A DNA stretch of 64,000 nt, taken from assembly GCF_029891735.1 (NCBI RefSeq), contig NZ_JANQDH010000012.1, positions 1 to 64,000 on the forward strand, in the 5' to 3' direction. Source of the stretch: Chrysosporum bergii ANA360D. GTDB taxonomy: Bacteria; Cyanobacteriota; Cyanobacteriia; Cyanobacteriales; Nostocaceae. Positions 1 through 64,000 of the stretch are shown here, in pieces; the stretch's first letter is position 1; the number at the start of each line of letters is the position of its first letter. Under the pieces are notes generated by a model. It had not been told where the DNA came from and searched no databases. It worked only from the letters and a program-made list of their open reading frames with translations. Position numbers and translations under genes: made by a program.

Positions 1-102
1 CCAATATTTTTAGAAGCAGAAGAAGATATATTACCAGTACCAGAGTTTATCAGTGGTTTACAGTTGACTTTAGGGCAATTATTTGATTGCTTGAGATTAT
101 AA
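1..102 (+). CDS. C-terminal end of a cut gene, possibly Uma2 family
   Basis: An open frame enters from the left edge and stops at TAA 100-102, giving 33 residues with no start in view. The tail contains LPVPEFISGLQLTLGQLF, which resembles the last strand and helix of many cyanobacterial Uma2 (DUF820) proteins, where a proline-rich turn is followed by a hydrophobic LTLGQLF-like end. That family match is from memory of a short tail, so it is weak. A complete Uma2 gene exists elsewhere in the window (21049-21651), and both are followed on their 3' side by copies of the same dispersed repeat. Confidence 0.45.
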   Translation, partial: PIFLEAEEDILPVPEFISGLQLTLGQLFDCLRL

Positions 103-152
103 AGCATTTCTTAAAAGCATTTCTTAAAAGCATTTCTTAAAAGCATTTCTTA
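101..152. repeat. Four perfect tandem copies of a 13-bp unit
   Basis: The unit AAAGCATTTCTTA is repeated four times without mismatch (101-113, 114-126, 127-139, 140-152), beginning inside the stop codon of the upstream frame. Short tandem repeats of this kind are frequent in filamentous cyanobacteria and vary in copy number between strains. No function is evident. Confidence 0.95.
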
Positions 153-419
153 AGCACTAGGAGTTACGCATTGACAGAATAACAAAATAGTGAATTAATC
201 TAGGGGGACTTTGATTCTCGGTTATTGCATCGGGTTGTAATGTGGTATCAGTAGCACCGGCTTCTAGCGGGTATTGGTGACAAGCAGGATGCTTGTGTTA
301 CAGGCGCTCGCGCATTCCGTAAGAGTCCGTTTTAACGGACTTGAGCTTTGAGACGGGGAATTTATTCCCCGGCTTCTTGTGTTACAGGCGATTGGCTTCG
401 CCAGTGCCGTAGGCAATCC

Positions 420-450
420 CATGATCTATATCTCATAGATCATGTTTTTT
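420..450 (+). terminator. Hairpin followed by T run
   Basis: CATGATCTAT (420-429) pairs perfectly with ATAGATCATG (435-444) around a 5-nt loop and is followed by TTTTTT at 445-450. The geometry fits a Rho-independent terminator on the plus strand, although the stem is AT-rich. It may equally be one of the palindromic repeats filling this spacer. Confidence 0.45.
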
Positions 451-483
451 GTCAATGCGTAAGTCTTAAGCACCTGAAATACA

Positions 484-558
484 AATGTAAATAATCGTCT
501 TGTAGCACAAGTCCAGCTTGCTAAAAATGTACCTCACTTCGGCAAAATTCGCTCTAAA
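484..558. repeat. Dispersed repeat, copy 1
   Basis: This stretch closely matches 20964-21040. Shared blocks include AATGTAAAT, ATCGTCTTGTAGC, GCTTGCTAAAAATGTA and GGCAAAATTCGCT, with scattered substitutions and small length differences. It ends about 20 bp before the pgsA start. No open frame or terminal inverted repeat is obvious, so it is a small non-coding interspersed element of unknown origin. Confidence 0.75.
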
Positions 559-577
559 CAATTAGCTCCTACCAATT

Positions 578-1090
578 ATGAATTTACCTAACTTGATAAC
601 TTTTTCTCGACTACTGGGAATACCATTTTTACTTTATGGACTATATAATCCCACACCCCAAGCCAGATGGGTATGTTTGACCATATTTTTAGTTGCGGCG
701 TTAACCGACTGGTTAGATGGGTATTTAGCGCGTCAACTCAACCAAATTACTGATTTAGGTAAGTTTCTTGATCCTTTGGTGGATAAGTTACTAGTATTTG
801 CGCCATTGTTAGTCTTAGTTGAACTAGAGAAAATTCCAGCATGGGGAGTGTTTGTCATTTTAGCGCGGGAATTAGCGATCGCGGGTTGGCGGGTCAATCA
901 AACTACAATTACAGGGGCAAATATTTGGGGTAAACTAAAAACCGTTAGTCAGATCATAGCCATATCCCTATTAATTGCACCTTTATCATTAGCTTGGCAA
1001 CTTCCCACATTAATTGCTTTTTGGTTATCTGTGGTGTTAACAGTGATCTCTGGGGTAATTTATATTCTTGGAGCTTACCTATTTTCATAA
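578..1090 (+). CDS. pgsA: CDP-diacylglycerol--glycerol-3-phosphate 3-phosphatidyltransferase
   Basis: Makes phosphatidylglycerophosphate from CDP-diacylglycerol and glycerol-3-phosphate, the committed step to phosphatidylglycerol, the only phospholipid of thylakoids. The 170-residue protein is hydrophobic with several membrane spans and carries the CDP-alcohol phosphotransferase signature: D47-G48, A51-R52, G61, D65 and D69 give DGxxAR-x8-GxxxDxxxD. Length is normal for the family. It starts at ATG with the typical N-terminus MNLPNLITFSR. Its 3' end overlaps the convergent rfbB end by 16 bp, so the two transcripts share a tail. Confidence 0.95.
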   Translation: MNLPNLITFSRLLGIPFLLYGLYNPTPQARWVCLTIFLVAALTDWLDGYLARQLNQITDLGKFLDPLVDKLLVFAPLLVLVELEKIPAWGVFVILARELAIAGWRVNQTTITGANIWGKLKTVSQIIAISLLIAPLSLAWQLPTLIAFWLSVVLTVISGVIYILGAYLFS

Positions 1091-2139
1091 TTTTCTTTTA
1101 ACCAATACTTATGTTCTCCCGAACGTACTTGATTCACCCAGTCTGAATTATTGAGATACCATTGCACAGTTTTTAATAACCCACTGTCAAAGTTTTCTTC
1201 CGGTTTCCAGCCCAACTCATCAGTGATTTTATGACAATTAACTGCATATCTCCGGTCATGACCCGGACGGTCTTTAACAAAAGTAATTAAAGCAGAATAT
1301 TTGTACTCTGGTTTGGGTGCTAGTTGGTCAAGAATAGCACAGATTTTCTCAACAACTTGTAAATTAGTTTGTTCATTTAATCCACCAATATTATAAGTTT
1401 CGCCAATTTTACCTTGTTGTAGAACTAAGAGAATAGCCCGGCAATGGTCAATCACATAAAGCCAATCACGGATATTTTGCCCATCTCCATATATAGGTAG
1501 GGGTTGACCCTCCATAGCATTGAGGATCATCAAAGGAATGAGTTTTTCAGGAAACTGGTAAGGTCCATAATTATTAGAGCAATTTGTGGTTAAAGTAGGC
1601 AATCCATAGGTATGATAGTAAGCACGGACAAAATGGTCAGATGCAGCCTTAGAAGCAGCATAAGGACTATTGGGTGCTAGTGGGCTAGTTTCTTGAAAAG
1701 CCGGTTCTTGGGGATTGAGAGAACCATATACCTCATCTGTGGACACATGGAGAAAGCGAAATACCTGCTGTTGTGCTGCTGATAAACCTTGCCAATAGAC
1801 GCGACTTGCTTCTAATAGACCAAATGTGCCAACTACATTAGTTTGGATAAAATTTTCAGGATTTAAAATAGAACGGTCTACATGACTTTCAGCAGCAAAA
1901 TTAATAATTCCCTCTGGCTGATACTGTTGTAATAAATAACTAACTAATTCAAAATTACCAATATCCCCTTGAACAAAATGATAGTATGGGTCAGCCTGTA
2001 CTTGAGATAAATTACCTAAATTACCAGCATAAGTTAACTTATCCAAATTAATTATCTTAGCCCATCCCAACCGTCTAGCCAGCAGGATAAAATTAGCCCC
2101 AATAAACCCCGCCCCTCCTGTCACTAATACTGTTTGCAT
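1075..2139 (-). CDS. rfbB: dTDP-glucose 4,6-dehydratase
   Basis: Converts dTDP-glucose to dTDP-4-keto-6-deoxyglucose on the way to dTDP-rhamnose and other deoxysugars of surface polysaccharides. The 354-residue short-chain dehydrogenase/reductase shows the NAD-binding glycine motif TGGAGFIG at residues 7-14, STDEVYG at 133-139 holding the dehydratase Asp-Glu pair, and the YxxxK pair at Y160/K164. No rfbA, rfbC or rfbD lies next to it in this window. It is followed by other nucleotide-sugar genes, so this block probably supplies precursors for lipopolysaccharide O-chain or exopolysaccharide. The start is ATG at the genomic 3' end with TTGGCAAT-like context; no competing start is apparent. Confidence 0.95.
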   Translation of the reverse strand: MQTVLVTGGAGFIGANFILLARRLGWAKIINLDKLTYAGNLGNLSQVQADPYYHFVQGDIGNFELVSYLLQQYQPEGIINFAAESHVDRSILNPENFIQTNVVGTFGLLEASRVYWQGLSAAQQQVFRFLHVSTDEVYGSLNPQEPAFQETSPLAPNSPYAASKAASDHFVRAYYHTYGLPTLTTNCSNNYGPYQFPEKLIPLMILNAMEGQPLPIYGDGQNIRDWLYVIDHCRAILLVLQQGKIGETYNIGGLNEQTNLQVVEKICAILDQLAPKPEYKYSALITFVKDRPGHDRRYAVNCHKITDELGWKPEENFDSGLLKTVQWYLNNSDWVNQVRSGEHKYWLKENYENR

Positions 2140-2176
2140 ATCCGTTCATAACCCCACGGTATTAATAAAACAACCA

Positions 2177-2200
2177 CCCCGACTTAGGGAAAAATCGGGG
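2177..2200. terminator. Hairpin between the CSP41-like gene and rfbB
   Basis: CCCCGA (2177-2182) pairs with TCGGGG (2195-2200) around a 12-nt loop. It lies about 20 bp beyond the stop of the minus-strand gene at 2219 and upstream of rfbB on the same strand, so it could end the first transcript or form part of the rfbB leader. No long T run follows. Confidence 0.4.
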
Positions 2201-2218
2201 AGCAAACTTAATTACATT

Positions 2219-3157
2219 TTAAACAGCTTGTAAAATCTCATCATCCAGGGAAAAATCAACATCAGCTTGATCTCGTCTATTAGCCAGATAATCATTTTCA
2301 AAAGAATCAGTCAGCCCAGAAATTAAATCATATTGAGGTCGCCAAGCTAACTCAGTCATAGCCTTATTTACTGATGCGAAAAAGTGCTGTACTCGCATGG
2401 GAAAAGCTTTACCCTTGCCAAAATCAAATTTTTTCGGGTCGTAGTGGACAATTTTCATGGTATCAGGTGACTTACCAGCAGCTACAGCACAAGCACGGGC
2501 TAAACCGTCAAAAGTAACATAGCGATCGCCCGAAACATTATAAATTTGTCCTATGGCTTGTTGATTACCTATCACCTGTGACATGGCTGTGGCTAAATCC
2601 TTAACATGACCTAACTGTGTAATATGTAACCCATTACCAGGAATAGGAATAGGGCGATGGCGGACAATTCTATCAAAAAACCAACTTTCTAAATCATTAT
2701 AGTTACCTGGTCCGTAAATATAGGTAGGGCGAATAGAACTAAAAGGTAAATTCTCTTGAGTTAAGTAAGCTTCCGTTTCATGCTTACCTCGGTGACGACT
2801 CCTAGGGTCCACTGCATCACCCTCTGTGTGGGGTAATTGGTCAGACTTGAGATACACACCAGCAGAACTCATATAAACAAAATGTTGCACTTGACCCTGG
2901 AAAATTTCTGCCAATGGTTGAGTATCAGTAAGTTCCCGTCCGTTATTGTCAAAAATAACATCAAATTTTTCCGATGATAATTTTGCTTTGAGTTGGTCAG
3001 AGTTAGTGCGATCGCCTATAATTTGTCCTAATCCCGGCCAAGTCGGTACAGGACGATTACCACGATTAAACAGTACCACCTCATGTCCTTGTTCTACAAG
3101 CAACTGAGTCAGGTAAACACCAATAAACCTTGTACCACCCATGATTAAAATTCGCAT
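2219..3157 (-). CDS. NAD-dependent epimerase/dehydratase, CSP41-like
   Basis: A 312-residue atypical short-chain dehydrogenase. It begins MRILIMGGTRFIG with the Rossmann glycine motif GGTRFIG and has a YMSSAGVY strand and an IRPTYIYGPGNY segment. The overall pattern matches cyanobacterial relatives of plastid CSP41, the chloroplast stem-loop RNA-binding protein, more than true sugar epimerases. The classical YxxxK pair is not clear. The open frame reaches 48 residues further upstream (to 3301), but that extension is low-complexity and unlike the family, so the ATG at 3155-3157 is chosen. The substrate is unknown: RNA binding is known for the plastid relatives and only inferred here. Confidence 0.8.
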   Translation of the reverse strand: MRILIMGGTRFIGVYLTQLLVEQGHEVVLFNRGNRPVPTWPGLGQIIGDRTNSDQLKAKLSSEKFDVIFDNNGRELTDTQPLAEIFQGQVQHFVYMSSAGVYLKSDQLPHTEGDAVDPRSRHRGKHETEAYLTQENLPFSSIRPTYIYGPGNYNDLESWFFDRIVRHRPIPIPGNGLHITQLGHVKDLATAMSQVIGNQQAIGQIYNVSGDRYVTFDGLARACAVAAGKSPDTMKIVHYDPKKFDFGKGKAFPMRVQHFFASVNKAMTELAWRPQYDLISGLTDSFENDYLANRRDQADVDFSLDDEILQAV

Positions 3158-3342
3158 AAATTCCCACTTTTTAACTTTTACAGGATGGGGAGTGGGGTAG
3201 TAGCTTTCCCCTCCCCAATTTGAGGTTAACAGGTTAGAGAGTTCATCTGGAACCTTTTTTGAGATAATCAGGTCTTTTGCCTCATCAAGATGCAAACTCA
3301 AGTAGTCACACAGCTAAGTATAATCTTAGTCAAGGTGAGTAA

Positions 3343-3438
3343 GGGAGTGTCAAACTCCCAAATGGTAAAGGTTGCGTAGGGTGTCTTCAGACCGCGTAGC
3401 AACAACAGTATAAAATCCCCTGTGTTTCCACCAGGGGA
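3343..3438. other. Cluster of hairpins upstream of the glycosyltransferase
   Basis: Three inverted repeats follow one another: GGGAGT/ACTCCC at 3343-3359 with a 5-nt loop, a GTTGC/GCAAC pair around 3371-3403, and TCCCCTG/CAGGGGA at 3416-3438 with a 9-nt loop. They occupy most of the space between two divergent genes. They may be leader structures of the downstream gene or degraded repeat elements. Confidence 0.4.
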
Positions 3439-3464
3439 GATGTCAACCCTAAAAGTTAGCTCAG

Positions 3465-4607
3465 GTGTCCTTGAAATACGCTTTGGTTCATGAGTGGCTT
3501 ACACCAAAAGCCACAGGCGGTTCGGAATTAGTTGTGCGGCAAATTCTCAATCATATTGATGCGAATTTATATGCCTTGATTGATTTTGAATCCAGCAATT
3601 GGGAAAGTTATTTATACAAACGTCAGATTGGTACAACCTTTCTCCAACACTTGCCTTTTGCCCGTAATGGCGTACAAAAGTACCTGCCCTTGTTGCCATT
3701 GGCCATTGAACAATTAGACCTGCGGCAGTATGACGTAATTCTATCGTCATCCCACGCGGTGGCTAAAGGAGTTTTAACCACTCCGGATCAGTTGCACATT
3801 TGTTACTGTCATAGCCCCATGCGCTATGCTTGGGATTTAACTTTTGATTATCTACGCGAAAGTAACTTGGGACAGGGTGTAGCTGGATGGGTAACTCGCT
3901 ATTTATTACATGAATTGCGCCAGTGGGATGTATTGAGTGCTAATCGCGTTGATTACTTCATCGCTAATTCCCAGCATACAGCCCGGCGGATTTGGCGTTG
4001 CTACCGACGGGAAGCAACAGTCATTTATCCCCCAGTCAATATTGATAGTTGCCCATTTTTGGCCAATAAAGAAGATTTTTATTTGACAGTTTCCCGATTG
4101 GTCAGTTATAAGCAGGTATCTTTAATTGTTAAAGCCTTCAATCAATTAAAACTACCCTTAGTAATTATTGGTACAGGTTCAGAAATGCCCAACATTCGCA
4201 ATATGGCTAACTCTAATATCCAAATACTGGGATGGCAGCCCGATGATGTTGTCAAAAAATATATGTCTAGAGCTAAAGCGTTTGTGTATGCAGCTTGTGA
4301 GGATTTTGGCATCGCTTTAGTAGAAGCACAAGCTTGTGGGACTCCAGTAATTGCCTATGGTGCTGGAGGTGCTTTAGAAACAGTGCGCGATTTACACTCT
4401 TGTATGGATACAGCAACAGGTATATTGTTTAAAAACCAAACAGCAGCGGCTTTAATGGAGGCAGTGGAAAAATTCACAGCTGATCAAAATTCTTTTAATC
4501 TGGAGTATATGCGATCGCACGTTTCCCAGTTTTCCTTGGAAATCTTTGGCCAGCGCTATCTCCAATTTATAGACCAATGCAACCAACAAAAAGCACGGTC
4601 AAAGTGA
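3465..4607 (+). CDS. Family 4-type glycosyltransferase
   Basis: A 380-residue GT-B fold enzyme predicted to transfer a sugar from a nucleotide donor onto a growing surface glycan. The N-terminal domain begins KYALVHEWLTPKATGGSE, with the glycine-rich acceptor loop. The C-terminal Rossmann domain carries the EDFGIALVEAQACGTPVIA stretch, in which the two glutamates of the EX7E motif bind the donor. The frame opens with GTG at 3465 and no ATG fits the conserved N-terminus. It heads a plus-strand run of exopolysaccharide genes (sugar transferase, gmd, fcl), so it likely acts in the same polymer pathway. Donor and acceptor cannot be read from sequence. Confidence 0.88.
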   Translation: MSLKYALVHEWLTPKATGGSELVVRQILNHIDANLYALIDFESSNWESYLYKRQIGTTFLQHLPFARNGVQKYLPLLPLAIEQLDLRQYDVILSSSHAVAKGVLTTPDQLHICYCHSPMRYAWDLTFDYLRESNLGQGVAGWVTRYLLHELRQWDVLSANRVDYFIANSQHTARRIWRCYRREATVIYPPVNIDSCPFLANKEDFYLTVSRLVSYKQVSLIVKAFNQLKLPLVIIGTGSEMPNIRNMANSNIQILGWQPDDVVKKYMSRAKAFVYAACEDFGIALVEAQACGTPVIAYGAGGALETVRDLHSCMDTATGILFKNQTAAALMEAVEKFTADQNSFNLEYMRSHVSQFSLEIFGQRYLQFIDQCNQQKARSK

Positions 4608-4719
4608 TCAAATCAATGTAGTTAGGTGTTTTGTGGGCTTTTGGCAATTTATTCCCAGGAGCAGTTCATTTTAGCTTTAAGATTGAGATTATGTGTGGTG
4701 TGGATTATTAAGGAGTATA

Positions 4720-5502
4720 ATGACTGCCCAAAGCTCACTCCTCTCCGGTAAGCGAGAACTACCCTTTAGGAATGGCAAAGCCCAACGGCAAGATGCTAAC
4801 GCTTCTAAGCGTGCTTTTTTCAGACGCGGCCAAAAAACAAAACCGCCGGGGCTGAAACCTACAGGCTTGTCTTTTCAAGGTTTAAACGGAGAGTTTGCTA
4901 AACGACTATTTGATATAGTTTTTTCCCTGTTGGTATTGATTTTGTTCTGCCCTGTTTATTTAATTTTGTCCCTGCTGATTGCTGTAAGCTCAGAAGGTCC
5001 AATTTTCTACGTCCAAAAACGGGTGGGGAAAAACTACAAGGTTTTTAATTGTATCAAATTCCGGACAATGGTGACCAATGCCGAGGAAGTGCTTGTGCAA
5101 ATGATGGAAACATCCCCCGATTTGCGCCAAGAGTTTGAAAGTAACTTTAAACTCAAAAAAGACCCGCGAGTTACTAAAATTGGTCAATTTCTGCGATTTA
5201 CCAGCTTAGATGAATTTCCCCAGTTCTGGAACGTTCTCAAAGGAGATATGAGTGTTGTGGGACCGCGCCCTTTAGTTATTTCAGAATTGCCAAAATATGG
5301 TTGTCACATGGATTATATCTTAACCATTCGTCCAGGCATCACTGGATTATGGCAAGTTTCTGGACGTAATGACATTCCTTACCCAAAAAGAGTACAAATA
5401 GACCTGCATTATGTCAAATTTAGAAATTTTTGGCTTGACTTATGGATAATATTGAAAACAATTAATGTGGTTATTTGCCCCAAAAATAAAGGAGCATACT
5501 GA
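4720..5502 (+). CDS. Undecaprenyl-phosphate sugar phosphotransferase
   Basis: A bacterial sugar transferase that would load the first sugar-1-phosphate onto the lipid carrier to start exopolysaccharide repeat-unit assembly. The 260-residue protein has a polar N-terminal extension, one membrane segment ([20 protein letters not shown]), and the cytosolic catalytic domain with KFRTM, the [14 protein letters not shown] stretch, VGPRP and [13 protein letters not shown], all hallmarks of the WcaJ/RfbP C-terminal domain. An open frame extends nine codons upstream, but AGGAG at 4711-4715 sits four bases before the ATG at 4720, which decides the start. It lacks the multi-span N-terminal half of WbaP-type enzymes, so it is the short form. 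Confidence 0.9.
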
Positions 5503-5823
5503 AGATACAGGGGTGATTAAAATGACAGTTAACCCCACCCCTTACCCTAGAAAATTAATTCAAGCTTAACAAAGGGAAGTTTATCTAAGAAGTTTATATA
5601 AATTTTTGACCAAGATTAAAAAAATTATACAATTGATCAGGTCGGTTTTGAGTTAAGCTGCTTGAGGTAACTTGTGAAATTAGGTTTTAATAAGTATATT
5701 TAATGACGGATAATTGTTAGAACTATTAGGTTGACTATTTCAAGGCAATCTGGTTTTCAATGACTAGGTTGCCAAAATCAACATGGGACTATATTGATTA
5801 AAGATAACAGGGGATAATTGAGC
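5503..5823. other. AT-rich spacer before gmd
   Basis: About 320 bp with no credible gene. A weak inverted repeat (GGGGT near 5512, ACCCC near 5535) lies just after the sugar-transferase stop. The rest is AT-rich and may contain the gmd-fcl promoter, but no convincing -35/-10 pair was picked out. Confidence 0.6.
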
Positions 5824-6900
5824 ATGACCCAAAGCAAACGCGCGTTAATTACTGGTATTACTGGTCAAGACGGTTCATACCTGAGTGAGTTATTGCTAGA
5901 ACAAGGTTATGAGGTGCATGGTATTATTCGCCGTACCTCCACCTTTAACACAGACCGCATTGATCACATATATGAAGACCCCCACAAACAGGGAGTGCGG
6001 TTGTTTCTTCACTACGGCGACTTGACCGACGGTACAACATTACGCCGCATCTTAGAAGCAGTGCAGCCCACAGAAATTTATAACCTAGGCGCTCAATCCC
6101 ATGTGAGAGTGAGTTTTGACTCACCAGAGTATACTGTTGATGCCGTGGGTATGGGAACATTACGTTTACTAGAAGCAATCCGCGACTACCAGCAACGTAC
6201 AGGAATTCAAGTGCGGTTTTATCAAGCCGGTTCCTCAGAAATGTTTGGTTTGGTGCAAGCAGTACCCCAAAAGGAAACAACGCCTTTTTATCCCCGCAGT
6301 CCCTATGCTTGTGCTAAAGTTTATGCCCACTGGCAAACGGTGAACTACCGCGAATCTTATAACTTGTTTGCTTGTAATGGCATTCTGTTTAACCACGAAT
6401 CACCACGACGGGGGGAAACTTTCGTTACCCGTAAAATTACTAGGGCAGTAGCCAAAATTGTGGCAGGTAAACAGAAAAAACTTTATATGGGTAATTTGGA
6501 TGCCAAGCGAGATTGGGGCTATGCTAAGGATTACGTGCGGGCAATGTGGCTAATGTTGCAGCAAGACCAGCCAGACGACTACGTAATTGCCACGGGTCAA
6601 ACTTACTCTGTACGGCAATTTCTGGAAAAAGCATTTGGTTATGTCAACCTAAAGTGGGAAGATTATGTAGAGTTCGATGAGCGCTATATCCGTCCGGCAG
6701 AAGTAGATTTGTTAATTGGTGATCCTACCAAGGCTAAACAACAGTTGGGTTGGCAACCATCTGTAACCTTTGATGAGTTAGTAGCTTTGATGGTAGAAGC
6801 AGACCTACAGGCCTTGGGTCAAACTTCACCCAATGGTAATGGTACAGTTTCTCATGATATAGCCACTATTCGTCCAGAACTGGGCGCTCTTCATTTCTGA
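5824..6900 (+). CDS. gmd: GDP-mannose 4,6-dehydratase
   Basis: Converts GDP-D-mannose to GDP-4-keto-6-deoxymannose, the first step to GDP-L-fucose and related deoxysugars. The 358-residue enzyme shows [14 protein letters not shown] with the NADP-binding GxxGxxG loop, the RRTS phosphate-binding residues, AGSSEMFG (catalytic Ser-Ser-Glu region) and [10 protein letters not shown] providing the YxxxK pair. Length and motifs are typical. The frame also opens at TTG 5818, but AGGGG at 5809-5813 is better placed for the ATG at 5824. It is followed by fcl, which uses its product, so the two form a fucose module. Confidence 0.95.
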
Positions 6901-6922
6901 TTTGTCCCCACACCATAAGATT

Positions 6923-7867
6923 ATGAACGCCTTAGAACTAAACAATAAACGGATTCTCGTCACCGGCGGCGCTGGCTTCCTCGGCCGTCGCGTGATTGAT
7001 CAACTATGTCAGTCCGGGGCCGATAGTGCGAAAATTACAGTGCCGCGATCGCGTGATTATGACTTACGCGTTCTGGAAAATTGCCAACGCGCCGTTGACC
7101 AGCAAGATATTGTCATTCACCTAGCAGCACACGTGGGCGGTATTGGTCTTAACCGGGAAAAACCCGCCGAGTTATTCTACGACAACTTGATCATGGGGAC
7201 TCAGCTAATTCACACTGCCTATGAAGCTGGAGTAGAAAAATTTGTTTGTGTGGGGACCATTTGCGCTTATCCCAAATTTACACCAGTACCATTCCAAGAA
7301 GATGATTTATGGAATGGCTACCCGGAAGAAACTAACGCTCCTTACGGCATTGCTAAAAAGGCGCTTTTAGTTCAATTGCAATCTTACCGCCAACAGTATG
7401 GCTTTAATGGCATTTACTTGTTACCTGTCAACTTATACGGTCCTGAAGATAACTTTGACCCTCGTAGTTCCCACGTGATTCCGGCCTTAATTCGCAAAGT
7501 CCATGAAGCCCAAATCAGGGCAGAAAAACAACTTCCTGTTTGGGGTGATGGTAGCCCCACCCGTGAGTTTTTGTATTCAGAAGATGCAGCCAGGGGCATT
7601 GTTATGGGTACACAACTTTACAACGATTCCCAACCGGTTAACTTGGGAACTGGTGCAGAAATCTCCATCAGTGACTTAATTACACTGATCTGCGAATTGA
7701 TGGAATTTAACGGTGAGATTGTCTGGGAAACAGATCAACCCAATGGTCAACCCAGGCGTTGCTTAGATATTGAACGGGCCAAGCAAGCCTTTAACTTTAC
7801 CGCCCAAGTAAGTTTTAGGCAAGGGCTAAAAAATACCATTGACTGGTATCGACAAAACGCTGCATAG
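6923..7867 (+). CDS. fcl: GDP-L-fucose synthase (3,5-epimerase/4-reductase)
   Basis: Epimerises and reduces the gmd product to GDP-L-fucose with NADPH. The 314-residue protein has [14 protein letters not shown] as NADP-binding loop, a [15 protein letters not shown] stretch with the catalytic Ser position changed to Thr-Ile-Cys as in other Fcl relatives, and YGIAKKA giving YxxxK. The frame is open from a TTG at 6902, but the conserved N-terminus fits the ATG at 6923. It begins 22 bp after gmd and a strong terminator follows at 7878-7900, so gmd-fcl probably ends one transcript. Confidence 0.93.
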
Positions 7868-7877
7868 TAATAAGAAT

Positions 7878-7900
7878 GTGGGCATTGCCCACTTTTTTTT
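7878..7900 (+). terminator. Rho-independent terminator after fcl
   Basis: GTGGGC (7878-7883) and GCCCAC (7887-7892) form a perfect 6-bp GC-rich stem with a 3-nt loop, followed by eight T residues (7893-7900). This is the clearest intrinsic terminator in the window and ends the gmd-fcl unit. Confidence 0.9.
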
Positions 7901-7945
7901 CAGCAACATCACAGTGAGAAAAAGTGAACAAATTGGCAGTTTACC

Positions 7946-8515
7946 ATGGATAAAGTTGATTTACGCCGTATTTTGCTTAAACAACGGCAATCACTATCTG
8001 TGACACAATGGAGAGAAAAAAGCGATCGCATTTGTCAGCACCTGCAACAGTCCCCTGTATTTACCCAAGCTCAAACAATACTGGCTTATTTTAGCTTTCG
8101 TCAAGAACCAGATTTGAGTCCCTTATTTAAAAATACTAATTATAATTGGGGGTTTCCCCGTTGCGTGGGTAAGTCTCTCCAATGGCACACCTGGAAACCT
8201 GGAGATTCCCTTCAAGTCGGTACTTATGGAATTACTGAACCTCATGCCCATACCCCCAGTATAGAACCAGGAGAAGTTGATTTAATTCTAGTTCCCTGTG
8301 TAGCCGCCGATTATGACAGATATCGTCTAGGTTATGGCGGTGGGTATTATGACCGCTTACTTAGTTCACCCCATTATGCCCATAAACCCACCATAGGCAT
8401 TATGTTTGATTTTGCTTATCTCTCTCAAATACCTCGAGAAACTTGGGATAAACCCTTAAAGTATATTGTTACAGACAATCCCCACTATCTTACAGGTAAG
8501 ATGAGGAATGATTAG
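7946..8515 (+). CDS. 5-formyltetrahydrofolate cyclo-ligase
   Basis: ATP-dependent enzyme that recycles 5-formyl-THF to 5,10-methenyl-THF in one-carbon metabolism. The 189-residue protein begins with the basic helix KVDLRRILLKQRQSLS and carries the family signature VPCVAADYDRYRLGYGGGYYDR with its glycine-rich ATP loop. Length is normal. It starts at ATG with no overlap to neighbours. The ABC permease start follows 16 bp after its stop, so the two may be co-transcribed, though no functional link is evident. Confidence 0.92.
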   Translation: MDKVDLRRILLKQRQSLSVTQWREKSDRICQHLQQSPVFTQAQTILAYFSFRQEPDLSPLFKNTNYNWGFPRCVGKSLQWHTWKPGDSLQVGTYGITEPHAHTPSIEPGEVDLILVPCVAADYDRYRLGYGGGYYDRLLSSPHYAHKPTIGIMFDFAYLSQIPRETWDKPLKYIVTDNPHYLTGKMRND

Positions 8516-8530
8516 AATTGAGGAACAAAA

Positions 8531-9379
8531 TTGAGTAATTTTAAGACCAACCCTCACCCACCCAAATCACAACGTATTTTCACCTACGGGTTATTGTCTG
8601 CCATTGCACTGGTGACGCTTTTTCCTTTGTTATGGTTGCTTAGTACAGCTTTGAAGTCCCCCACAGAAAATATTTTACAGTCACCCCCCCAAATATTCCC
8701 CACTCAACCAACAATAGATAACTTTTTCAGAGTGTGGCAAGCCTTGCCCTTTGGACAATATTTATATAATAGTACCTTAGTGGCAGTGCTAACCGTGGCA
8801 TTGAATTTACTATTTTGTTCTTTAGCTGCTTACCCTTTAGCCAGACTGTCATTTGTGGGGCGAAACTGGATTTTTATCGCCATTGTTTCCACCATCATGA
8901 TTCCTTTTCAAATTGTCATGATTCCCCTTTATATTTTGACAGTGCAATTAGGACTAAGAAACACTTATTTAGGGATAATTTTTCCTAGTTTAGCCTCAGC
9001 TTTTGGAATTTTTTTACTGCGACAAGCCTTTATGGGCGTACCCAAAGAACTAGAAGAAGCAGCCCGCATTGATGGTAGTTCAGAATTGGGTTTATGGTGG
9101 TATGTGATGTTACCTGCCATTCGTCCGGCTTTAGTTACTCTGTCTATTTTTGTATTTATCGGTGCTTGGAGTGATTTTCTTTGGCCTTTAATTGTCATTC
9201 AAGATGAAAGCTTATATACCCTACCTTTGGGAGTCGCCAAACTAGCCGGCACATTTTCCCTAGACTGGCGGTTAGTAGCCGCAGGTTCGCTAATTTCCAT
9301 CGCCCCAATCCTGCTATTATTTTTATTTTTACAGCGCTACATTGTCCCTACAGAAACCAGTAGTGGCGTTAAAGGCTGA
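8531..9379 (+). CDS. Carbohydrate ABC transporter permease (MalG type)
   Basis: Inner-membrane subunit of a binding-protein-dependent sugar importer. The 282-residue protein has about six membrane segments and the EAA loop EELEEAARIDGSS followed by MLPAIRPAL, which docks on the ATPase. It resembles the MalG/UgpE branch. It starts at TTG 8531, supported by GAGGA at 8520-8524. The partner permease, ATPase and binding protein are not adjacent here, so it is an orphan subunit, as often seen in cyanobacteria where one ATPase serves several transporters. The substrate is probably a di- or oligosaccharide or glucosylglycerol-like solute, but this cannot be fixed. Confidence 0.9.
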   Translation: MSNFKTNPHPPKSQRIFTYGLLSAIALVTLFPLLWLLSTALKSPTENILQSPPQIFPTQPTIDNFFRVWQALPFGQYLYNSTLVAVLTVALNLLFCSLAAYPLARLSFVGRNWIFIAIVSTIMIPFQIVMIPLYILTVQLGLRNTYLGIIFPSLASAFGIFLLRQAFMGVPKELEEAARIDGSSELGLWWYVMLPAIRPALVTLSIFVFIGAWSDFLWPLIVIQDESLYTLPLGVAKLAGTFSLDWRLVAAGSLISIAPILLLFLFLQRYIVPTETSSGVKG

Positions 9380-9408
9380 ATCAAAATTCAAAATCAACAG
9401 AGGGAACA

Positions 9409-9436
9409 ATCCAAAATCCAAAATCCAAAATCTAAA
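9409..9436. repeat. Heptameric tandem repeat (ATCCAAA)
   Basis: Three perfect copies of ATCCAAA (9409-9415, 9416-9422, 9423-9429) and one variant ATCTAAA (9430-9436) lie between two convergent genes. Degenerate copies (TCAAAATTCAAAATC) occur just upstream. Heptameric short tandem repeats are a known feature of heterocystous cyanobacterial genomes. Confidence 0.9.
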
Positions 9437-9444
9437 ACAGAATC

Positions 9445-12400
9445 CTAATCAGTCACTTGTACAGCAAAATTCACTGTGTAAGGTTCATTGATGGGTTGTT
9501 TAGTACTGGCTTTGATGGCATTTAAATAAGTTTGCAAAACCAACACCTGTGAAAAATTGGGACGATAAGAAAGATTTCCTTGCTTTTCAAACAGTGGTGC
9601 AGAAGCGATCGCCTTATAGTCTCGGTTATTCCGAGAACTAGAACTAAGCCAGGTAGAATCTGGAATTGCAGGTATCAAACCCGGAGGTAACTCATTTTCC
9701 AAGAAAGCTAATAAGCGTCGTTGACAAATACTGGTATTAATGCCGGAATCTTCAAATAACTGGAGAATTTCACCAAAAGATACTGTTCTATCTGGCACAA
9801 GTCGCAGCAATTCCATAAATAAGAAATAGTCGGTGTAATGTTGCTTGGGTTGTTCTAAAACCTGGGGATGTAGAGGTAAGGTTGCCAAACCATAGGCTAC
9901 CCGACTACAATTAGGAGCGCCGTTTTCACCCAGATACAAATATTGAATAATTTTCGTGTGAGGCAATTTTTGACGTAGCCAATAATTTACAGCCCCTAAA
10001 CAAGCCCCCCCTCCAGTGATAATGGCTTGATTAATTGCTTCCGTAGTTATACCACGAGCCGCCAACAACTTATTAAACTCTCGATTTAAACTGCGGACAA
10101 AAGGAGCAAATACACGGTTTTCTAAATCTCGTCGCTGTAATACCCATTGCACATCTGCCAATTCTAGAGTAAAAGAATCTTGCTGTTGTAAGATTAGCTT
10201 CAAAGCCAGAGCCGCATCAAGCACAGCCCGTCCCAACAAAGAACTTTCTAATTTTTGCTGGAGACGAATTCGAGCAGTCATATCCGGTTCAGCTACTTGG
10301 GGTAAATCCAACCCCTCCAACCCTAAACTTTCCCAACGCATTTGCTCCAAACCAGGAAAAGGGTTTTGCCATTGCCAAGAGTTATTAGTAGTTGTTGTAT
10401 TATCTGGTGAATTAATCTGCCGAGGTTGGCGATAATCTGGAGGAAGTAACAACTGGCAAATAATATCTTGCTCAATTCCGTTACCAGCGTAAGCGAAACT
10501 ATGCAGCATAAAGTCATCATGCTTCAGTTCCTGCAAATTATCAGGTAAGTCTACCAGTGTCATTTCTGTTGTACTTGCCCCAATGTTAATGACAAAACTA
10601 TTACCAACTAAAGAATCATAGCTGGATTTAACCGGATGTAAACCTTCGGAATCGCTGATTTGCACTGTTTCACCATCAGCGCCATCCAGTATGCTAAGTA
10701 AACTAGCGATCGCCTCTTCCACAAAAAATATTTGCTGTGGATGTGAGACCAATTGGCTATTAAGTACAGCCTCCCGCACATTAAAGCGATATTGTTCCGA
10801 CCAGCTAAATGGACAGGTACAGACAACACCAGCAATATTATTGATAATGTGACGGAAAGTTTCATGACTTAAACCCACAGCACTAGCGATTAAACCTTGA
10901 GTAGTACTGTAGCGATCTGACTTTAAAGTTAACAGTAACTTAGAAAGCGATCGCACCACCCAAGTTAAAGGACCAGCAGAAAATTGATTGAATTGCAAAA
11001 CCGGCTCCCATCTTTGCTGTTCATTTTTATATGGGATAGCCACCTGCAAATAAGGCTTCAATTGTACTGAGTAAAAATTCTGCTGGTGATTTTCCGCCAT
11101 TTTCTGAGCTTCTCCCCTCTCAGCCTCCCCTTGTGGTGAAGTAGGTAGATAAACTTCTGCTGGTAAACGAAACGATAGCGGAAAAGAAGTCAATCTTTGT
11201 TGGTTTTCTGCTGACCAGCAAATGGGATAAACAACAGCAGTAGAACGATTCAACAAAGCCGCAGAAATTCCACTTGTACCCACATCAACACCCAAGTACC
11301 AAACCGAGTCCAGCATATTGGGGGTAATATTTGTACTATTCACAGAGTCAGCACCCCCAAAAGAACTTTGTTGGTCAGCACTAGTTTGGGAAACTGTTAT
11401 CTCATCTTTATTTGTGGGACTAAAATCTAAATCTATTTCTGTTTGCGGCCATGATATTGGCTTAACCTCCCGTAACTCCACATTAGACTCAGCAAGATTA
11501 GGAGTATCATAATCAACATTCAATTCATCAAAATTCGCTAAATCTTGATTTAATTGTTGGATCTGCTCCTCATCCAGAGTGATATCCGCCACATTAGCAG
11601 ACTGGCTCTCATGTGATGCAAGTAAATTTTCTTGTGGAGAAGCTGAAATGTAGTTATCTAAATCCCCATCTTCTTGGTTAGGAGTTGCTACTTGCAATTG
11701 TTGACTATGAGCTATTACTGCTGCTGCTTCCCAACTAGAAGCAATTTCTAGTTTTTGCTCCTCAGTAAATAATTCACTCAGGGCTGTGATAGTATCAGCA
11801 CTACTTGGTTGTACAGACAAATTATCAGGTGACATCACTGCTGTAGACGACGACCCAGAAAAATCTCCCCATTTTTCCGGGTTGGTATCCTCCTCAAAAA
11901 ACAATTCTGTCCAAGACTCTAATTCTGCGTCTGCTTGCTCAAGCCAAGGGTCTGGAACCCTTGTTATTGGCGTAATTCTCGATGCTAATGTACTTTCAGT
12001 GATATTATTTTCTGGTATTACCTCTGGTTCTGAGGGATGAATTACAAATGTAGGTTGAGTTTCTGTGATGTGAGACGATGATAAATTTTCTTGATCAACC
12101 CTCAGATCATTGACATGATCAGTGTCTAATAAACTGGCATACAGTTGATCTACTTCATCACCTACTAACTCCAAATCATCCTGCTGTGCTGTCTTTGCCT
12201 TATCAAATGAGGAAGAATCATCTACACTTAGATCCAAAAGCATAGCATCCAGATCATCTGCCATACTGACATCATTTACATCTTCCTGTTCAGCTTCCGG
12301 TAATGAAAATCCCCAAGACTGGGATGTTTCCCCACTAGTGTAATCTTGTGGTGCTAGTTCTGGTGCAGTGGTGTTTGTGGGGATTGGTTTTGTGGGGATT

Positions 12401-13308
12401 GGTAATGATGCTGATGCAAATGGGGGTTGAGTTATTTCTAAATCTGGAAAAGATAACTCTGTCATCTGGGCTTGTTGCTGCAAATGCTGGGTTAAATTAT
12501 GGAGAAAATTGACCATCAACTGCTGGCCTTGTACACCCGTGCTGTGCATTTTGGCTAAACCTTGAGATAAGGACTCGTAATAAGTGTTTATGTTGCGCTG
12601 TAATGCCTCAAAAACAAAATTTACAGTCCCATCTAAGGATAGTAGACGTTGATCTAGTTCCCCCGTCAGATATGTTAATTTTTGTAATTTTTCTGATGAT
12701 TCTAAGATATCTGGAGTGGCTAAAGATGCAGTTTCTATACTGCTATAATTATCCTGATTAGCAGAACTATCTGCCATCTGAGGCGTGAGAGTAGATGCAA
12801 CACGGCTCATCAGCAACTGCAAAAATTCTGAAATCATCTGCTCTTGGTGAGCATACTGCTGGCTCAGAGAGTAGTTGTGCAGTCTCTTTTGCTCTAGCTG
12901 TCTAATTTCTTGAACAAGATTTTCCCTCTCTTGCATCATTGCTGCTAATTCGGCTTGCAACGGCTGTATTAGTGAGGATAATTCGCTTTTTAGTTGCTGA
13001 ATTAGCACATTACCTTGTTCTTGCTCTGGTTGGTTTTGCTGTCCCAAAGATTGCTTGTTACTTTGGTTGACAAATTTCTCTAATAAAGGAGACCTTCGCA
13101 CCTCTCCAGTTTGGTTGTTTTGATGATGAGTATTTGAAATCTCACTTTCTCTTTCCTGGACAAGGAACTTGCGAATTGTTTCTAAAACCTCTCTGGCTTC
13201 GGTGTTTTGACCAGACAAAAGCCGAGATGATAGGCGCTTACCACGGATGTTCAGTAAGTTGTCAATGTCTGCAATCAATTTTTCAATTTGATCTACGCGG
13301 GAAGTCAC
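9445..13308 (-). CDS. Giant coiled-coil protein with C-terminal actin/Hsp70-like ATPase domain
   Basis: A 1287-residue protein of unknown function. Residues about 1-300 are helical and glutamine-rich with coiled-coil character (ESELSSLIQPLQAELAAMMQ-like stretches). About 300-660 is acidic, Ser/Asp/Glu-rich and probably disordered. About 668-1200 contains an actin-fold domain with the three nucleotide-binding signatures: YLGVDVGTSGISAALL near 670 (phosphate 1), FVINIGASTTEMTLVD near 907 (phosphate 2) and AIITGGGACLGAVNYWL near 1097 (adenosine). No substrate-binding domain of DnaK type follows; the tail of about 100 residues is different. It stands alone, convergent with the permease. An ATP-dependent scaffold or chaperone-like role is inference only. 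Confidence 0.85.
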   Translation of the reverse strand: MTSRVDQIEKLIADIDNLLNIRGKRLSSRLLSGQNTEAREVLETIRKFLVQERESEISNTHHQNNQTGEVRRSPLLEKFVNQSNKQSLGQQNQPEQEQGNVLIQQLKSELSSLIQPLQAELAAMMQERENLVQEIRQLEQKRLHNYSLSQQYAHQEQMISEFLQLLMSRVASTLTPQMADSSANQDNYSSIETASLATPDILESSEKLQKLTYLTGELDQRLLSLDGTVNFVFEALQRNINTYYESLSQGLAKMHSTGVQGQQLMVNFLHNLTQHLQQQAQMTELSFPDLEITQPPFASASLPIPTKPIPTNTTAPELAPQDYTSGETSQSWGFSLPEAEQEDVNDVSMADDLDAMLLDLSVDDSSSFDKAKTAQQDDLELVGDEVDQLYASLLDTDHVNDLRVDQENLSSSHITETQPTFVIHPSEPEVIPENNITESTLASRITPITRVPDPWLEQADAELESWTELFFEEDTNPEKWGDFSGSSSTAVMSPDNLSVQPSSADTITALSELFTEEQKLEIASSWEAAAVIAHSQQLQVATPNQEDGDLDNYISASPQENLLASHESQSANVADITLDEEQIQQLNQDLANFDELNVDYDTPNLAESNVELREVKPISWPQTEIDLDFSPTNKDEITVSQTSADQQSSFGGADSVNSTNITPNMLDSVWYLGVDVGTSGISAALLNRSTAVVYPICWSAENQQRLTSFPLSFRLPAEVYLPTSPQGEAERGEAQKMAENHQQNFYSVQLKPYLQVAIPYKNEQQRWEPVLQFNQFSAGPLTWVVRSLSKLLLTLKSDRYSTTQGLIASAVGLSHETFRHIINNIAGVVCTCPFSWSEQYRFNVREAVLNSQLVSHPQQIFFVEEAIASLLSILDGADGETVQISDSEGLHPVKSSYDSLVGNSFVINIGASTTEMTLVDLPDNLQELKHDDFMLHSFAYAGNGIEQDIICQLLLPPDYRQPRQINSPDNTTTTNNSWQWQNPFPGLEQMRWESLGLEGLDLPQVAEPDMTARIRLQQKLESSLLGRAVLDAALALKLILQQQDSFTLELADVQWVLQRRDLENRVFAPFVRSLNREFNKLLAARGITTEAINQAIITGGGACLGAVNYWLRQKLPHTKIIQYLYLGENGAPNCSRVAYGLATLPLHPQVLEQPKQHYTDYFLFMELLRLVPDRTVSFGEILQLFEDSGINTSICQRRLLAFLENELPPGLIPAIPDSTWLSSSSRNNRDYKAIASAPLFEKQGNLSYRPNFSQVLVLQTYLNAIKASTKQPINEPYTVNFAVQVTD

Positions 13309-13941
13309 TTTTAATTACCTTAGCTAAAACTGTACTTTAACTTGTATGAGAATTACTGGAAAACTACAAAATTTCCGAAAGTAGTAACCATTGGGACAGC
13401 TGACGAAAATTATGTTATTAATTTTATCAAGTGCCTAGCCCTATGACTGTACATACTATGTTACAAATTCTCCGATGTATCTAGTGATAGAAAACATCCA
13501 GAAATGCCACAGGTTTGCACCTATATGAGCAATTATGTACCTAAAGCCTGGCTGAATGGCAAGGGGGCATTTCTTTACTTAAGTTGGGTTGTGGGTGAAT
13601 AGCTAAAAATATGACATGAGCAAAAATAATTATGTGTTTATGTTTTGTAGTCATGAAATTTGTAATATAATTAACTTACAAATAATATTCCGGAAAGTCA
13701 AGTAATTCTATCCTCCCGAATTAGTGTATGATTGAGGAATCATCACCAGTATATATATGTATTGTTTCTTTCTCAGTTTCATTCCTTTGTTCTTGACCAT
13801 ATAAGTAAACCAATTATTTGTATTAATTGTAACTTTTTTTAACACTGGGTACTTTTATTTGTAATAGGGCTTGTGGTTTGATACTTAGAGGTATTCACCG
13901 CTTTGTTTTTTGTATATAATAGCTTTAATAAATATGCCGTA
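13309..13941. other. Long intergenic region upstream of the Crp-family gene
   Basis: About 630 AT-rich bases between divergent genes with no credible open frame. It must hold the promoters of both neighbours. TATATATATGTAT near 13750 is AT-rich but not a defined box. A GTA-N10-TAC element occurs near 13447-13462, but NtcA sites need eight bases between the halves. The length suggests a complex regulated leader for the transcription factor gene. Confidence 0.6.
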
Positions 13942-14643
13942 ATGGAAGACAGATATAGCTTGCAAGCCACCAGCGATCCCTCAATAATTAGATCAGCTCC
14001 CTTTTTTCAAGGGTTACCGGAGGCTGCTATAGAAGTAGCTCTTAGTCATCTGGTGACCCGTACACACCCAGCAAATCAAATGATCCTGCTGGAAAATGAT
14101 TGGGGTGGATCAGTGTATTTTATTTTACAAGGGTGGGTCAAAATTCGTACTTATAATTTGGAAGGTAAAGAGGTAACGCTCAATATTATTGGTAAAGGCG
14201 AATTGTTTGGTGAAATGGCAGCATTAGATGAAGTACCACGCTCCACTGATGTAATTACCCTAACTTCAACCCTGATTGGCAGTTTACCATCTCAGGATTT
14301 TGTCAGGTTAATTCATACCGAACCATTAGCGGGATTGCGATTGTCACAATTAATGGCTAGACGCTTACGACAAGTAAACCGCAGACTGCGATTACGAGAA
14401 TCTGACAGTCAATCACGAGTAGCAGATACTTTGTTATTTTTGGCAGAAGGACAAGGAACAAAAGGACAAACTGGTATGGAAATTCCCAATTTACCCCACC
14501 GAGAATTGAGTAGTTTGAGCGGACTAGCCCGGGAAACAGTGACAAGAGTATTAACAAAACTGGAAAAAAAAGGGTTGATTATCAGGGATTCTGATAAGAT
14601 TTCCATACCTGATTTGTTAGCTCTAGAAAAAATCATCGCCTAA
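13942..14643 (+). CDS. Crp/Fnr-family transcriptional regulator (DevH-like candidate)
   Basis: A 233-residue regulator with an N-terminal cyclic-nucleotide-binding-type beta roll (residues about 25-120, including GKGELFGEMAALDEVPRSTD), a dimerisation helix with many arginines (RRLRQVNRRLRLRE), and a C-terminal winged helix-turn-helix LSSLSGLARETVTRVLTKLE. The frame opens 13 codons earlier at 13903, but ATG 13942 gives the conserved-looking MEDRYSLQ start. The recognition helix differs from NtcA. The protein recalls DevH, a heterocyst-maturation regulator of Anabaena, in length and genomic setting, but this is from memory and unproven. Whether it binds cAMP is unknown; the RS-T phosphate-cassette residues are present. 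Confidence 0.85.
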   Translation: MEDRYSLQATSDPSIIRSAPFFQGLPEAAIEVALSHLVTRTHPANQMILLENDWGGSVYFILQGWVKIRTYNLEGKEVTLNIIGKGELFGEMAALDEVPRSTDVITLTSTLIGSLPSQDFVRLIHTEPLAGLRLSQLMARRLRQVNRRLRLRESDSQSRVADTLLFLAEGQGTKGQTGMEIPNLPHRELSSLSGLARETVTRVLTKLEKKGLIIRDSDKISIPDLLALEKIIA

Positions 14644-14714
14644 ATTACCCATAACTGATAAGGATGAGGTCAATATGGTGAAAGAATAAAAACAAAGTTG
14701 TTAAAATTTATTTT

Positions 14715-15440
14715 ATGAGTATTTCAGATTCTTTACCGAATGAGGACCCGTCCCTTGAACCTTCTAACTCCCTAAATAAAGAGTTAAATCAAGAGAAGTT
14801 GACAACACCTAGACTAAAACTTGATGCACCGTTACGAATGGTGGAAACAGCTTTTTTAGCCAGTGCTGGGAGTTTAATTTGGTTGATTAATTTGTATTTT
14901 CCTTTAGGTCCAGTACTACGGATATTTTTCCCCCTACCAATTGCTTTAGTTTACCTGCGCTGGGGTAAAAGAGCAGCTTGGATGGCTGCTGTCACTTCCG
15001 GGTTACTGCTATGTGTGCTGATTGGTCCAGTTCGCAGTGTATTATTTGTTATGCCCTTTGCTTTTATGGGCGTGCTGTTAGGCTTAACATGGCATCGTCG
15101 CGCTTCCTGGTTAGTATCTATTACTTTGGGTACGCTCTTGGGTACCTTGGGGGTGTTTTTTCGTCTGTGGTTGCTGTCTTTATTTTCGGGGGAAGATTTG
15201 TGGGTTTATGCCATTAATCAGGTCACAGAACTGATAGATTGGGCATTTATGAGGCTACAATTATTAGCTACTCCTAGTTTATTTTTAATCCAAATGGGGG
15301 CTGTGCTGTTAATTGTCTTCAATAACTTGATTTATTTATTTATGGTACACTTGGCAGCATGGCTGTTATTGGAACGCTTGGGAAATTCTATTCCCCTTCC
15401 GCCACAATGGGTACAGGCTCTCATGGATTACGAAGGTTGA
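14715..15440 (+). CDS. DUF2232-type multispan membrane protein
   Basis: A 241-residue integral membrane protein with a polar N-terminus (about 40 residues) and five or six hydrophobic segments. It matches the cyanobacterial DUF2232 pattern: an early TAFLASAGSLIWLINLYFPLGP span, then IALVYLRWGKRAAWMAA. Its role is not established. S-component-like or ECF-related membrane folds have been proposed for this family, which would suit a vitamin or cofactor link with the CobT-like gene that starts four bases after its stop. The tight spacing argues for co-transcription. Confidence 0.8.
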   Translation: MSISDSLPNEDPSLEPSNSLNKELNQEKLTTPRLKLDAPLRMVETAFLASAGSLIWLINLYFPLGPVLRIFFPLPIALVYLRWGKRAAWMAAVTSGLLLCVLIGPVRSVLFVMPFAFMGVLLGLTWHRRASWLVSITLGTLLGTLGVFFRLWLLSLFSGEDLWVYAINQVTELIDWAFMRLQLLATPSLFLIQMGAVLLIVFNNLIYLFMVHLAAWLLLERLGNSIPLPPQWVQALMDYEG

Positions 15441-15444
15441 ATAA

Positions 15445-16584
15445 TTGATTGCTATTTATACCCAAATAGAACAGGGTGAAAAATGGATTGCTCAGTATGG
15501 TAAATGTTTACCGACCTTTGCTTGTGTTTTAGGTTTTACAGAAACTGGTTTAATTCCCGGTATTTCTGCTGCTGGTAGTAGTCCAGAAGCTCGAAAGTAT
15601 ACGGCTTGTGCTGATGCTGAGTTTTTATACTACGGAGCAGAAAAAAAAGCAGTGTATCCTCTACCACCTCTGACCGCGGGGGCTTCACCTGTGCTAATTT
15701 CTCGTGCTGTGGTGGAGTCCCTGAATATTCCAGTTTATTTATTTAACGCTGGTTTACCTCAGCCTCCTGCTGTACCGGTGATTGATTTGGGGGGTAGTGC
15801 TGCTAAGTGTTTGAGTGGAGGTGCGGCTATGGAAATTTCAACAGTACACCATTTGCTCAAACAAGGGCTATTGTGGGGAGAACGCTTGGCTGCTAATGTT
15901 CAACAAGGGTATGTCATTTTAGGGGAGTGTGTTGTGGGAGGGACTACAACTGCTCTGGGAATTTTAACCGGCTTGGGTGTAGACGCAAAGGAAAAAGTTA
16001 ATAGTAGCCATCCTGTTTGTAATCATCGGCAAAAGTGGGCAGTGGTACAAGCTGGATTGGAAAAGATGAGAAAAGCAAGGGGAAAACTATATTTCCCCTC
16101 TGCTACCATAGACCCCTTAGAACTTGTGGCTGCTGTGGGCGATCCCATGCAAGTAGTAGTGGCGGGAATGGCCATCGCTGCTAGTCGTAATTGTGGGGTT
16201 TTGTTGGCTGGTGGTACACAAATGCTGGCAGTTTATGCTTTAATCGTAGCGATCGCTAATGCTTATAGTTTGTTTTGGCGACCCACTGCAGTGGTTGTTG
16301 GTACTACTCGTTGGGTAGCAGAAGATCCAACCGGTGCTACTGTTGAATTAGCCCTGGGTTTAGGTAAAACAATTCCCCCTTTATTTGCCACTCAGTTAAG
16401 TTTTGCTAACTCCCGTTATCCCCAACTCCAAGCTTATGAGCGGGGGTTTGTGAAGGAAGGTGTAGGCGCAGGTGCTGCTTGCATTGCTGCTTCTCTCCGC
16501 CAAAATTGGCAAGAAAAAGAATTTTTAACCGCCATAGAGGCTCAATTAGAGATGCTGCTTACCAACAGAAATTCCACGACATAG
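15445..16584 (+). CDS. CobT-like protein (TIGR00303 family)
   Basis: A 379-residue protein related to nicotinate-nucleotide--dimethylbenzimidazole phosphoribosyltransferase. Visible family features are a GLIPGISAAGSSPEARKYTACADAEF N-terminal loop region (quoted in part: residues about 30-55), DLGGSAAKCLSGGAAM, a glycine-rich GECVVGGTTTALGILTGLG stretch and a late VVVGTTRWVAEDPTG. In typical CobT the product is alpha-ribazole phosphate, used for the cobamide lower loop; the TIGR00303 group is annotated by homology only. It starts at TTG 15445, preceded by AAGG, and directly follows the DUF2232 membrane gene, hinting at a shared cofactor function. Confidence 0.85.
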   Translation: MIAIYTQIEQGEKWIAQYGKCLPTFACVLGFTETGLIPGISAAGSSPEARKYTACADAEFLYYGAEKKAVYPLPPLTAGASPVLISRAVVESLNIPVYLFNAGLPQPPAVPVIDLGGSAAKCLSGGAAMEISTVHHLLKQGLLWGERLAANVQQGYVILGECVVGGTTTALGILTGLGVDAKEKVNSSHPVCNHRQKWAVVQAGLEKMRKARGKLYFPSATIDPLELVAAVGDPMQVVVAGMAIAASRNCGVLLAGGTQMLAVYALIVAIANAYSLFWRPTAVVVGTTRWVAEDPTGATVELALGLGKTIPPLFATQLSFANSRYPQLQAYERGFVKEGVGAGAACIAASLRQNWQEKEFLTAIEAQLEMLLTNRNSTT

Positions 16585-16614
16585 AACCGAAAACCAAGGT
16601 CGTGTCCTCGGGTA

Positions 16615-16992
16615 TCAATGAATTCTATCTTTCATTAACTGTTCTTCCAGAGCAGCAATGCGATTGTATGCTGCTGTTAATTGTGCTGTTAGTCGTTGTA
16701 TTTGAATTTCTGGTGTTAAGTATTTATCTCCACTTTGCCGATTTATGTCTAAAGACATACCATCTGTCAAAACATCTTTATGTTCCATGTTTGGATTTAA
16801 GTTGATATGTCCTTTAAAATGCTGCTGGACTAGCTCACTATTTTCTACATAATTATTATTCTGTCCCTGTGTATTTGCTAAATAACATTCGGAGAAGGCT
16901 TGAGCAAGTTTATGATCAAGTTGCTCAACCACTTTGTAGAGGGCATCAAGTTTATGATTTAAAGTCAGGATATGTGTTTGTAATGGTTCCAT
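16615..16992 (-). CDS. Small coiled-coil protein, unknown function
   Basis: A 125-residue hydrophilic protein. Both ends have heptad-like helices (LNHKLDALYKVVEQLDHKLA near residues 11-30, and IQRLTAQLTAAYNRIAALEEQL near 98-119), with a polar, low-complexity middle rich in Asn and Gln. There are no membrane segments or catalytic motifs. It is convergent with the CobT-like gene, with 30 bp between stops. The codon pattern and amphipathic ends argue for a real gene rather than chance, but the family is not recognised. An oligomerising adaptor is possible; nothing more can be said. Confidence 0.7.
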   Translation of the reverse strand: MEPLQTHILTLNHKLDALYKVVEQLDHKLAQAFSECYLANTQGQNNNYVENSELVQQHFKGHINLNPNMEHKDVLTDGMSLDINRQSGDKYLTPEIQIQRLTAQLTAAYNRIAALEEQLMKDRIH

Positions 16993-17332
16993 TAAATACC
17001 CTTCTCCTTTTATTGGTATATTTTCTATATGTTATTCAATTTACTAGTGATATTAACTATATTTTTGAATTATTTAATTTTTGCCCGGATTGTGTCCGGA
17101 TGGGCAGAGTGAGTGTTTACCGTTATATAATAAATTTAATTTAATATTTTTGAATAGCATTAATCATAATCTTGGTAAAGATAAATGAATCCATTAGCAG
17201 TTGTTATGAGCATAATAGTCTAAAGTGGTTCTTAGAGGATGTTTGCCCCTATTATTCCCAAAATACAGTCTAATAAGCAGTTAGGTTATAATTTTGTATA
17301 GTCAAAATTCCGCAGTTCCAAATCCAAAACCG
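16993..17332. other. AT-rich divergent promoter region
   Basis: About 340 bp between divergent genes, without a credible gene. CCGGA/TCCGG with a 5-nt loop (about 17083-17097), set inside GCCC...GGGC, is the only clear stem-loop. TATAAT at 17287-17292 would fit a -10 box for the downstream lipoprotein gene and would place the transcript start after the alternative TTG 17294. Confidence 0.5.
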
Positions 17333-18496
17333 ATGGATCGACGCTCTTTCTTGCTGGCTGGTGGTGGACTCGCGCTTTCCCAACTTTTGTTAGGTTGTGG
17401 AGGAAGCAACCAGATAAAACTCAATGTCAAGTTATTAAAAGGTTCTATCCCCAATCAGGTAGTTTCTCAGTTTCGCCGGAGTTTAAAGCAACAGGTACAA
17501 TTAAATTTTTCCCCCGTAGACCAAATACAGGATTTATTTAAACAATTGCAAAGTTGGCAAAATCCATCAAACACCACTGATGATTCATTTTGGGGTCGGT
17601 TTATACCATTTAGGTCTTCTGAACCACCATTACCATCTGATTTAGTCAGTTTAGGAGATTATTGGCTCAAAGGAGCCATTGAGAAAAAACTAATTCAACC
17701 ACTAGAACAGGCGGAAATCAAAGAGTTAAAGCATTGGTGGGGTTTAGATGACAGGTGGAAGCAACTGGTAAGGCGGAATAATCAAGGAAATTTAGATACT
17801 CAAGGAGATGTTTGGGCCGCTCCCTACCGTTGGGGTAGTACAGTAATTGTTTATGATCGGGAAAAGTTCCAGGGTTTGGGTTGGACCCCCCAGGACTGGA
17901 GTGATTTGTGGCGAGATGGATTACAAAACCGAATTTCTTTACTCGATCAATCTAGAGAAGTAATTGGTCTAGTTTTAAAAAAATTGGGAAAATCCTACAA
18001 TACAGAAAATCTGAACACAATACCAGATTTAGAAAATGAATTACGGGCATTAAATCAACAGGTAAAGTTATATAGTTCCCATCAATACTTAGAACCCCTA
18101 ATTATTGGAGATACTTGGTTAGCTGTTGGTTGGTCAAGCGATATTATACCGATATTGGCGCGTTATCCCCAGTTAGCCGCAGTAATTCCGAAATCAGGAA
18201 CAGCAATTTGGGCTGATTTATGGGTACGTCCCAAAGGAGTTAAAACAGATACTTTATCATCACAATGGATTGATTTTTGTTGGCGGACAGATACTGCTAA
18301 ACAAATTTCTGTATTAACTAAAAGTAATTCGCCAGTTTTTCCTAATATTAGTGTCTCGGATGTGGAAAAACCATTCAGACCGCTGTTACAGAATAATCAT
18401 CAAGTTTTTGATAAAAGTGAATTTTTGCAATGGTTACCTGCATCAGCAATAGACCAATATGAGTCTTTGTTTGCCAAAATTAAGCAAGGTTTTTGA
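17333..18496 (+). CDS. Extracellular solute-binding lipoprotein (polyamine-type)
   Basis: A 387-residue periplasmic binding protein. The N-terminus MDRRSFLLAGGGLALS is a twin-arginine signal, followed by the lipobox LLGC, so it is probably exported by Tat and lipid-anchored. The body contains WAAPYRWGSTVIVYDREKF, typical of PotD/iron-type class II binding proteins, and later LAVGWSSDIIP. The frame is open from TTG 17294, but ATG 17333 places the RR motif at the usual position and a TATAAT at 17287-17292 favours it. No ABC permease or ATPase adjoins it, so the ligand is uncertain; spermidine or another small organic solute is possible. Confidence 0.85.
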   Translation: MDRRSFLLAGGGLALSQLLLGCGGSNQIKLNVKLLKGSIPNQVVSQFRRSLKQQVQLNFSPVDQIQDLFKQLQSWQNPSNTTDDSFWGRFIPFRSSEPPLPSDLVSLGDYWLKGAIEKKLIQPLEQAEIKELKHWWGLDDRWKQLVRRNNQGNLDTQGDVWAAPYRWGSTVIVYDREKFQGLGWTPQDWSDLWRDGLQNRISLLDQSREVIGLVLKKLGKSYNTENLNTIPDLENELRALNQQVKLYSSHQYLEPLIIGDTWLAVGWSSDIIPILARYPQLAAVIPKSGTAIWADLWVRPKGVKTDTLSSQWIDFCWRTDTAKQISVLTKSNSPVFPNISVSDVEKPFRPLLQNNHQVFDKSEFLQWLPASAIDQYESLFAKIKQGF

Positions 18497-18607
18497 GAAA
18501 GAGGTTTTAAGAAAACATGAGTGTCATGAACAGAATAATAATGGTGAAGTAGTTATTCTCATAGCAGTAGTGAAATTGTCATACTCTTGAGTATTTGTAG
18601 GAAAGCC

Positions 18608-18814
18608 ATGACACCAGAAGAATTTTTAGAAAATTTGGCCACAGCAGCAACAGATCCCGAAAAACTAATAGTTGTTGCTCAATACCTAGAAACAACTGCA
18701 ATGGATAATGCAACCACCCCAAAATGGCGCAGAATTCCTTATAGTTCTGAGATTGAGATGGCCCTTATCAATCTGGCCTTTCATTTAGAAACTCTTGCTG
18801 AAGGGAGAAACTAA
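18608..18814 (+). CDS. Small conserved-looking protein, unknown function
   Basis: A 68-residue acidic protein, MTPEEFLENLATAATD..., with no membrane segment or metal motif. The frame is open from TTG 18587, but AGG at 18599-18601 sits six bases before ATG 18608, which suits a start. It ends 10 bp before the convergent small gene at 18825. The helix-forming, low-cysteine sequence looks like a real cytosolic small protein, but I do not recognise the family. Confidence 0.65.
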   Translation: MTPEEFLENLATAATDPEKLIVVAQYLETTAMDNATTPKWRRIPYSSEIEMALINLAFHLETLAEGRN

Positions 18815-18824
18815 TATTATTGCT

Positions 18825-19019
18825 TCAATGGCCTTGTTTAATCCACTGTCGCGCGGCCTTCTCCGCAGCTTCCGGGCTATAGTAAATCTTATGCTCACCA
18901 AAAACTGCGCCTCCCGGAGTAACCAAGCGGAATTGCCAGTACTCTTGTTGCTGTGTATAAAACACTGCCAGGGTAACCTTATGAATGCCAACAATTAAAT
19001 GAATTTTGATGGTACTCAT
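18825..19019 (-). CDS. Small protein with WQFRLVTPGG motif, unknown function
   Basis: A 64-residue protein. Alternating hydrophobic residues (IKIHLIVGIHKVTLAVFY) suggest beta strands, then YWQFRLVTPGGAVFGEHKIYYSPEAAEKAARQWI, here described rather than quoted in full, reads as strands plus a final amphipathic helix. The pattern of a strand-rich start and AAEKAARQW helix is the kind of compact domain seen in many cyanobacterial small ORFs. It lies between the other small gene and the TOPRIM/AAA pair. Function unknown. Confidence 0.65.
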   Translation of the reverse strand: MSTIKIHLIVGIHKVTLAVFYTQQQEYWQFRLVTPGGAVFGEHKIYYSPEAAEKAARQWIKQGH

Positions 19020-19100
19020 TGCTGATGTTTGAACGTCTACCGTTTTTTTTATGATTTTCAGACTAACAAATATTATGCGATCGCCATATATATTACTATG

Positions 19101-19766
19101 TTATAAATCATACATTTTTTCAAACCAGGTTATAAATACCTGTACCCTTGGATCTTGCGGATTGAAAATATTATATTTAATAGCTTGATGTATTTGTCTA
19201 CCCGGCTCTTCTTGCCATGCTAACCATGTGTAAATTGCCGCCTTCTCAATATAGGAATCTTTAAATTTTGCTCCTTGTTTTTTTGCCTCCCTTGCTACCT
19301 TTTGAGCATATTGCCACAAAGATTCACCCTGCTGAGGAATCATATAACCTAAAAATGTTTCTAGCATACCTGGTATAATATTATCTGGCATGATCCAAAC
19401 TCCAAACTTCTGTCCATCTGGTGTATTAACAATTAAACCTGTTTCTGGTATTCTTTCAGGAATATCTATACTATTGTGATTGCTAAGACTTGACAAAATA
19501 GTATCTCTGAGACTTTGCCAACGTGAATCCGCATCATCATCTGCATCTACCATCAACCCTAAATGTGTGAGTCCTCTAGCCTGTAATTCTGTAGATATAA
19601 GGTCTGAAGTTATATTTGTGAAACCACCACATTCCTCAATTAATACAATTCCTTGTTTTTCATTATCACCCCAATAAATTCCATTTTTTTCAATTAATTC
19701 TGGTATAACTCGTAAATCATCTTTACCCTCAACTAATAGTTTTTTACTTTTATGATGTTTTGCCAT
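19101..19766 (-). CDS. TOPRIM-fold DUF3226 protein, partner of the AAA ATPase
   Basis: A 221-residue protein with the TOPRIM layout: LVEGKDD at residues 11-17 supplies the conserved glutamate (E13), and VDADDDAD at 73-80 supplies the DxD metal-binding acidic cluster. This matches DUF3226, a TOPRIM relative of the nuclease half of OLD-family proteins. Its ATG comes two bases after the stop of the upstream AAA ATPase gene, with GAGG inside that gene's end, so the two are translationally linked. Nuclease activity is a family-based inference. In PARIS and Gabija defence systems an ATPase pairs with a TOPRIM nuclease or effector, which is the closest model. Confidence 0.85.
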   Translation of the reverse strand: MAKHHKSKKLLVEGKDDLRVIPELIEKNGIYWGDNEKQGIVLIEECGGFTNITSDLISTELQARGLTHLGLMVDADDDADSRWQSLRDTILSSLSNHNSIDIPERIPETGLIVNTPDGQKFGVWIMPDNIIPGMLETFLGYMIPQQGESLWQYAQKVAREAKKQGAKFKDSYIEKAAIYTWLAWQEEPGRQIHQAIKYNIFNPQDPRVQVFITWFEKMYDL

Positions 19767-19768
19767 TG

Positions 19769-20932
19769 CTAACGTACCTCAATTTCTCTTTGAGCAGCAA
19801 TGACTATTTGAGGTTCTGTAAAAACTATACTTCTGTGTTTGTATTTTTCGATTCTATGAATTTTAATACCATCATTAGACATATCTTCCTGTTTTACAAT
19901 ATCGGTTAAACTTCGCCAACAATCATTATTATGTGTAGTCGCAAAAACTTGTACATTTAATCTTTTGGCTGTTTGCCAAATCATTTTCCACATATCGGAC
20001 ATGGTAGTAAAATGGAGTCCTGTATCTATCTCATCTATAAATAAATATCCATCTTTGGCGCATACTGTAGCTAGTATAATTCCTAAGATACGCCAGATAC
20101 CATCCCCCATACTACCAATTGGTACACGCTGTTTAGTATCAGCAAGACGTACAAAAAAACCACTACGTGACTCAGGGTAACTTAATCTCCTCATTTGACT
20201 AGCTTTTTGAACATTAGCTGAAGCAATACGTTCAATTTTATGATCAATAATTCTCAAGGCTTCCGTTACCAATTCTTCTTCAGGACTTAACACTACTTTC
20301 TCAAATAATTCTGTCATTTTGGCAGTAGTTAAGGAAGAAGAATTAATAAATATAGTTTTGGGTGCTTTATTTTTTCTATCCCGGCTAGAACGTTTAATAA
20401 ATTTTACATCTAGACCATTGTCATCTGACAATGGTAAATTTAAAACTTCTTCTTCTTCCTCTTTGCGATTCCAAGTGACTCGAAAGTTGAAAATTTTGAT
20501 GTCACTTGATAAATCCTCAAAAATTTTCTGTTTTATTTCTTCATCTAAATCATGAGTATTTAAATCAGATAAATCAAACTGAATATGTGATTTCCGTTCG
20601 CCTATAGTTATATAAAATTCCTCCTGAAAGTTAGCATTAATTCCTGAGATTGAAAATGCACTGTCTATCTGAAATTCATGGTCATGAAATAAGTGACAAA
20701 TATCAAGTTCACGTTCCTGTAGGAGATTATCACTCCAAAAATACTCGCCTCGGTTGAGCATCATTTCACCAAGTGGCTCAAGATTAGTCCGTGAGCATAA
20801 AAGCTGAATAGCTTCTAATATAGATGTTTTGCCACTATTATTTTCACCTACGAGCAGATTAATTCTACCTAGCTGCTGAAGCTCAAAAGATTTGAAACAT
20901 CTAAAATTCTCTATTTTTACGTTCTTCAACAT
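19769..20932 (-). CDS. AAA (SMC/OLD-like) ATPase
   Basis: A 387-residue ATPase of the ABC/SMC-like AAA_15/AAA_21 group. GENNSGKT at residues 29-36 is the Walker A loop. GSMGDGIWRIL near 272-282 takes the place of the ABC signature, YLFIDEIDTGLH near 296-307 is Walker B with the D-loop, and ATTHNND near 332 is the switch histidine. The middle (about 100-240) is charged and helical, like the inserted arm of OLD ATPases. It lacks a fused TOPRIM domain, which is instead encoded by the next gene. The start MLKNVKIENFRCFKSF is family-typical. Likely half of a two-gene OLD- or PARIS-like unit. Confidence 0.9.
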   Translation of the reverse strand: MLKNVKIENFRCFKSFELQQLGRINLLVGENNSGKTSILEAIQLLCSRTNLEPLGEMMLNRGEYFWSDNLLQERELDICHLFHDHEFQIDSAFSISGINANFQEEFYITIGERKSHIQFDLSDLNTHDLDEEIKQKIFEDLSSDIKIFNFRVTWNRKEEEEEVLNLPLSDDNGLDVKFIKRSSRDRKNKAPKTIFINSSSLTTAKMTELFEKVVLSPEEELVTEALRIIDHKIERIASANVQKASQMRRLSYPESRSGFFVRLADTKQRVPIGSMGDGIWRILGIILATVCAKDGYLFIDEIDTGLHFTTMSDMWKMIWQTAKRLNVQVFATTHNNDCWRSLTDIVKQEDMSNDGIKIHRIEKYKHRSIVFTEPQIVIAAQREIEVR

Positions 20933-20963
20933 AATTTTTAATTGGGAAGCAACAAACAGTTAT

Positions 20964-21040
20964 AATGTAAATCATCGTCTTGTAGCGCGAGCATCCTGCT
21001 TGCTAAAAATGTAACTCAATTGGGCAAAATTCGCTATAAG
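20964..21040. repeat. Dispersed repeat, copy 2
   Basis: Matches 484-558 over its length (shared AATGTAAAT, ATCGTCTTGTAGC, GCTTGCTAAAAATGTA, GGGCAAAATTCGCT). It fills the gap between the AAA ATPase start and the Uma2 stop. A weaker relative with TCTTGTAGAGCGGGCATC is visible near 54437. Non-coding. Confidence 0.75.
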
Positions 21041-21048
21041 TACCAACT

Positions 21049-21651
21049 TCAACTCGATTCTGTGACATTAGATTCTACCAATTCAAATTTAACCTTGTTG
21101 TATAAGTCTGCTAAGGAAATTTCCCAAGGTACGGTATTAAATGCGATCGCTTGATCCTCTGCATCATACTCACGCAGTGACCATTGTTTTTTCCCAGTCT
21201 TAAAATATTGCTCTACACGGATTTGAGTTTGGTCTATGTGTAGATATTCTTGAAATGTAGAAATAGTGCGGTAAGCCTGAAATTTATCTTCCCGGTCATA
21301 GTCCTGGGTAAACTTTGATAAAACCTCAATTATCACCCGTGGGTTAAGGACTACATCTTGACGGTTGTTGAAAAACTCCGGTTTACCTGATATAATCATC
21401 ACATCTGGATAAGTATACATACGCTTTTCCGGTATCCATAAACGAATATCACTCATAAAAACTTCGTAATCCTGCTGTTTGAAAGCAAAATTTAAAGCAG
21501 CGTAAATATTGCCTGTGATTCGGTTATGATTAACTGTTCCACCCGCCATTGGAATAATTTCCCCATCAATATATTCGCTTTTATAATCAGCAGCTTCTTC
21601 CAAAGCCAAGTATTCTTCTGGGGTATAGTATCGCCGTTGTATTGCTTGCAT
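21049..21651 (-). CDS. Uma2-family (DUF820) PD-(D/E)XK nuclease-like protein
   Basis: A 200-residue member of the Uma2 family, which is greatly expanded in cyanobacteria. It begins with YYTPEEYLALEEAADYKSEY, described here as the family N-terminal helix, then IDGEIIPMAGGT with E31, YPDVMIISGK with D83, and RVIIEVLSK with E109, followed by YDREDKFQAYR with K123. These acidic and lysine residues correspond to the PD-(D/E)XK core. Biological function of the family is not settled; many copies are stand-alone. It sits next to the AAA/TOPRIM pair and the dispersed repeat, consistent with an accessory patch. Confidence 0.92.
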   Translation of the reverse strand: MQAIQRRYYTPEEYLALEEAADYKSEYIDGEIIPMAGGTVNHNRITGNIYAALNFAFKQQDYEVFMSDIRLWIPEKRMYTYPDVMIISGKPEFFNNRQDVVLNPRVIIEVLSKFTQDYDREDKFQAYRTISTFQEYLHIDQTQIRVEQYFKTGKKQWSLREYDAEDQAIAFNTVPWEISLADLYNKVKFELVESNVTESS

Positions 21652-21720
21652 TGTTCTTTCTGATAGCGATGTCTACCAACATTTTAACCTGTTCAGATCA
21701 ACAAACTTAATTAAAGTACA

Positions 21721-22851
21721 TTATTGCCATAGTCTTCTTTTAGTTTTTCCGCTTAATCTTTGGTGAGCATCATCTAACAAACCAGGAATATTTAAATTTT
21801 CTGGACACCGGGGTAAACATTCACCGCATTCTGTACACTTGTTAGCCTTCATCCCTGGGAACCAATGACCAGCATTTTCAAACATTCCATAACGATATTT
21901 TCCGTATTCTTGCATATCGTAAGCAACAGCTAAATTTCTTAACCGCAATACTTCTGGAATATTGATATTTTCTGGACAAGGTAAACAAGCATAACACTGG
22001 CTGCATTGTTCAGTTTTTAAAGCTGCTTTTTGCTGTTCTGTTAACTTTTGGAAAGCTAAAGTTTCCGACTGTGTTAATTTGTCACCACTATCAGCAAATT
22101 GTAAAGGTTCGATTAATTCACCTGGAGTAGCTGCGCCTAAGCTCAAAGTAGTAATGCGATGGTCACTGAGTAAAAAACGATAATTTAATTCTAAAGGTGA
22201 ATAAGGTTGACATAAATCTATTAATGTTTGGGAAGGGGTGTAAAGGCGACCTCCTTTATCAGCCGGGGAAATGATGAAAATACCCATGTCTTTTTCAGCA
22301 GCTAACTGAATTGCTGGAGCGTGGCGCTGGAAAAAATAGTAATAATGCAGATTGACAAATTCAAAAAAATCTGTTTTAATAGCCGCCAGGATTACATCTA
22401 ATGAACCGTGGGTAGAGAAACCAACGTGGCGCACTCTACCATCATCCAGGGCTTCTTGAACCGCTTTCATACAGCCGCCCTTAGCCTCTACCCACTGGAG
22501 ATGTTCCCAAGTATTTAAGCCATGAATTGCCAAGCAATCCAGGTAATCCAGATTTAATCGTCTCAGGGACTCATTGATGTACCGATCCATACTATCACCA
22601 TCAACTGTGGGAGTGATTTTTGTGGTGATGTAAATCTGAGAACGGGGTACTAATAAGCCGCTTTTAATAGCTGCACCCAGATACTCCTCGCTTTTGCCAT
22701 AACCCCTGGCTGTTTCTAGATGATTTACTCCCATGGCTAAAGCTTTGCTGATGGTTTGTTGGGCATTTTCGCTACTAGCCAGGTAGCGCATTGTTCCTAA
22801 AGAAAAAACCGAGAAGAGCAGGTTAGTTTTACCAAAGCGTCGGTATTGCAT
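21721..22851 (-). CDS. Aldo/keto reductase with C-terminal 4Fe-4S ferredoxin domain
   Basis: A 376-residue two-domain oxidoreductase. The first ~275 residues form the aldo/keto reductase barrel: MQYRRFGKTNLLFSVFSLGT start, NHLETARGYGKSEEYLG with the catalytic Asp-replacing Glu and Tyr region, and ITTKITP with the active-site Lys. The C-terminal part has two cysteine clusters, CSQCYACLPCPENINIP and CTECGECLPRCPEN, typical of 4Fe-4S binding. This fused form is common in cyanobacteria; substrate and electron partner are unknown. It starts at ATG 22849-22851. It stands alone on the minus strand between Uma2 and the bifunctional-nuclease gene. Confidence 0.92.
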   Translation of the reverse strand: MQYRRFGKTNLLFSVFSLGTMRYLASSENAQQTISKALAMGVNHLETARGYGKSEEYLGAAIKSGLLVPRSQIYITTKITPTVDGDSMDRYINESLRRLNLDYLDCLAIHGLNTWEHLQWVEAKGGCMKAVQEALDDGRVRHVGFSTHGSLDVILAAIKTDFFEFVNLHYYYFFQRHAPAIQLAAEKDMGIFIISPADKGGRLYTPSQTLIDLCQPYSPLELNYRFLLSDHRITTLSLGAATPGELIEPLQFADSGDKLTQSETLAFQKLTEQQKAALKTEQCSQCYACLPCPENINIPEVLRLRNLAVAYDMQEYGKYRYGMFENAGHWFPGMKANKCTECGECLPRCPENLNIPGLLDDAHQRLSGKTKRRLWQ

Positions 22852-22999
22852 AAAACAGCGAACAAAGAACCAGTTTTTGAGGATTTATTCAGCCAAGCCC
22901 AATCATGGGTGTATACACCGTAGGAAGAAGGACAGGGCGACAAGTGCAATTTTTTTTCTGTATTCTTGTGCTTGTTCCTGCTTCCTACTTTTGACTCAT

Positions 23000-23497
23000 T
23001 TAGCTTTCAGTATTACCAAAGCGCTTAATCAAGTCCTCTGGACGCAGATTAGAGATAAATTCACGGAAAGCCTGCTGTTCCGCCTCATCAGCATCCCGGT
23101 CAACAGGGATGGAAGCATCAGAAATCACTTCTTCCATCACCCAAATAGGGGAATTAGTCCTAAGCGCCACGGCGATAGCATCGCTAGGGCGAGCATCAAT
23201 TTCTTTTTTGATTTCGCCTTGCTGGACAATTAAAGCTGCATAAAATGTATCCTTTTGTAAGGAGTGAATGATTACCTTTTCCAGAATCATGGAACATGAC
23301 TCTAAAAGATTAACAATTAAGTCATGTGTTAGCGGTCTAGGAGGCTTTTGATTTTCTAGCGCACCCATAATTGCCCTAGCTTGCTCTTGCCCAATATAAA
23401 TTGGCAAAGCGCGTCGATCTGAGGCATCCTTCAAAAGTACTATGGGACTGCGGGTTATGGCATCTAATGCTATGCCTGCGACTCTCATTTCAATCAT
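23000..23497 (-). CDS. Bifunctional nuclease family (DUF151) protein
   Basis: A 165-residue protein matching the DUF151 / bifunctional nuclease family, whose plant members degrade RNA and DNA. Features are LPIYIGQEQARAI near residues 32-44, PLTHDLIVNLLE near 55-66, and DARPSDAIAVALRTNSPIWV near 101-120, the family signature. A short acidic C-terminus follows. The start MIEMRVAGIALDAITRSPIV is typical. It is a single-gene unit divergent from ribE, with a 338-bp gap. The enzymatic role in cyanobacteria is not known to me. Confidence 0.9.
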   Translation of the reverse strand: MIEMRVAGIALDAITRSPIVLLKDASDRRALPIYIGQEQARAIMGALENQKPPRPLTHDLIVNLLESCSMILEKVIIHSLQKDTFYAALIVQQGEIKKEIDARPSDAIAVALRTNSPIWVMEEVISDASIPVDRDADEAEQQAFREFISNLRPEDLIKRFGNTES

Positions 23498-23835
23498 TGC
23501 CTTAGCCTCTACAATCCTTGATGTGATTGGGTGCTGTGTAACAAATATACCCTAGTATGGGGTAACTTGGGGACGGGAATAAACATAACCATTGTTCTCT
23601 ATAATTGCTTCTATTAAACTCCGAACTTGTTGTGAACACCAGAGTAGGTCAAAGTGGTCTATATAGACAATAACCGGCTTAATCAAGTATGTCTTGTGAA
23701 AGATGGAAATGTGTTCATAAATCTATAATAAAAACAGTCAGGAATTATACTTAAATTTTCTGGATTAATGTCAGAATTACAGTAGATTTTGGACATAATT
23801 AGGCAATAAATAGAATTAGTTTGCAAAAAAAAGCC
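23498..23835. other. Divergent promoter region before ribE
   Basis: About 338 AT-rich bases with no credible gene. No FMN-riboswitch-like conserved boxes were recognised upstream of ribE, so flavin feedback through such an element is not supported here. Confidence 0.5.
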
Positions 23836-24498
23836 GTGTTTACAGGATTAGTTCAAGCTTTAGGAAAAATGAAACCCCTAGGGGGCGACAGTTGGCAGAT
23901 TAGCTTAATAAGTCAGTCCTCTGCTGAGATTATGCAGGATTTGGCTTATGGCGATAGCGTAGCGGTGGACGGGGTTTGCTTAACAGTGGAGCAAATTTTA
24001 AATAATGGGTTTATGGCTACTGCTTCACCGGAAACTCTACGCCGGACAACTTTAGGTCATGAAGAAACACAACAGAGGTATGTGAATTTAGAAGCTTCTT
24101 TGCGGGTTGGTGGTAAAGTGGGCGGTCATTTTGTCATGGGTCATGTAGATGGTGTGGGTCGTATGGTAGAGTCCGCACAAACGGCTAGTTCCTGGGAGAT
24201 GACTTTCACAGCACCCGAAGCGATCGCCCGGTATATTGTTCCCAAAGGTAGTATTGCTATCAATGGTGTGAGCTTGACAATAGCTGCATATGATCCAGAA
24301 TTATCTCAATTTACAGTGGCAGTTATTCCCCTCACCTATGAAGAAACAAATCTCCGTTATCTTGTCTCTGGTAGTTGGGTCAATTTAGAAGGGGATATTT
24401 TAGGTAAATATGTAGAAAAATTCCTTTCTTTTAGTCAACAACAGCCGAAAAGTGAGATGTTAACACCAGCCTTTTTAGCAGAACATGGGTATTTGTGA
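23836..24498 (+). CDS. ribE: Riboflavin synthase alpha chain
   Basis: Dismutates two 6,7-dimethyl-8-ribityllumazine molecules to riboflavin. The 220-residue protein is two tandem copies of the same barrel: the first starts with FTGLVQALG and has VDGVCLTVEQ, and the second has AINGVSLTIAAYD, with a YVNLEASLRVGGKVGGHFV-type linker (quoted in part) and GHVDGVG. Length fits the trimeric enzyme. The frame is open from TTG 23821, but the conserved MFTGLV start fits GTG 23836. A stem-loop follows at 24513-24534. Rib genes are scattered in cyanobacteria, so the lack of neighbours is normal. Confidence 0.93.
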   Translation: MFTGLVQALGKMKPLGGDSWQISLISQSSAEIMQDLAYGDSVAVDGVCLTVEQILNNGFMATASPETLRRTTLGHEETQQRYVNLEASLRVGGKVGGHFVMGHVDGVGRMVESAQTASSWEMTFTAPEAIARYIVPKGSIAINGVSLTIAAYDPELSQFTVAVIPLTYEETNLRYLVSGSWVNLEGDILGKYVEKFLSFSQQQPKSEMLTPAFLAEHGYL

Positions 24499-24512
24499 TG
24501 GGGGGTTAGCTA

Positions 24513-24534
24513 GAGACGCGAATCATCGCGTCTC
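24513..24534. terminator. GAGACGCG hairpin between convergent genes
   Basis: GAGACGCG (24513-24520) pairs perfectly with CGCGTCTC (24527-24534) around a 6-nt loop, between the stops of ribE and the M23 peptidase gene. No long T run follows. This palindrome type recurs (see 45631-45654) and could act as a bidirectional terminator. Confidence 0.6.
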
Positions 24535-24575
24535 CAAAACATTCAGGCTTGACCTTTGATTTCCGCCTTGGGCTA

Positions 24576-26108
24576 CTAGCTGTCTGGTTGTTGGCTAACT
24601 CGAGCCGTTTGTAAAGCTTGTACCAGCTGATTAAGGGCTACTTGTAATTGTACACCTGAGTCAACAGCAACCCAACCTTGTGGGTTAAGATGACGGACTT
24701 CAAAGTGTAGGTGAGGACCCGTGGAATTACCAGTGCTACCAACTCGACCAATAACGGTTCCTTTTTCTACCCTTTGACCGGGTTGAACAAATAGCTCTGA
24801 TAAATGACCATAAAGGGTTTGTTGGGCGGAAGGGTGGTTGAGAATTACAGTTAAACCATAACCCCCCAGCCAGTTAGCTGTTTCCACCTCACCAGCTGCG
24901 GCCGCTACTACCGGTGTACCCATGGGCGCACCTAAATCTGTACCAGCGTGGAACCGGCGATCGCCTGTAATGGGGTGAATTCTCCAACCAAATACAGAAG
25001 TAATGCGAGCGGGTATAGAGAGAGGAAACATCATCCCTCGGTGGTTAGCATAGGCGAAACCACCAGTAAAGGGAATTTGTGGCAGTACCGATGCTAAAGG
25101 AAAATCATAAGCTACCCTACTAGCGCGGGGTGCAATATTGCCAGATGCCATTGGTGGCGGTAGAGTTTCGCCATTGGAGGCCATGGGAGACCCAATGGCG
25201 GTTGTGGTGGCAAAATCCCCGGGTTGAGGGATAAACCGATTCGGGCGATAGGCCGTTTTTGTTGTATTACTAGATGCGGTTGTTTGCGGCCGCCATGTAT
25301 TGTTACTCTTTTTGGTGGCTAATGGTGTAACAGTGGCAACCTTAGCTACTTGAGTATTTTGGCTGGCTTTCAGCCAGTTGGGGGTTGTTTTACCCTCAGA
25401 GTTAGCTAAACTCTGATTGGGTGCGGGTGTTTGGGGTGCGCCTGCACAAGTATTGCTTGATATACTTTGCCCCGATGGTAAAACAGTCTCACAACCACTA
25501 GAGCGTTCTGTTAGCACCACCGATTTAGGTGCTTGGTAGGTAGCTGTAGTGTTGACATTATAGTTGATTGGGTCGATATAGGCGTTATTATAATCCTTGG
25601 TTTTCTCCACTGTTGTACTTGTGACCCTGTTTGTGTTTCCGGGTCTGGCAACTTCTGGGAGTTTTTCAGGCAAGGTACTGGGTTTAGTGGGTTGGGCTAC
25701 CTGTATCCTTGGTTTCTCCAAAGTCACATTTGCTTTAGGTGGGGAAACTGGTTTTCTACTCCGGAGTTTCTGTATTAGGTCAGCTTGCCGTTCTTCCAGG
25801 TCTGACTCTGGTGTAGATATAGCGGAAGTATCAGTATTTTTTTTTACTGGATTATTTCCCACTGCTGTTGACTGGGAAGTTTCCACAACGGGAACAGTGG
25901 GAACAGCGGGAACAGCGGGAACAATATTATCTATAGCCGTTTCTGTTTGAGCAACTGCTAACCCGCCACCTAAGAAGCTAACACTACTGAGCAAAAAAAA
26001 GCTTTGTGCTGGTAGTGTAGATACGTAGATGTGGAATAATTTCCCGTAAGGATAGCGTTTTGATGAATTCTGGAAATGGTGATGGGTAGATTGATGGCGC
26101 TGCGTCAT
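24576..26108 (-). CDS. M23-family peptidoglycan peptidase (LytM type)
   Basis: A 510-residue secreted or membrane-anchored cell-wall hydrolase or regulator. The N-terminus holds a hydrophobic stretch after about 30 residues (SFFLLSSVSFLGGGLAVAQ), consistent with a signal anchor. Residues about 60-340 are Pro/Thr/Ser-rich linker. The C-terminal ~150 residues are the M23 domain: RFHAGTDLGAPMG with zinc-binding His and Asp, LYGHLSE, and GPHLHFEVR with the HxH zinc ligand. Conserved metal ligands appear intact, so it is likely an active endopeptidase. It is convergent with ribE, and birA follows upstream on the same strand with a gap of about 90 bp. Confidence 0.92.
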   Translation of the reverse strand: MTQRHQSTHHHFQNSSKRYPYGKLFHIYVSTLPAQSFFLLSSVSFLGGGLAVAQTETAIDNIVPAVPAVPTVPVVETSQSTAVGNNPVKKNTDTSAISTPESDLEERQADLIQKLRSRKPVSPPKANVTLEKPRIQVAQPTKPSTLPEKLPEVARPGNTNRVTSTTVEKTKDYNNAYIDPINYNVNTTATYQAPKSVVLTERSSGCETVLPSGQSISSNTCAGAPQTPAPNQSLANSEGKTTPNWLKASQNTQVAKVATVTPLATKKSNNTWRPQTTASSNTTKTAYRPNRFIPQPGDFATTTAIGSPMASNGETLPPPMASGNIAPRASRVAYDFPLASVLPQIPFTGGFAYANHRGMMFPLSIPARITSVFGWRIHPITGDRRFHAGTDLGAPMGTPVVAAAAGEVETANWLGGYGLTVILNHPSAQQTLYGHLSELFVQPGQRVEKGTVIGRVGSTGNSTGPHLHFEVRHLNPQGWVAVDSGVQLQVALNQLVQALQTARVSQQPDS

Positions 26109-26197
26109 TGTTTCTCTCAGTTGTTTTCAATTAGTCTAAAGAGATGATCTCAGTGGTTTGTGTTGCCCAAAGAGCGTATTTTTTAACAAACCTAAAG

Positions 26198-27010
26198 TCA
26201 AACCGAAGATTCTCGGTAACCCAAACTGATTGTACCGGGTTCTAGATAAATTTCTGGTATTTTTATCTCATCTGTTTTCTTAGTTGCAAAAGATACATGG
26301 AGTTTTCCTTGTGAAGTTACGCCCACCACAGTGCCTAAAAGATTATTGATGTATACCTGATCACCGATATTTGTCAACAATTCTAAATATCGAGACAAGA
26401 GTACACTTACTCCTTCTTGGCAAAGACAGTTCATACCGGATTTTATTCCCAGTAAAACTGTGGCGGTGAGTGTTTCCAGACAAGAAATAGCCCGGTGAGG
26501 TTGGGAAGCTTGCCAAGACTGGAGATTGATGCCAGTATCAGGTACTGGGTTAGCCCAGTTAATACCAACGCCAATCACTGCTTGGGTGATCTGTCCATGG
26601 AGGACCTTTGTTTCTGTCAAAATACCCCCCAGTTTGCGACCATGCAATACTAAGTCATTAGGCCATTTAATGCCTACCCCTACGCCGCACTGACGCAATT
26701 GATCCGCAATTCCCCAAGCACTAGCTAAAGTCAGCTGATAACCATCAGTAGCTCCTAGTTTAGGAATAATGCCCACCGAAAGATATAGTCCCCCGGTGGG
26801 AGAAATCCACTGACGACCCCATTGTCCTCTACCAGAAGTCTGCTGAGTAGCAATGACAATGGAGTAAGGATCAAATCCCCGTGTGAGCAAATCCCAGAGA
26901 GTCTGATTAGTTGAAGAAACACTGTCAAAAATGTGTAGGTAAGATGGTAAATAACCATACTCAATTACCGAGTGTAGGGCAGTTTCCAAGAGTTGCCGAT
27001 TAAATCTCAC
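26198..27010 (-). CDS. birA: Biotin--[acetyl-CoA-carboxylase] ligase
   Basis: Activates biotin with ATP and attaches it to the carboxylase biotin-carrier protein, essential for fatty-acid synthesis. The 270-residue protein carries VSSTNQTLWDLL near residues 28-39, the biotinoyl-AMP loop TSGRGQWGRQWISPTGGLY, IKWPNDLVLHGRKLGGILTE, and a C-terminal SH3-like domain. It lacks an N-terminal DNA-binding domain, so it is the non-regulatory type. Start at ATG 27008-27010. It is divergent from the laccase-domain gene that starts about 75 bp away. Confidence 0.93.
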   Translation of the reverse strand: MRFNRQLLETALHSVIEYGYLPSYLHIFDSVSSTNQTLWDLLTRGFDPYSIVIATQQTSGRGQWGRQWISPTGGLYLSVGIIPKLGATDGYQLTLASAWGIADQLRQCGVGVGIKWPNDLVLHGRKLGGILTETKVLHGQITQAVIGVGINWANPVPDTGINLQSWQASQPHRAISCLETLTATVLLGIKSGMNCLCQEGVSVLLSRYLELLTNIGDQVYINNLLGTVVGVTSQGKLHVSFATKKTDEIKIPEIYLEPGTISLGYRESSV

Positions 27011-27086
27011 CGCAGTTAACCGAAATCCCGTTGTTCACGTTAGCATTAATTGATTGATTGTGATTTTTGTTGAGGTTGGGTTCAAG

Positions 27087-27872
27087 ATGCACATTTGGCA
27101 CTGGCACCATTGGCAAGGGTTATCTTATCTAACTTGTAGTCTTCTGAATGATTGGCATCACGGCTTTTTTACTCAACAGTTTTGGCCGCGTACTCCTGAA
27201 GATTTGACAAAAGTGCTGCACCCAGATGCACAAGCATATCGCTTGAAGCAGGTACATGGCAATATAGTTCTTACCCCCCAAGAAATTGCAAGTCAGACTG
27301 GAGAAGAAAATTCTGGCTTGGTCTTGGGGGATGGTGTCATCACTGAAAAACCACTACAAGCTGTTTGGGTAGCCAGCGCAGATTGTACACCTGTATTAAT
27401 TGGTGATGTAAAAACTGGGCAAGTGGCGGCACTACACGCCGGTTGGCGGGGGACAGCTAAGAAGATTGTTCCCCTAGCCATCGCCAGACTGCAAGAACGA
27501 GGTACTAACCTGGATGATTTACGCATTGCCATGGGACCAGCCATTGCAGGTGAAGTTTACCAAGTTTCAGTGCAGGTAGCAGCGGAAGTTGGCGCTAGTA
27601 TTACACCAATACCAGAGGAACAGCAGATTATCGCTGCTTTACAGGACTTACCCAACTCACCTTTGTTAGCAGACCCCAACCCGGGAAAGGTGAGGTTAGA
27701 TGTGCGACGAGTTAACGCTTTACAACTGGAAAACTTGGGTGTTAGCCCGGAACAAATAGCGATCGCTCCTTATTGTACTTACCAAACTCCAGAATATTTC
27801 TTTTCTTATCGTCGGGAGCAACAAAAAAAAGTGCAATGGTCGGGAATTGTTAGTTTGACTCACCCACGCTGA
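27087..27872 (+). CDS. Laccase-domain (YfiH/PgeF-type) purine nucleoside phosphorylase
   Basis: A 261-residue protein of the multicopper-oxidase-like, single-domain YfiH family, now described as purine nucleoside phosphorylase/adenosine deaminase and peptidoglycan-editing proteins. Motifs: ASADCTPVLIGD with the conserved Cys near the middle, AALHAGWRGTAKKIV with the zinc-binding His, and APYCTYQTPEYFFSYRR near the C-terminus. The frame opens earlier at TTG 27054, but ATG 27087 (MHIWHWHHWQGLSYLT) fits relatives. Cys and His ligands look intact. It runs divergently from birA. Confidence 0.9.
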   Translation: MHIWHWHHWQGLSYLTCSLLNDWHHGFFTQQFWPRTPEDLTKVLHPDAQAYRLKQVHGNIVLTPQEIASQTGEENSGLVLGDGVITEKPLQAVWVASADCTPVLIGDVKTGQVAALHAGWRGTAKKIVPLAIARLQERGTNLDDLRIAMGPAIAGEVYQVSVQVAAEVGASITPIPEEQQIIAALQDLPNSPLLADPNPGKVRLDVRRVNALQLENLGVSPEQIAIAPYCTYQTPEYFFSYRREQQKKVQWSGIVSLTHPR

Positions 27873-27960
27873 TCAAAGTTGGCGGATGGCAGGAAATAAT
27901 TTTTACAGTTACAGTTTTTGATAAGCTGTAAACACTGGTATAAGGAGTCTCTGTTACACT

Positions 27961-28794
27961 ATGCACTGGTTGTTTACGGGGCGTTTAAGTATAGATGAAT
28001 TAAAAGTTAAGATTGCGGACCTCCCACAATCTTTGCACGGTACAAAGCTGGTACATTTGACAGATTTCCACTATGATGGTGTCCGACTATCTGAAGAACT
28101 TTTACAACAGGCGATCGCTGCCAGTAACGCAGCTAACCCAGATATAATTGTCTTAACTGGCGACTATGTAACCGACGACCCTAAACCAATTAACCAACTA
28201 GCTTTAAGACTGAAAGATCTACAAAGTCGGTGTGGTGTTTACGCTGTCCTTGGCAATCATGATATACATTACAAGCACTCAAAGGCCGAAGTAACATCAG
28301 CCCTCACCAGCATTGGTATTCATGTATTGTGGAATGAAATTGCTTATCCTCTCGGTCCACAGTTACCAATAGTGGGATTGGCTGATTATTGGTCAAAGGA
28401 ATTTCAACCCGCTGTAGTGATGAACCAACTCAATTGTCATACACCCAGGATTGTTTTATCCCACAACCCAGACACTGCTGAAATTTTGCAACAATGGCGG
28501 GTAGATTTGCAACTATCTGGACATACCCACGGCGGTCATATCGTCTTACCAGGACTTGGCCCTGTGATTGTTCATTATCAAAAGCTACTAAAACAACTTC
28601 CGCAAAAACTGCAACGTTGGCAACCATTATCACTGGGTGACTGCTCAAAGGTAGTAAAACATTGGGAGTGGGCAAAAGGTTTCCATCAAGTGTCGAATAA
28701 TCAGTTATACGTCAATCGCGGCTTAGGAACTTATCGTCCAGGGCGTTTATTTTGCCCACCTGAAGTGACCGTCATTACCTTAATGACCCAATAG
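27961..28794 (+). CDS. Metallophosphoesterase (YkuE type)
   Basis: A 277-residue calcineurin-like phosphoesterase. All metal-binding motifs are visible: LTDFHYDG (D-x-H), LTGDYVTDD (GD), GNHDIHY (GNHD), SHNPDTAE and LSGHTHGGH, in the normal order. It lacks the twin-arginine export signal of Bacillus YkuE and begins MHWLFTGRLSIDE. The substrate is probably a phosphodiester or pyrophosphate lipid intermediate, by analogy only. AAGGAG at 27942-27947 is a good ribosome-binding site although 13 bases from the ATG. It is followed by a long non-coding region with a stem-loop. Confidence 0.92.
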   Translation: MHWLFTGRLSIDELKVKIADLPQSLHGTKLVHLTDFHYDGVRLSEELLQQAIAASNAANPDIIVLTGDYVTDDPKPINQLALRLKDLQSRCGVYAVLGNHDIHYKHSKAEVTSALTSIGIHVLWNEIAYPLGPQLPIVGLADYWSKEFQPAVVMNQLNCHTPRIVLSHNPDTAEILQQWRVDLQLSGHTHGGHIVLPGLGPVIVHYQKLLKQLPQKLQRWQPLSLGDCSKVVKHWEWAKGFHQVSNNQLYVNRGLGTYRPGRLFCPPEVTVITLMTQ

Positions 28795-28807
28795 TTATTT
28801 ATTCGTA

Positions 28808-28854
28808 AACCGCCATAAGTTACGATAAAAAATCATCAGTAACCCACGGCGGTT
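28808..28854. terminator. Nested stem-loop after the phosphoesterase gene
   Basis: AACCGCC (28808-28814) pairs with GGCGGTT (28848-28854), with an inner GTTAC/GTAAC pairing around an AT-rich loop. It lies 14 bp after the stop codon, so it may stabilise the mRNA end or terminate transcription. No strong T run follows. Confidence 0.55.
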
Positions 28855-28879
28855 GATTAAATATCCAGTTGTTGGACAC

Positions 28880-28902
28880 TCCCCGTCCCAAAGGATCGGG
28901 GA
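28880..28902 (-). mobile_element. Probable IS200/IS605-type end hairpin
   Basis: TCCCCG (28880-28885) and CGGGGA (28897-28902) form an imperfect hairpin, and on the minus strand the hairpin is followed by GTGTCCAAC. The same GGGGAGTGTC junction occurs at 35522-35531. Such subterminal hairpins flank IS200/IS605 elements, and a TnpB relic lies on the same strand just upstream (29228-29313), so this is read as its right end. Confidence 0.45.
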
Positions 28903-29227
28903 TTCTGTTTAACGCGGACAATCGCAACCGCCGCTCTCAAAATTGAGCATCCCTAATCATAACAAAGACAACAAACACAAAAAACAGGTATCTATGGCTA
29001 TAAACTCAAAAAACCTCCAGAGGAAACAAATAAATAAAAACTAAAGTATTTGGGGGTGAAAAACAAACAAAAAGAAACAAACTTTGAGTGGATGCAACAA
29101 ATAGAGTAACAATTGTGAGGTGATTACAGCAGAAGGTACAGCCTGCTTAATAAAACCTAGACAAAGCTAGACTTTACTTCTTACTTCAACGGGAGCATGG
29201 AAGCAGTTATCCCTAGGTAAGCTTTCA
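28903..29227. other. Degraded transposon-type non-coding DNA
   Basis: No gene is readable. The DNA between the hairpin and the TnpB relic is AT-rich, with A-rich runs such as CAAACACAAAAAACAGG, and stops in all frames. It is taken as decayed element sequence or ordinary spacer. Confidence 0.4.
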
Positions 29228-29313
29228 CACTTTAGCCAAACGCGATAACTTGAAATCAATTACGGCATTTAGATCCCTGTCCATCTCAAAAATGCAACTT
29301 AGGACAAGCTCTA
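29228..29313 (-). pseudogene. Relic of a TnpB (IS200/IS605) C-terminus
   Basis: On the minus strand the translation reads SCIFEMDRDLNAVIDFKL, then SRLAKV and a stop. This matches the end of TnpB proteins, where a zinc-finger Cys is followed by MDRDLNAAIN, in which the Asp is the last RuvC catalytic residue. The start and most of the body are gone, the usual second CxxC is not intact, and the frame ends early, so the gene is dead. TnpB is the RNA-guided nuclease ancestor of Cas12; no functional copy is present here. Confidence 0.65.
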
Positions 29314-30553
<1,240 letters not shown>

Positions 30554-30578
30554 CATGCACACTATATATTTTTGAGTT

Positions 30579-30652
30579 GGGGCTGTAGCTCAGATGGATA
30601 GAGCGAGCGCCTCCTAAGCGCTAGGTCGCCGGTTCGAGCCTGGCCAGTCCCG
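30579..30652 (+). tRNA. tRNA-Arg (anticodon CCU)
   Basis: A complete cloverleaf of 74 nt. The acceptor stem GGGGCTG pairs with CAGTCCC (one G-T), the D arm is GCTC/GAGC, the anticodon stem AGCGC/GCGCT holds loop CTCCTAA with anticodon CCT, the variable loop is AGGTC, and the T arm is GCCGG/CTGGC with loop TTCGAGC. The discriminator base is G. CCA is not encoded. It reads the AGG codon. Confidence 0.95.
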
Positions 30653-30763
30653 TTATCAAATCAAAGTTGTATAAAGCAGGGTGTGGAAAATCTTTGTATG
30701 TCCTGTTAATAAGACTATGACTCTGTATTAAATATAAATATCAGTTCATATCCGGGTAGGTTT

Positions 30764-31414
30764 TTGTCAAAATCTGCTAGTGTACATACTTGTTTATCTT
30801 TTCTGATCAAAAATCCTGGACTCACCAAACGAAAGTATCAAGCCTTGAAGAATAATCTATTATTTACAGGTCATTCATTTCGGTTTATGGTTTTCGCCCT
30901 ACCAGTATTAATGTGGTTGGGATACCAGGAATCGAAAATTGAGAACTTACCACCTCAAGCAGTATTGGTATTGGGTGGTTCTACATCACACTTAGAACGA
31001 GAGAAGTTCACAGCTAATTTTGTCCGCGATCATCCAAGTTTACCCATTTGGATTTCTGGAGGTAGTCCACCTGAATCCACCGAAAATGTGTTTACCAAAG
31101 CTGGAGTTAATCTCAAAAGATTACACTTGGATTACGAAGCTGTAGATACTGTAACTAACTTTACCACACTAGTGGATAAATTGCAAGCTCAAGGTATTAA
31201 GAGTGTTTATTTAATTACTTCTGAATATCATATGCGCCGCGCTCGTGTGGTTGGGGAAATAGTTTTGGGTAGTCGGGGTATTCAATTAAAACCAGTATCA
31301 GTACCTTCCCAAAATATCGGTGAACCAGTGGATAAATCTATCCGTGATGGAGTTAGAGCCTTACTGTGGGTGGCTACTGGTTACACCGGTGCAGAATCTA
31401 ATCAAAATCGGTGA
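30764..31414 (+). CDS. YdcF/SanA-type DUF218 membrane-anchored protein
   Basis: A 216-residue protein with one N-terminal membrane segment (about residues 42-53, FRFMVFALPVLMWLGY) and a DUF218 domain. AVLVLGGSTSHLEREKF begins the Rossmann-like fold, SGGSPPESTENVF follows, and YLITSEYHMRRARVVGE matches the conserved helix. Relatives ElyC and SanA affect envelope integrity and vancomycin resistance in E. coli; their biochemical activity is unclear. It starts at TTG 30764 with AGGT-like bases upstream. It lies just after the tRNA and is convergent with the DUF2288 gene. Confidence 0.88.
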   Translation: MSKSASVHTCLSFLIKNPGLTKRKYQALKNNLLFTGHSFRFMVFALPVLMWLGYQESKIENLPPQAVLVLGGSTSHLEREKFTANFVRDHPSLPIWISGGSPPESTENVFTKAGVNLKRLHLDYEAVDTVTNFTTLVDKLQAQGIKSVYLITSEYHMRRARVVGEIVLGSRGIQLKPVSVPSQNIGEPVDKSIRDGVRALLWVATGYTGAESNQNR

Positions 31415-31447
31415 GTTGTGGGGAAATGGCCTATGGAGATGGAAACT

Positions 31448-31741
31448 TCATGATGCCATTTCCTGGATGAGAACATAGGGCTGAATGATCAACGTGTAAA
31501 ATCGCTTGCTGCGATCGCCATTCCAATTTCCCATTTGTGTATCTGATGGTTTAGCCATTAGTTGTTGATCAATCCAGTTTTGCACGGATGAAACTTGATC
31601 ACTCGCGATGGCCACTCCCACATCCAGCAAGTCTAAATCCTGTGATACCAAAATCACAGCATCCCTTTGGAGATGAGGAATTAGCCAATCCCACTCAGCC
31701 TCATCTAGATTTGCTGTTAGTTCGGTTCTTAAATCGGACAT
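31448..31741 (-). CDS. DUF2288 family protein
   Basis: A 97-residue acidic protein. The LRTELTANLDEAEWDWLIPHL start, VILVSQDLDLLDVGVAIASD middle and FYTLIIQPYVLIQE end match DUF2288 closely; no function is known for the family. Conserved tryptophans and charged residues suggest a compact cytosolic domain. It lies downstream of plsC and the other fatty-acid genes on the same strand with a gap of about 60 bp, so it might be the last gene of that transcript, but nothing ties it to lipids. Confidence 0.9.
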   Translation of the reverse strand: MSDLRTELTANLDEAEWDWLIPHLQRDAVILVSQDLDLLDVGVAIASDQVSSVQNWIDQQLMAKPSDTQMGNWNGDRSKRFYTLIIQPYVLIQEMAS

Positions 31742-31799
31742 AATCCCTCATTTTTCATCGCTACCTACCTCAAATATATTCTTTAATGCCTTGACACAC

Positions 31800-32438
31800 T
31801 CACCGACCTAAATGGTGTAACTCATTAATTGCTATAGCACATTGACTTGTCAGAGCTTGTAATTCCTCTTTATTAGTGGAACTGGGCGGATCAATTAATT
31901 TCCCAATTCTAATAGTTAGGGGAACAGCACGAGGAAACCAGTGGCTTTTTTGTAATATCCTGTCAGAACCCCATAAACTCACCGGTAATAATGGTGCTTT
32001 GGCCTTTGCTGCTAGTAGTGCAGCACCTCTTTTAGGATCTGTGATTTTGCCATCAGGAGTGCGAGTACCTTGCAAAAAAACACCCACAGCCCAACCATGA
32101 TCAAGATATTCTAGAGCAGAACGGATAGCTTGGCGATCGCTACTGCCGCGACTCACAGGGTAAGCACCATACAATTTAATTGCTGTCCCTAAAACCGGGA
32201 CTTTAAATAACTCTTCCTTGGCCATGTACGCCACCGGACGACCTAAACAATTAGAGACAATAGGGGGGTCAAAGTTACTAGCATGATTACTCACTACTAT
32301 TAGTTTTCCTGATTGGGGGACATTTTCCGCTCCATAAATTCGCCCCCGAAAGTAAGCATGAAGCATGGGGCTGACAATTGACCACTTAAAAGCGTGGTAA
32401 AGAGCCAGACTGATCAAAGGTTCGCGTTCTCTAGTCAC
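31800..32438 (-). CDS. plsC: 1-acyl-sn-glycerol-3-phosphate acyltransferase
   Basis: Adds the second acyl chain to lysophosphatidic acid to make phosphatidic acid. The 212-residue protein carries VVSNHASNFDPP with the HX4D catalytic motif (H51/D56 region), VFLQGTRTPDGKI in place of the usual FPEGTRS block, and PLLPVSLWGSD near 170. The FLQGTRT variant is seen in some cyanobacterial enzymes. Start at ATG 32436-32438. It lies just downstream of fabD, so plsX-fabH-fabD-plsC is a single membrane-lipid unit covering chain initiation to phosphatidate. Confidence 0.92.
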   Translation of the reverse strand: MTREREPLISLALYHAFKWSIVSPMLHAYFRGRIYGAENVPQSGKLIVVSNHASNFDPPIVSNCLGRPVAYMAKEELFKVPVLGTAIKLYGAYPVSRGSSDRQAIRSALEYLDHGWAVGVFLQGTRTPDGKITDPKRGAALLAAKAKAPLLPVSLWGSDRILQKSHWFPRAVPLTIRIGKLIDPPSSTNKEELQALTSQCAIAINELHHLGR

Positions 32439-32462
32439 GGAAAATAATTTAACTCAAATGAA

Positions 32463-33356
32463 TTACCTAACACCCGGCTCTGGCAAATCTCCAGCATTAC
32501 GGATATTTTTTAAGATTAAATCAGGAGTAGTGCGCTTAATTAAATTAGTTAGCACATTACCAGGTCCAATTTCCATCACCTGCTCAATACCATTGGCGGG
32601 TAATTCTAGAGAAACTTCTCGCCAGCGTACCGAGGCGGTCATTTGTTCGCTAAGGCGCTGTTTTATAACTTTGGCATCAGTGGCAGGAGAAGGATCTACA
32701 TTAGATAATATTGGTAGAGTAGCCGATTGAAATTCTACCAACTCCAAAACATCCTGGAACTCTGCCGCAGCAGCAGCCATCAAAGGTGAGTGAAATGCTC
32801 CAGAGGTTCTTAAGGGTATGGCACGTTTTGCTTTAACCTTGGTCATGACTGCTCTCACAGCTTCTGGAGTCCCAGAGATCACCACTTGAGCCGGACTGTT
32901 ATCATTAGCCAAAACAACATCCCGTGTTTGACTAAGAACTACTTCCAGTTGTTCCCGGTCAAAGTTCATCAAAGCTGCCATCATACCACCAGCGGCACTA
33001 TCCATGAGTTCAGCACGACGCTTGACTAAGTGTAGCCCAGCAGACCACTCAAATACACCTGCAATGTAAAGAGCAATGTATTCACCCAAACTATGACCAG
33101 CAACTACATCTGGTTGATACCCCCGTTCTCGGAGGATATCAGCCAAGATGGTTTCCACAACATAAAGACTTGGCTGTGTGTAGAGCGTCTGTGATAACTT
33201 TTGTTCCTCATGTTCACACAAATCTGTTACAGACCAGCCCAAAATTGTTTCAGCTTGGGCAAATTTATCTTTGGCGGTAGGTATATCTAACAAATCAATT
33301 CCCATTCCCAGAGTTTGAGAACCCTGTCCGGGAAACACCCATGCAGTTTTAGTCAT
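32463..33356 (-). CDS. fabD: Malonyl-CoA:ACP transacylase
   Basis: Transfers malonyl groups from CoA to acyl-carrier protein for fatty-acid elongation. The 297-residue enzyme has FPGQGSQTLGMG at residues 8-19, the nucleophile elbow GHSLGEY near 90, and the catalytic His in the GAFHSPLM stretch near 195. Length is typical. Start at ATG 33354-33356. It sits 18 bp after fabH and before plsC in the minus-strand lipid operon. Confidence 0.95.
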   Translation of the reverse strand: MTKTAWVFPGQGSQTLGMGIDLLDIPTAKDKFAQAETILGWSVTDLCEHEEQKLSQTLYTQPSLYVVETILADILRERGYQPDVVAGHSLGEYIALYIAGVFEWSAGLHLVKRRAELMDSAAGGMMAALMNFDREQLEVVLSQTRDVVLANDNSPAQVVISGTPEAVRAVMTKVKAKRAIPLRTSGAFHSPLMAAAAAEFQDVLELVEFQSATLPILSNVDPSPATDAKVIKQRLSEQMTASVRWREVSLELPANGIEQVMEIGPGNVLTNLIKRTTPDLILKNIRNAGDLPEPGVR

Positions 33357-33374
33357 TGGTCAATCAATTTTCGA

Positions 33375-34367
33375 TTATCTTCCCCATTTAAAGATTGCTG
33401 CGCCCCAGGTGAGTCCAGCACCGAAGCCCGATGCAGCAATAACTTGATTAGGTTTAATTTTACCCTGCCGCACCGCCTCATCTAAAGCTAGGGGGATAGA
33501 GGCCGCAGAAGTGTTACCGTAATTGGCAAGATTGCTAATTACTTTATGTTCTGGAATATTGAGGCGTTGGGAAACAGCATCAAGAATCCTTTGATTAGCT
33601 TGATGCAACAGTAGCCAATCTATTTGGTCAACAGTAAGATGGGCTTGAAATAAAGCTTTATCAATAATTTCAGGGACTTTCTGCACAGCAAATCGGTAAA
33701 CTTCTTTACCGTTCATTGTGATAGGCTGGTAAGTTCCTTTAGTAATATTTACCTCTGGGAGTAATTCTTGGGGAGAAGGGGTATAAGCTAGATTAAGGCA
33801 GTGGTTTTGCGTCCCATCGCTTTTCAGACAAAACCCCAATAAGCGATCGCTAGCATTAGCTTGTAATACTACCGCTCCAGCACCATCACCGAACAATACA
33901 CAAGTGCGTCGGTCTTGCCAATCCACCCAGCGAGAGAGGATATCTGCCCCTATCAACAATACATTTTCATAAACACCGGTTTTGATATACTGGGCAGCTG
34001 TCACCAGACCAAACACAAAGCCAGAGCAGGCAGCTGTCAAGTCAAAAGCCACCGCTTTAGTTGCTCCTAATTCTGCCTGAATTTGACAAGCAGTGCCAAA
34101 TAAATCATCAGGGGTGGATGTTGCCAGCAAAATCAAATCCAGGTCTGTTGCTGCAATGCCAGCTGCGGCAATAGCTTGATTGCTTGCAACAGTAGCCAAA
34201 CTACTCAAAGACTCTGTTGGTAGTGCCAAACGCCGTTGACGAATTCCGGTTCTGGTAGCAATCCATTCATCTGAAGTTTCCACCAGTTGGGTCAGCCCCT
34301 GATTAGTTAAGGAAGTCTTTGGTACCGCCGAGCCGCTTCCTGTAATTGCTATGCCTAACTTTTCCAC
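33375..34367 (-). CDS. fabH: 3-oxoacyl-ACP synthase III
   Basis: Starts fatty-acid synthesis by condensing acetyl-CoA with malonyl-ACP. The 330-residue protein shows all catalytic residues: Cys in TAACSGF near residue 114, His in LLHQANQRI near 255 and Asn in NYGNTSAAS near 286. GFGAGLTWGA ends the thiolase fold. Start at ATG 34365-34367. It lies 12 bp after plsX and 18 bp before fabD, consistent with an operon for initiation of lipid synthesis. Confidence 0.96.
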   Translation of the reverse strand: MEKLGIAITGSGSAVPKTSLTNQGLTQLVETSDEWIATRTGIRQRRLALPTESLSSLATVASNQAIAAAGIAATDLDLILLATSTPDDLFGTACQIQAELGATKAVAFDLTAACSGFVFGLVTAAQYIKTGVYENVLLIGADILSRWVDWQDRRTCVLFGDGAGAVVLQANASDRLLGFCLKSDGTQNHCLNLAYTPSPQELLPEVNITKGTYQPITMNGKEVYRFAVQKVPEIIDKALFQAHLTVDQIDWLLLHQANQRILDAVSQRLNIPEHKVISNLANYGNTSAASIPLALDEAVRQGKIKPNQVIAASGFGAGLTWGAAIFKWGR

Positions 34368-34379
34368 TCCTAATCTCCC

Positions 34380-35405
34380 CTAACTTGTTTCCTGCTGTAG
34401 GATTTTATATTGGGACTTAAGTCTTTGCAGCACTTGATTATCGACAGCTTCCTTGGCCGTGCGAATTGCATTAAAAATTGAAGCAGCTTGAGAGCTACCG
34501 TGGCCAATAAAACATACTCCAGCAACTCCTAAAAGTAAAGCGCCGCCATGTTCTGCGTGATCCATGCGCTGTTTAACTCGCTTCAGGTTAGGTTTTAAAA
34601 TTGCTGTACCGATTTTACCTTGTAATCCTTGGGGTAATTCTTCCCGGAGGATTTGCAAAATGACTTCCCCCACTGCTTCCGCAAACTTTAATAATACATT
34701 ACCCACGAAGCCATCGCAAACAATTACATCAAAATTACCAGAAAGTACATCACGCCCTTCAGCATTACCAATAAAATTAATTTGGGAATTTTCCCTGAGT
34801 AATTGGTGGGCACGTAGAGCCACCTCATTACCCTTAGTGTCCTCTTCACCAATATTCAACAAACCTACTTGAGGCTTACTAACACCCAATACATACTGGC
34901 TATAGGTTGACCCCATGACAGCGAACTGCTCTAAAAACTTAGGGCGGCAGTCTACATTTGCACCAACATCAAGTACGATTACTGGTTTACCTGGTTTCAC
35001 CGTGGGAAAGACCGTGGCAATAGCTGGGCGGTCAATTCCTGGCAATCGTCCCAGGCGCAGCAAAGCTGATGCCATAGCCGCGCCGGAGTGTCCCGCAGAA
35101 AACACAGCATCTGCCTGTTGTTGCTTAACTAAATCCATGGCCACGTTAATGGAAGCCTTGGGTTTGCGTCTAACTGCATTTAAAGGCTCCTCATCCATTG
35201 CGATCGCTTCTGAAGCCGAAACAATCTCTACCCGTTCCAAATTAGTTTTTGGCGGCAGGGCAGCTGCAATTTTTTGGGGATCACCAACTAATAATACTTT
35301 TACATCCAGTTCTTCACTGGCACGCAGAGCGCCAGTAACGATTTCACCGGGTGCATGATCTCCTCCCATTGCGTCAATTGCTATCCGTATGCCTGTCAAT
35401 CCCAT
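34380..35405 (-). CDS. plsX: Phosphate acyltransferase
   Basis: Converts acyl-ACP to acyl-phosphate for the first acylation of glycerol-3-phosphate. The 341-residue protein has IRIAIDAMGGDHAPGEIVTG at residues 6-25, SAGHSGAAMASAL near 103, and LDVGANVDCRP near 150, all typical of PlsX. It starts at ATG 35403-35405. As the first gene of the plsX-fabH-fabD-plsC unit it couples fatty-acid supply to phospholipid synthesis; a remnant insertion-sequence end lies in its upstream region. Confidence 0.95.
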   Translation of the reverse strand: MGLTGIRIAIDAMGGDHAPGEIVTGALRASEELDVKVLLVGDPQKIAAALPPKTNLERVEIVSASEAIAMDEEPLNAVRRKPKASINVAMDLVKQQQADAVFSAGHSGAAMASALLRLGRLPGIDRPAIATVFPTVKPGKPVIVLDVGANVDCRPKFLEQFAVMGSTYSQYVLGVSKPQVGLLNIGEEDTKGNEVALRAHQLLRENSQINFIGNAEGRDVLSGNFDVIVCDGFVGNVLLKFAEAVGEVILQILREELPQGLQGKIGTAILKPNLKRVKQRMDHAEHGGALLLGVAGVCFIGHGSSQAASIFNAIRTAKEAVDNQVLQRLKSQYKILQQETS

Positions 35406-35504
35406 TGCTAAGAGCTACTATAAACCTTACAAATTTTACCAGATCGCTGGGCTGAAAAGTTAAAATTCTTTGACCAAAAGAATGGGAGGAGAGCGACGTT
35501 GGAA

Positions 35505-35588
35505 TCCCCCGGCTAAAGCCTGGGGGAGTGTCAATCGGTAACAAGTTACAGTGAACCGTCAAAAATCACCCACCAACTTGGTAGGTGA
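35505..35588 (+). mobile_element. Remnant of an IS200/IS605-type element end
   Basis: TCCCCCGGCT (35505-35514) pairs with AGCC-T-GGGGGA (35517-35527, one bulge) and is followed by GTGTC, the same arrangement as at 28880-28902 on the other strand. A second hairpin TCACCCACC/GGTAGGTGA lies at 35566-35588. No transposase or TnpB frame remains. It is an isolated end or a small non-autonomous element upstream of plsX. Confidence 0.45.
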
Positions 35589-35685
35589 GTTTGTCAATAT
35601 ATAAACCCATTACTGGAGGAGTGGAAAGTAGGGACTTGAGATTCCGGTCAAAACTACCCAGTCATTATTCCCTACCTTCTGGCTT

Positions 35686-37161
35686 TTAAGAAGCTAATAC
35701 CCAATTTACTAGCGTTCGCACACCGTAACCTGTAGCTCCTGAACTGTTATAACCCTTTTCTTTATCCGTCCACACTGGTCCCGCAATATCCAAGTGCGCC
35801 CAAGGGGTTTCTTTGACGAATTGTTTGAGGAAAAGGGCTGCGGTAATGGAACCACCGGAACGCGGTCCAGTGTTTTTCATATCAGCAATTTCCGACTTCA
35901 ATCCTTCAAAATATTTTTCTTCCATTGGCATCCGCCACAACTTTTCTCCCGCGGTTTCAGCTGCTTGTTGCAGTTGTGCTGCTAAAGCATCATCAGGACT
36001 ATACAAGCCCGCGATGTCCTCACCCAAGGCAACGACACAAGCACCTGTGAGGGTAGCTAAATCAACCACGCCATCCACTTTCAATTTATCGGCGTACACC
36101 AAGGCATCAGCCAAGGTCAAACGTCCTTCCGCGTCAGTGTTATTCACTTCTATTGTTTTGCCGTTGGATGCTGTGAGGATGTCCCCTGGGTGCATAGCGT
36201 GACCGCTAATCATGTTTTCTGTGGCGGCTGAAATAAAGTGAACTTCCACATCTGGTTTGATTTGGGCAATGGCTTTGGCAGCCCCCAAGGTAGCACCAGC
36301 ACCCCCCATATCAATTTTCATGGTTTCAATGCCGCTACCAGCACCCTTAATATTGAGTCCACCAGAATCGAAGGTTAAACCTTTACCAATAATTGCTAGT
36401 TTGCGTTTTGCCGTACCTTTGGGTTTGTAGGTCAGGTGAATAAATTTAGGCGGTAAATCTGAAGCTTTGGCAACGCCTAAAAAGGCTCCCATACCCAACT
36501 TTTCGCAGTCTTCCCGTTCTAAAATTTGCACTTCTAACCCGTGTTCTGTGGCTATGGCTTGGGCTGTTTCTGCCAAGGTGATGGGGGTCACTTCGTTGGC
36601 TGGTGCAGCTACCAATTCTCTGGCTAAAATTACCCCGGAAACAATTTGATTGGCTAGGGTTATGGCTGCTTCTTGTCCACTTAATCCCAGTAAATCTACA
36701 GTTGCCAGTTTTATTTCTTTGTCCTCTGGTTCTGACTTAAAGCGAATGTCTTTGTATAGCGCCAATTGTAACCCTTCTGCCATGGCTTGAGCCGTTGCAG
36801 CAGGTTGGTTATTCCACAATGGCAAACTCAAACCCAGGCTTTTACTTTTCTGCTTTTTCGCTACCCTAGCTACAGCAGCTGCTGCTAGTCGCAGGGTTTC
36901 TAAGTTCAGGGCTTCGGGTTTTCCTAAACCCACTAAAATCACTTTCCGGATGGGACTATTGGCACTTACACGGGTGAAAATAGTGCTGTGGGCTTTGGCC
37001 TTAAATTCTTCTTCGGCAATCAGTTCTTTTAAAACACCGCCCAACTGATCATCCAATTGTGCTAGTTGATCAGTCAACTCAACTGCATCTTCAAATAATC
37101 CAATTGCTAAACTATCCCCCCCCCACTCTAGCACAGGTTTGTTACTAAGTTGAATTTTCAT
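35686..37161 (-). CDS. pepA: Leucyl aminopeptidase (cytosol aminopeptidase)
   Basis: Hydrolyses N-terminal residues of peptides in the cytoplasm; PepA also binds DNA in some bacteria. The 491-residue M17 peptidase has [14 protein letters not shown] (metal-binding Lys and Asp) near 260 and [14 protein letters not shown] near 340 with the catalytic bicarbonate/Arg signature. Conserved ligands look intact and length is normal. Start at ATG 37159-37161. It stands between the lipid operon and the hydrolase-acyltransferase pair on the same strand. Confidence 0.95.
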
Positions 37162-37236
37162 TTTCTGATTTGATGTAAGTTGTCCAGCTTGTACCAGTAT
37201 TACTTAAAATTCGCCTTTCTTAGTGATTGGTCTTTT

Positions 37237-38124
37237 CTAGTTTTGCTGATTAAGGGGGAAACTCTGGTCTAATAGGTGTTTTATCCCAGGATTTGGCATC
37301 ATATCTCGCCAATTTGATACTTGACAAGTATTCTCTAAAAAGTTATTATCATACATAATTTTATAGAGATTAACATCTTTTTCTAGTAGGCAAGCGTGTC
37401 CACTGTTGGGCAATACCAGCATTTTGCTCTTAGGTAAAATACTGACCAAACGTTTGGCTTCGTTGACGGAGGGTAAAAGGCGATCGCCACCACCGGCAAT
37501 GAGTAAAACCGATTGGGTCAGGTGGCGTAACTGATTTTCAGCTATACTAAATTCTTTCAATAAAGACAGTCGCCAGTTAACTGTGGCTGGAGGTACAGAA
37601 CGCATGGTTTTCAGGAGTTCGTAGCGCACGTTACGGGGAATACGGGGTAACGATGCCAGAAAGGGTAATAACCCTAGTGCGCCAACATCATAAAAGCATT
37701 CTGGGACAAAGTAAGTGAGTTGGGAACTCCACATCAACCAAGGGCGGAGTTGAAAAGCAGATGCAGGGTTAACTAAAATAATCCGCTTAAATAACTGTGG
37801 TGCTTGGGTTGCCACTTTCATGGCCAAACAACCCCCAAAAGACTCGCCACAAAGGTAAACTGGTCTGTGAGAGCTTTTTTCTAATTCGGCGTGGATTAAA
37901 TCTAAGACGTGATTGGATAACACATCCCAGGTGGCGAGGTCTTGTCTGGGAATGGCTAAACACCGGACATCAAAGCCAAGTTCTAAGCCTGCTGTTTGCG
38001 ATCGCAGTAGTTGACCAGTTCCATCCAATCCTGGTAAATATACAAACAACGGATACTGCATTTGTACTCGGTTAGGAGTAAGGAAACAAGGTTTTAGCTC
38101 AACTTTTGCCATTGTCAAATTCAA
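37237..38124 (-). CDS. Alpha/beta hydrolase resembling the plant phytyl ester synthase N-domain
   Basis: A 295-residue alpha/beta hydrolase. YPLFVYLPGLDGTGQLL near residues 24-40 provides the oxyanion region, CGESFGGCLA near 91-100 the nucleophile Ser elbow, and LLIAGGGDRLLP and NSGHACLLE near 215 and 249 the acid and His. The pattern recalls the hydrolase part of Arabidopsis phytyl ester synthases (PES1/2), where it precedes an acyltransferase domain. Here an acyltransferase gene lies upstream on the same strand. The frame may start at ATG 38124 or at a later Met (residue 5 or 22). Substrate is inferred to be an acyl or phytyl ester. Confidence 0.85.
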   Translation of the reverse strand: MNLTMAKVELKPCFLTPNRVQMQYPLFVYLPGLDGTGQLLRSQTAGLELGFDVRCLAIPRQDLATWDVLSNHVLDLIHAELEKSSHRPVYLCGESFGGCLAMKVATQAPQLFKRIILVNPASAFQLRPWLMWSSQLTYFVPECFYDVGALGLLPFLASLPRIPRNVRYELLKTMRSVPPATVNWRLSLLKEFSIAENQLRHLTQSVLLIAGGGDRLLPSVNEAKRLVSILPKSKMLVLPNSGHACLLEKDVNLYKIMYDNNFLENTCQVSNWRDMMPNPGIKHLLDQSFPLNQQN

Positions 38125-38240
38125 CTTTTTGGGTTAACGGAATTGCTTCAGACCTGGGCGTGGGTAGCAAAAACCACACTTAATATAAATTAAATCTTTC
38201 ACCTCAACTCAATTGATAAGAAAAGATTAAATTTTGGCGC

Positions 38241-38273
38241 TGAGAAATATTTGAGAAATATTTGAGAAATATT
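38241..38273. repeat. Three tandem copies of an 11-bp unit
   Basis: TGAGAAATATT occurs three times in a row (38241-38251, 38252-38262, 38263-38273) in the spacer between the acyltransferase and hydrolase genes. It resembles other short tandem repeats of the window and has no evident function. Confidence 0.9.
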
Positions 38274-38328
38274 GATTAACTAACTACTCTTATTGTCACC
38301 TATAATTTATTCTCTAATATCCCACCCT

Positions 38329-39054
38329 TCAAATACAACCTTGTTTGAGCAAACTGGCAATTTCATAGTGGCAATGCTCAGTTAGTTCAGCCACAACATT
38401 TTTAGCTTGTCTGCCGTGATATTTTTCTTGATGTTGTGGTGTAATCCAATAAGGGCAACCAATGAACACAGCAACCCGACGATAGATAACCAAAGGGTGT
38501 AAACCTGGTTGATGAAATAAAGGTTCTGAAGGGTCGAATAAACTTAACAGTCGCAGCGGTAAAGCATAAGTGTTGACTTCTTGTAGGGAGGCGATGGCAA
38601 TTGGTAAAATTACCAAATCCTCAACATTACACCGTAATGCTAAATGAGCAAATCCCCGGTGAAATTCCCCTACTTCATCGGCAGGGGTAGATGTTACCAT
38701 CGGGAGAGTACCTTCAGGAAAAACACCTACCACCTGCTTAGACTGCAAAATTTTCTCCGACTGCTGAAAAAAGCTGTGCTGGCGACTGGGGGGATCTTCT
38801 AAAGGAAAACAGCCCAATTGTCCGGTGACAATTTCCCTCATGACTGGTACCTGTCCCATATAACGATGGCAAGCAAAGCGAATTGGAGTGGATAGCGCTG
38901 ACATTAAAATCAGTGCATCCATAAAGCTACGATGATTGCTCACCACTAACACACTAGCATCCCTGGGAATGCGATTTTCGTGATAGCGAAAAATTTGCGT
39001 TGATGATGCCGCCAGCAAATAACGAGAAATATCCAGGGGACTATTGCCACTCAT
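38329..39054 (-). CDS. PlsC-like lysophospholipid acyltransferase
   Basis: A 241-residue acyltransferase. VVSNHRSFMDALILM near residues 37-51 holds the HX4D catalytic pair, FPEGTLPM near 117-124 is the FPEGT block, and VILPIAIASL follows. It differs clearly from plsC at 31800. The family esterifies lysophosphatidate or other acceptors with fatty acids. It begins at ATG 39052-39054. The next gene on the strand, about 200 bp on, is a PES-like alpha/beta hydrolase; plant PES enzymes fuse both domains. Whether it acts on phytol, diacylglycerol or a lysolipid is not known. Confidence 0.85.
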   Translation of the reverse strand: MSGNSPLDISRYLLAASSTQIFRYHENRIPRDASVLVVSNHRSFMDALILMSALSTPIRFACHRYMGQVPVMREIVTGQLGCFPLEDPPSRQHSFFQQSEKILQSKQVVGVFPEGTLPMVTSTPADEVGEFHRGFAHLALRCNVEDLVILPIAIASLQEVNTYALPLRLLSLFDPSEPLFHQPGLHPLVIYRRVAVFIGCPYWITPQHQEKYHGRQAKNVVAELTEHCHYEIASLLKQGCI

Positions 39055-39397
39055 AGCTAAGTTAATATGTTTTTTCTGCTCTTGACTTAACTTAACTTAA
39101 TTTTTACATTTAAATATTGATAGTCAGGCAATCTTCAGGTAGAAAATTTCTATCCATTTTTTGAAGTTTACGGCTGTGTAGTCACCACCACAATCAAGCT
39201 CATAGCCATAGTTGACAATGTGTTGTGACTCAATACTAACCCGCTTGATACACATTAATAAACAATTTTGGCGGTCAGAAATTTGCTAATATTAAATTAC
39301 AGTTTGTCAAACTAGGAGTATGATTATATAGTTGCTTGGTTTTGCCAAAGTTCAGATACAAAACAAAACATTTTAATAATTTATTTTTAAATTGTGT
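39055..39397. other. Divergent spacer between acyltransferase and metG
   Basis: About 340 AT-rich bases without a gene. No T-box, terminator or repeat was recognised. It probably holds the promoters of both genes. Confidence 0.5.
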
Positions 39398-40999
39398 ATG
39401 GATTTAGTGAATAAAACAGAAAAGACATTTGCATTGACAACACCCCTCTATTATGTCAATGACGTTCCTCACATTGGCAGTGCTTATACAACTATGGCTG
39501 CGGACGTGTTGGCGCGGTTTCATCGGCTGTTAGGGCATAAAGTATTGCTAATTACGGGTACAGATGAACACGGGCAGAAAATTCAGCGTTCAGCAGAGAG
39601 TTTAGGGAAAGCCCCACAAGAGTTTTGTGATCAAATCGTCCCTAGCTTTATCCGCTTATGGCAGTTACTAAATATTCAATTTGATCGCTTTAGTCGGACT
39701 AGCGCTCCTCGCCATGAAGCCATCGTTAAAGAATTCTTCCAGCGGGTTTGGGAAAAAGGCGACATCTACCAAGGACAACAGAAAGGTTGGTACTGCGTAT
39801 CCTGTGAAGAATTTAAGGAAGAACGGGAACTACTAGAGGGAAGGCGCTGCCCTATTCATACTAACAAGGAAGTTGAGTGGCGCGACGAGCAAAACTACTT
39901 TTTTCGCCTATCTAGTTATCAAGCACAACTAGAGGAATTTTACCAAGCTCGACCAGATTTTATCCAGCCTGAAAGTCGTCGTAATGAAGTCTTAAGCTTT
40001 GTTAGTCAAGGTTTACAAGACTTTTCCATCTCCAGGGTAAATGTGGACTGGGGTTTTCCAGTACCAGTTGACCCCAACCATACCCTTTATGTCTGGTTTG
40101 ATGCCTTACTAGCTTATGTTACGGCGTTACTAGAGCCGGATGCAGAACCAACTTTAGCCAACGCCTTAAAAAATTGGTGGCCTATCAACCTGCACTTAAT
40201 TGGTAAAGATATCTTACGATTCCACGCAGTTTATTGGCCAGCTATGTTGATGTCAGCTGGTTTACCCCTACCACAGCAAGTATTTGGCCATGGTTTTTTA
40301 ACTAAAGATGGCCAAAAAATGGGTAAATCTCAGGGTAACACCCTCGATCCTATTGGGCTAGTTCAAGGCTATGGTAGTGATGCAGTTCGTTATTACTTCC
40401 TTAAGGAAATCGAATTTGGTAAGGATGGCGATTTTAATGAAGTTAGATTCATTAATGTTTTAAATGCAGATTTGGCTAATGACTTAGGTAATTTGCTAAA
40501 TCGCACCTTAAACATGGTGAAGAAATACTGTACTGATCATGGACTATCAATTGCAAATGAGGCAATTAACGACGAAAATCCCTTAAAAGCTATGGGGTTA
40601 CATCTAGGGGAAAAAGTAAAACAAGCCTATGAGGCGTTAGCTTTTAACCAAGCCTGCGAAGCTACCCTTGTCCTGGTAAGAACCAGCAATAAGTTTATTG
40701 ATGAACAAGCCCCTTGGACATTATATAAACAAGGAAAGCAGCAGGAAGTGGAAATAGTGCTGTACGCAGTTCTAGAATCTGTTAGACTAGCGGCTTATCT
40801 TCTCTCCCCGGTCATTCCCAATATCAGTAGTGCTATTTATCAGCAGCTGGGCTTTGGAGTTGACTTTAATGATCAAATCACAACTGCAACCCTTACCCCT
40901 TTTGCTACCCATTCCCAATGGGGGCTACTAACCAACCAACAAATATTGGGTCAACCCCAACCTGTGTTTAAACGCATAGAATCTCTAAAAAACCATTAA
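39398..40999 (+). CDS. metG: Methionyl-tRNA synthetase
   Basis: Charges tRNA-Met. The 533-residue class I enzyme shows the HIGH-type PHIGSAY near residues 24-30, a zinc-knuckle CVSCEEF...CPIH near 127-150, and the KMSKS-type KMGKSQGN near 305. It lacks the C-terminal dimerisation/EMAP domain of the longer E. coli type, so it is the short monomeric form. The frame opens six bases earlier at TTG 39392, but ATG 39398 fits better. A GC-rich stem-loop follows at 41044-41072. Confidence 0.95.
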   Translation: MDLVNKTEKTFALTTPLYYVNDVPHIGSAYTTMAADVLARFHRLLGHKVLLITGTDEHGQKIQRSAESLGKAPQEFCDQIVPSFIRLWQLLNIQFDRFSRTSAPRHEAIVKEFFQRVWEKGDIYQGQQKGWYCVSCEEFKEERELLEGRRCPIHTNKEVEWRDEQNYFFRLSSYQAQLEEFYQARPDFIQPESRRNEVLSFVSQGLQDFSISRVNVDWGFPVPVDPNHTLYVWFDALLAYVTALLEPDAEPTLANALKNWWPINLHLIGKDILRFHAVYWPAMLMSAGLPLPQQVFGHGFLTKDGQKMGKSQGNTLDPIGLVQGYGSDAVRYYFLKEIEFGKDGDFNEVRFINVLNADLANDLGNLLNRTLNMVKKYCTDHGLSIANEAINDENPLKAMGLHLGEKVKQAYEALAFNQACEATLVLVRTSNKFIDEQAPWTLYKQGKQQEVEIVLYAVLESVRLAAYLLSPVIPNISSAIYQQLGFGVDFNDQITTATLTPFATHSQWGLLTNQQILGQPQPVFKRIESLKNH

Positions 41000-41043
41000 C
41001 CTCTTAATTTACCATCATTTTCTTAATTTTCTCAAAAAACTGA

Positions 41044-41072
41044 TCGGGGCTTAACTCACTGATTAGCCCCGA
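41044..41072 (+). terminator. Stem-loop after metG
   Basis: TCGGGGCT (41044-41051) pairs perfectly with AGCCCCGA (41065-41072) around a 13-nt loop, 45 bp after the metG stop. AATATTAT follows instead of a T run. A terminator or processing hairpin is likely. Confidence 0.65.
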
Positions 41073-41145
41073 AATATTATCATAAGCCGTTCTTAGATAT
41101 CAGTTGGGTAAATGAGTATCAAACAAACGAGAATAATAATGAGGT

Positions 41146-41784
41146 ATGACAACAATGTTGAATAATCTAGAAAGTGATTCCATATTTACGCCGGAACAAG
41201 TCTTAGAAAATCGAGGTCGTGTAGCTATATTTATTGATGGTTCCAATCTCTTTTATGCTGCGTTACAACTGGGAATCGAAATTGACTACACTAAGCTACT
41301 GTGCCGATTAACAGGCGGTTCTAGACTGTTACGTGCTTTCTTTTATACTGGTGTAGACCGTACCAACGAAAAGCAACAAGGTTTTTTGTTGTGGATGCGT
41401 CGCAATGGCTATCGAGTTATTGCTAAGGATTTAGTACAGTTACCAGACGGATCAAAGAAAGCTAATCTGGATGTAGAAATTGCGGTAGATATGATGGCTT
41501 TAGTAGATTCCTATGATACCGCAGTATTAGTCAGTGGCGATGGGGATTTGGCATATGCGGTAAATTCAGTCAGTTATCGTGGTGTGCGGGTAGAAGTTAT
41601 TAGTTTACGTTCAATGACAAGTGATAGCTTAATCAATGTTAGCGATCGCTATATTGATTTAGAAGCCATCAAAGAAGACATCCAAAAAAATCCCCGCCAA
41701 AGCTATCCATATCGACCTTTATCTACCATGGGTTTTCTCGAAGAGATTAGAGAAGCTGATCCACATTTAGAAATCCAAGATTAA
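41146..41784 (+). CDS. NYN-domain (LabA/DUF88) protein
   Basis: A 212-residue PIN/NYN-fold protein related to LabA, a cyanobacterial regulator of circadian gene expression. VAIFIDGSNLFYA near residues 27-39 holds the first catalytic Asp, KANLDVEIAVDMMAL near 104-118 the second acidic pair, and LVSGDGDLAYAV near 126-137 the third. The acidic set of a PIN-like RNase is intact. Start ATG 41146 has GAGG only one base upstream; ATG 41155 would give 10-base spacing and may be the real start. Its stop overlaps the lptC start by one base (TAATG), so translation of the two is coupled. Confidence 0.88.
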   Translation: MTTMLNNLESDSIFTPEQVLENRGRVAIFIDGSNLFYAALQLGIEIDYTKLLCRLTGGSRLLRAFFYTGVDRTNEKQQGFLLWMRRNGYRVIAKDLVQLPDGSKKANLDVEIAVDMMALVDSYDTAVLVSGDGDLAYAVNSVSYRGVRVEVISLRSMTSDSLINVSDRYIDLEAIKEDIQKNPRQSYPYRPLSTMGFLEEIREADPHLEIQD

Positions 41785-43028
41785 TGAAAGCTCCCAAAGT
41801 TAGGCAGAAAAAACAATTCAATTGTCTGAAAAAAGCTCAAATTAACCAAATTTTAAACCCTTTATTTTCATCCCTCAATTTTTCACAACTGAAAGTAAAT
41901 TTGTTTTACCTGCCTTTAACTTTTTTCTTGGTACTTGGGTTAGTGGCTTGTGGGGGTAAATCCCCCCCTGCTTCTTTATCAAATAATGCTGATTCATCCC
42001 GCCAAGACAGCAATTTGACCTTTTTTGATGTCACCTTAGAACAAGCAGACGAAGTAGGAAAACCACTTTGGAAAGTCCGGTCTAAAAAAGCCATATACAC
42101 CAAAGAAAAACAAATTGGTCAAGCGGAAAGCCCTGTGGGGGAACTATATCAAGATGGAAAACCAATTTACAAAATACAAGGAGACCGAGCAGATATAGAA
42201 CAAGATGGTGAAAGGCTATTTCTCAAAGGAAAAATACTGGCAACAGATCCCATTAATGGGATTATATTACAAGGTAATGAATTAGAATGGCTGCCTAAAC
42301 AAAATTTATTAATTGTCCGTAACCAATTAAATGGCACTCATAAACAACTAACCGCAACCGCCCAAGAAGCACGAGTGAAAACCAGAGAACAGCGCATAGA
42401 GTTTTTTGGTGGCGTAGTCGCCAAATCTGTTGATCCCCAAATGCAACTGCGAACAGAAAATTTAACTTGGCTGGTTAAACAAGAAACATTAATTAGCGAT
42501 CGCCCCATAGCAATTGATCGCTACAATAACAATAAAATTACTGACCGTGGTCGGGGAGATGGTGCCAAAATCAACTTAAAAACTAAAACTGCTACCATCC
42601 AAAAAAATGCCCAGCTAGACTTAGTAGACCCACCAACCCAGATAGCTAGTAACTCTATGACCTGGGACATGAAAGCAGAAGCAGTGGAGACCAACTCTCC
42701 CGTGACGGTACTCCAACGAACTGAAAATGTGACTGTAACCGCCAATCAAGGGGAATTGAAAATACCGGAAAAAGTTGTTATTTTCAGAGGTAACGTCAAA
42801 GCCACAGGTCAGCGTAGTCAAACCCTCAAATCTAATCAACTCAACTGGTATTTAGACAAAAAACTGTTAGCGGCTCAAGGAAATGTGGTTTATCGTCAAA
42901 CCGACCCCCCCATAAATTTTACAGGAGAAACAGCCCTGGGTAATTTGCAAACACAGGATATTGTAGTGAAAAGTGGTCAATCCAGTAGTAGAGTGGTAAT
43001 AGAGATTATTCCTGAAGATGTTGATTAG
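41784..43028 (+). CDS. lptC: LptC-type lipopolysaccharide export protein
   Basis: Periplasmic bridge protein carrying lipopolysaccharide from the inner-membrane LptBFG complex toward LptA/D. The 414-residue protein is about twice the length of E. coli LptC, as known for cyanobacteria. A basic N-terminus is followed by a hydrophobic stretch ending in LVACGG near residue 56, a probable lipobox, then a series of OstA-like beta repeats. It starts at ATG 41784, overlapping the LabA-like stop. Its 3' end overlaps dacB by 23 bp in convergent orientation. Confidence 0.88.
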   Translation: MKAPKVRQKKQFNCLKKAQINQILNPLFSSLNFSQLKVNLFYLPLTFFLVLGLVACGGKSPPASLSNNADSSRQDSNLTFFDVTLEQADEVGKPLWKVRSKKAIYTKEKQIGQAESPVGELYQDGKPIYKIQGDRADIEQDGERLFLKGKILATDPINGIILQGNELEWLPKQNLLIVRNQLNGTHKQLTATAQEARVKTREQRIEFFGGVVAKSVDPQMQLRTENLTWLVKQETLISDRPIAIDRYNNNKITDRGRGDGAKINLKTKTATIQKNAQLDLVDPPTQIASNSMTWDMKAEAVETNSPVTVLQRTENVTVTANQGELKIPEKVVIFRGNVKATGQRSQTLKSNQLNWYLDKKLLAAQGNVVYRQTDPPINFTGETALGNLQTQDIVVKSGQSSSRVVIEIIPEDVD

Positions 43029-44358
43029 TCATCGGTGGATTTTGAGCAATAATTTCATTACGACTAGCCCCACCCAACTGAGGTGAAAAATATTTGGGAG
43101 TATGGGGAGTAATGGTGGCGGGAATATTGGCAACAACTGCTAACTTTTTGACTAGACTTTGTAAAAACTGGTCTTGACTAGCGCGGAAAGCTGAGATTTG
43201 TGGACCACGGTTAATAATAGTAAACCAAACCAAACCGCGATCGCCGGTGGGGATCACACCAGCCAAAGCACTCACATCCCGCAAAGTACCAGTTTTCATT
43301 ACAGTAGCATAAGGCATTTTTCTCCCTTCCATTGTTCCTCGACGATCAAAACCTGAAGTAGGAAACAAATCAGCCACATTCATCTGATGGGCTACTGCCA
43401 CTTTTTGGATAGCCATTAACATAGCACAGGCCGCTCTCGGAGAAATACGATTGTCCACTCCTAATCCTGAACCATTCATTAACTGAATTTCCGCCTCTGG
43501 TACTCCAGCCAACTTAGCAGCTTCAGACTGTACCACACCAGCGCCTCCCACTGATTCCGCCAACATCTCGGCCATGACGTTATTACTAAAAACGTTCATT
43601 TCCTTAATCAGTTGGTGCAAAGGTAAAGAACGACGACGCAGGAGCAGATTTTTTTCCCGGTTGGCTTGTGATGCTAATTTCACATTACCTGCAATCACCA
43701 CTTGGGGTTTCGCTGTTCCCTTGGGCATAGTTGAATATATATAATTTGCCCCAGGAGTCCAAGTTGAATGATTTAATGCTTGCTTGAGCATCTCACCCGC
43801 TAATATGGGGTTTTGTTGAAAATTCATGGCGAAATTACTGCTGATCAGCAAATTTCCCTTTACCTGCTTAATCCCCATTTGATTCAAAGTATTACCCACC
43901 GCGATGGCCTCTTCCCAAACAAACATAGGATCACCACCACCAGTAATCACCAAATCACCCTGTAATACCCCCTTCACTATCGGTCCCGTAGCGCTGACCA
44001 CAGTTTCAAATTGGTGGTTTGGTCCCCACCTTTTCAAAGCCACCAAGGAAGTGGCAATCTTAGTTAAAGACGCTGCCGGTAGAGGTTTTGTACCTTGGTG
44101 ATTAGCCATCAATATTGGACCTGACTGCATCCAAATTCCCTGACTACTGGTTAAGTTTTCCGTCACTAATTGGGAGGAAATCAGTACTTGTAAATATTCT
44201 TCTGCTGTAGTGCTTCCGGTGGGATTTGGATCAGGTGCTAGAACCAAGCCAGGGCTATTTTCCCAGCCCAGCACCTCCAGAGCGATCGCAGGCTTAATTT
44301 TTACACCAGCCATTTCTAGCCACAGAGAAATTAAACCTGAACCCAATAATTCCAGCAT
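43006..44358 (-). CDS. dacB: D-alanyl-D-alanine carboxypeptidase/endopeptidase (PBP4)
   Basis: Low-molecular-weight penicillin-binding protein that trims peptidoglycan peptides or cross-links. The 450-residue S13-type protein has the SxxK motif at S97-L-T-K100, SNN within NVFSNNVMAEML near 252-254 and KTG within VMKTGTLRD near 350. The active-site set is complete. The first 25 residues include a hydrophobic stretch (LLGSGLISLWLEMAG) compatible with a poor signal sequence. Start at ATG 44356-44358. The convergent overlap with lptC links their 3' ends. Confidence 0.92.
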   Translation of the reverse strand: MLELLGSGLISLWLEMAGVKIKPAIALEVLGWENSPGLVLAPDPNPTGSTTAEEYLQVLISSQLVTENLTSSQGIWMQSGPILMANHQGTKPLPAASLTKIATSLVALKRWGPNHQFETVVSATGPIVKGVLQGDLVITGGGDPMFVWEEAIAVGNTLNQMGIKQVKGNLLISSNFAMNFQQNPILAGEMLKQALNHSTWTPGANYIYSTMPKGTAKPQVVIAGNVKLASQANREKNLLLRRRSLPLHQLIKEMNVFSNNVMAEMLAESVGGAGVVQSEAAKLAGVPEAEIQLMNGSGLGVDNRISPRAACAMLMAIQKVAVAHQMNVADLFPTSGFDRRGTMEGRKMPYATVMKTGTLRDVSALAGVIPTGDRGLVWFTIINRGPQISAFRASQDQFLQSLVKKLAVVANIPATITPHTPKYFSPQLGGASRNEIIAQNPPMTNQHLQE

Positions 44359-44438
44359 ATTTCACTCCCTTCACTGTTTCCTGTGTTCATATACAGGCTT
44401 TTGCAACACGACTCAGAATTGATCAACTAATATAGTGG

Positions 44439-45506
44439 TTACTTTCTTTCTGGATGTGCTTTTTCTTCCTGGGAAGGAGTCCCCATGTGGTTAATTGCTG
44501 CAATCATTTGATACAAACGACCCAAATCACGCTGGTTAAAATACAAAACTAACCGGGGTAGTTCTACCGTTTCATCTTGGTTTTCTTGGGGTAAAGCCTG
44601 ACTCTTTTCAATTTTTCCTTTTACCAAAATGTCGCTAAAATTAGCATTTAACTTTTCCACCGCATCATCTGATAAATCGGCCGACAGACGAATTACCAAC
44701 TGCTCTCCCACGTAGCGACTAGAATGATAAACTCGATAAAAACCAGTAATAGCCTCACAAGCGATTTCCAAGCTATCTGTTACAGTGTAAAGGCTGGAGT
44801 CATCAGGACTGACCAGACCTTTCTGCACCAGTTGCTGATCAATATATCTACTCCAAGACCGCCAATAATCTCCACCTGGATGATCAATTAAAACCACAGG
44901 AACAGGTCCAAATTTACCCGTTTGGCTCAGGGTCATACATTCAAAAGCTTCATCTTGAGTCCCAAAACCTCCAGGAAATAAAGCCACAGCATCACTTTCT
45001 TTGAGCAGAAACAGTTTCCGGGTGAAAAAATACTTAAAATGAATCAGCTTAGGGTCACCCTCAATAAATGGGTTAGCCTGCTGTTCAAAGGGTAACTGAA
45101 TATTCAAGCCAAAGGAATTATCTCGCCCAGCGCCTTCGTGACCAGCCTGCATAATACCACCCCCCCCGCCCGTCATCACCATGAATCCCAACTGACATAC
45201 AGTGCGAGCAAACTGAAGGGCCATCTGATATTCCGGTGTTGTCGGCGATAGACGAGCAGAACCAAAAATAGTTACTTTGCGGACGTGTCGGTAGTCATAA
45301 AAAAGCTGAAAGCCTCGCTCCATATCTGCTAAAGCAGCAGACAGGATTTTCCAGTCAAGCCGCTCAATTTCGCTATCAGCTAGACGTATTATGGTAGCCA
45401 GGGCTTGCTGAATCAGATGCCCATTTTTTAATGTCGGTAACCGATCAAATAATTTAGTTATATCACTTAGATTCTCTGATGTGTCAAATGGCTCAGATGA
45501 GGTCAT
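44439..45506 (-). CDS. LOG-family (TIGR00730) Rossmann protein with extensions
   Basis: A 355-residue protein. The central ~180 residues match the lysine decarboxylase-like/LOG fold: VTIFGSARLSP, MTGGGGGIMQAGHEGA (PGGxGTxxE partner region) and PGGFGTQDEAFE, the phosphoribohydrolase active-site motif. Plant LOG enzymes release active cytokinins from nucleotide precursors; in bacteria the role is uncertain. An N-terminal helical extension (about 75 residues) and a C-terminal one (about 70) are unusual for the family. The frame is open to 45617 (GTG), but ATG 45504-45506 (MTSSEPFD) is preferred. Active-site Arg-Glu motif appears complete. Confidence 0.85.
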   Translation of the reverse strand: MTSSEPFDTSENLSDITKLFDRLPTLKNGHLIQQALATIIRLADSEIERLDWKILSAALADMERGFQLFYDYRHVRKVTIFGSARLSPTTPEYQMALQFARTVCQLGFMVMTGGGGGIMQAGHEGAGRDNSFGLNIQLPFEQQANPFIEGDPKLIHFKYFFTRKLFLLKESDAVALFPGGFGTQDEAFECMTLSQTGKFGPVPVVLIDHPGGDYWRSWSRYIDQQLVQKGLVSPDDSSLYTVTDSLEIACEAITGFYRVYHSSRYVGEQLVIRLSADLSDDAVEKLNANFSDILVKGKIEKSQALPQENQDETVELPRLVLYFNQRDLGRLYQMIAAINHMGTPSQEEKAHPERK

Positions 45507-45630
45507 GAGAACTGTCGCTATAATGGCATTACATTTTACCAGATTTTGGAGTGCAGTTGTCAACTGCTGCAAGTAATTGCTGTGTGATATTTTGTGGTTG
45601 GTGATGATAACCACCACAAAAAAGTTTTGT

Positions 45631-45654
45631 TGAGACGCGGGTTGGCGCGCCTCA
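45631..45654 (-). terminator. Hairpin after trxA
   Basis: TGAGACGCG (45631-45639) pairs with CGCGCCTCA (45646-45654) around a 6-nt loop with one mismatch, about 20 bp beyond the trxA stop. On the minus strand the hairpin is followed by ACAAAACTTTTTT, so it serves as a terminator. It belongs to the same GAGACGCG palindrome type as 24513-24534. Confidence 0.75.
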
Positions 45655-45673
45655 AAAACCTGTTTACAAATAT

Positions 45674-46009
45674 TTACTTAGGAGGTGTAATATATTTGTC
45701 CAAAGTGTTTATTAATGTGGATTTAGGCACTGCACCGACAACCATATCAACTTTTTCCCCACCTTTAAAAATCATTAATGTGGGGATGCTGCGGATACCG
45801 TAAGTACTGGCCACTTGAGGATTTTCGTCGGTGTTAATTTTGACAACTTTGAGTTGATGTTCATACTGTGCGGCTATTTCTTCCACAACCGGAGCTACCA
45901 TGCGGCAAGGACCACACCAAGGTGCCCAGAAGTCAACTAAAACTGGTACATCGCTTTCGAGTACTTCTTGCTTAAAACTTTGATCCGTAACTTGTGCTGC
46001 TGCTGACAT
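45674..46009 (-). CDS. trxA: Thioredoxin
   Basis: General protein disulfide reductase; in cyanobacteria it transmits redox signals from photosynthetic electron flow to enzymes. The 111-residue protein has the classic WCGPC active site in [15 protein letters not shown] near 28-42 and the cis-proline in RSIPTLMIF. Length is normal for m-type thioredoxins. The frame extends 24 codons upstream, but ATG 46009 with the conserved MSAAAQVTD start and AAAGG nearby is chosen. It lies downstream of guaB3 with the small RNA Yfr1 between them. Confidence 0.95.
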
Positions 46010-46132
46010 CCCTAAAAACCTTTGCCAATTATATTTGGTTAATTTGGTGAAAATTCTACCATAGCAAAAACAGCAGCCCATAAGTCAAGAATGTACATTT
46101 GCAACGAAAATAAAGAAATTATGTACCAACAT

Positions 46133-46201
46133 AAGGAACCGCCCGAACAGTAGTCCGGGCGGAGTGTGGTGTGAGGAGTGAACGGAAACATGCGTCTCCG
46201 C
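46133..46201 (-). ncRNA. yfr1: Small RNA Yfr1
   Basis: On the minus strand the sequence contains ACTCCTCACAC (46179-46169), the ultraconserved unpaired motif of Yfr1. It is flanked by a 5' hairpin (CGGA/TCCG around 46199-46182) and a 3' terminator stem (CCGCCCG 46162-46156 with CGGGCGG 46145-46139) followed by TTCCTT. TACAAT at 46214-46209 is a fitting -10 box, placing the 5' end near 46201, for a ~69-nt RNA. Position between guaB and trxA is the known conserved location in cyanobacteria. Yfr1 is an abundant trans-acting RNA needed under stress and shown to block translation of outer-membrane proteins in marine relatives. Confidence 0.92.
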
Positions 46202-46208
46202 TATCTCT

Positions 46209-46214
46209 ATTGTA
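46209..46214 (-). promoter_or_regulatory. Probable -10 box of yfr1
   Basis: TACAAT on the minus strand, about 7 bases before the inferred 5' end of the small RNA. No clear -35 box was assigned. Confidence 0.55.
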
Positions 46215-46310
46215 GGTTAGATATCTAATTTTTCCAGAGATTGTTTGGGAGTCTGGAGAAAAATATTTCTGGAATCTAGAATAATGCCCTACTGCCTATT
46301 GCCGATTTTT

Positions 46311-47474
46311 TTATTTACCCATGCCTAATTGTTGGGCTTTTTGGTACACTTTACCTTCAGTTAGTAGGGAAGGAGCAATTACCACTTCAACTTGCTGCAT
46401 TTCTTTGATATTTTTGGCTCCTAATGTACCCATGCTAGTTTTTAAGGCTCCCACAAGATTATGAGTACCATCATCTAGTCCAGCAGGACCAATAAGGATT
46501 TGCTCTAAGCTGCCAGTTGTACCAACGTTAATGCGTGTGCCACGGGGCAGTACAGGGCTAGGTGTTGCCATTCCCCAATGATAGCCCCTGCCCGGCGCTT
46601 CAGCCGCTCTAGCAAAGGGAGAACCAATCATCACAGCATCGGCACCGCAGGCGATACATTTACAAATGTCGCCACCAGTGATTAAACCACCATCGGCAAT
46701 GATGGGAATATAGTTCCCAGTTTCTTGATAATAATCATCTCTGGCTGCGGCACAATCAGCGATCGCCGTTGCTTGGGGTACACCCACCCCCAACACCCCG
46801 CGAGAGGTACAAGCCGCACCAGGGCCAATTCCCACTAATACCGCAGCCGCCCCAGCTTGCAACAAATTCAAAGTCACTTCATAGGTTACGCAATTGCCCA
46901 GCGCCACAGGTATGGGCATAGAACGGCAAAATTCCCCTAAATTCAGGGGAACTATAGATTCTGGGGATAAATGTGCCGTAGAAACTACCGTAGCTTGGAC
47001 AAAAAATAAATCTGCCCCAGCTTTGGCCACCACTTCACCATACTTACTGGCTGCTGCTGGAGTAGCACTCACAGCTGCTATACCGCCCTGCTGTTTAATT
47101 TCCTCAATGCGCTTGGTGATTAATTCTGGTTTTATCGGTTCGGCATATAGTTCCTGCATCAAGGACACAAACTCACCTTTGCCCACAGAGGCAATGCGAT
47201 CTAAAATCGGCTCTGGGTCAGCATAGCGAGTTTGGATACCCTCTAAGTTGATCACTCCCAATGCTCCCAACCGTGACAAATGTACGGCCATCTTCACATC
47301 GACTACGCCATCCATTGCACTGGCAATAATCGGGATTTCTCGCTCAATATTGCCAATAATCCACTTAGTCTCTGCTAGACTCGGATCGAGTGTTCTATTA
47401 CCAGGGACTAGAGCAATTTCATCAATTCCATAAGCTCGACGAGCTTTCTTTCCCCGACCAAGTTGAATGTCCAC
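46311..47474 (-). CDS. GuaB3-family IMP dehydrogenase-related protein
   Basis: A 387-residue TIM-barrel protein of the IMP dehydrogenase/GMP reductase family, GuaB3 group. The barrel has [19 protein letters not shown] with the catalytic cysteine region near 208-226, [20 protein letters not shown] (residues about 260-279) and [14 protein letters not shown]. It lacks the CBS domains of standard GuaB, which is diagnostic of GuaB3. Cyanobacterial GuaB3 is reported to catalyse guanine nucleotide synthesis or reduction; which reaction here is not decided. Start ATG 47472-47474. It is upstream of yfr1 and trxA. Confidence 0.92.
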
Positions 47475-47671
47475 GCTTTAACTTTTCTCAAATCTGTTTA
47501 AGCTAGGGTATCAAATTGTGAAGATGTTTGGAGCAGTTTTTTTGCTGCTTACAAATGATCCCAGAATAATCCCAGATAGATTGTATGGGAAACCAGGAAA
47601 ATTTACCCTTCAGGTTTTTACCTTTCAGCCACTGGAATTGTTACAATTAGTTCAGATTAGACATTGAAGCC

Positions 47672-50071
47672 TTGATCCAATCTGAAACTTTAGAACTACT
47701 CGAATGGCATCGCCTCTGCCAGCATCTTTCCACATTTGCGGCAACCAAGCTAGGGGCGATCGCTTCACTTCATCTACAAACACCCACATCTCTGGCAGCC
47801 AGTCAGCAGTTATTAGCCCAAACCAGAGAAGTATACCAGTTGGAAACTCACTTAACAACTGGATTATCCTTTGACGGGATTAAAGATATTGGGGATTCTC
47901 TAGAACGGGCAGAACTTAGCGGCACTTTAGCAGGAGATGAACTGTTAGCCATCGCCACGACTTTGGCTGGTGCCAGAAATTTACGTCGTGTTATTGACGG
48001 ACAGCAAAACCTAACTGTACTTTCTCACTTAGTCGCAGATTTGCGGACTTATCCCGAATTAGAGCAAGAAATACACCGATGTATTGATGAACGGGCACAA
48101 GTCACAGACCGCGCCAGCCAAAAAATGGGAGAAATTCGCACAGAATTACGTAAACTACGCACTCAAATTACCCAAAAACTGCAAAATATTTTACAGGCTA
48201 AATCCGGTGCGGTTCAAGAACAGCTAATTACCCAACGGGGCGATCGCTATGTCATCCCGGTGAAAGCACCCCAAAAAGACGCTATCCCCGGCATTGTTCA
48301 TGATACTTCCACCAGTGGAGCCACTCTATACATAGAACCTAATTCTATAGTCACTTTAGGTAATCAACTGCGCCAAACTGTGAGAAGAGAACAAACAGAA
48401 GCAGAAGCGATTCGTCGCCAACTCACACAGCAAATAGCAGCAGTCAAACCAGACTTAGAACGCTTATTAGCAATTGTCACCACCTTGGATTTAGCCACCG
48501 CTAGAGCTAGGTATAGTTTTTGGTTGGGAGCCAACCCCCCCAGATTTATTAACCGGCAAGATAATGACATCATTACCCTGAGACAATTACGCCATCCTTT
48601 GTTAGTGTGGCAACAACAACACGAACACGGCCAAGCTGTGGTTCCCGTGGACTTGCTCATCAGTCCCCATATTCGCATAGTAACCATTACCGGACCCAAT
48701 ACAGGAGGAAAAACAGTCACCTTAAAAACCCTGGCTTTGGCGGTATTGATGGCTAAAGTAGGTTTATTTGTCCCCGCCCGGGAACCAGTAGAAATACCTT
48801 GGTTTCACCAAGTGTTAGCTGATATTGGCGATGAACAATCATTACAGCAAAGCTTATCTACATTTTCTGGACACATCCGCCGGATTAGTCGAATTTTAGA
48901 CGCTTTGGCCACTGATGAACAGATTAACAATGCTTCATCCCTAGTATTACTCGATGAAGTAGGTGCAGGAACCGATCCAGCAGAAGGAAGTGCATTAGCC
49001 ATCGCTTTACTAAAATATCTGGCTGATCATGCCCAGCTAACCATCGCCACCACTCACTTTGGTGAATTAAAAGCCCTCAAATATGAAGATGAGCGATTTG
49101 AAAATGCTTCAGTGGAATTTGATGAAACAACACTCTCACCTACCTATCGCTTATTGTGGGGCATTCCTGGACGTTCTAACGCCTTGACAATTGCCCAGCG
49201 CTTGGGGTTAAAACCAGAAGTGATAGAACAGGCAAAAACTCAAGTGGGAGGGGGAACAGACGAAGTTAATCAAGTAATTGCTGGGTTAGAAGCCCAACGT
49301 CGCCGCCAAGAAACTAAAGCTGCAGAAGCTCAAAGTTTATTACAGCAAGCAGAACGCTTGTACAAAGAAGTGTCGGCAAAATCTCAAGCCTTGCAAGAAC
49401 GGGAAAAAGCTCTACGCCTTGACCAAGAAATGGCAGTACAACAAGCCATTACCCAAGCTAAGTCCGAAATCGCCCAAGTAATTCGCCGTTTGCAACAAGG
49501 TCAAGCCAAAGCCCAAGATGCCCAACAAGCAACAGAAGCGTTAAATAAAATTGCTCAAAAATATCAGCCCCCAGCCCCGCCCAAAGCCAAAGTGCAGTTT
49601 ATGCCTAAAGTTGGCGATCGCGTGCGGATTTCCCAGTTTGGGCAAACAGCAGAGGTTTTAACAGCCCCTGATGGCGATGGTGAATTTAGCGTCCGCTTCG
49701 GCATGATGAAAATGACAGTCAAGCTAGAAGATATTGAATCTTTAGATGGTCAAAAACCCGAACCAGTAGTTAAAACAAAGCCAGCCCCAGCCCCTGTGAC
49801 TCAACCGGAACAAAGCGCCCCCAAACTTCGCACCTCCCGCAACACAGTAGATTTACGCGGTAAACGGGTAGCTGATGCAGAAATTATTTTAGACCAGGTA
49901 ATTTCCCAAGCCACCGGCCCATTATGGATTATTCACGGACATGGAACCGGCAAACTGCGCCAAGGAGTTCACACTTTTTTACACCAGCACCCCAGAGTTA
50001 GCCACTGTGAACCCGCAGAACAAGCTGATGGCGGTAGCGGTGTCACCATTGCTCATATTAAAGGGTTGTAG
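47672..50071 (+). CDS. mutS2: MutS2 (recombination-suppressing/ribosome-rescue ATPase)
   Basis: A 799-residue MutS paralogue without the mismatch-recognition domain. Core and lever regions are helical, GPNTGGKT near residues 346-353 is Walker A, LVLLDEVGAGTDPAEG near 427-442 is Walker B, a coiled-coil clamp spans about 520-640, and a C-terminal Smr endonuclease domain is seen near 725-799 (DLRGKRVADAE and IIHGHGTGKLR). In Bacillus it rescues colliding ribosomes and affects recombination; the cyanobacterial role is unclear. It starts at TTG 47672 (MIQSETLELLEWHRLC). Confidence 0.94.
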   Translation: MIQSETLELLEWHRLCQHLSTFAATKLGAIASLHLQTPTSLAASQQLLAQTREVYQLETHLTTGLSFDGIKDIGDSLERAELSGTLAGDELLAIATTLAGARNLRRVIDGQQNLTVLSHLVADLRTYPELEQEIHRCIDERAQVTDRASQKMGEIRTELRKLRTQITQKLQNILQAKSGAVQEQLITQRGDRYVIPVKAPQKDAIPGIVHDTSTSGATLYIEPNSIVTLGNQLRQTVRREQTEAEAIRRQLTQQIAAVKPDLERLLAIVTTLDLATARARYSFWLGANPPRFINRQDNDIITLRQLRHPLLVWQQQHEHGQAVVPVDLLISPHIRIVTITGPNTGGKTVTLKTLALAVLMAKVGLFVPAREPVEIPWFHQVLADIGDEQSLQQSLSTFSGHIRRISRILDALATDEQINNASSLVLLDEVGAGTDPAEGSALAIALLKYLADHAQLTIATTHFGELKALKYEDERFENASVEFDETTLSPTYRLLWGIPGRSNALTIAQRLGLKPEVIEQAKTQVGGGTDEVNQVIAGLEAQRRRQETKAAEAQSLLQQAERLYKEVSAKSQALQEREKALRLDQEMAVQQAITQAKSEIAQVIRRLQQGQAKAQDAQQATEALNKIAQKYQPPAPPKAKVQFMPKVGDRVRISQFGQTAEVLTAPDGDGEFSVRFGMMKMTVKLEDIESLDGQKPEPVVKTKPAPAPVTQPEQSAPKLRTSRNTVDLRGKRVADAEIILDQVISQATGPLWIIHGHGTGKLRQGVHTFLHQHPRVSHCEPAEQADGGSGVTIAHIKGL

Positions 50072-50163
50072 GATTTTGGACTGTTCCCCGTTCCCTGTTC
50101 TATTATTGAAGAGTCTGGTTTCAAAAAGGGTAACAGCAATAGCCTCCACACGCCCGATCACCT

Positions 50164-50769
50164 ATGCTAAAAGTTATGCACTCGGCCGCCGATTCAGCTA
50201 CGCCAAATCCCCAATGGGCTGATTTAACTAAGCTTCCAGCCCCAAACATACTTCAATGGGACAACATTAAAACCCAGTTGGACTTGGTGATGTTAGCCCT
50301 AGAAACTTTAACTTGTATTGGTTCCGAGGCTATGCTATCTGCGGCCATTAATCTCAATTTAGAATCAAGAGTGCCAGACCGGGTAGCTTTATGGCGATTG
50401 CGTCAGTCTAACCCCTTACGCAAAGGTCAAGGTGGGCGGAAAAAGCTGGATGTAGAAGAAGCGCGATCGCTGGTTCTGATTACTTGCTACCTCGCCAAAC
50501 AGTACCAAGAATTGATTCGCCGTGCTGTTGGTCTATTAGAACAAATGGCGGAAAACAAGCGGGAACCTCATCAAGCTGCTTTACTAGGAGACTACATTGA
50601 TGCTTTCTGTAATACCTACCAAGAACGGATGGAAGAAAACGAGCAAATAACCACAGATATGCTGACCCATTTGGCACTAAAACTGTTGGTAGATTTACTG
50701 TTTTATAGTGCTAATGGTGGACACCGCCGATTATGGCTAGCACTCATAGACAGTTCTGCCAAATTTTAG
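50164..50769 (+). CDS. DUF3038 domain protein
   Basis: A 201-residue mainly helical protein with no cysteine clusters or membrane spans. LVMLALETLTCIGSEAML, RVALWRLRQSNPLRKGQ and LRQSNPLRKG match the cyanobacterial DUF3038 family; function unknown. It is followed 27 bp later by a DUF4335 gene, an arrangement typical of cyanobacteria, so the two likely work together. It starts at ATG 50164, with a second Met four codons later. A regulator or envelope-related adaptor is possible, but there is no direct evidence. Confidence 0.85.
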   Translation: MLKVMHSAADSATPNPQWADLTKLPAPNILQWDNIKTQLDLVMLALETLTCIGSEAMLSAAINLNLESRVPDRVALWRLRQSNPLRKGQGGRKKLDVEEARSLVLITCYLAKQYQELIRRAVGLLEQMAENKREPHQAALLGDYIDAFCNTYQERMEENEQITTDMLTHLALKLLVDLLFYSANGGHRRLWLALIDSSAKF

Positions 50770-50796
50770 ATCATCCTCTCCCTCGCCGTTTCTGCC

Positions 50797-52179
50797 ATGT
50801 CACGATTAAATTCAGTCATTAGACGCTACACACCCCCCACCTGTACTCTGGAAATATTAGGGCAAAGTTCACCCCTATCTCGTTTGATGGGAAAAACAGT
50901 GATTAAGCAGCTCACCTTTGAACTGTATTTTGATGCTCCCCAACCACCAGAGGAAGGTAAAATCTTTATTCAGGGCGATCGCGATCAACTAGAAATTTTG
51001 TGTGATGTTGTCTACAGCTATGTCCAAGACTTCATACAGCAACCCCCTGATAATTTTTGGCTAAATCTCACCCAACCCCAGGATTCTAGTCAACCATGCC
51101 ATCAGCCCCAGTTGATAGGGTTTAACCAATCTTCACTCCTCAACAGTAATACTTACAAATCTTTTACTTCTCCAACATCAGCGAAAAAAATCTACTTAGA
51201 ACCAGGAAACTATTTAACTCATAATCTGTTTCTAGGTTCCCTGGCTAATCCCACATCTGGTTCTGTAATTAAACTAAGTTTGCTGCAATTATTCGACCTA
51301 GCAACTGCTTTAGATGAGTATTCCGCTGATATCATGGCTTTACCCAATATAAATGAAAATAATTTGACTATGAAATTATCTGCTTGGGCCCCCATCGCCG
51401 CAGTTATGGTGTTGGGTGTGGGTTTGTTACCAATGACTTGGCAACTTGCCAATAATAGACAAAATCAAGGACAAATAGCCACAATATCACCACCAGAAGC
51501 GGCTAAACCCACCCTGGAACCTTCCCCCGTATTCACACCCCAAGATAATTTAAGCCCCAATTCTCAACTTCCTACAGCCAGTTTCTCTAAACAGCCCCCG
51601 TCAAAATTTACCCCTAGTCTATCTATCCCATCGGCACAAAGTCCTCTGTCTTTATTTGAGTCCCCAATTGCAACCACCAGCCCCCAGAGTGAAACCGCGC
51701 TACTGCAAAAGCAATCTTTACCACCTAGCCTATCTGCTAACAAAGACAAATTAGTCAATATTTCATCACTTCCCCCCAATAATACCAACAACAATGTTAG
51801 TCCAACCCCTTCGCCATCTAACTCACTGGTTAAACCACAGCAAGTAAGCGTAAATTCTAGCTCAACATCTCAACAAGTTGCTACCAGTGGTACTGTGTTA
51901 AAGACATCTCAAGTAGCAGAAGCCCAAAAAATCCTCACCAAGCGCTGGCAGCCCCCTACTGGGTTTACATACACTTTAGAATATAGTTTGGAAGTGGATG
52001 TTGATGGTAAGATAGAAAAAATTTATCCTATCAATAAGGCAGCAAGAGAATTTATCGACAGTAGCGGAATGCCTAAAATTGGTCAACCTTTTGTTTCTGC
52101 CAGTGCCAATGGGCAAAATTTCAGTATTCGGGTGCTTCTTAGTCCTAACGGCAAGGTTCAAACCTTCCCTGAAGATTAA
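50797..52179 (+). CDS. DUF4335 domain protein with one membrane span
   Basis: A 460-residue protein. The N-terminal ~180 residues have the DUF4335 pattern (RRYTPPTCTLEILGQSSPLS region, TFELYFDAPQPPEEGKIFIQ region, each quoted in part). AAVMVLGVGLLPMTWQLA near 203-220 is a single transmembrane helix. A long Pro/Ser/Thr/Gln-rich linker follows (about 225-370), and the C-terminal ~85 residues (WQPPTGFTYTLEYSLEVDVD to end) look like a folded beta domain. It forms a pair with the upstream DUF3038 gene. The layout suggests an anchor spanning the inner membrane with a periplasmic domain on a stalk. No enzyme motif seen. Confidence 0.82.
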   Translation: MSRLNSVIRRYTPPTCTLEILGQSSPLSRLMGKTVIKQLTFELYFDAPQPPEEGKIFIQGDRDQLEILCDVVYSYVQDFIQQPPDNFWLNLTQPQDSSQPCHQPQLIGFNQSSLLNSNTYKSFTSPTSAKKIYLEPGNYLTHNLFLGSLANPTSGSVIKLSLLQLFDLATALDEYSADIMALPNINENNLTMKLSAWAPIAAVMVLGVGLLPMTWQLANNRQNQGQIATISPPEAAKPTLEPSPVFTPQDNLSPNSQLPTASFSKQPPSKFTPSLSIPSAQSPLSLFESPIATTSPQSETALLQKQSLPPSLSANKDKLVNISSLPPNNTNNNVSPTPSPSNSLVKPQQVSVNSSSTSQQVATSGTVLKTSQVAEAQKILTKRWQPPTGFTYTLEYSLEVDVDGKIEKIYPINKAAREFIDSSGMPKIGQPFVSASANGQNFSIRVLLSPNGKVQTFPED

Positions 52180-52218
52180 TTATTGGTAATAATTAGTAAA
52201 TTTAATCAATAAAAATAC

Positions 52219-52255
52219 ATATCAGGTGTGTGTTAAAAATACATACACCTGATAT
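52219..52255. terminator. Long perfect inverted repeat between convergent genes
   Basis: ATATCAGGTGT (52219-52229) pairs exactly with ACACCTGATAT (52245-52255), and the stem can extend by four further pairs (one G-U), leaving a 7-nt loop. It lies between the stops of the DUF4335 gene and the ferredoxin gene and probably works as a bidirectional terminator. Confidence 0.75.
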
Positions 52256-52296
52256 AATAACGCCTTTGGTGGGGTTTTCGATGATCAATTCAATTA

Positions 52297-52752
52297 TTAA
52301 TGGGGTTTTGTGTTGGTGAACTTTTGTTTCTTACGTCGCATTTGGCTAGTAGATACCGCTTGTTCTACTGGATAGCCGGCAATGGGTATTACTTGATATT
52401 TGCGCTCTGCTTCTAACTTTTTTAGTTCGGTGTAATCAACCCAATGAATACAATTCACTGGACAAGTATCAATTGCTTCTTGGATCATATCCTCACTATC
52501 ACCATCTTGGCGAATCACGCGCGATCGCCCATAGTCTGGTTCAATATAGAAGGTGTTACGCGCCACATGAGCGCAGTGTAAGCAGCCAATGCAAGTAATT
52601 TCGTCAACGTAAACGCCCTTTTGTCGCTCAGTACCACCCAGTTCTGGCTCTAAACCAGAGCGTTCTGGTTGGTGGCGTAAGAAACCCCCTAACTCTGGTT
52701 CCAAACCGGAACGGTTGTCTTTTGGTTCTGAGGACGGGACAAAATCAGCCAT
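52297..52752 (-). CDS. 4Fe-4S ferredoxin with duplicated N-terminal peptide
   Basis: A 151-residue ferredoxin. The iron-sulfur domain has C54, C57, C60 (CIGCLHC), C97 and C101 (CPVNC), compatible with one 4Fe-4S cluster. Ahead of it lies a repeated decapeptide, RSGLEPELGG at residues 14-23 and 31-40, and the DNA of the two copies has diverged while the protein has not, so the repeat is under selection. A basic tail (RRKKQKF near the end) follows. Its start overlaps the Ycf35 stop by one base (TAATG). This cyanobacterial ferredoxin type pairs with Ycf35 and DUF2997; its redox partner is unknown. Confidence 0.88.
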   Translation of the reverse strand: MADFVPSSEPKDNRSGLEPELGGFLRHQPERSGLEPELGGTERQKGVYVDEITCIGCLHCAHVARNTFYIEPDYGRSRVIRQDGDSEDMIQEAIDTCPVNCIHWVDYTELKKLEAERKYQVIPIAGYPVEQAVSTSQMRRKKQKFTNTKPH

Positions 52753-53138
52753 TAGGCACTCCAGCGTTGTACTACTAAGCGAATTGAGCCATCTTGATTT
52801 TTTTGTTCTTCAGTAACTTGAAAGCCTGCGCGGGTGGTTTCTTTAACAACTGATTGATAAGCGTAGCGTTGAGTTACTTGACGTAAGAATCCATCCACAG
52901 ACAAGCCTTGTTGCCAATATTGTAAGTCGGCTACTAATTCATATTCTTTGCCATTCCATCTGAAGCCGATGTCATAGCCATTTTCCTGTTCAATGGTTAC
53001 TTCCGCCGGATAGGTTTGACCCCGATAGCCGCGTACTTCGCCGGGGCCTGGTTTCCAGTTGATCCCCAATTCGCTGAGAGCATCTTTGAGAGAGTCAAGG
53101 TTACGGATTTGAGTCTTAATTTGGCTAAAGTGTGACAT
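52752..53138 (-). CDS. ycf35: Ycf35 (DUF1257) protein
   Basis: A 128-residue protein conserved in cyanobacteria and plastid genomes of red algae. MSHFSQIKTQIRNLDSLKDAL at the start (first 15 conserved) and RYAYQSVVKETTRAGFQV near the C-terminus match DUF1257. No metal ligands or membrane spans. It lies between DUF2997 upstream and the 4Fe-4S ferredoxin, whose start it overlaps by one base. The cluster suggests a role in redox or photosystem-related assembly, but this is inference. Confidence 0.92.
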   Translation of the reverse strand: MSHFSQIKTQIRNLDSLKDALSELGINWKPGPGEVRGYRGQTYPAEVTIEQENGYDIGFRWNGKEYELVADLQYWQQGLSVDGFLRQVTQRYAYQSVVKETTRAGFQVTEEQKNQDGSIRLVVQRWSA

Positions 53139-53188
53139 GGCAGTTGTTAAATAAATGACAATAAATCACAGTAGAGTTTTGAGGAAAC

Positions 53189-53398
53189 TTACCAATCGCT
53201 GTATGTGGCTTGTGTATTCGCCACAGCAGATTGCTGTATCTGAGTAGCAAAAAATTCTGAGGTTGGCTCGTGACTAAGTACTTGCCCCAGCTGTGCCTCT
53301 ATTGCTGCTGTGACTTCAGCGCAAGAATTGCCCATAATGCCAGTGACTTTTTCTTGTACTCGACCGTCTGGATAGATGATGAACTCTAATGTTTCCAT
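53189..53398 (-). CDS. DUF2997 small protein
   Basis: A 69-residue protein. METLEFIIYPDGRVQEKVTG is the family N-terminus, followed by GNSCAEVTAAIEAQLGQV with one conserved cysteine. The frame opens at TTG 53410, but ATG 53398 starts the conserved domain. It is the first gene of the DUF2997-Ycf35-ferredoxin cluster, about 50 bp before the ycf35 start. The function is unknown; co-occurrence with a ferredoxin hints at an iron-sulfur or redox process. Confidence 0.88.
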   Translation of the reverse strand: METLEFIIYPDGRVQEKVTGIMGNSCAEVTAAIEAQLGQVLSHEPTSEFFATQIQQSAVANTQATYSDW

Positions 53399-53410
53399 GC
53401 TTTTGGCCAA

Positions 53411-53726
53411 CTAGGGTAAATTCAAGATATCTCAGAATCTTTACAAAATTTATTATTATTATAAGCACATACATCAGTCATAAATTAGTTTCTCTTAACC
53501 TCAATAATTAGTCAAGCTGACATTCTTTCTCTATGAATTAGCCCAAAAGCCGTCAAAATCAGCATTTGCAGTAGTATACTCCGTTGATTGCTTCACAAAA
53601 ATATAAAATTTATTGCTAAACTTTAGCATTACCATAGATAAGTGTAATGGTACTGATGACACTTGTGGCTAGTGTATTTAGATGTACATATCGCAGCAAG
53701 CCCTAATTATTGGTTGGGCAAATTAG
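53411..53726. other. AT-rich spacer between DUF2997 and the PIN-like gene
   Basis: About 316 bp without gene or repeat. It probably holds the promoter of the DUF2997 cluster (on the left) and the end of the PIN-like transcript. Confidence 0.45.
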
Positions 53727-54335
53727 CTACATTGACTCTAACCAACCAAAAAAGTCTTTGCTGGTACTGACATATTTTTTTATGCCGACAGCACCCAATA
53801 TTTGCCTTATTTCTTTTGTCCCAAAATCTTGATAGTTTCCAGTTAAAAGAATTTTTTGGTCATCTGAACAAGTTTTAGCATGATCCAGAATACAATGGAG
53901 AATTAAATTATCCGTTGGTTCAGGAATAAATTCTTGATTAACACTACTAATAAGTATAGATGGTTTTAGATTTATTAACTCTACATTTATGGCTGCCCAC
54001 TTGATCACTTCAAAGAGGCGAATACTAATATCATTAATCCGGGTGTTGTTTTGAATTGTTAATTGTTCTAGATAGCTTTTAATTACTTGCTTGGAGTAGT
54101 TAGAGTTGATATCTACTTTAACTTCACTTATTTCTTCCGCTAGGCGCAGTTTAAAAGTATTATAATTACGTTCATCTTCTAGTATAGAAAGAGATTTCAT
54201 CAAACAAATTGCCGGGGAAACAATTTGATTGAATAAAGTTACCTTATTTAGATACTTCACTAATTTTTGAGGTTCTTGCTCTTTATCTTTAGCAAAATTA
54301 GTGAAAAAATTAGTTTCAATATAAACTGTAGTCAT
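53727..54335 (-). CDS. Divergent PIN-domain-like protein
   Basis: A 202-residue AT-rich gene. VYIETNFFTNFA near residues 4-15 places an acidic residue where PIN domains have their first catalytic Asp, EPTDNLILHCILDHA near 142-156 carries acidic residues of the second motif, and KILLTGNYQDFG near 165-176 matches the late strand. The central region is helical. The set fits a divergent PIN-like RNase. No antitoxin-like small gene lies beside it, so a toxin-antitoxin pair is not shown. It stands isolated, with an AT-rich spacer on both sides, and is likely acquired. Confidence 0.7.
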   Translation of the reverse strand: MTTVYIETNFFTNFAKDKEQEPQKLVKYLNKVTLFNQIVSPAICLMKSLSILEDERNYNTFKLRLAEEISEVKVDINSNYSKQVIKSYLEQLTIQNNTRINDISIRLFEVIKWAAINVELINLKPSILISSVNQEFIPEPTDNLILHCILDHAKTCSDDQKILLTGNYQDFGTKEIRQILGAVGIKKYVSTSKDFFGWLESM

Positions 54336-54784
54336 TAAATTTCATTCCTGGAATGATGCTGTATCTGCCAGTTTTTTTTTACCAAACCTATAGCGGTTTT
54401 CACGCTTAGTGAGATAAAAATATAAATGACATAAATCTTGTAGAGCGGGCATCTTCCCTACGGATGTACTTCACCATCATCATGAGAAAGGCTATATTAT
54501 CTGATTGTGATTATTAAATAATAATTATATTCACTATCAATCTATCTCAAGTAAGACTAACCAATTTATCAGAAGGGGTGACAACTTCACAGCCTCCTCT
54601 TCAAAAAATGTTTTATAAGTACTTTCACTCACAGCCAGAAATAACTTATATTCAGGATAATAACGCTTTTTGTCAAACGGTTAAGCTGCATAATCATTGT
54701 CATCTCAACAAAAACATTAATTAATTAAAGATTATGGAGCATAATTAACCTTTATAGTTATTAACACAACCGGAGTAATTGACT
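54336..54784. other. Spacer with a possible degraded repeat copy
   Basis: About 450 AT-rich bases without a gene. TCTTGTAGAGCGGGCATC near 54437 resembles the core of the dispersed repeat at 484-558 and 20964-21040 and may be a decayed relative. The promoter of the following gene is presumably near 54700. Confidence 0.45.
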
Positions 54785-55789
54785 ATGAATACACAAGCAA
54801 CACACCAACCCATCCGCGTGGGAGTCCTGGGTTTTGGTGGACTGGGACAAGCAGCAGCTAAAATACTAGCCGGGAAACGGGAAATGATCTTAGTTGCAGC
54901 AGCCGACCAAAAAGGCTACGCCTACTCCACAGAAGGTTTAAATACTCAAGACTGCATTAAAACCTACCAAAAACAAGGTTCTGTGGGTTATTTAGAACCA
55001 TTTGGCACATTAAGTAATCACAGTATTCAAGATTTAATAGCCACCACACAGCCTGTGGATGGGTATTTCTTAGCATTACCCAACTTACCCAATGATTTTA
55101 TCCCCTCAGTCACCCAGGAAATTATCAAATCCGGTTGGCGCGGAGTGCTAGTAGATGCCATCAAGCGTACTAGTGCAGTAGAACACCTGTTATTAATGAA
55201 AGCAGCACTAGAAGCTGCGGGAATTACTTATATGACTGGATGTGGAGCCACACCGGGACTATTAACAGCAGCAGCAGCATTAGCCGCCCAAAGTTATGCA
55301 GAAATTCACCGAGTAGAAATTATCTTTGGTGTGGGTATTGCCAACTGGGAAGCCTACCGGGCCACAGTGCGGGAAGACATTGGACATATGCCCGGTTATA
55401 GTGTGGAAACAGCCAGAGCCATGACTGATGCAGAAGTAGAAGCAATACTGGACAAAACTAATGGCGTGCTGACCTTAGAAAATATGGAACACGCTGATGA
55501 TGTGATGCTGGAACTTGCCGGCATTTGTTCCCGCGATCGCGTTACAGTTGGGGGAGTAGTAGATACCCGCAACCCCAAAAAACCCCTCAGCACCAACGTT
55601 AAGGTTACAGGACGCACCTTTGAAGGTAAAATTTCCACCCATACCTTCACACTAGGAGATGAAACCAGCATGGCTGCCAATGTTTGTGGTCCCGCCTTTG
55701 GTTATCTCAAAGCCGGAAAACACCTACACCAGCGCGGTATTTATGGCATCTTCACCGCAGCTGAAATTATGCCCCAATTTGTCCAATAA
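54785..55789 (+). CDS. Saccharopine dehydrogenase-like oxidoreductase
   Basis: A 334-residue NAD(P)-binding protein. [19 protein letters not shown] near residues 11-29 is the Rossmann glycine motif, [20 protein letters not shown] near 154-173 matches the catalytic domain of saccharopine dehydrogenase or related dehydrogenases (meso-DAP or homoserine dehydrogenase relatives). The reaction is not defined for cyanobacterial members. GGAG at 54772-54775 is nine bases from ATG 54785, so that start is chosen over TTG 54779. It is convergent with the 183-residue hypothetical gene. Confidence 0.88.
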
Positions 55790-55802
55790 ACAAACAGACC
55801 TA

Positions 55803-56354
55803 TCAGGGGCTAATCTTTAGCCCCTCTGAAATTTCCTCTGGTGATAAAAAAGAAGGAGTTTGCATAATAAAAGGCAAATCTGCCCCCACTAGACCCTTTT
55901 TAATACGTTCCGAAGTTTCACTAAAAATCACAAATAAAGGATATACAGTATTTGCCCCGTCACTAAAAATATGGCGATGGCGTAAAGGCATCAGCCATTC
56001 ATAATCCTGATCCAGCAAAACTTGAGATTTGCGCCAACGCCCTAATAAATCAGAAAAATCCTCCTGGGGGCGATGAATGAAAAGTAAAATTTCCACTCCT
56101 GTTTTTACTTTCCACTCTGGATCACACATAATAACTGCAATATCACAAGGTAAACCAGTTATTTGTGTATCCGTTGTCCTAGTGGCACGCAAGCGAACAA
56201 CAGGCAAGGGGATAGTAATAATACTCTCATCTGGACGACGCAAACTAGGAATCATTTCCAAGTATGGTCGGTGTTGCTTAAGTAAAGCGATCGCCGCCAA
56301 ATTATTGCTATACTCCGCCAAACTCGCCTCATAGTCAGATTTTTTTACAGGCAT
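55803..56354 (-). CDS. Hypothetical protein downstream of pilC
   Basis: A 183-residue protein with no recognised motif. It is mixed alpha/beta with an early helix (SLAEYSNNLAAIALLKQ) and strands (ITIPLPVVRLRATRT, DIAVIMCDPEW, VEILLFIHRP). There are two cysteines and no membrane segment. The gene has a HIP1 site near 56288, so it is long resident rather than recently acquired. It follows pilC by about 80 bp on the same strand and could be the last gene of the pilus transcript, but a pilus role cannot be supported by sequence. Confidence 0.75.
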   Translation of the reverse strand: MPVKKSDYEASLAEYSNNLAAIALLKQHRPYLEMIPSLRRPDESIITIPLPVVRLRATRTTDTQITGLPCDIAVIMCDPEWKVKTGVEILLFIHRPQEDFSDLLGRWRKSQVLLDQDYEWLMPLRHRHIFSDGANTVYPLFVIFSETSERIKKGLVGADLPFIMQTPSFLSPEEISEGLKISP

Positions 56355-56433
56355 GATTAATTACATCATCAACTTTTACAGTCAGGAAGAAAAAGTATTC
56401 ATTCCCAACTCATCAACCAGCAAAAAACATCAC

Positions 56434-57654
56434 CTAGCCCAGAGTTTCAAACACCTTAAACATAGGCAAATACATAGCCAGCAAAATTGTACCCACCATA
56501 CCACCCAAAACCACAATCATTAAAGGTTCTAAAATACTAGTTAAACCCTTAACAGTTTGTTCCACCTCATCTTCATAAAAATCTGCCACTTTCATTAACA
56601 TAGCATCTAGTTCTCCAGTTTCCTCACCAATGCTAATCATCTGAATAGCCATAGCTGGAAACACATTTTCCTTTTGCAAAGCCAAGCTAATCACACCCCC
56701 TTGTTGAATGTCCGTCTTAGCTGCATCAATAGCATTAGCCACCACCTGGTTTCCTGAAGTATCCCGGACAATTTCCAAGCAAGTAAGAATTGGCACACCT
56801 GAACGGGTCAGAGCGCCAAAAGTCCGGCTAAAGCGTGCAACCGATGACTTTTGAATTAAGTCACCAAATAAAGGCATTTTTAGAGCCAGACGGTCAATAG
56901 TGATGCGCCCAACCGGAGTTTTGTAATATTGCTGATAGGCAATATTCAAAACCACAAAAGCACCAACCAGAACTAAAGACCACAAACTTCTCAATATTTG
57001 ACTGCAGGCCATCAGAAATTGGGTCAGTGGTGGTAATTCTGTACCTATGTCTGTAAAAATGTTGGCAAAAATGGGAATCAAAAACACAGTCATCCCCACA
57101 AAAATAGCCGTAGCTAAAAAACCAACCACCATCGGGTAAGATAAAGCCGACTTAATTTGGTTTTGCAAGCGTGCCACATCTTCTAATAATTTAGCCAAAC
57201 GATCCAGCACCTCATCCAAAACACCCCCCACTTCACCCGCTTGAATCATACTCACATACAAACCATCAAAGCAAGCAGGATGTTTCCGCATAGAATCAGA
57301 AAGATTCATCCCATTCTGCACATCATTACTTATCTCAATAAGTGCCTGTTTTAACTTAGGGTTGCTACACTGTTCAGCAAGTACCCCTAAACTTCTCACA
57401 ATTGCCACACCCGCATTGATCAAAGCTGCAAACTGACGAGAAAAGACAGCCTTATCCTTAACACTCACGCTAGTCAAAGCCAGCTCAATTTTCTTCAAAT
57501 CAAAGCCAGTAAAACTCTGAGACTGCTTTAAATCTTGGATAACAAAGCCCTGCCTTCTGAGAGAAGTCCGGGCTGCTGACAAAGATTCAGCAACTATTTT
57601 TTCCTGTCGGGATTGTCCTTGACTATCCCGAACACGGGCGACATAGGTTGGCAT
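56434..57654 (-). CDS. pilC: Type IV pilus inner-membrane platform protein PilC
   Basis: Membrane protein that couples the PilB/PilT motors to pilus assembly. The 406-residue protein has two T2SF domains (about residues 70-190 and 275-400), each with FSRQFAALINAGV- and RFSRTFGALTRSGVPIL-type motifs, and three membrane spans (near 175-200, 220-235 and 375-395). Start ATG 57652-57654 (MPTYVARVRDSQGQ). It lies 40 bp downstream of pilT in the pilB-pilT-pilC motor unit, a standard cyanobacterial order. Type IV pili drive gliding, hormogonium motility and DNA uptake. Confidence 0.95.
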   Translation of the reverse strand: MPTYVARVRDSQGQSRQEKIVAESLSAARTSLRRQGFVIQDLKQSQSFTGFDLKKIELALTSVSVKDKAVFSRQFAALINAGVAIVRSLGVLAEQCSNPKLKQALIEISNDVQNGMNLSDSMRKHPACFDGLYVSMIQAGEVGGVLDEVLDRLAKLLEDVARLQNQIKSALSYPMVVGFLATAIFVGMTVFLIPIFANIFTDIGTELPPLTQFLMACSQILRSLWSLVLVGAFVVLNIAYQQYYKTPVGRITIDRLALKMPLFGDLIQKSSVARFSRTFGALTRSGVPILTCLEIVRDTSGNQVVANAIDAAKTDIQQGGVISLALQKENVFPAMAIQMISIGEETGELDAMLMKVADFYEDEVEQTVKGLTSILEPLMIVVLGGMVGTILLAMYLPMFKVFETLG

Positions 57655-57695
57655 AAATTAAATAATTCCAAATTAGATTATTACCAAGGAAAAAT

Positions 57696-58796
57696 TTAAC
57701 GTGCTTTTACAGCACCAGGTGTAGTACCAGCAACAAGACGTTGAACTTCATCTGGCTTAGAAGTTTTAGACATTGCCGCTTCAAAAGAAATAGTTCCAGC
57801 CTTGTATAAATCAGCTAAAACTTTTTCCAAAGTTTGCATCCCCAACTTACCGCCAGTTTGGATAGCTGAGTAGATTTGTGATGTTTTACCTTCTCGAATT
57901 AAGTTAGAAATAGCAGGAGTAACGATGAGAATTTCTTGAGCCATTACCCGACCAAATTCACCCGGCTTAGGGTTTTTCTTGGCTACTAAAGTTTGGCTAA
58001 ATACTGCTACTAAAGAGTTAGATAACTGCACCCGTACTTGAGTTTGTTTCTCATGGGGAAATACATCAATAATCCGGTCAACCGTCTGGGCTGCTGAACT
58101 AGTGTGCAAAGTTCCAAACACCAAGTGTCCTGTTTCCGCTGCCGAAATTGCCAAAGAAATAGTTTCTAAATCACGCATTTCCCCCACCAGAATAATATCT
58201 GGGTCTTCCCGTAGGGCTGCTTTTAAAGCATTAGAAAAACTCTTAGTGTCTTCATTTAGTTGTCGTTGGTGGATTAAGCTTTTAACTGGTTGATAAACAA
58301 ATTCAATGGGATCTTCCACTGTAAGAATATGCTCGGCTTTCGTGCGGTTAATTAAGTCAATCATTGCCGCTAGGGTGGTTGTTTTTCCCGAACCTGTGGG
58401 ACCAGTCACCAAAATTAATCCCCTGGGCTTTTCTGACATTTCCCGCACTACATCAGGTAAACCTAATTTTTCAAAGTTAGGAATTTTTGAACTCAAAGCC
58501 CGTAAACAAGCAGCATAAGCACCACGTTCTTTATAAACATTCACCCGGAAACGAGCTAAACCCTTGACACCATAAGAACAATCTAATTCCCAAGTTTGTT
58601 CTAAGGTTTTTCGCTGGGTGTTATTGAGCATACTAAAAATTAACCTTTGACATTGATCTGCTGTCAATGGTTCGTCACCTATGGGGGTAAGTTTGCCGCT
58701 AATACGAAAGTAAGGAGGCAAACCAGCAGATAAGTGCATATCTGAACCACCCATTTCAATCATTTGTTCCATCAAGTCTTCAATCATCAGTTCCAT
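57696..58796 (-). CDS. pilT: Type IV pilus retraction ATPase PilT
   Basis: Hexameric ATPase that disassembles pili to give twitching and DNA uptake force. The 366-residue protein has GPTGSGKTT near residues 131-139 (Walker A), the Asp box LTVEDPIEFVY, Walker B DPDIILVGEMRD near 197-208, and AETGHLVFGTLHT with the His box. Length fits PilT rather than the longer PilB. Start ATG 58794-58796. It follows pilB by about 58 bp and precedes pilC. Confidence 0.96.
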   Translation of the reverse strand: MELMIEDLMEQMIEMGGSDMHLSAGLPPYFRISGKLTPIGDEPLTADQCQRLIFSMLNNTQRKTLEQTWELDCSYGVKGLARFRVNVYKERGAYAACLRALSSKIPNFEKLGLPDVVREMSEKPRGLILVTGPTGSGKTTTLAAMIDLINRTKAEHILTVEDPIEFVYQPVKSLIHQRQLNEDTKSFSNALKAALREDPDIILVGEMRDLETISLAISAAETGHLVFGTLHTSSAAQTVDRIIDVFPHEKQTQVRVQLSNSLVAVFSQTLVAKKNPKPGEFGRVMAQEILIVTPAISNLIREGKTSQIYSAIQTGGKLGMQTLEKVLADLYKAGTISFEAAMSKTSKPDEVQRLVAGTTPGAVKAR

Positions 58797-58854
58797 AGTT
58801 TTTTGACCTCTCTTTTTAATTCAAAATCCCTAATTAAAATACTAAATTGTCTGA

Positions 58855-60870
58855 CTAATCCTGAAAACGAGGAGTCATACAATATGGACAATCCAGCCAT
58901 TCTGGCTGTAATTGAGCGCGACAAGTACGACAAGTAAGACCGCTTTTGCGTTTGGCTTTTAATTCTGCTTCTAAGCCGGTATCAGTAAAAGTCACCCGTT
59001 CTACTTCTTCTAGGGTGCTGATACCTTGGCGCACCAAGTTCAAACTATAAGCTAACAAGGTTTTCATCCCTTCTTCAACAGCCACTTCTTTAATGCGTTC
59101 TGTTGGTGCTTCTTCGTTGATCAGTGTTTGCAGGGTTTCAGTAATTCGCATCACTTCATAAACACCACAACGTCCTTTGTAGCCAGAGCCATTACAAGTT
59201 GAACAAATTGGCTGACTTTTGGCTGTTGCTGTGTTAATTTCCTCTAATGTTAACGTGTTGGCTTTGTAAAAAGTTACGCTCACATCTTGGGAAGCTGAGA
59301 GGCCATAGCGGGCCAGTTCTTGAGTGGTGGGGGTGTAAGGAATACGACACTCAGAACATACACGCCTCATTAAACGTTGAGCTAAAACACCAATGAGGGA
59401 ACTAGAAACCATGAAAGGCTCTATCCCCATTTCTCCCAGACGAGCGATCGCACCGGGGGCATCGTTAGTGTGTAAAGTAGTTAATACCAAGTGACCAGTT
59501 AAGGCAGCTTCTATGGCAGTTTTGGCTGTTTCTTTATCTCGTGTTTCACCTACTAACAATACATCCGGGTCTTGCCGCAAAAACGCCCGTAAAGCGGTGG
59601 CAAAATCTAACCCTTTTTCCCGAATTACTTGTACTTGAGTAATGCCTGGCAAGCTGTACTCAATGGGGTCTTCTACTGTACTAATATTAATGCCCGGTGA
59701 GTTTTTTTCTGCTAATGCTGAATATAGAGAGGTAGTTTTACCAGAACCAGTGGGGCCCGTCACCAGAATCAATCCAAAAGGACGACTTACCATTTCTTGG
59801 ACGATTTGTAAAGTTTCGGGATCGGTAATTAACTTATTTAATCCCAACTGGGTGGCAGAATTATCCAAAATTCGTAGTACTATTTTTTCTCCGTAGCGAC
59901 TAGGCAAAGTATTCACCCGGAAATCCACCTTACGCCCCTCGAATATGCGCCGGATGCGACCATCCTGGGGTAAACGTCGTTCGGCAATATCTAGATTAGA
60001 GATAATCTTAAATCGGGCTGTCACTGCGGGAATAATTTTTTTGGGGAGCGAGTCGAAAGCTTCACGTAGTACCCCATCTTTGCGGAAACGAATGCGTAGG
60101 TTTTCCTCCTGTGGTTCAACATGAATATCAGAAACCCCCTCATGCAAGGCTTTGGCCATGATGCGGTTAACCAGGTTAATCACGGGGGCATCTTCCGCAT
60201 CCTTCATTGCTGCCCCTAGGTCAGTATCTTTCTCCTCCGGACTACTGTCCAGGTCGAGATTATTGAGATTTTCTAAATCTTGATTAATATCTGTAGATTT
60301 TGCTTGTTCCAGGTGCTTTTGCCGTAAAGCTAAATCATCCAGATATTTATTAATTAGCTGCTGGTAATCTTCCTCAGTAATTACCATACGCTGTAATGCC
60401 AAACCTTGGGAGCGCAAAATGCGGTTGAGTTCATCAGAAGCTTCTAAATTGCTGGGATCCACCATGGCTACCAACACAGAGGGTGGTTGTTGGTCGTTTT
60501 TTTTCAACAGTGGTAGCAGGCGATGGCGACGACACATTTCTGTGGGGATCAAGGTTTCAATCAGTTCAACCACACTGTTGTTACCCGTGTCGTTGACCTC
60601 CGGATCAACGAACTCAACACCGTAGAGTATTTTCAGTTCAAACAGCTGTTGTTTTTTGTATTGTCTGAGCAGATCAGGCGATAGTTTTTGTCCGGTAATT
60701 GACTCCAATACTTCTGTTAGGGGTCGGCGAGACTTGCGACTGTCAATGAGTGCCTGCCTCATCTGTTCCGTGTTGACATACCCAGATTGTATGAGTTTAT
60801 TGCCGAAAGGCGAAAATTCCGTTCTGGTGGTGAGAGCGGTACTACGCCGTTGTGGTGACGAGTAGGTCAT
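58855..60870 (-). CDS. pilB: Type IV pilus extension ATPase PilB
   Basis: ATPase that drives pilus polymerisation. The 671-residue protein has an N-terminal GspE-N domain (about 20-190), GPTGSGKTTSLYSALAE near 366-382 (Walker A), ISTVEDPIEYS, Walker B QDPDVLLVGETRD near 430-442, and the metal-binding CSECRIPY...CSTCNGSGYKGRCGVYEV loop. An additional C-terminal cluster with C647, C650, C661 and C664 forms a second zinc-ribbon-like motif beyond the usual end. Start ATG 60868-60870. It is the first gene of the pilB-pilT-pilC unit and diverges from grpE. Confidence 0.95.
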   Translation of the reverse strand: MTYSSPQRRSTALTTRTEFSPFGNKLIQSGYVNTEQMRQALIDSRKSRRPLTEVLESITGQKLSPDLLRQYKKQQLFELKILYGVEFVDPEVNDTGNNSVVELIETLIPTEMCRRHRLLPLLKKNDQQPPSVLVAMVDPSNLEASDELNRILRSQGLALQRMVITEEDYQQLINKYLDDLALRQKHLEQAKSTDINQDLENLNNLDLDSSPEEKDTDLGAAMKDAEDAPVINLVNRIMAKALHEGVSDIHVEPQEENLRIRFRKDGVLREAFDSLPKKIIPAVTARFKIISNLDIAERRLPQDGRIRRIFEGRKVDFRVNTLPSRYGEKIVLRILDNSATQLGLNKLITDPETLQIVQEMVSRPFGLILVTGPTGSGKTTSLYSALAEKNSPGINISTVEDPIEYSLPGITQVQVIREKGLDFATALRAFLRQDPDVLLVGETRDKETAKTAIEAALTGHLVLTTLHTNDAPGAIARLGEMGIEPFMVSSSLIGVLAQRLMRRVCSECRIPYTPTTQELARYGLSASQDVSVTFYKANTLTLEEINTATAKSQPICSTCNGSGYKGRCGVYEVMRITETLQTLINEEAPTERIKEVAVEEGMKTLLAYSLNLVRQGISTLEEVERVTFTDTGLEAELKAKRKSGLTCRTCRAQLQPEWLDCPYCMTPRFQD

Positions 60871-61263
60871 AGGTGAGTAAATTTGAGTAGGGAAAAACTC
60901 TAACTATATTATTCCCTGCCTGATGCCATAATTCTCATTTACACTGAGTAAATTTAGGTTAAAATTCTTGCTTATTTCTTTCCATTCCTTTTTCTCAGGC
61001 AGTTCCCTACTTTTTCTGTCGGTTTTCCGCGCTAGTGATCAGTAGCTAAGACTATTAATATGATGTGTGTGATGTAAAATGACAACCCTGCCACAAGACT
61101 TATTTTCTCCTTTACCATCCCCTGGGTGTCTAAGCTAAGATGTTCACAATTTGTCACAATAAAAAACGGTGACATCACTTCTATGAAAATGTCGGCAAAA
61201 AATCAGCCTCAGTTGTCAGCTGTGGTGAAAAGTGCCATAAAAACAATCTGCGACAAATAGACG
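60871..61263. other. Divergent promoter region between pilB and grpE
   Basis: About 390 bp. GTCAC (61153-61157) and GTGAC (61169-61173) form an inverted repeat upstream of grpE. A 25-codon frame (61183-61260) reaches to three bases before grpE. No CIRCE element (TTAGCACTC-N9-GAGTGCTAA) was found, so HrcA control of grpE is not supported here. Confidence 0.55.
61183..61260 (+). CDS. Possible 25-codon leader ORF upstream of grpE
   Basis: ATG 61183 opens a frame MKMSAKNQPQLSAVV... of 25 residues that ends at TAG 61258-61260, three bases before the grpE ATG and in the same frame as grpE. grpE itself has no clear ribosome-binding site, so translation could be coupled to this leader. It may also be chance, or the lost N-terminus of a longer grpE. 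Basic, short, no domain. Confidence 0.35.
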   Translation: MKMSAKNQPQLSAVVKSAIKTICDK

Positions 61264-62004
61264 ATGATCGACGAAAATAAACAAGTAAACAATATAAGCC
61301 AATTGGGTGAACCAACAGAGGTAAATCAAGCAATGAAGAGTGACTCCCCAGCCCAAATCAACTCCAACGAATCCGGCAGCGAGGTTACTGAACAAGTAAC
61401 CGACGCAACTGAAGTATCTGTTGATACTGTAATTACAAAAGATGGTGTAGCTGCAACGGAAAAAACTGAAGTAGAAACGGCTGTTTTGGCAGACTTAAAT
61501 CAACAAATTGAGTCCCTCAAAGGGCAACTAGAAGAACGCAGCACTCAGTACATGAGAATTGCGGCAGATTTTGAGAATTACCGTAAACGCACCAGCAAAG
61601 AAAAAGAAGACCTGGAATTGCAAGTGAAGCGCAATACAATTTTGGAGTTGCTACCCGTAGTCGATAATTTTGAGCGTGCCAGATCCCACCTCAAACCACA
61701 AACCGACGGCGAGATGACAATTCACAAAAGTTATCAAGGGGTTTATAAACAACTGGTGGACTGCCTGAAAAGAATAGGTGTATCACCCATGCGTCCAGAA
61801 GGTCAACAATTCGATCCCAACCTTCATGAAGCAGTTATGCGGGAACCTACGGATGAACATTCGGAAGGAACAGTGTTAGAAGAGTTAGTACGTGGATATT
61901 ATATAGGCGATCGCGTGCTGCGCCATTCTATGGTCAAAGTGGCTGCTCCCAAGGAAGACACACCACCAGCACAGGAAGATCAGTCGGGTGCCGCTGACAG
62001 TTAA
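61264..62004 (+). CDS. grpE: GrpE nucleotide exchange factor
   Basis: Releases ADP from DnaK during chaperone cycling. The 246-residue protein has an acidic, Thr/Glu-rich N-terminal ~80 residues, a long coiled coil ([20 protein letters not shown] region), the [15 protein letters not shown] helix and the C-terminal beta domain including VVDNFERAR and [19 protein letters not shown] (both diagnostic). Length is normal for cyanobacteria. It begins at ATG 61264. dnaK follows after 225 bp on the same strand. Confidence 0.95.
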
Positions 62005-62045
62005 ATTGTAGTTCCTCCAAGTATAGGCATCGCAATCTCAGGATA

Positions 62046-62085
62046 GGGCTGCTAACAGTTGGCGAGACTTTGGCAGCCCCCCCCC
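62046..62085 (+). other. Stem-loop and C9 tract between grpE and dnaK
   Basis: GGGCTGC (62046-62052) and GCAGCCC (62073-62079) form a 7-bp stem around a 20-nt loop, followed without break by C residues to 62085. It lies in the spacer between grpE and dnaK and could be a processing site, partial terminator or leader structure. The homopolymeric C run could also be prone to slippage. Confidence 0.5.
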
Positions 62086-62229
62086 TGGAGATGGCAGCTG
62101 ACCCTCAACCCGAGTCACCATAGCAAAGTTTTGAGTTAGACTTCAAGCATTCAGCCTTGTCCTCACTTATGGATCACCGCTCGACACAAAATAATTCGCG
62201 TAGAATAAATCAGTAAAAATGCTGGAAGT

Positions 62230-64000
62230 ATGGGAAAAGTTATTGGCATTGACTTAGGCACTACTAATAGTTGCGTCGCAGTGTTGGAAGGCGGTAAACC
62301 TGTTGTCATTTCCAACACTGAAGGAGGACGTACTACACCCAGTGTTGTGGGATTTGGCAAAGGAGACGTTCGCTTAGTCGGTGAGATGGCAAAACGCCAA
62401 GCCATAACTAATGCCGAAAACACAATCTATAGTATCAAGCGATTTATCGGTCGTCGCTGGGAAGAAACGGAAACAGAACGCAATGGCGTACCTTATACCT
62501 GTATCAAAGGACGAGACGACACGGTTGATGTCCAAATTCGCGGACACAACTACACACCCCAAGAAATATCCGCCATGGTTCTGCAAAAACTCAAGCAGGA
62601 TGCAGAAACTTATTTGGGTGAAAAGGTAAATCAAGCAGTAATTACCGTACCAGCATATTTCACAGATGCCCAAAGACAAGCAACTAAAGATGCTGGTACT
62701 ATTGCCGGGCTAGAAGTTCTCCGTATTATCAACGAGCCAACTGCTGCGGCTTTAGCTTTTGGGTTAGATAAACAAGACCAAGAGCAGTTGATTTTAGTAT
62801 TTGACCTAGGAGGAGGAACCTTTGATGTTTCCATTCTCCAACTTGGGGGTGGAGTGTTTGAAGTTAAAGCAACATCTGGTAACAACCAGTTGGGGGGGGA
62901 TGATTTTGATAAATCTATTATTAACTGGATGATTGAAAGTTTCCAGCAACAAGAGAACATTGACCTTGCTGCGGATAAAATGGCACTACAACGTTTACGG
63001 GAAGCAGCAGAAAAAGCCAAAATAGAACTTTCTCACATGGCTAGTACCTGTATTAACTTGCCATTTATCACGGCAGATGACACAGGTCCAAAACATCTGG
63101 AAATGGAACTGAATCGCGCTCAATTTGAGGAAATGGTAGGGTTTTTAATTGAAGCCACCATTGAGCCGATGATTCAAGCTCTTAAAGATGCAGATATCCA
63201 AGCACAGGATATAGACCGGATTATTTTGGTAGGTGGTTCTACCCGTATTCCCGGAGTGCAAAATGCCCTGGTGAAATTTTTTCATGGTAAAGTTCCTGAC
63301 CGCTCCATCAACCCTGATGAAGCAGTAGCACTTGGAGCGGCAATTCAAGCCGGGATACTAGGTGGCGAAGTGGATAATCTTCTGTTATTGGATGTCACCC
63401 CCTTATCTTTGGGAATTGAAACTTTAGGAGAAGTGTTTACCAAAATTATTGAACGCAACACCACCATTCCCACCAGTAAATCCCAAATTTTTTCCACTGC
63501 AGTTGATGGACAAACCTCCGTGGAAGTTCATGTCCTCCAGGGGGAAAGGGCTATGGCCAAAGATAACAAGAGTTTGGGTAAATTTCTCCTGACAGGTATT
63601 CCACCATCCCCCCGTGGTATTCCACAAATAGAAGTATCTTTTGAAATCAACGTTAACGGTATCCTTAAAGTGGCTGCCCAAGACAAAGGTACTGGTCGAG
63701 AGCAGAGTATTCGCATTACTAATACAGGCGGTTTAAACGCCAACGAAGTAGAACGGATGCGGCAAGACGCGGAACTATTTGCCGAAGAAGATAGAAAACG
63801 CAAACAACTGGTTGATCTGAAAAACCAGGCAGATAATTTATTGTTCACATACAAAGCAACTCTCAAGGATAATGGTAACTTGATTGGTGAGGAAATCAAG
63901 TCTCTAGCTCAGGAAAAAGTGATTAAACTCCGATCTATAATGGCTAATCCCACCATTTCTAACACAGAGTTTCAACAGTGTATAGAAGATTTCCAACAAA
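62230..64000 (+). CDS. dnaK: Chaperone DnaK (Hsp70), 3' end outside the window
   Basis: ATP-dependent folding chaperone. The frame runs from ATG 62230, with GGAAG at 62223-62227 upstream, to the window edge, giving about 590 codons without a stop. The ATPase domain starts with [20 protein letters not shown] (phosphate 1), then [28 protein letters not shown] (phosphate 2) and [14 protein letters not shown] (adenosine). The substrate domain begins near [14 protein letters not shown], and the lid reaches the window end. It forms a grpE-dnaK unit. Some heterocystous cyanobacteria have several dnaK genes; this is the grpE-linked one. Confidence 0.96.

Follow-up and report, generated by a model that had tools for sequence, protein, structure and literature searches.

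What might a 1287-residue protein do that joins a coiled coil to an acidic linker and an actin/Hsp70-like domain? The gene lies in the 64,000-nucleotide stretch of Chrysosporum bergii ANA360D analysed here (the window). The fusion described in a sequence-only reading of this locus is real: the frame of 1287 aa runs uninterrupted across 9445-13308 from a GTG start, on the minus strand, which that reading had not given. The GTG start is backed by the first residues, which align with those of other proteins carrying the same N-terminal domain (48 N-termini aligned). As to its spread among cyanobacteria, a search with the C-terminal half matched 61 of 244 genomes (one of them the window's own), and hence the ORF is not a chance one. 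A whole-protein search of its own genome (E<=0.001) returned this gene as the sole match. The coiled coil, acidic linker and actin-type motifs claimed earlier are all present, the motifs at residues ~672, ~906 and ~1097, and the protein is made up of four parts:

9445..13308, minus strand, whole gene, 1287 aa, GTG start (ORF listing and translation)
12454..13308, minus strand, SepJ-type coiled-coil domain, residues 1-285, a conserved domain (hhalign and reciprocal HMMs)
11329..12453, minus strand, acidic linker, residues 286-660 (20% D+E, 3% K+R, 27% S+T+P)
9874..11307, minus strand, predicted ASKHA (Hsp70/actin-fold) nucleotide-binding domain (NBD), residues 668-1145 (AF2 model, VIA-align, Foldseek)
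9493..9852, minus strand, probable winged-helix domain, residues 1153-1272 (predicted alone, pLDDT 77.6)

No hydrophobic membrane segment was found in the protein by hydropathy. Since its highest 19-residue Kyte-Doolittle mean is only 1.51, it is probably soluble, and we infer that it is cytoplasmic. A Pfam/NCBIfam scan assigned the whole protein to no family (with Pfam giving none at E<=0.1 either), in keeping with the view that its architecture matches no well-studied actin-like or chaperone protein, but that view overlooked the coiled-coil half, which is placed by profile comparison in the SepJ coiled-coil family.

This homology is the main new result. Aligned by hhalign, the N-terminal domain (N-domain) and the SepJ coiled coil match with a probability of 99.7% (E 1.2e-25, 201 columns). 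The SepJ profile scores all 38 N-domains at 45.0-114.1 bits, and the best of 760 shuffled controls in which the heptad phase was kept reaches 13.2 bits. Reciprocally, the N-domain profile scores 46/46 SepJ domains at 48.3-95.6 bits (best of 920 shuffles, 14.0), a direction that holds partly by construction because those 46 domains were collected with that profile. Among 177,635 PDB sequences, which include many coiled coils, the top scores of the two profiles were 23.8 and 21.0 bits, and the PDB sequence matches of both alignments were mainly generic coiled coils (Fos, Max, GCN4). Pfam matches among the 38 N-domains were scattered over 18 families, each in one member. Searched up to E 10, the window's genome gave two proteins only, this gene and SepJ. 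On these profile comparisons we conclude that the N-domain is homologous to the SepJ coiled coil, with which it shares a signature:

12523..12657, minus strand, SepJ-shared signature, residues 218-262 (N-domain and SepJ consensus sequences and their alignment)

It reads approximately LDxxLxSLDxTxxxxFxxLQxxxxxYxxxLSQxLxxMxsxxxQGE, with QGQ at its end in the window protein.

The assignment of SepJ itself rests on 8-12 hydrophobic segments in 46 of the 49 proteins matched in 50 fetched stretches, and on Pfam EamA in all ten assigned proteins that were scanned. In the window's genome the SepJ gene adjoins hetR (cf. the numbering alr2338, alr2339 in Anabaena), on a separate contig from the 1287-aa gene. 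HmpF was ruled out as the second N-domain match per genome, since the protein proved to be SepJ, a DMT permease encoded next to hetR.

The C-terminal half was modelled with AlphaFold2 (residues 661-1287; pLDDT 86.0, pTM 0.89). The 50 PDB matches listed by VIA-align have Z of 18.8-21.1 and rmsd of 3.2-4.5 over 320-357 aligned residues, and the best Foldseek match of the model has E 5.2e-13. By name, 49 of the 50 are Hsp70/Hsp110-type and the remaining one is a ciliary central-pair entry; actin, MreB, ParM, FtsA and PilM do not occur among these 50, which is no evidence that their folds differ. From the model, residues ~668-1145 have an ASKHA fold, as had been supposed earlier for the C-terminal half, the nearest PDB matches listed being Hsp70-type. 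Three motifs mark the nucleotide site:

11269..11295, minus strand, phosphate-1 motif LGVDVGTSG, residues 672-680 (Asp in 52/52 aligned sequences)
10564..10593, minus strand, phosphate-2 motif VINIGASTTE, residues 906-915 (Asn replaces the usual Asp)
10000..10020, minus strand, adenosine motif ITGGGAC, residues 1097-1103 (Gly1099 in 52/52, Gly1100 in 46/52)

The earlier claim of three actin-fold motifs has to be corrected for phosphate-2, which is NIGA rather than DxG, with Asn in 39 of the 52 aligned sequences, Asp in 4 and other residues in 9. With an invariant phosphate-1 Asp and a phosphate-2 Asp so rarely kept, the domain would seem to act as a nucleotide switch rather than to hydrolyse ATP strongly.

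The hhalign match to the genome's own MreB (E 3.3e-5 over 94 columns) is slightly better than that to DnaK (E 1.5e-4 over 210 columns), and its single PilM sequence gives E 0.16. Run on the window's genome at E<=0.001, the Pfam HSP70 model (PF00012) did not return the protein. Among the 52 members, two NCBIfam HscA models match weakly (in 10 and 11), and the DnaK models each match one member. PilM_2 is the weak Pfam match seen most often, in 31/52 at E<=1 (best E 1.9e-4), and the window protein has no match to PilM_2 (PF11104) at that threshold. The protein would add a branch without family assignment to the ASKHA superfamily.

The ~146 residues that follow the NBD are predicted to be mostly helical with a short hairpin, in agreement with the earlier statement that a DnaK-type substrate domain is lacking. 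Winged helices make up most of the 50 listed VIA-align matches of the tail model (Z 8.5 to 6.6), only two of those listed having Z of 8 or more, and Foldseek is weak (best E 0.19). We regard the ~130-residue C-terminal tail as a probable winged helix on the strength of this model; the earlier account of the C-terminal half was right about the actin/Hsp70 fold and overlooked this part.

Among the 244 genomes, 53 have both the N-domain and SepJ, 4 the N-domain alone, 2 SepJ alone and 185 neither; these counts ignore phylogeny, and the profile would miss a strongly diverged SepJ. Put otherwise, the N-domain occurs in 53 of the 55 genomes where SepJ was found. Both genes may simply mark filamentous lineages. 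The ATPase match extends to the end of the winged helix in 52/52 genomes that have both this match and SepJ, compared with 2 of 9 that have the match and no SepJ. In 11 loci the two halves are encoded separately, side by side and in the same orientation (gaps of -128 to +149 bp), and three genomes (G185, G197, G229) have an N-domain gene and no ATPase. Genome G051, of the same family as the window's, has SepJ and no detected trace of the 1287-aa gene, which argues that SepJ can work without this protein.

From these data we tentatively propose a soluble protein, related to the SepJ coiled coil and switched by nucleotide, that acts at septa together with SepJ or its partners. The membrane permease of SepJ would here be replaced by a divergent Hsp70-type NBD and the probable winged-helix tail. 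As stated in two reports (PMC5623728; PMC12096826), SepJ interacts with itself and forms multimers. Given this self-association, and a bundle model for the SepJ coiled coils, the related coiled coil in the window protein may co-assemble with SepJ, or compete for its partners, at the cytoplasmic side of the septum. Binding of ATP by the Hsp70-like domain, with hydrolysis probably slow or absent, would switch this assembly on or off, and the long acidic linker would give the switch domain and winged helix access to further proteins of the septum or divisome. Such nucleotide-controlled switching has been proposed for ASKHA adaptors such as FtsA and PilM. Seen in this light, the scaffold role suggested earlier is possible and can be sharpened to septa and cell-cell junctions.

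Several observations count against the proposal: the four genomes with an N-domain and no detected SepJ, the SepJ-only genome G051, the separate contigs of the two genes in the window's genome, and, in some lineages, a neighbouring sugar transferase suggestive of polysaccharides. Published evidence on SepJ also favours a periplasmic position for at least part of its coiled coil, on the grounds of peptidoglycan binding and an AlphaFold 3 model (PMC5623728, PMC12096826); a cytoplasmic protein could not reach a periplasmic coiled coil, and a partnership with SepJ is to that extent disfavoured. The same sources call the role of SepJ 'elusive' and describe the membrane side of its coiled coil as debated, partly for want of an evident signal peptide (PMC12096826, PMC5623728). 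A relative that is probably soluble and carries an NBD expected in the cytoplasm offers an independent handle on this topology. On a bolder and rather doubtful version, the protein would be a second, soluble member of the SepJ family in filamentous cyanobacteria, a nucleotide-switched assembly factor whose mixed coiled-coil oligomers with SepJ in the cytoplasm control when the SepJ coiled coil is threaded into the septal periplasm or withheld; if true, the septal junction would have an ATP-controlled gate or loader, in which a junction coiled coil is coupled to an Hsp70-like switch. SepJ is a key protein of cyanobacterial multicellularity, and the 1287-aa protein is a concrete candidate partner. 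Neither the protein nor its SepJ homology is described among the literature matches listed; a paper that names the gene only by its locus tag in Anabaena PCC 7120 or in N. punctiforme would have escaped.

The homology evidence would also fit if the coiled coil were a module, common to both proteins, for targeting to the septum or divisome, and the protein a septal scaffold or adaptor of its own, akin to FtsA or PilM, that never touches SepJ. The N-domain genes without an ATPase fit this, as does the dependence of SepJ localisation on ZipN given in PMC6391411, so that the shared domain may bind a common partner. We consider it somewhat unlikely, since self-association of SepJ makes mixed oligomers the simple expectation and co-occurrence with SepJ is nearly complete. 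It is improbable that the protein regulates export or synthesis of surface polysaccharides with a sugar transferase encoded downstream. Such a gene lies within 600 bp on the same strand in 12 of 52 loci and adjoins the N-domain-only gene in 3/3 such loci (Pfam Bac_transf for one), and a polysaccharide gene group occupies 1075-7867 in the window. Against this, the remaining 40/52 loci (where some stretches may end early) and the window showed no transferase there, and no glycan enzyme is known to pair with such an ASKHA domain.

The actin-type fold and motifs, together with the slightly better alignment to MreB, might point to a new polymerising bacterial actin that forms a cytoskeletal filament. 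This is very unlikely, and the earlier 'cytoskeleton-like' suggestion loses ground accordingly: the PDB neighbours listed are almost all Hsp70/Hsp110-type, the phosphate-2 Asp is absent in 48/52, and there are extra domains. Least credible of all is that the protein is a genuine Hsp70 chaperone whose coiled coil binds clients. The fold and the weak HscA/DnaK matches would allow it; the missing substrate-binding domain, the failure of PF00012 to return the protein and the loss of the phosphate-2 Asp in most members speak against it.

Compared with known systems, the closest likeness is to SepJ (FraG), the septal protein of filamentous cyanobacteria, in which a homologous N-terminal coiled coil is likewise followed by a long variable linker. 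In contrast to SepJ, the window protein has a strongly acidic linker and no membrane segment by hydropathy, and carries the Hsp70-like NBD and probable winged helix instead of a C-terminal DMT/EamA permease (no Pfam family at E<=0.1, no hydrophobic segment). It shares its fold and three nucleotide motifs with the Hsp70/DnaK NBD (PF00012), but scores below the Pfam curated cut-off, is fused to a coiled coil, lacks the beta-sandwich substrate-binding domain and has the phosphate-2 Asn in place of Asp. The ASKHA fold is also common to PilM, FtsA and MreB, and PilM_2 is the weak match noted above; the genome's own PilM (C32) and MreB lie elsewhere and differ in architecture and locus. SepI, as described in part of PMC12096826, is septal and has a SepJ-like layout without permease, with coiled-coil and linker-like parts; no ATPase is described for it there, and the N-domain profile gave no third match in the window's genome up to E 10. 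FcmB/FcmC (Npun_R4472/R4471) form a ParM-type actin system of filamentous cyanobacteria and share with the window protein the spread of an actin-fold protein mainly among these organisms (PMC12645912). FcmB, however, is ParM-like (cd10227) with a ParR-annotated partner downstream, and no SepJ-type coiled coil is described in the relevant passages (PMC12645912); its identity with the window protein is not supported, the two being set apart by this description rather than by sequence.

The gene had been said to stand alone, which does not hold in evolutionary terms: elsewhere its halves neighbour each other as separate genes, and its surroundings are conserved.

13903..14643, plus strand, divergent Crp/Fnr-family regulator gene, likely start 13942 (Pfam cNMP_binding, HTH_Crp_2)
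14715..15440, plus strand, DUF2232 membrane protein gene (Pfam), a conserved neighbour in 44/52 other loci

The regulator is not NtcA, as it scores 50.5 bits where the cut-off is 244.95. A published FurC site, sought as a test of AnCrpB (alr2325) as this regulator, was not found in 113 loci, a result that decides neither for nor against AnCrpB, and no E. coli-type CRP box with <=1 mismatch occurs in the window, where chance would give 2.03. CyDiv (all2320), described as 197 aa with a membrane helix, was rejected as the product of the small coiled-coil gene at 16615-16992, which encodes 125 aa. Nor is the Crp gene a necessary partner, as G233 has a gene of the 1287-aa type and no Crp match at E<=1e-20; G051 has neither. 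A Crp/Fnr-family gene is nevertheless divergent upstream in 41 of the 52 other loci, and within 1.5 kb in 39.

The gene lies on the minus strand of the window (9445-13308), where the ORF listing and translation give an intact reading frame with a GTG start, uninterrupted over 1287 residues as first read. Its architecture had been thought to match no well-studied actin-like or chaperone protein, and Pfam (E≤0.1), NCBIfam (family cut-off) and a phmmer search of PDB sequences (E≤1) were all empty; nor did its own genome contain a second match to the whole protein. From the comparisons below, we rate the protein as a fusion of a SepJ-family coiled coil with an unassigned branch of the ASKHA superfamily. 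Among the matches listed from the open-licence literature, none describes this protein or a soluble protein related by homology to the coiled coil of SepJ.

Searching with a profile of the N-terminal domain (A2; residues 1-285, 38 sequences) picked up a further protein in the majority of genomes bearing the gene. In the window's genome this is a 669 amino acid EamA permease adjoining HetR, which was taken as SepJ since its place beside hetR (sepJ is alr2338, hetR alr2339) and its domain layout, as described in PMC6282017 and PMC5623728, match sepJ. A2 matches occurred in 49 of 50 scanned stretches, 46 having 8-12 hydrophobic segments and three being N-domain-only genes of the locus under study. 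Using hhalign, A2 matched a profile of 46 SepJ coiled-coil domains (A3) over 201 columns (prob 99.7, E 1.2e-25). A3 scored 45.0-114.1 bits on the 38 N-domains and at most 13.2 on shuffles keeping heptad phase (n=760); A2 scored 48.3-95.6 bits on the 46 SepJ domains (shuffles at most 14.0, n=920), partly by construction, since A2 itself had found them. Beyond SepJ and the present family, none of 1,419 ORFs from the fetched loci exceeded 11.7 bits with A3 among the matches listed, the top scores in 177,635 PDB sequences were 23.8 (A3) and 21.0 bits (A2), and in the window's genome the N-domain profile, searched to E 10, returned this gene and SepJ only. We take the two domains, on sequence grounds, to be homologous beyond generic coiled-coil similarity.

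The C-terminal half had been read as an actin/Hsp70-like ATPase, and structure prediction supported the fold. The AlphaFold2 model from its profile (A1, 52 sequences; pLDDT 86.0, pTM 0.89) has a predicted ASKHA fold, whose Foldseek matches in the PDB are Hsp70-type nucleotide-binding domains (best E 5.2e-13); 49 of the 50 matches listed by VIA-align (Z 18.8-21.1, rmsd 3.2-4.5, 320-357 residues aligned) are named Hsp70 or Hsp110 proteins. Judged by sequence, it is distant from every ASKHA family tested: against the PDB A1 gave 0.0094 for PilM and 0.018 for DnaK, weak Pfam matches among the 52 members were to PilM_2 (31/52) and HSP70 (9/52), and hhalign comparisons with individual proteins from the window's genome gave MreB 3.3e-5, DnaK 1.5e-4 and PilM 0.16. 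As to the nucleotide motifs noted in the sequence-only reading, phosphate-1 held, its Asp being present in 52/52 aligned sequences; phosphate-2 did not, with Asn in 39, Asp in four and other residues in nine. This domain may be a nucleotide switch with weak hydrolysis. In fused proteins of lineage f2 (L056, L057, L059) degeneration is severe at the two phosphate motifs alike, which read LGIDWSDRG and MVVGAR.

The C-terminal tail is probably a winged helix. The last 146 residues, modelled alone (pLDDT 77.6), gave winged helices as best structural rows (STIV F93, Z 8.5; LmrR, 8.1; FOXN3, 7.8). We call this probable rather than proven since only 2 of 691 chains attained Z 8, the tool cautions that lower values possibly reflect just a common arrangement, and Foldseek returned nothing at E≤0.001.

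The proposed check of spread among cyanobacteria gave C-terminal-half matches in 61 of 244 genomes, the window's included, by single search; hand sorting at E≤1e-15 also left 61 with the ATPase domain. At E≤1e-6 A1 was positive in 76/244, and most of the weak positives were judged to be other ASKHA-like proteins, since frames of 519-675 aa matched over a short stretch. The halves are fused in the Nostocaceae loci read and are adjacent, co-oriented separate genes in 11 loci (gap -128 to +149 bp), with weaker pairs in L060 and L063. A maximum-likelihood tree of 37 fused and 15 split rows (L046 and L062 being labelled split though without a detected N-domain gene) requires at least six changes of state; well-supported branches alone force only two, several long branches being uncertain. 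The N-domain gene stands alone at the same locus in three genomes (G185, G197, G229), and the ATPase domain is without a detected N-domain in seven. A 2608-aa fused version (L078:4004-11830) is twice as long as the window's protein, the extra length lying mostly between the two domains.

By hand assignment, 57 of the 244 genomes have the N-domain at this locus and 55 have SepJ (46 genes fetched and checked, nine from the profile match alone; matches in G213 and G118 partial; a 124-aa frame in G085 left out), with both in 53 and neither in 185; Fisher P values for such counts ignore phylogeny and are not to be read at face value. The N-domain occurs without SepJ in G143, G147, G183 and G185, and SepJ without the N-domain in G051 and G118, SepJ here meaning forms detectable by A3, which too divergent a SepJ would escape. 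For the ATPase domain the counts are 52 with both, nine ATPase only, three SepJ only and 180 neither. In 52/52 genomes with both, the ATPase match extends to model position 611 or beyond, so the winged-helix end is retained; in seven of the nine without SepJ it ends at or before 482, the end being retained in G111 and G123. In three of those seven, the proteins stop 14-32 residues past the match; these short ATPase forms (415-585 aa), without the winged-helix end, are:

L083, 5941-7608
L133, 4933-6690
L132, 6539-7786

The short form adjoins a Crp gene in L132 and L083. G147, a SepJ-less genome with a short form, is only 2.8 Mb.

The protein is presumably soluble and cytoplasmic, since hydropathy reveals no hydrophobic segment and it has a nucleotide-binding domain. 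It might co-assemble with SepJ or SepJ partners, with the ATPase domain placing assembly under nucleotide control. According to PMC5623728 and PMC12096826, SepJ interacts with itself and forms multimers, its coiled coil binds peptidoglycan, and an AlphaFold 3 model has that coiled coil running through the permease tetramer, although SepJ has no evident signal peptide. A soluble relative could bind the SepJ coiled coil in the cytoplasm if the latter begins on that side. Were the SepJ coiled coil wholly periplasmic, direct binding would be unlikely, which would strengthen the alternative that the coiled coil is a shared septal or divisome targeting module, binding a shared partner, in a protein that never touches SepJ. 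G051, with SepJ and no detectable trace of the gene, counts against strict dependence.

The following features accompany the gene in the window:

1075-7867, group of polysaccharide genes: by eye, a nucleotide-sugar dehydratase/epimerase and a glycosyltransferase; also a Bac_transf sugar transferase (4693-5502), GDP-mannose 4,6-dehydratase and an epimerase
8531-9379, sugar-type ABC permease gene
16615-16992, minus, 125-aa protein with a coiled-coil-like end, conserved near cobT in 22/52 loci
17294-18496, solute-binding protein gene
56434-60870, minus, pilC-, pilT- and pilB-like genes (by eye)
61264-64000, plus, grpE (by eye), then dnaK (Pfam HSP70, 62239-64029 of the contig)

Among 52 loci besides the window, several from close strains and some on stretches that end early, 41 have a Crp/Fnr-family gene upstream in divergent orientation, no more than 1.5 kb away in 39 of them, and 44 have a DUF2232 gene. 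The Crp gene is no obligatory partner, since G233 has the gene under study with no Crp match at E≤1e-20. In 12/52 loci the gene is followed within 600 bp, on its own strand, by a Bac_transf sugar transferase; this transferase also adjoins the N-domain-only gene in 3/3 loci of that kind. The ABC permease and solute-binding protein genes are about 8 kb apart, with the locus in between.
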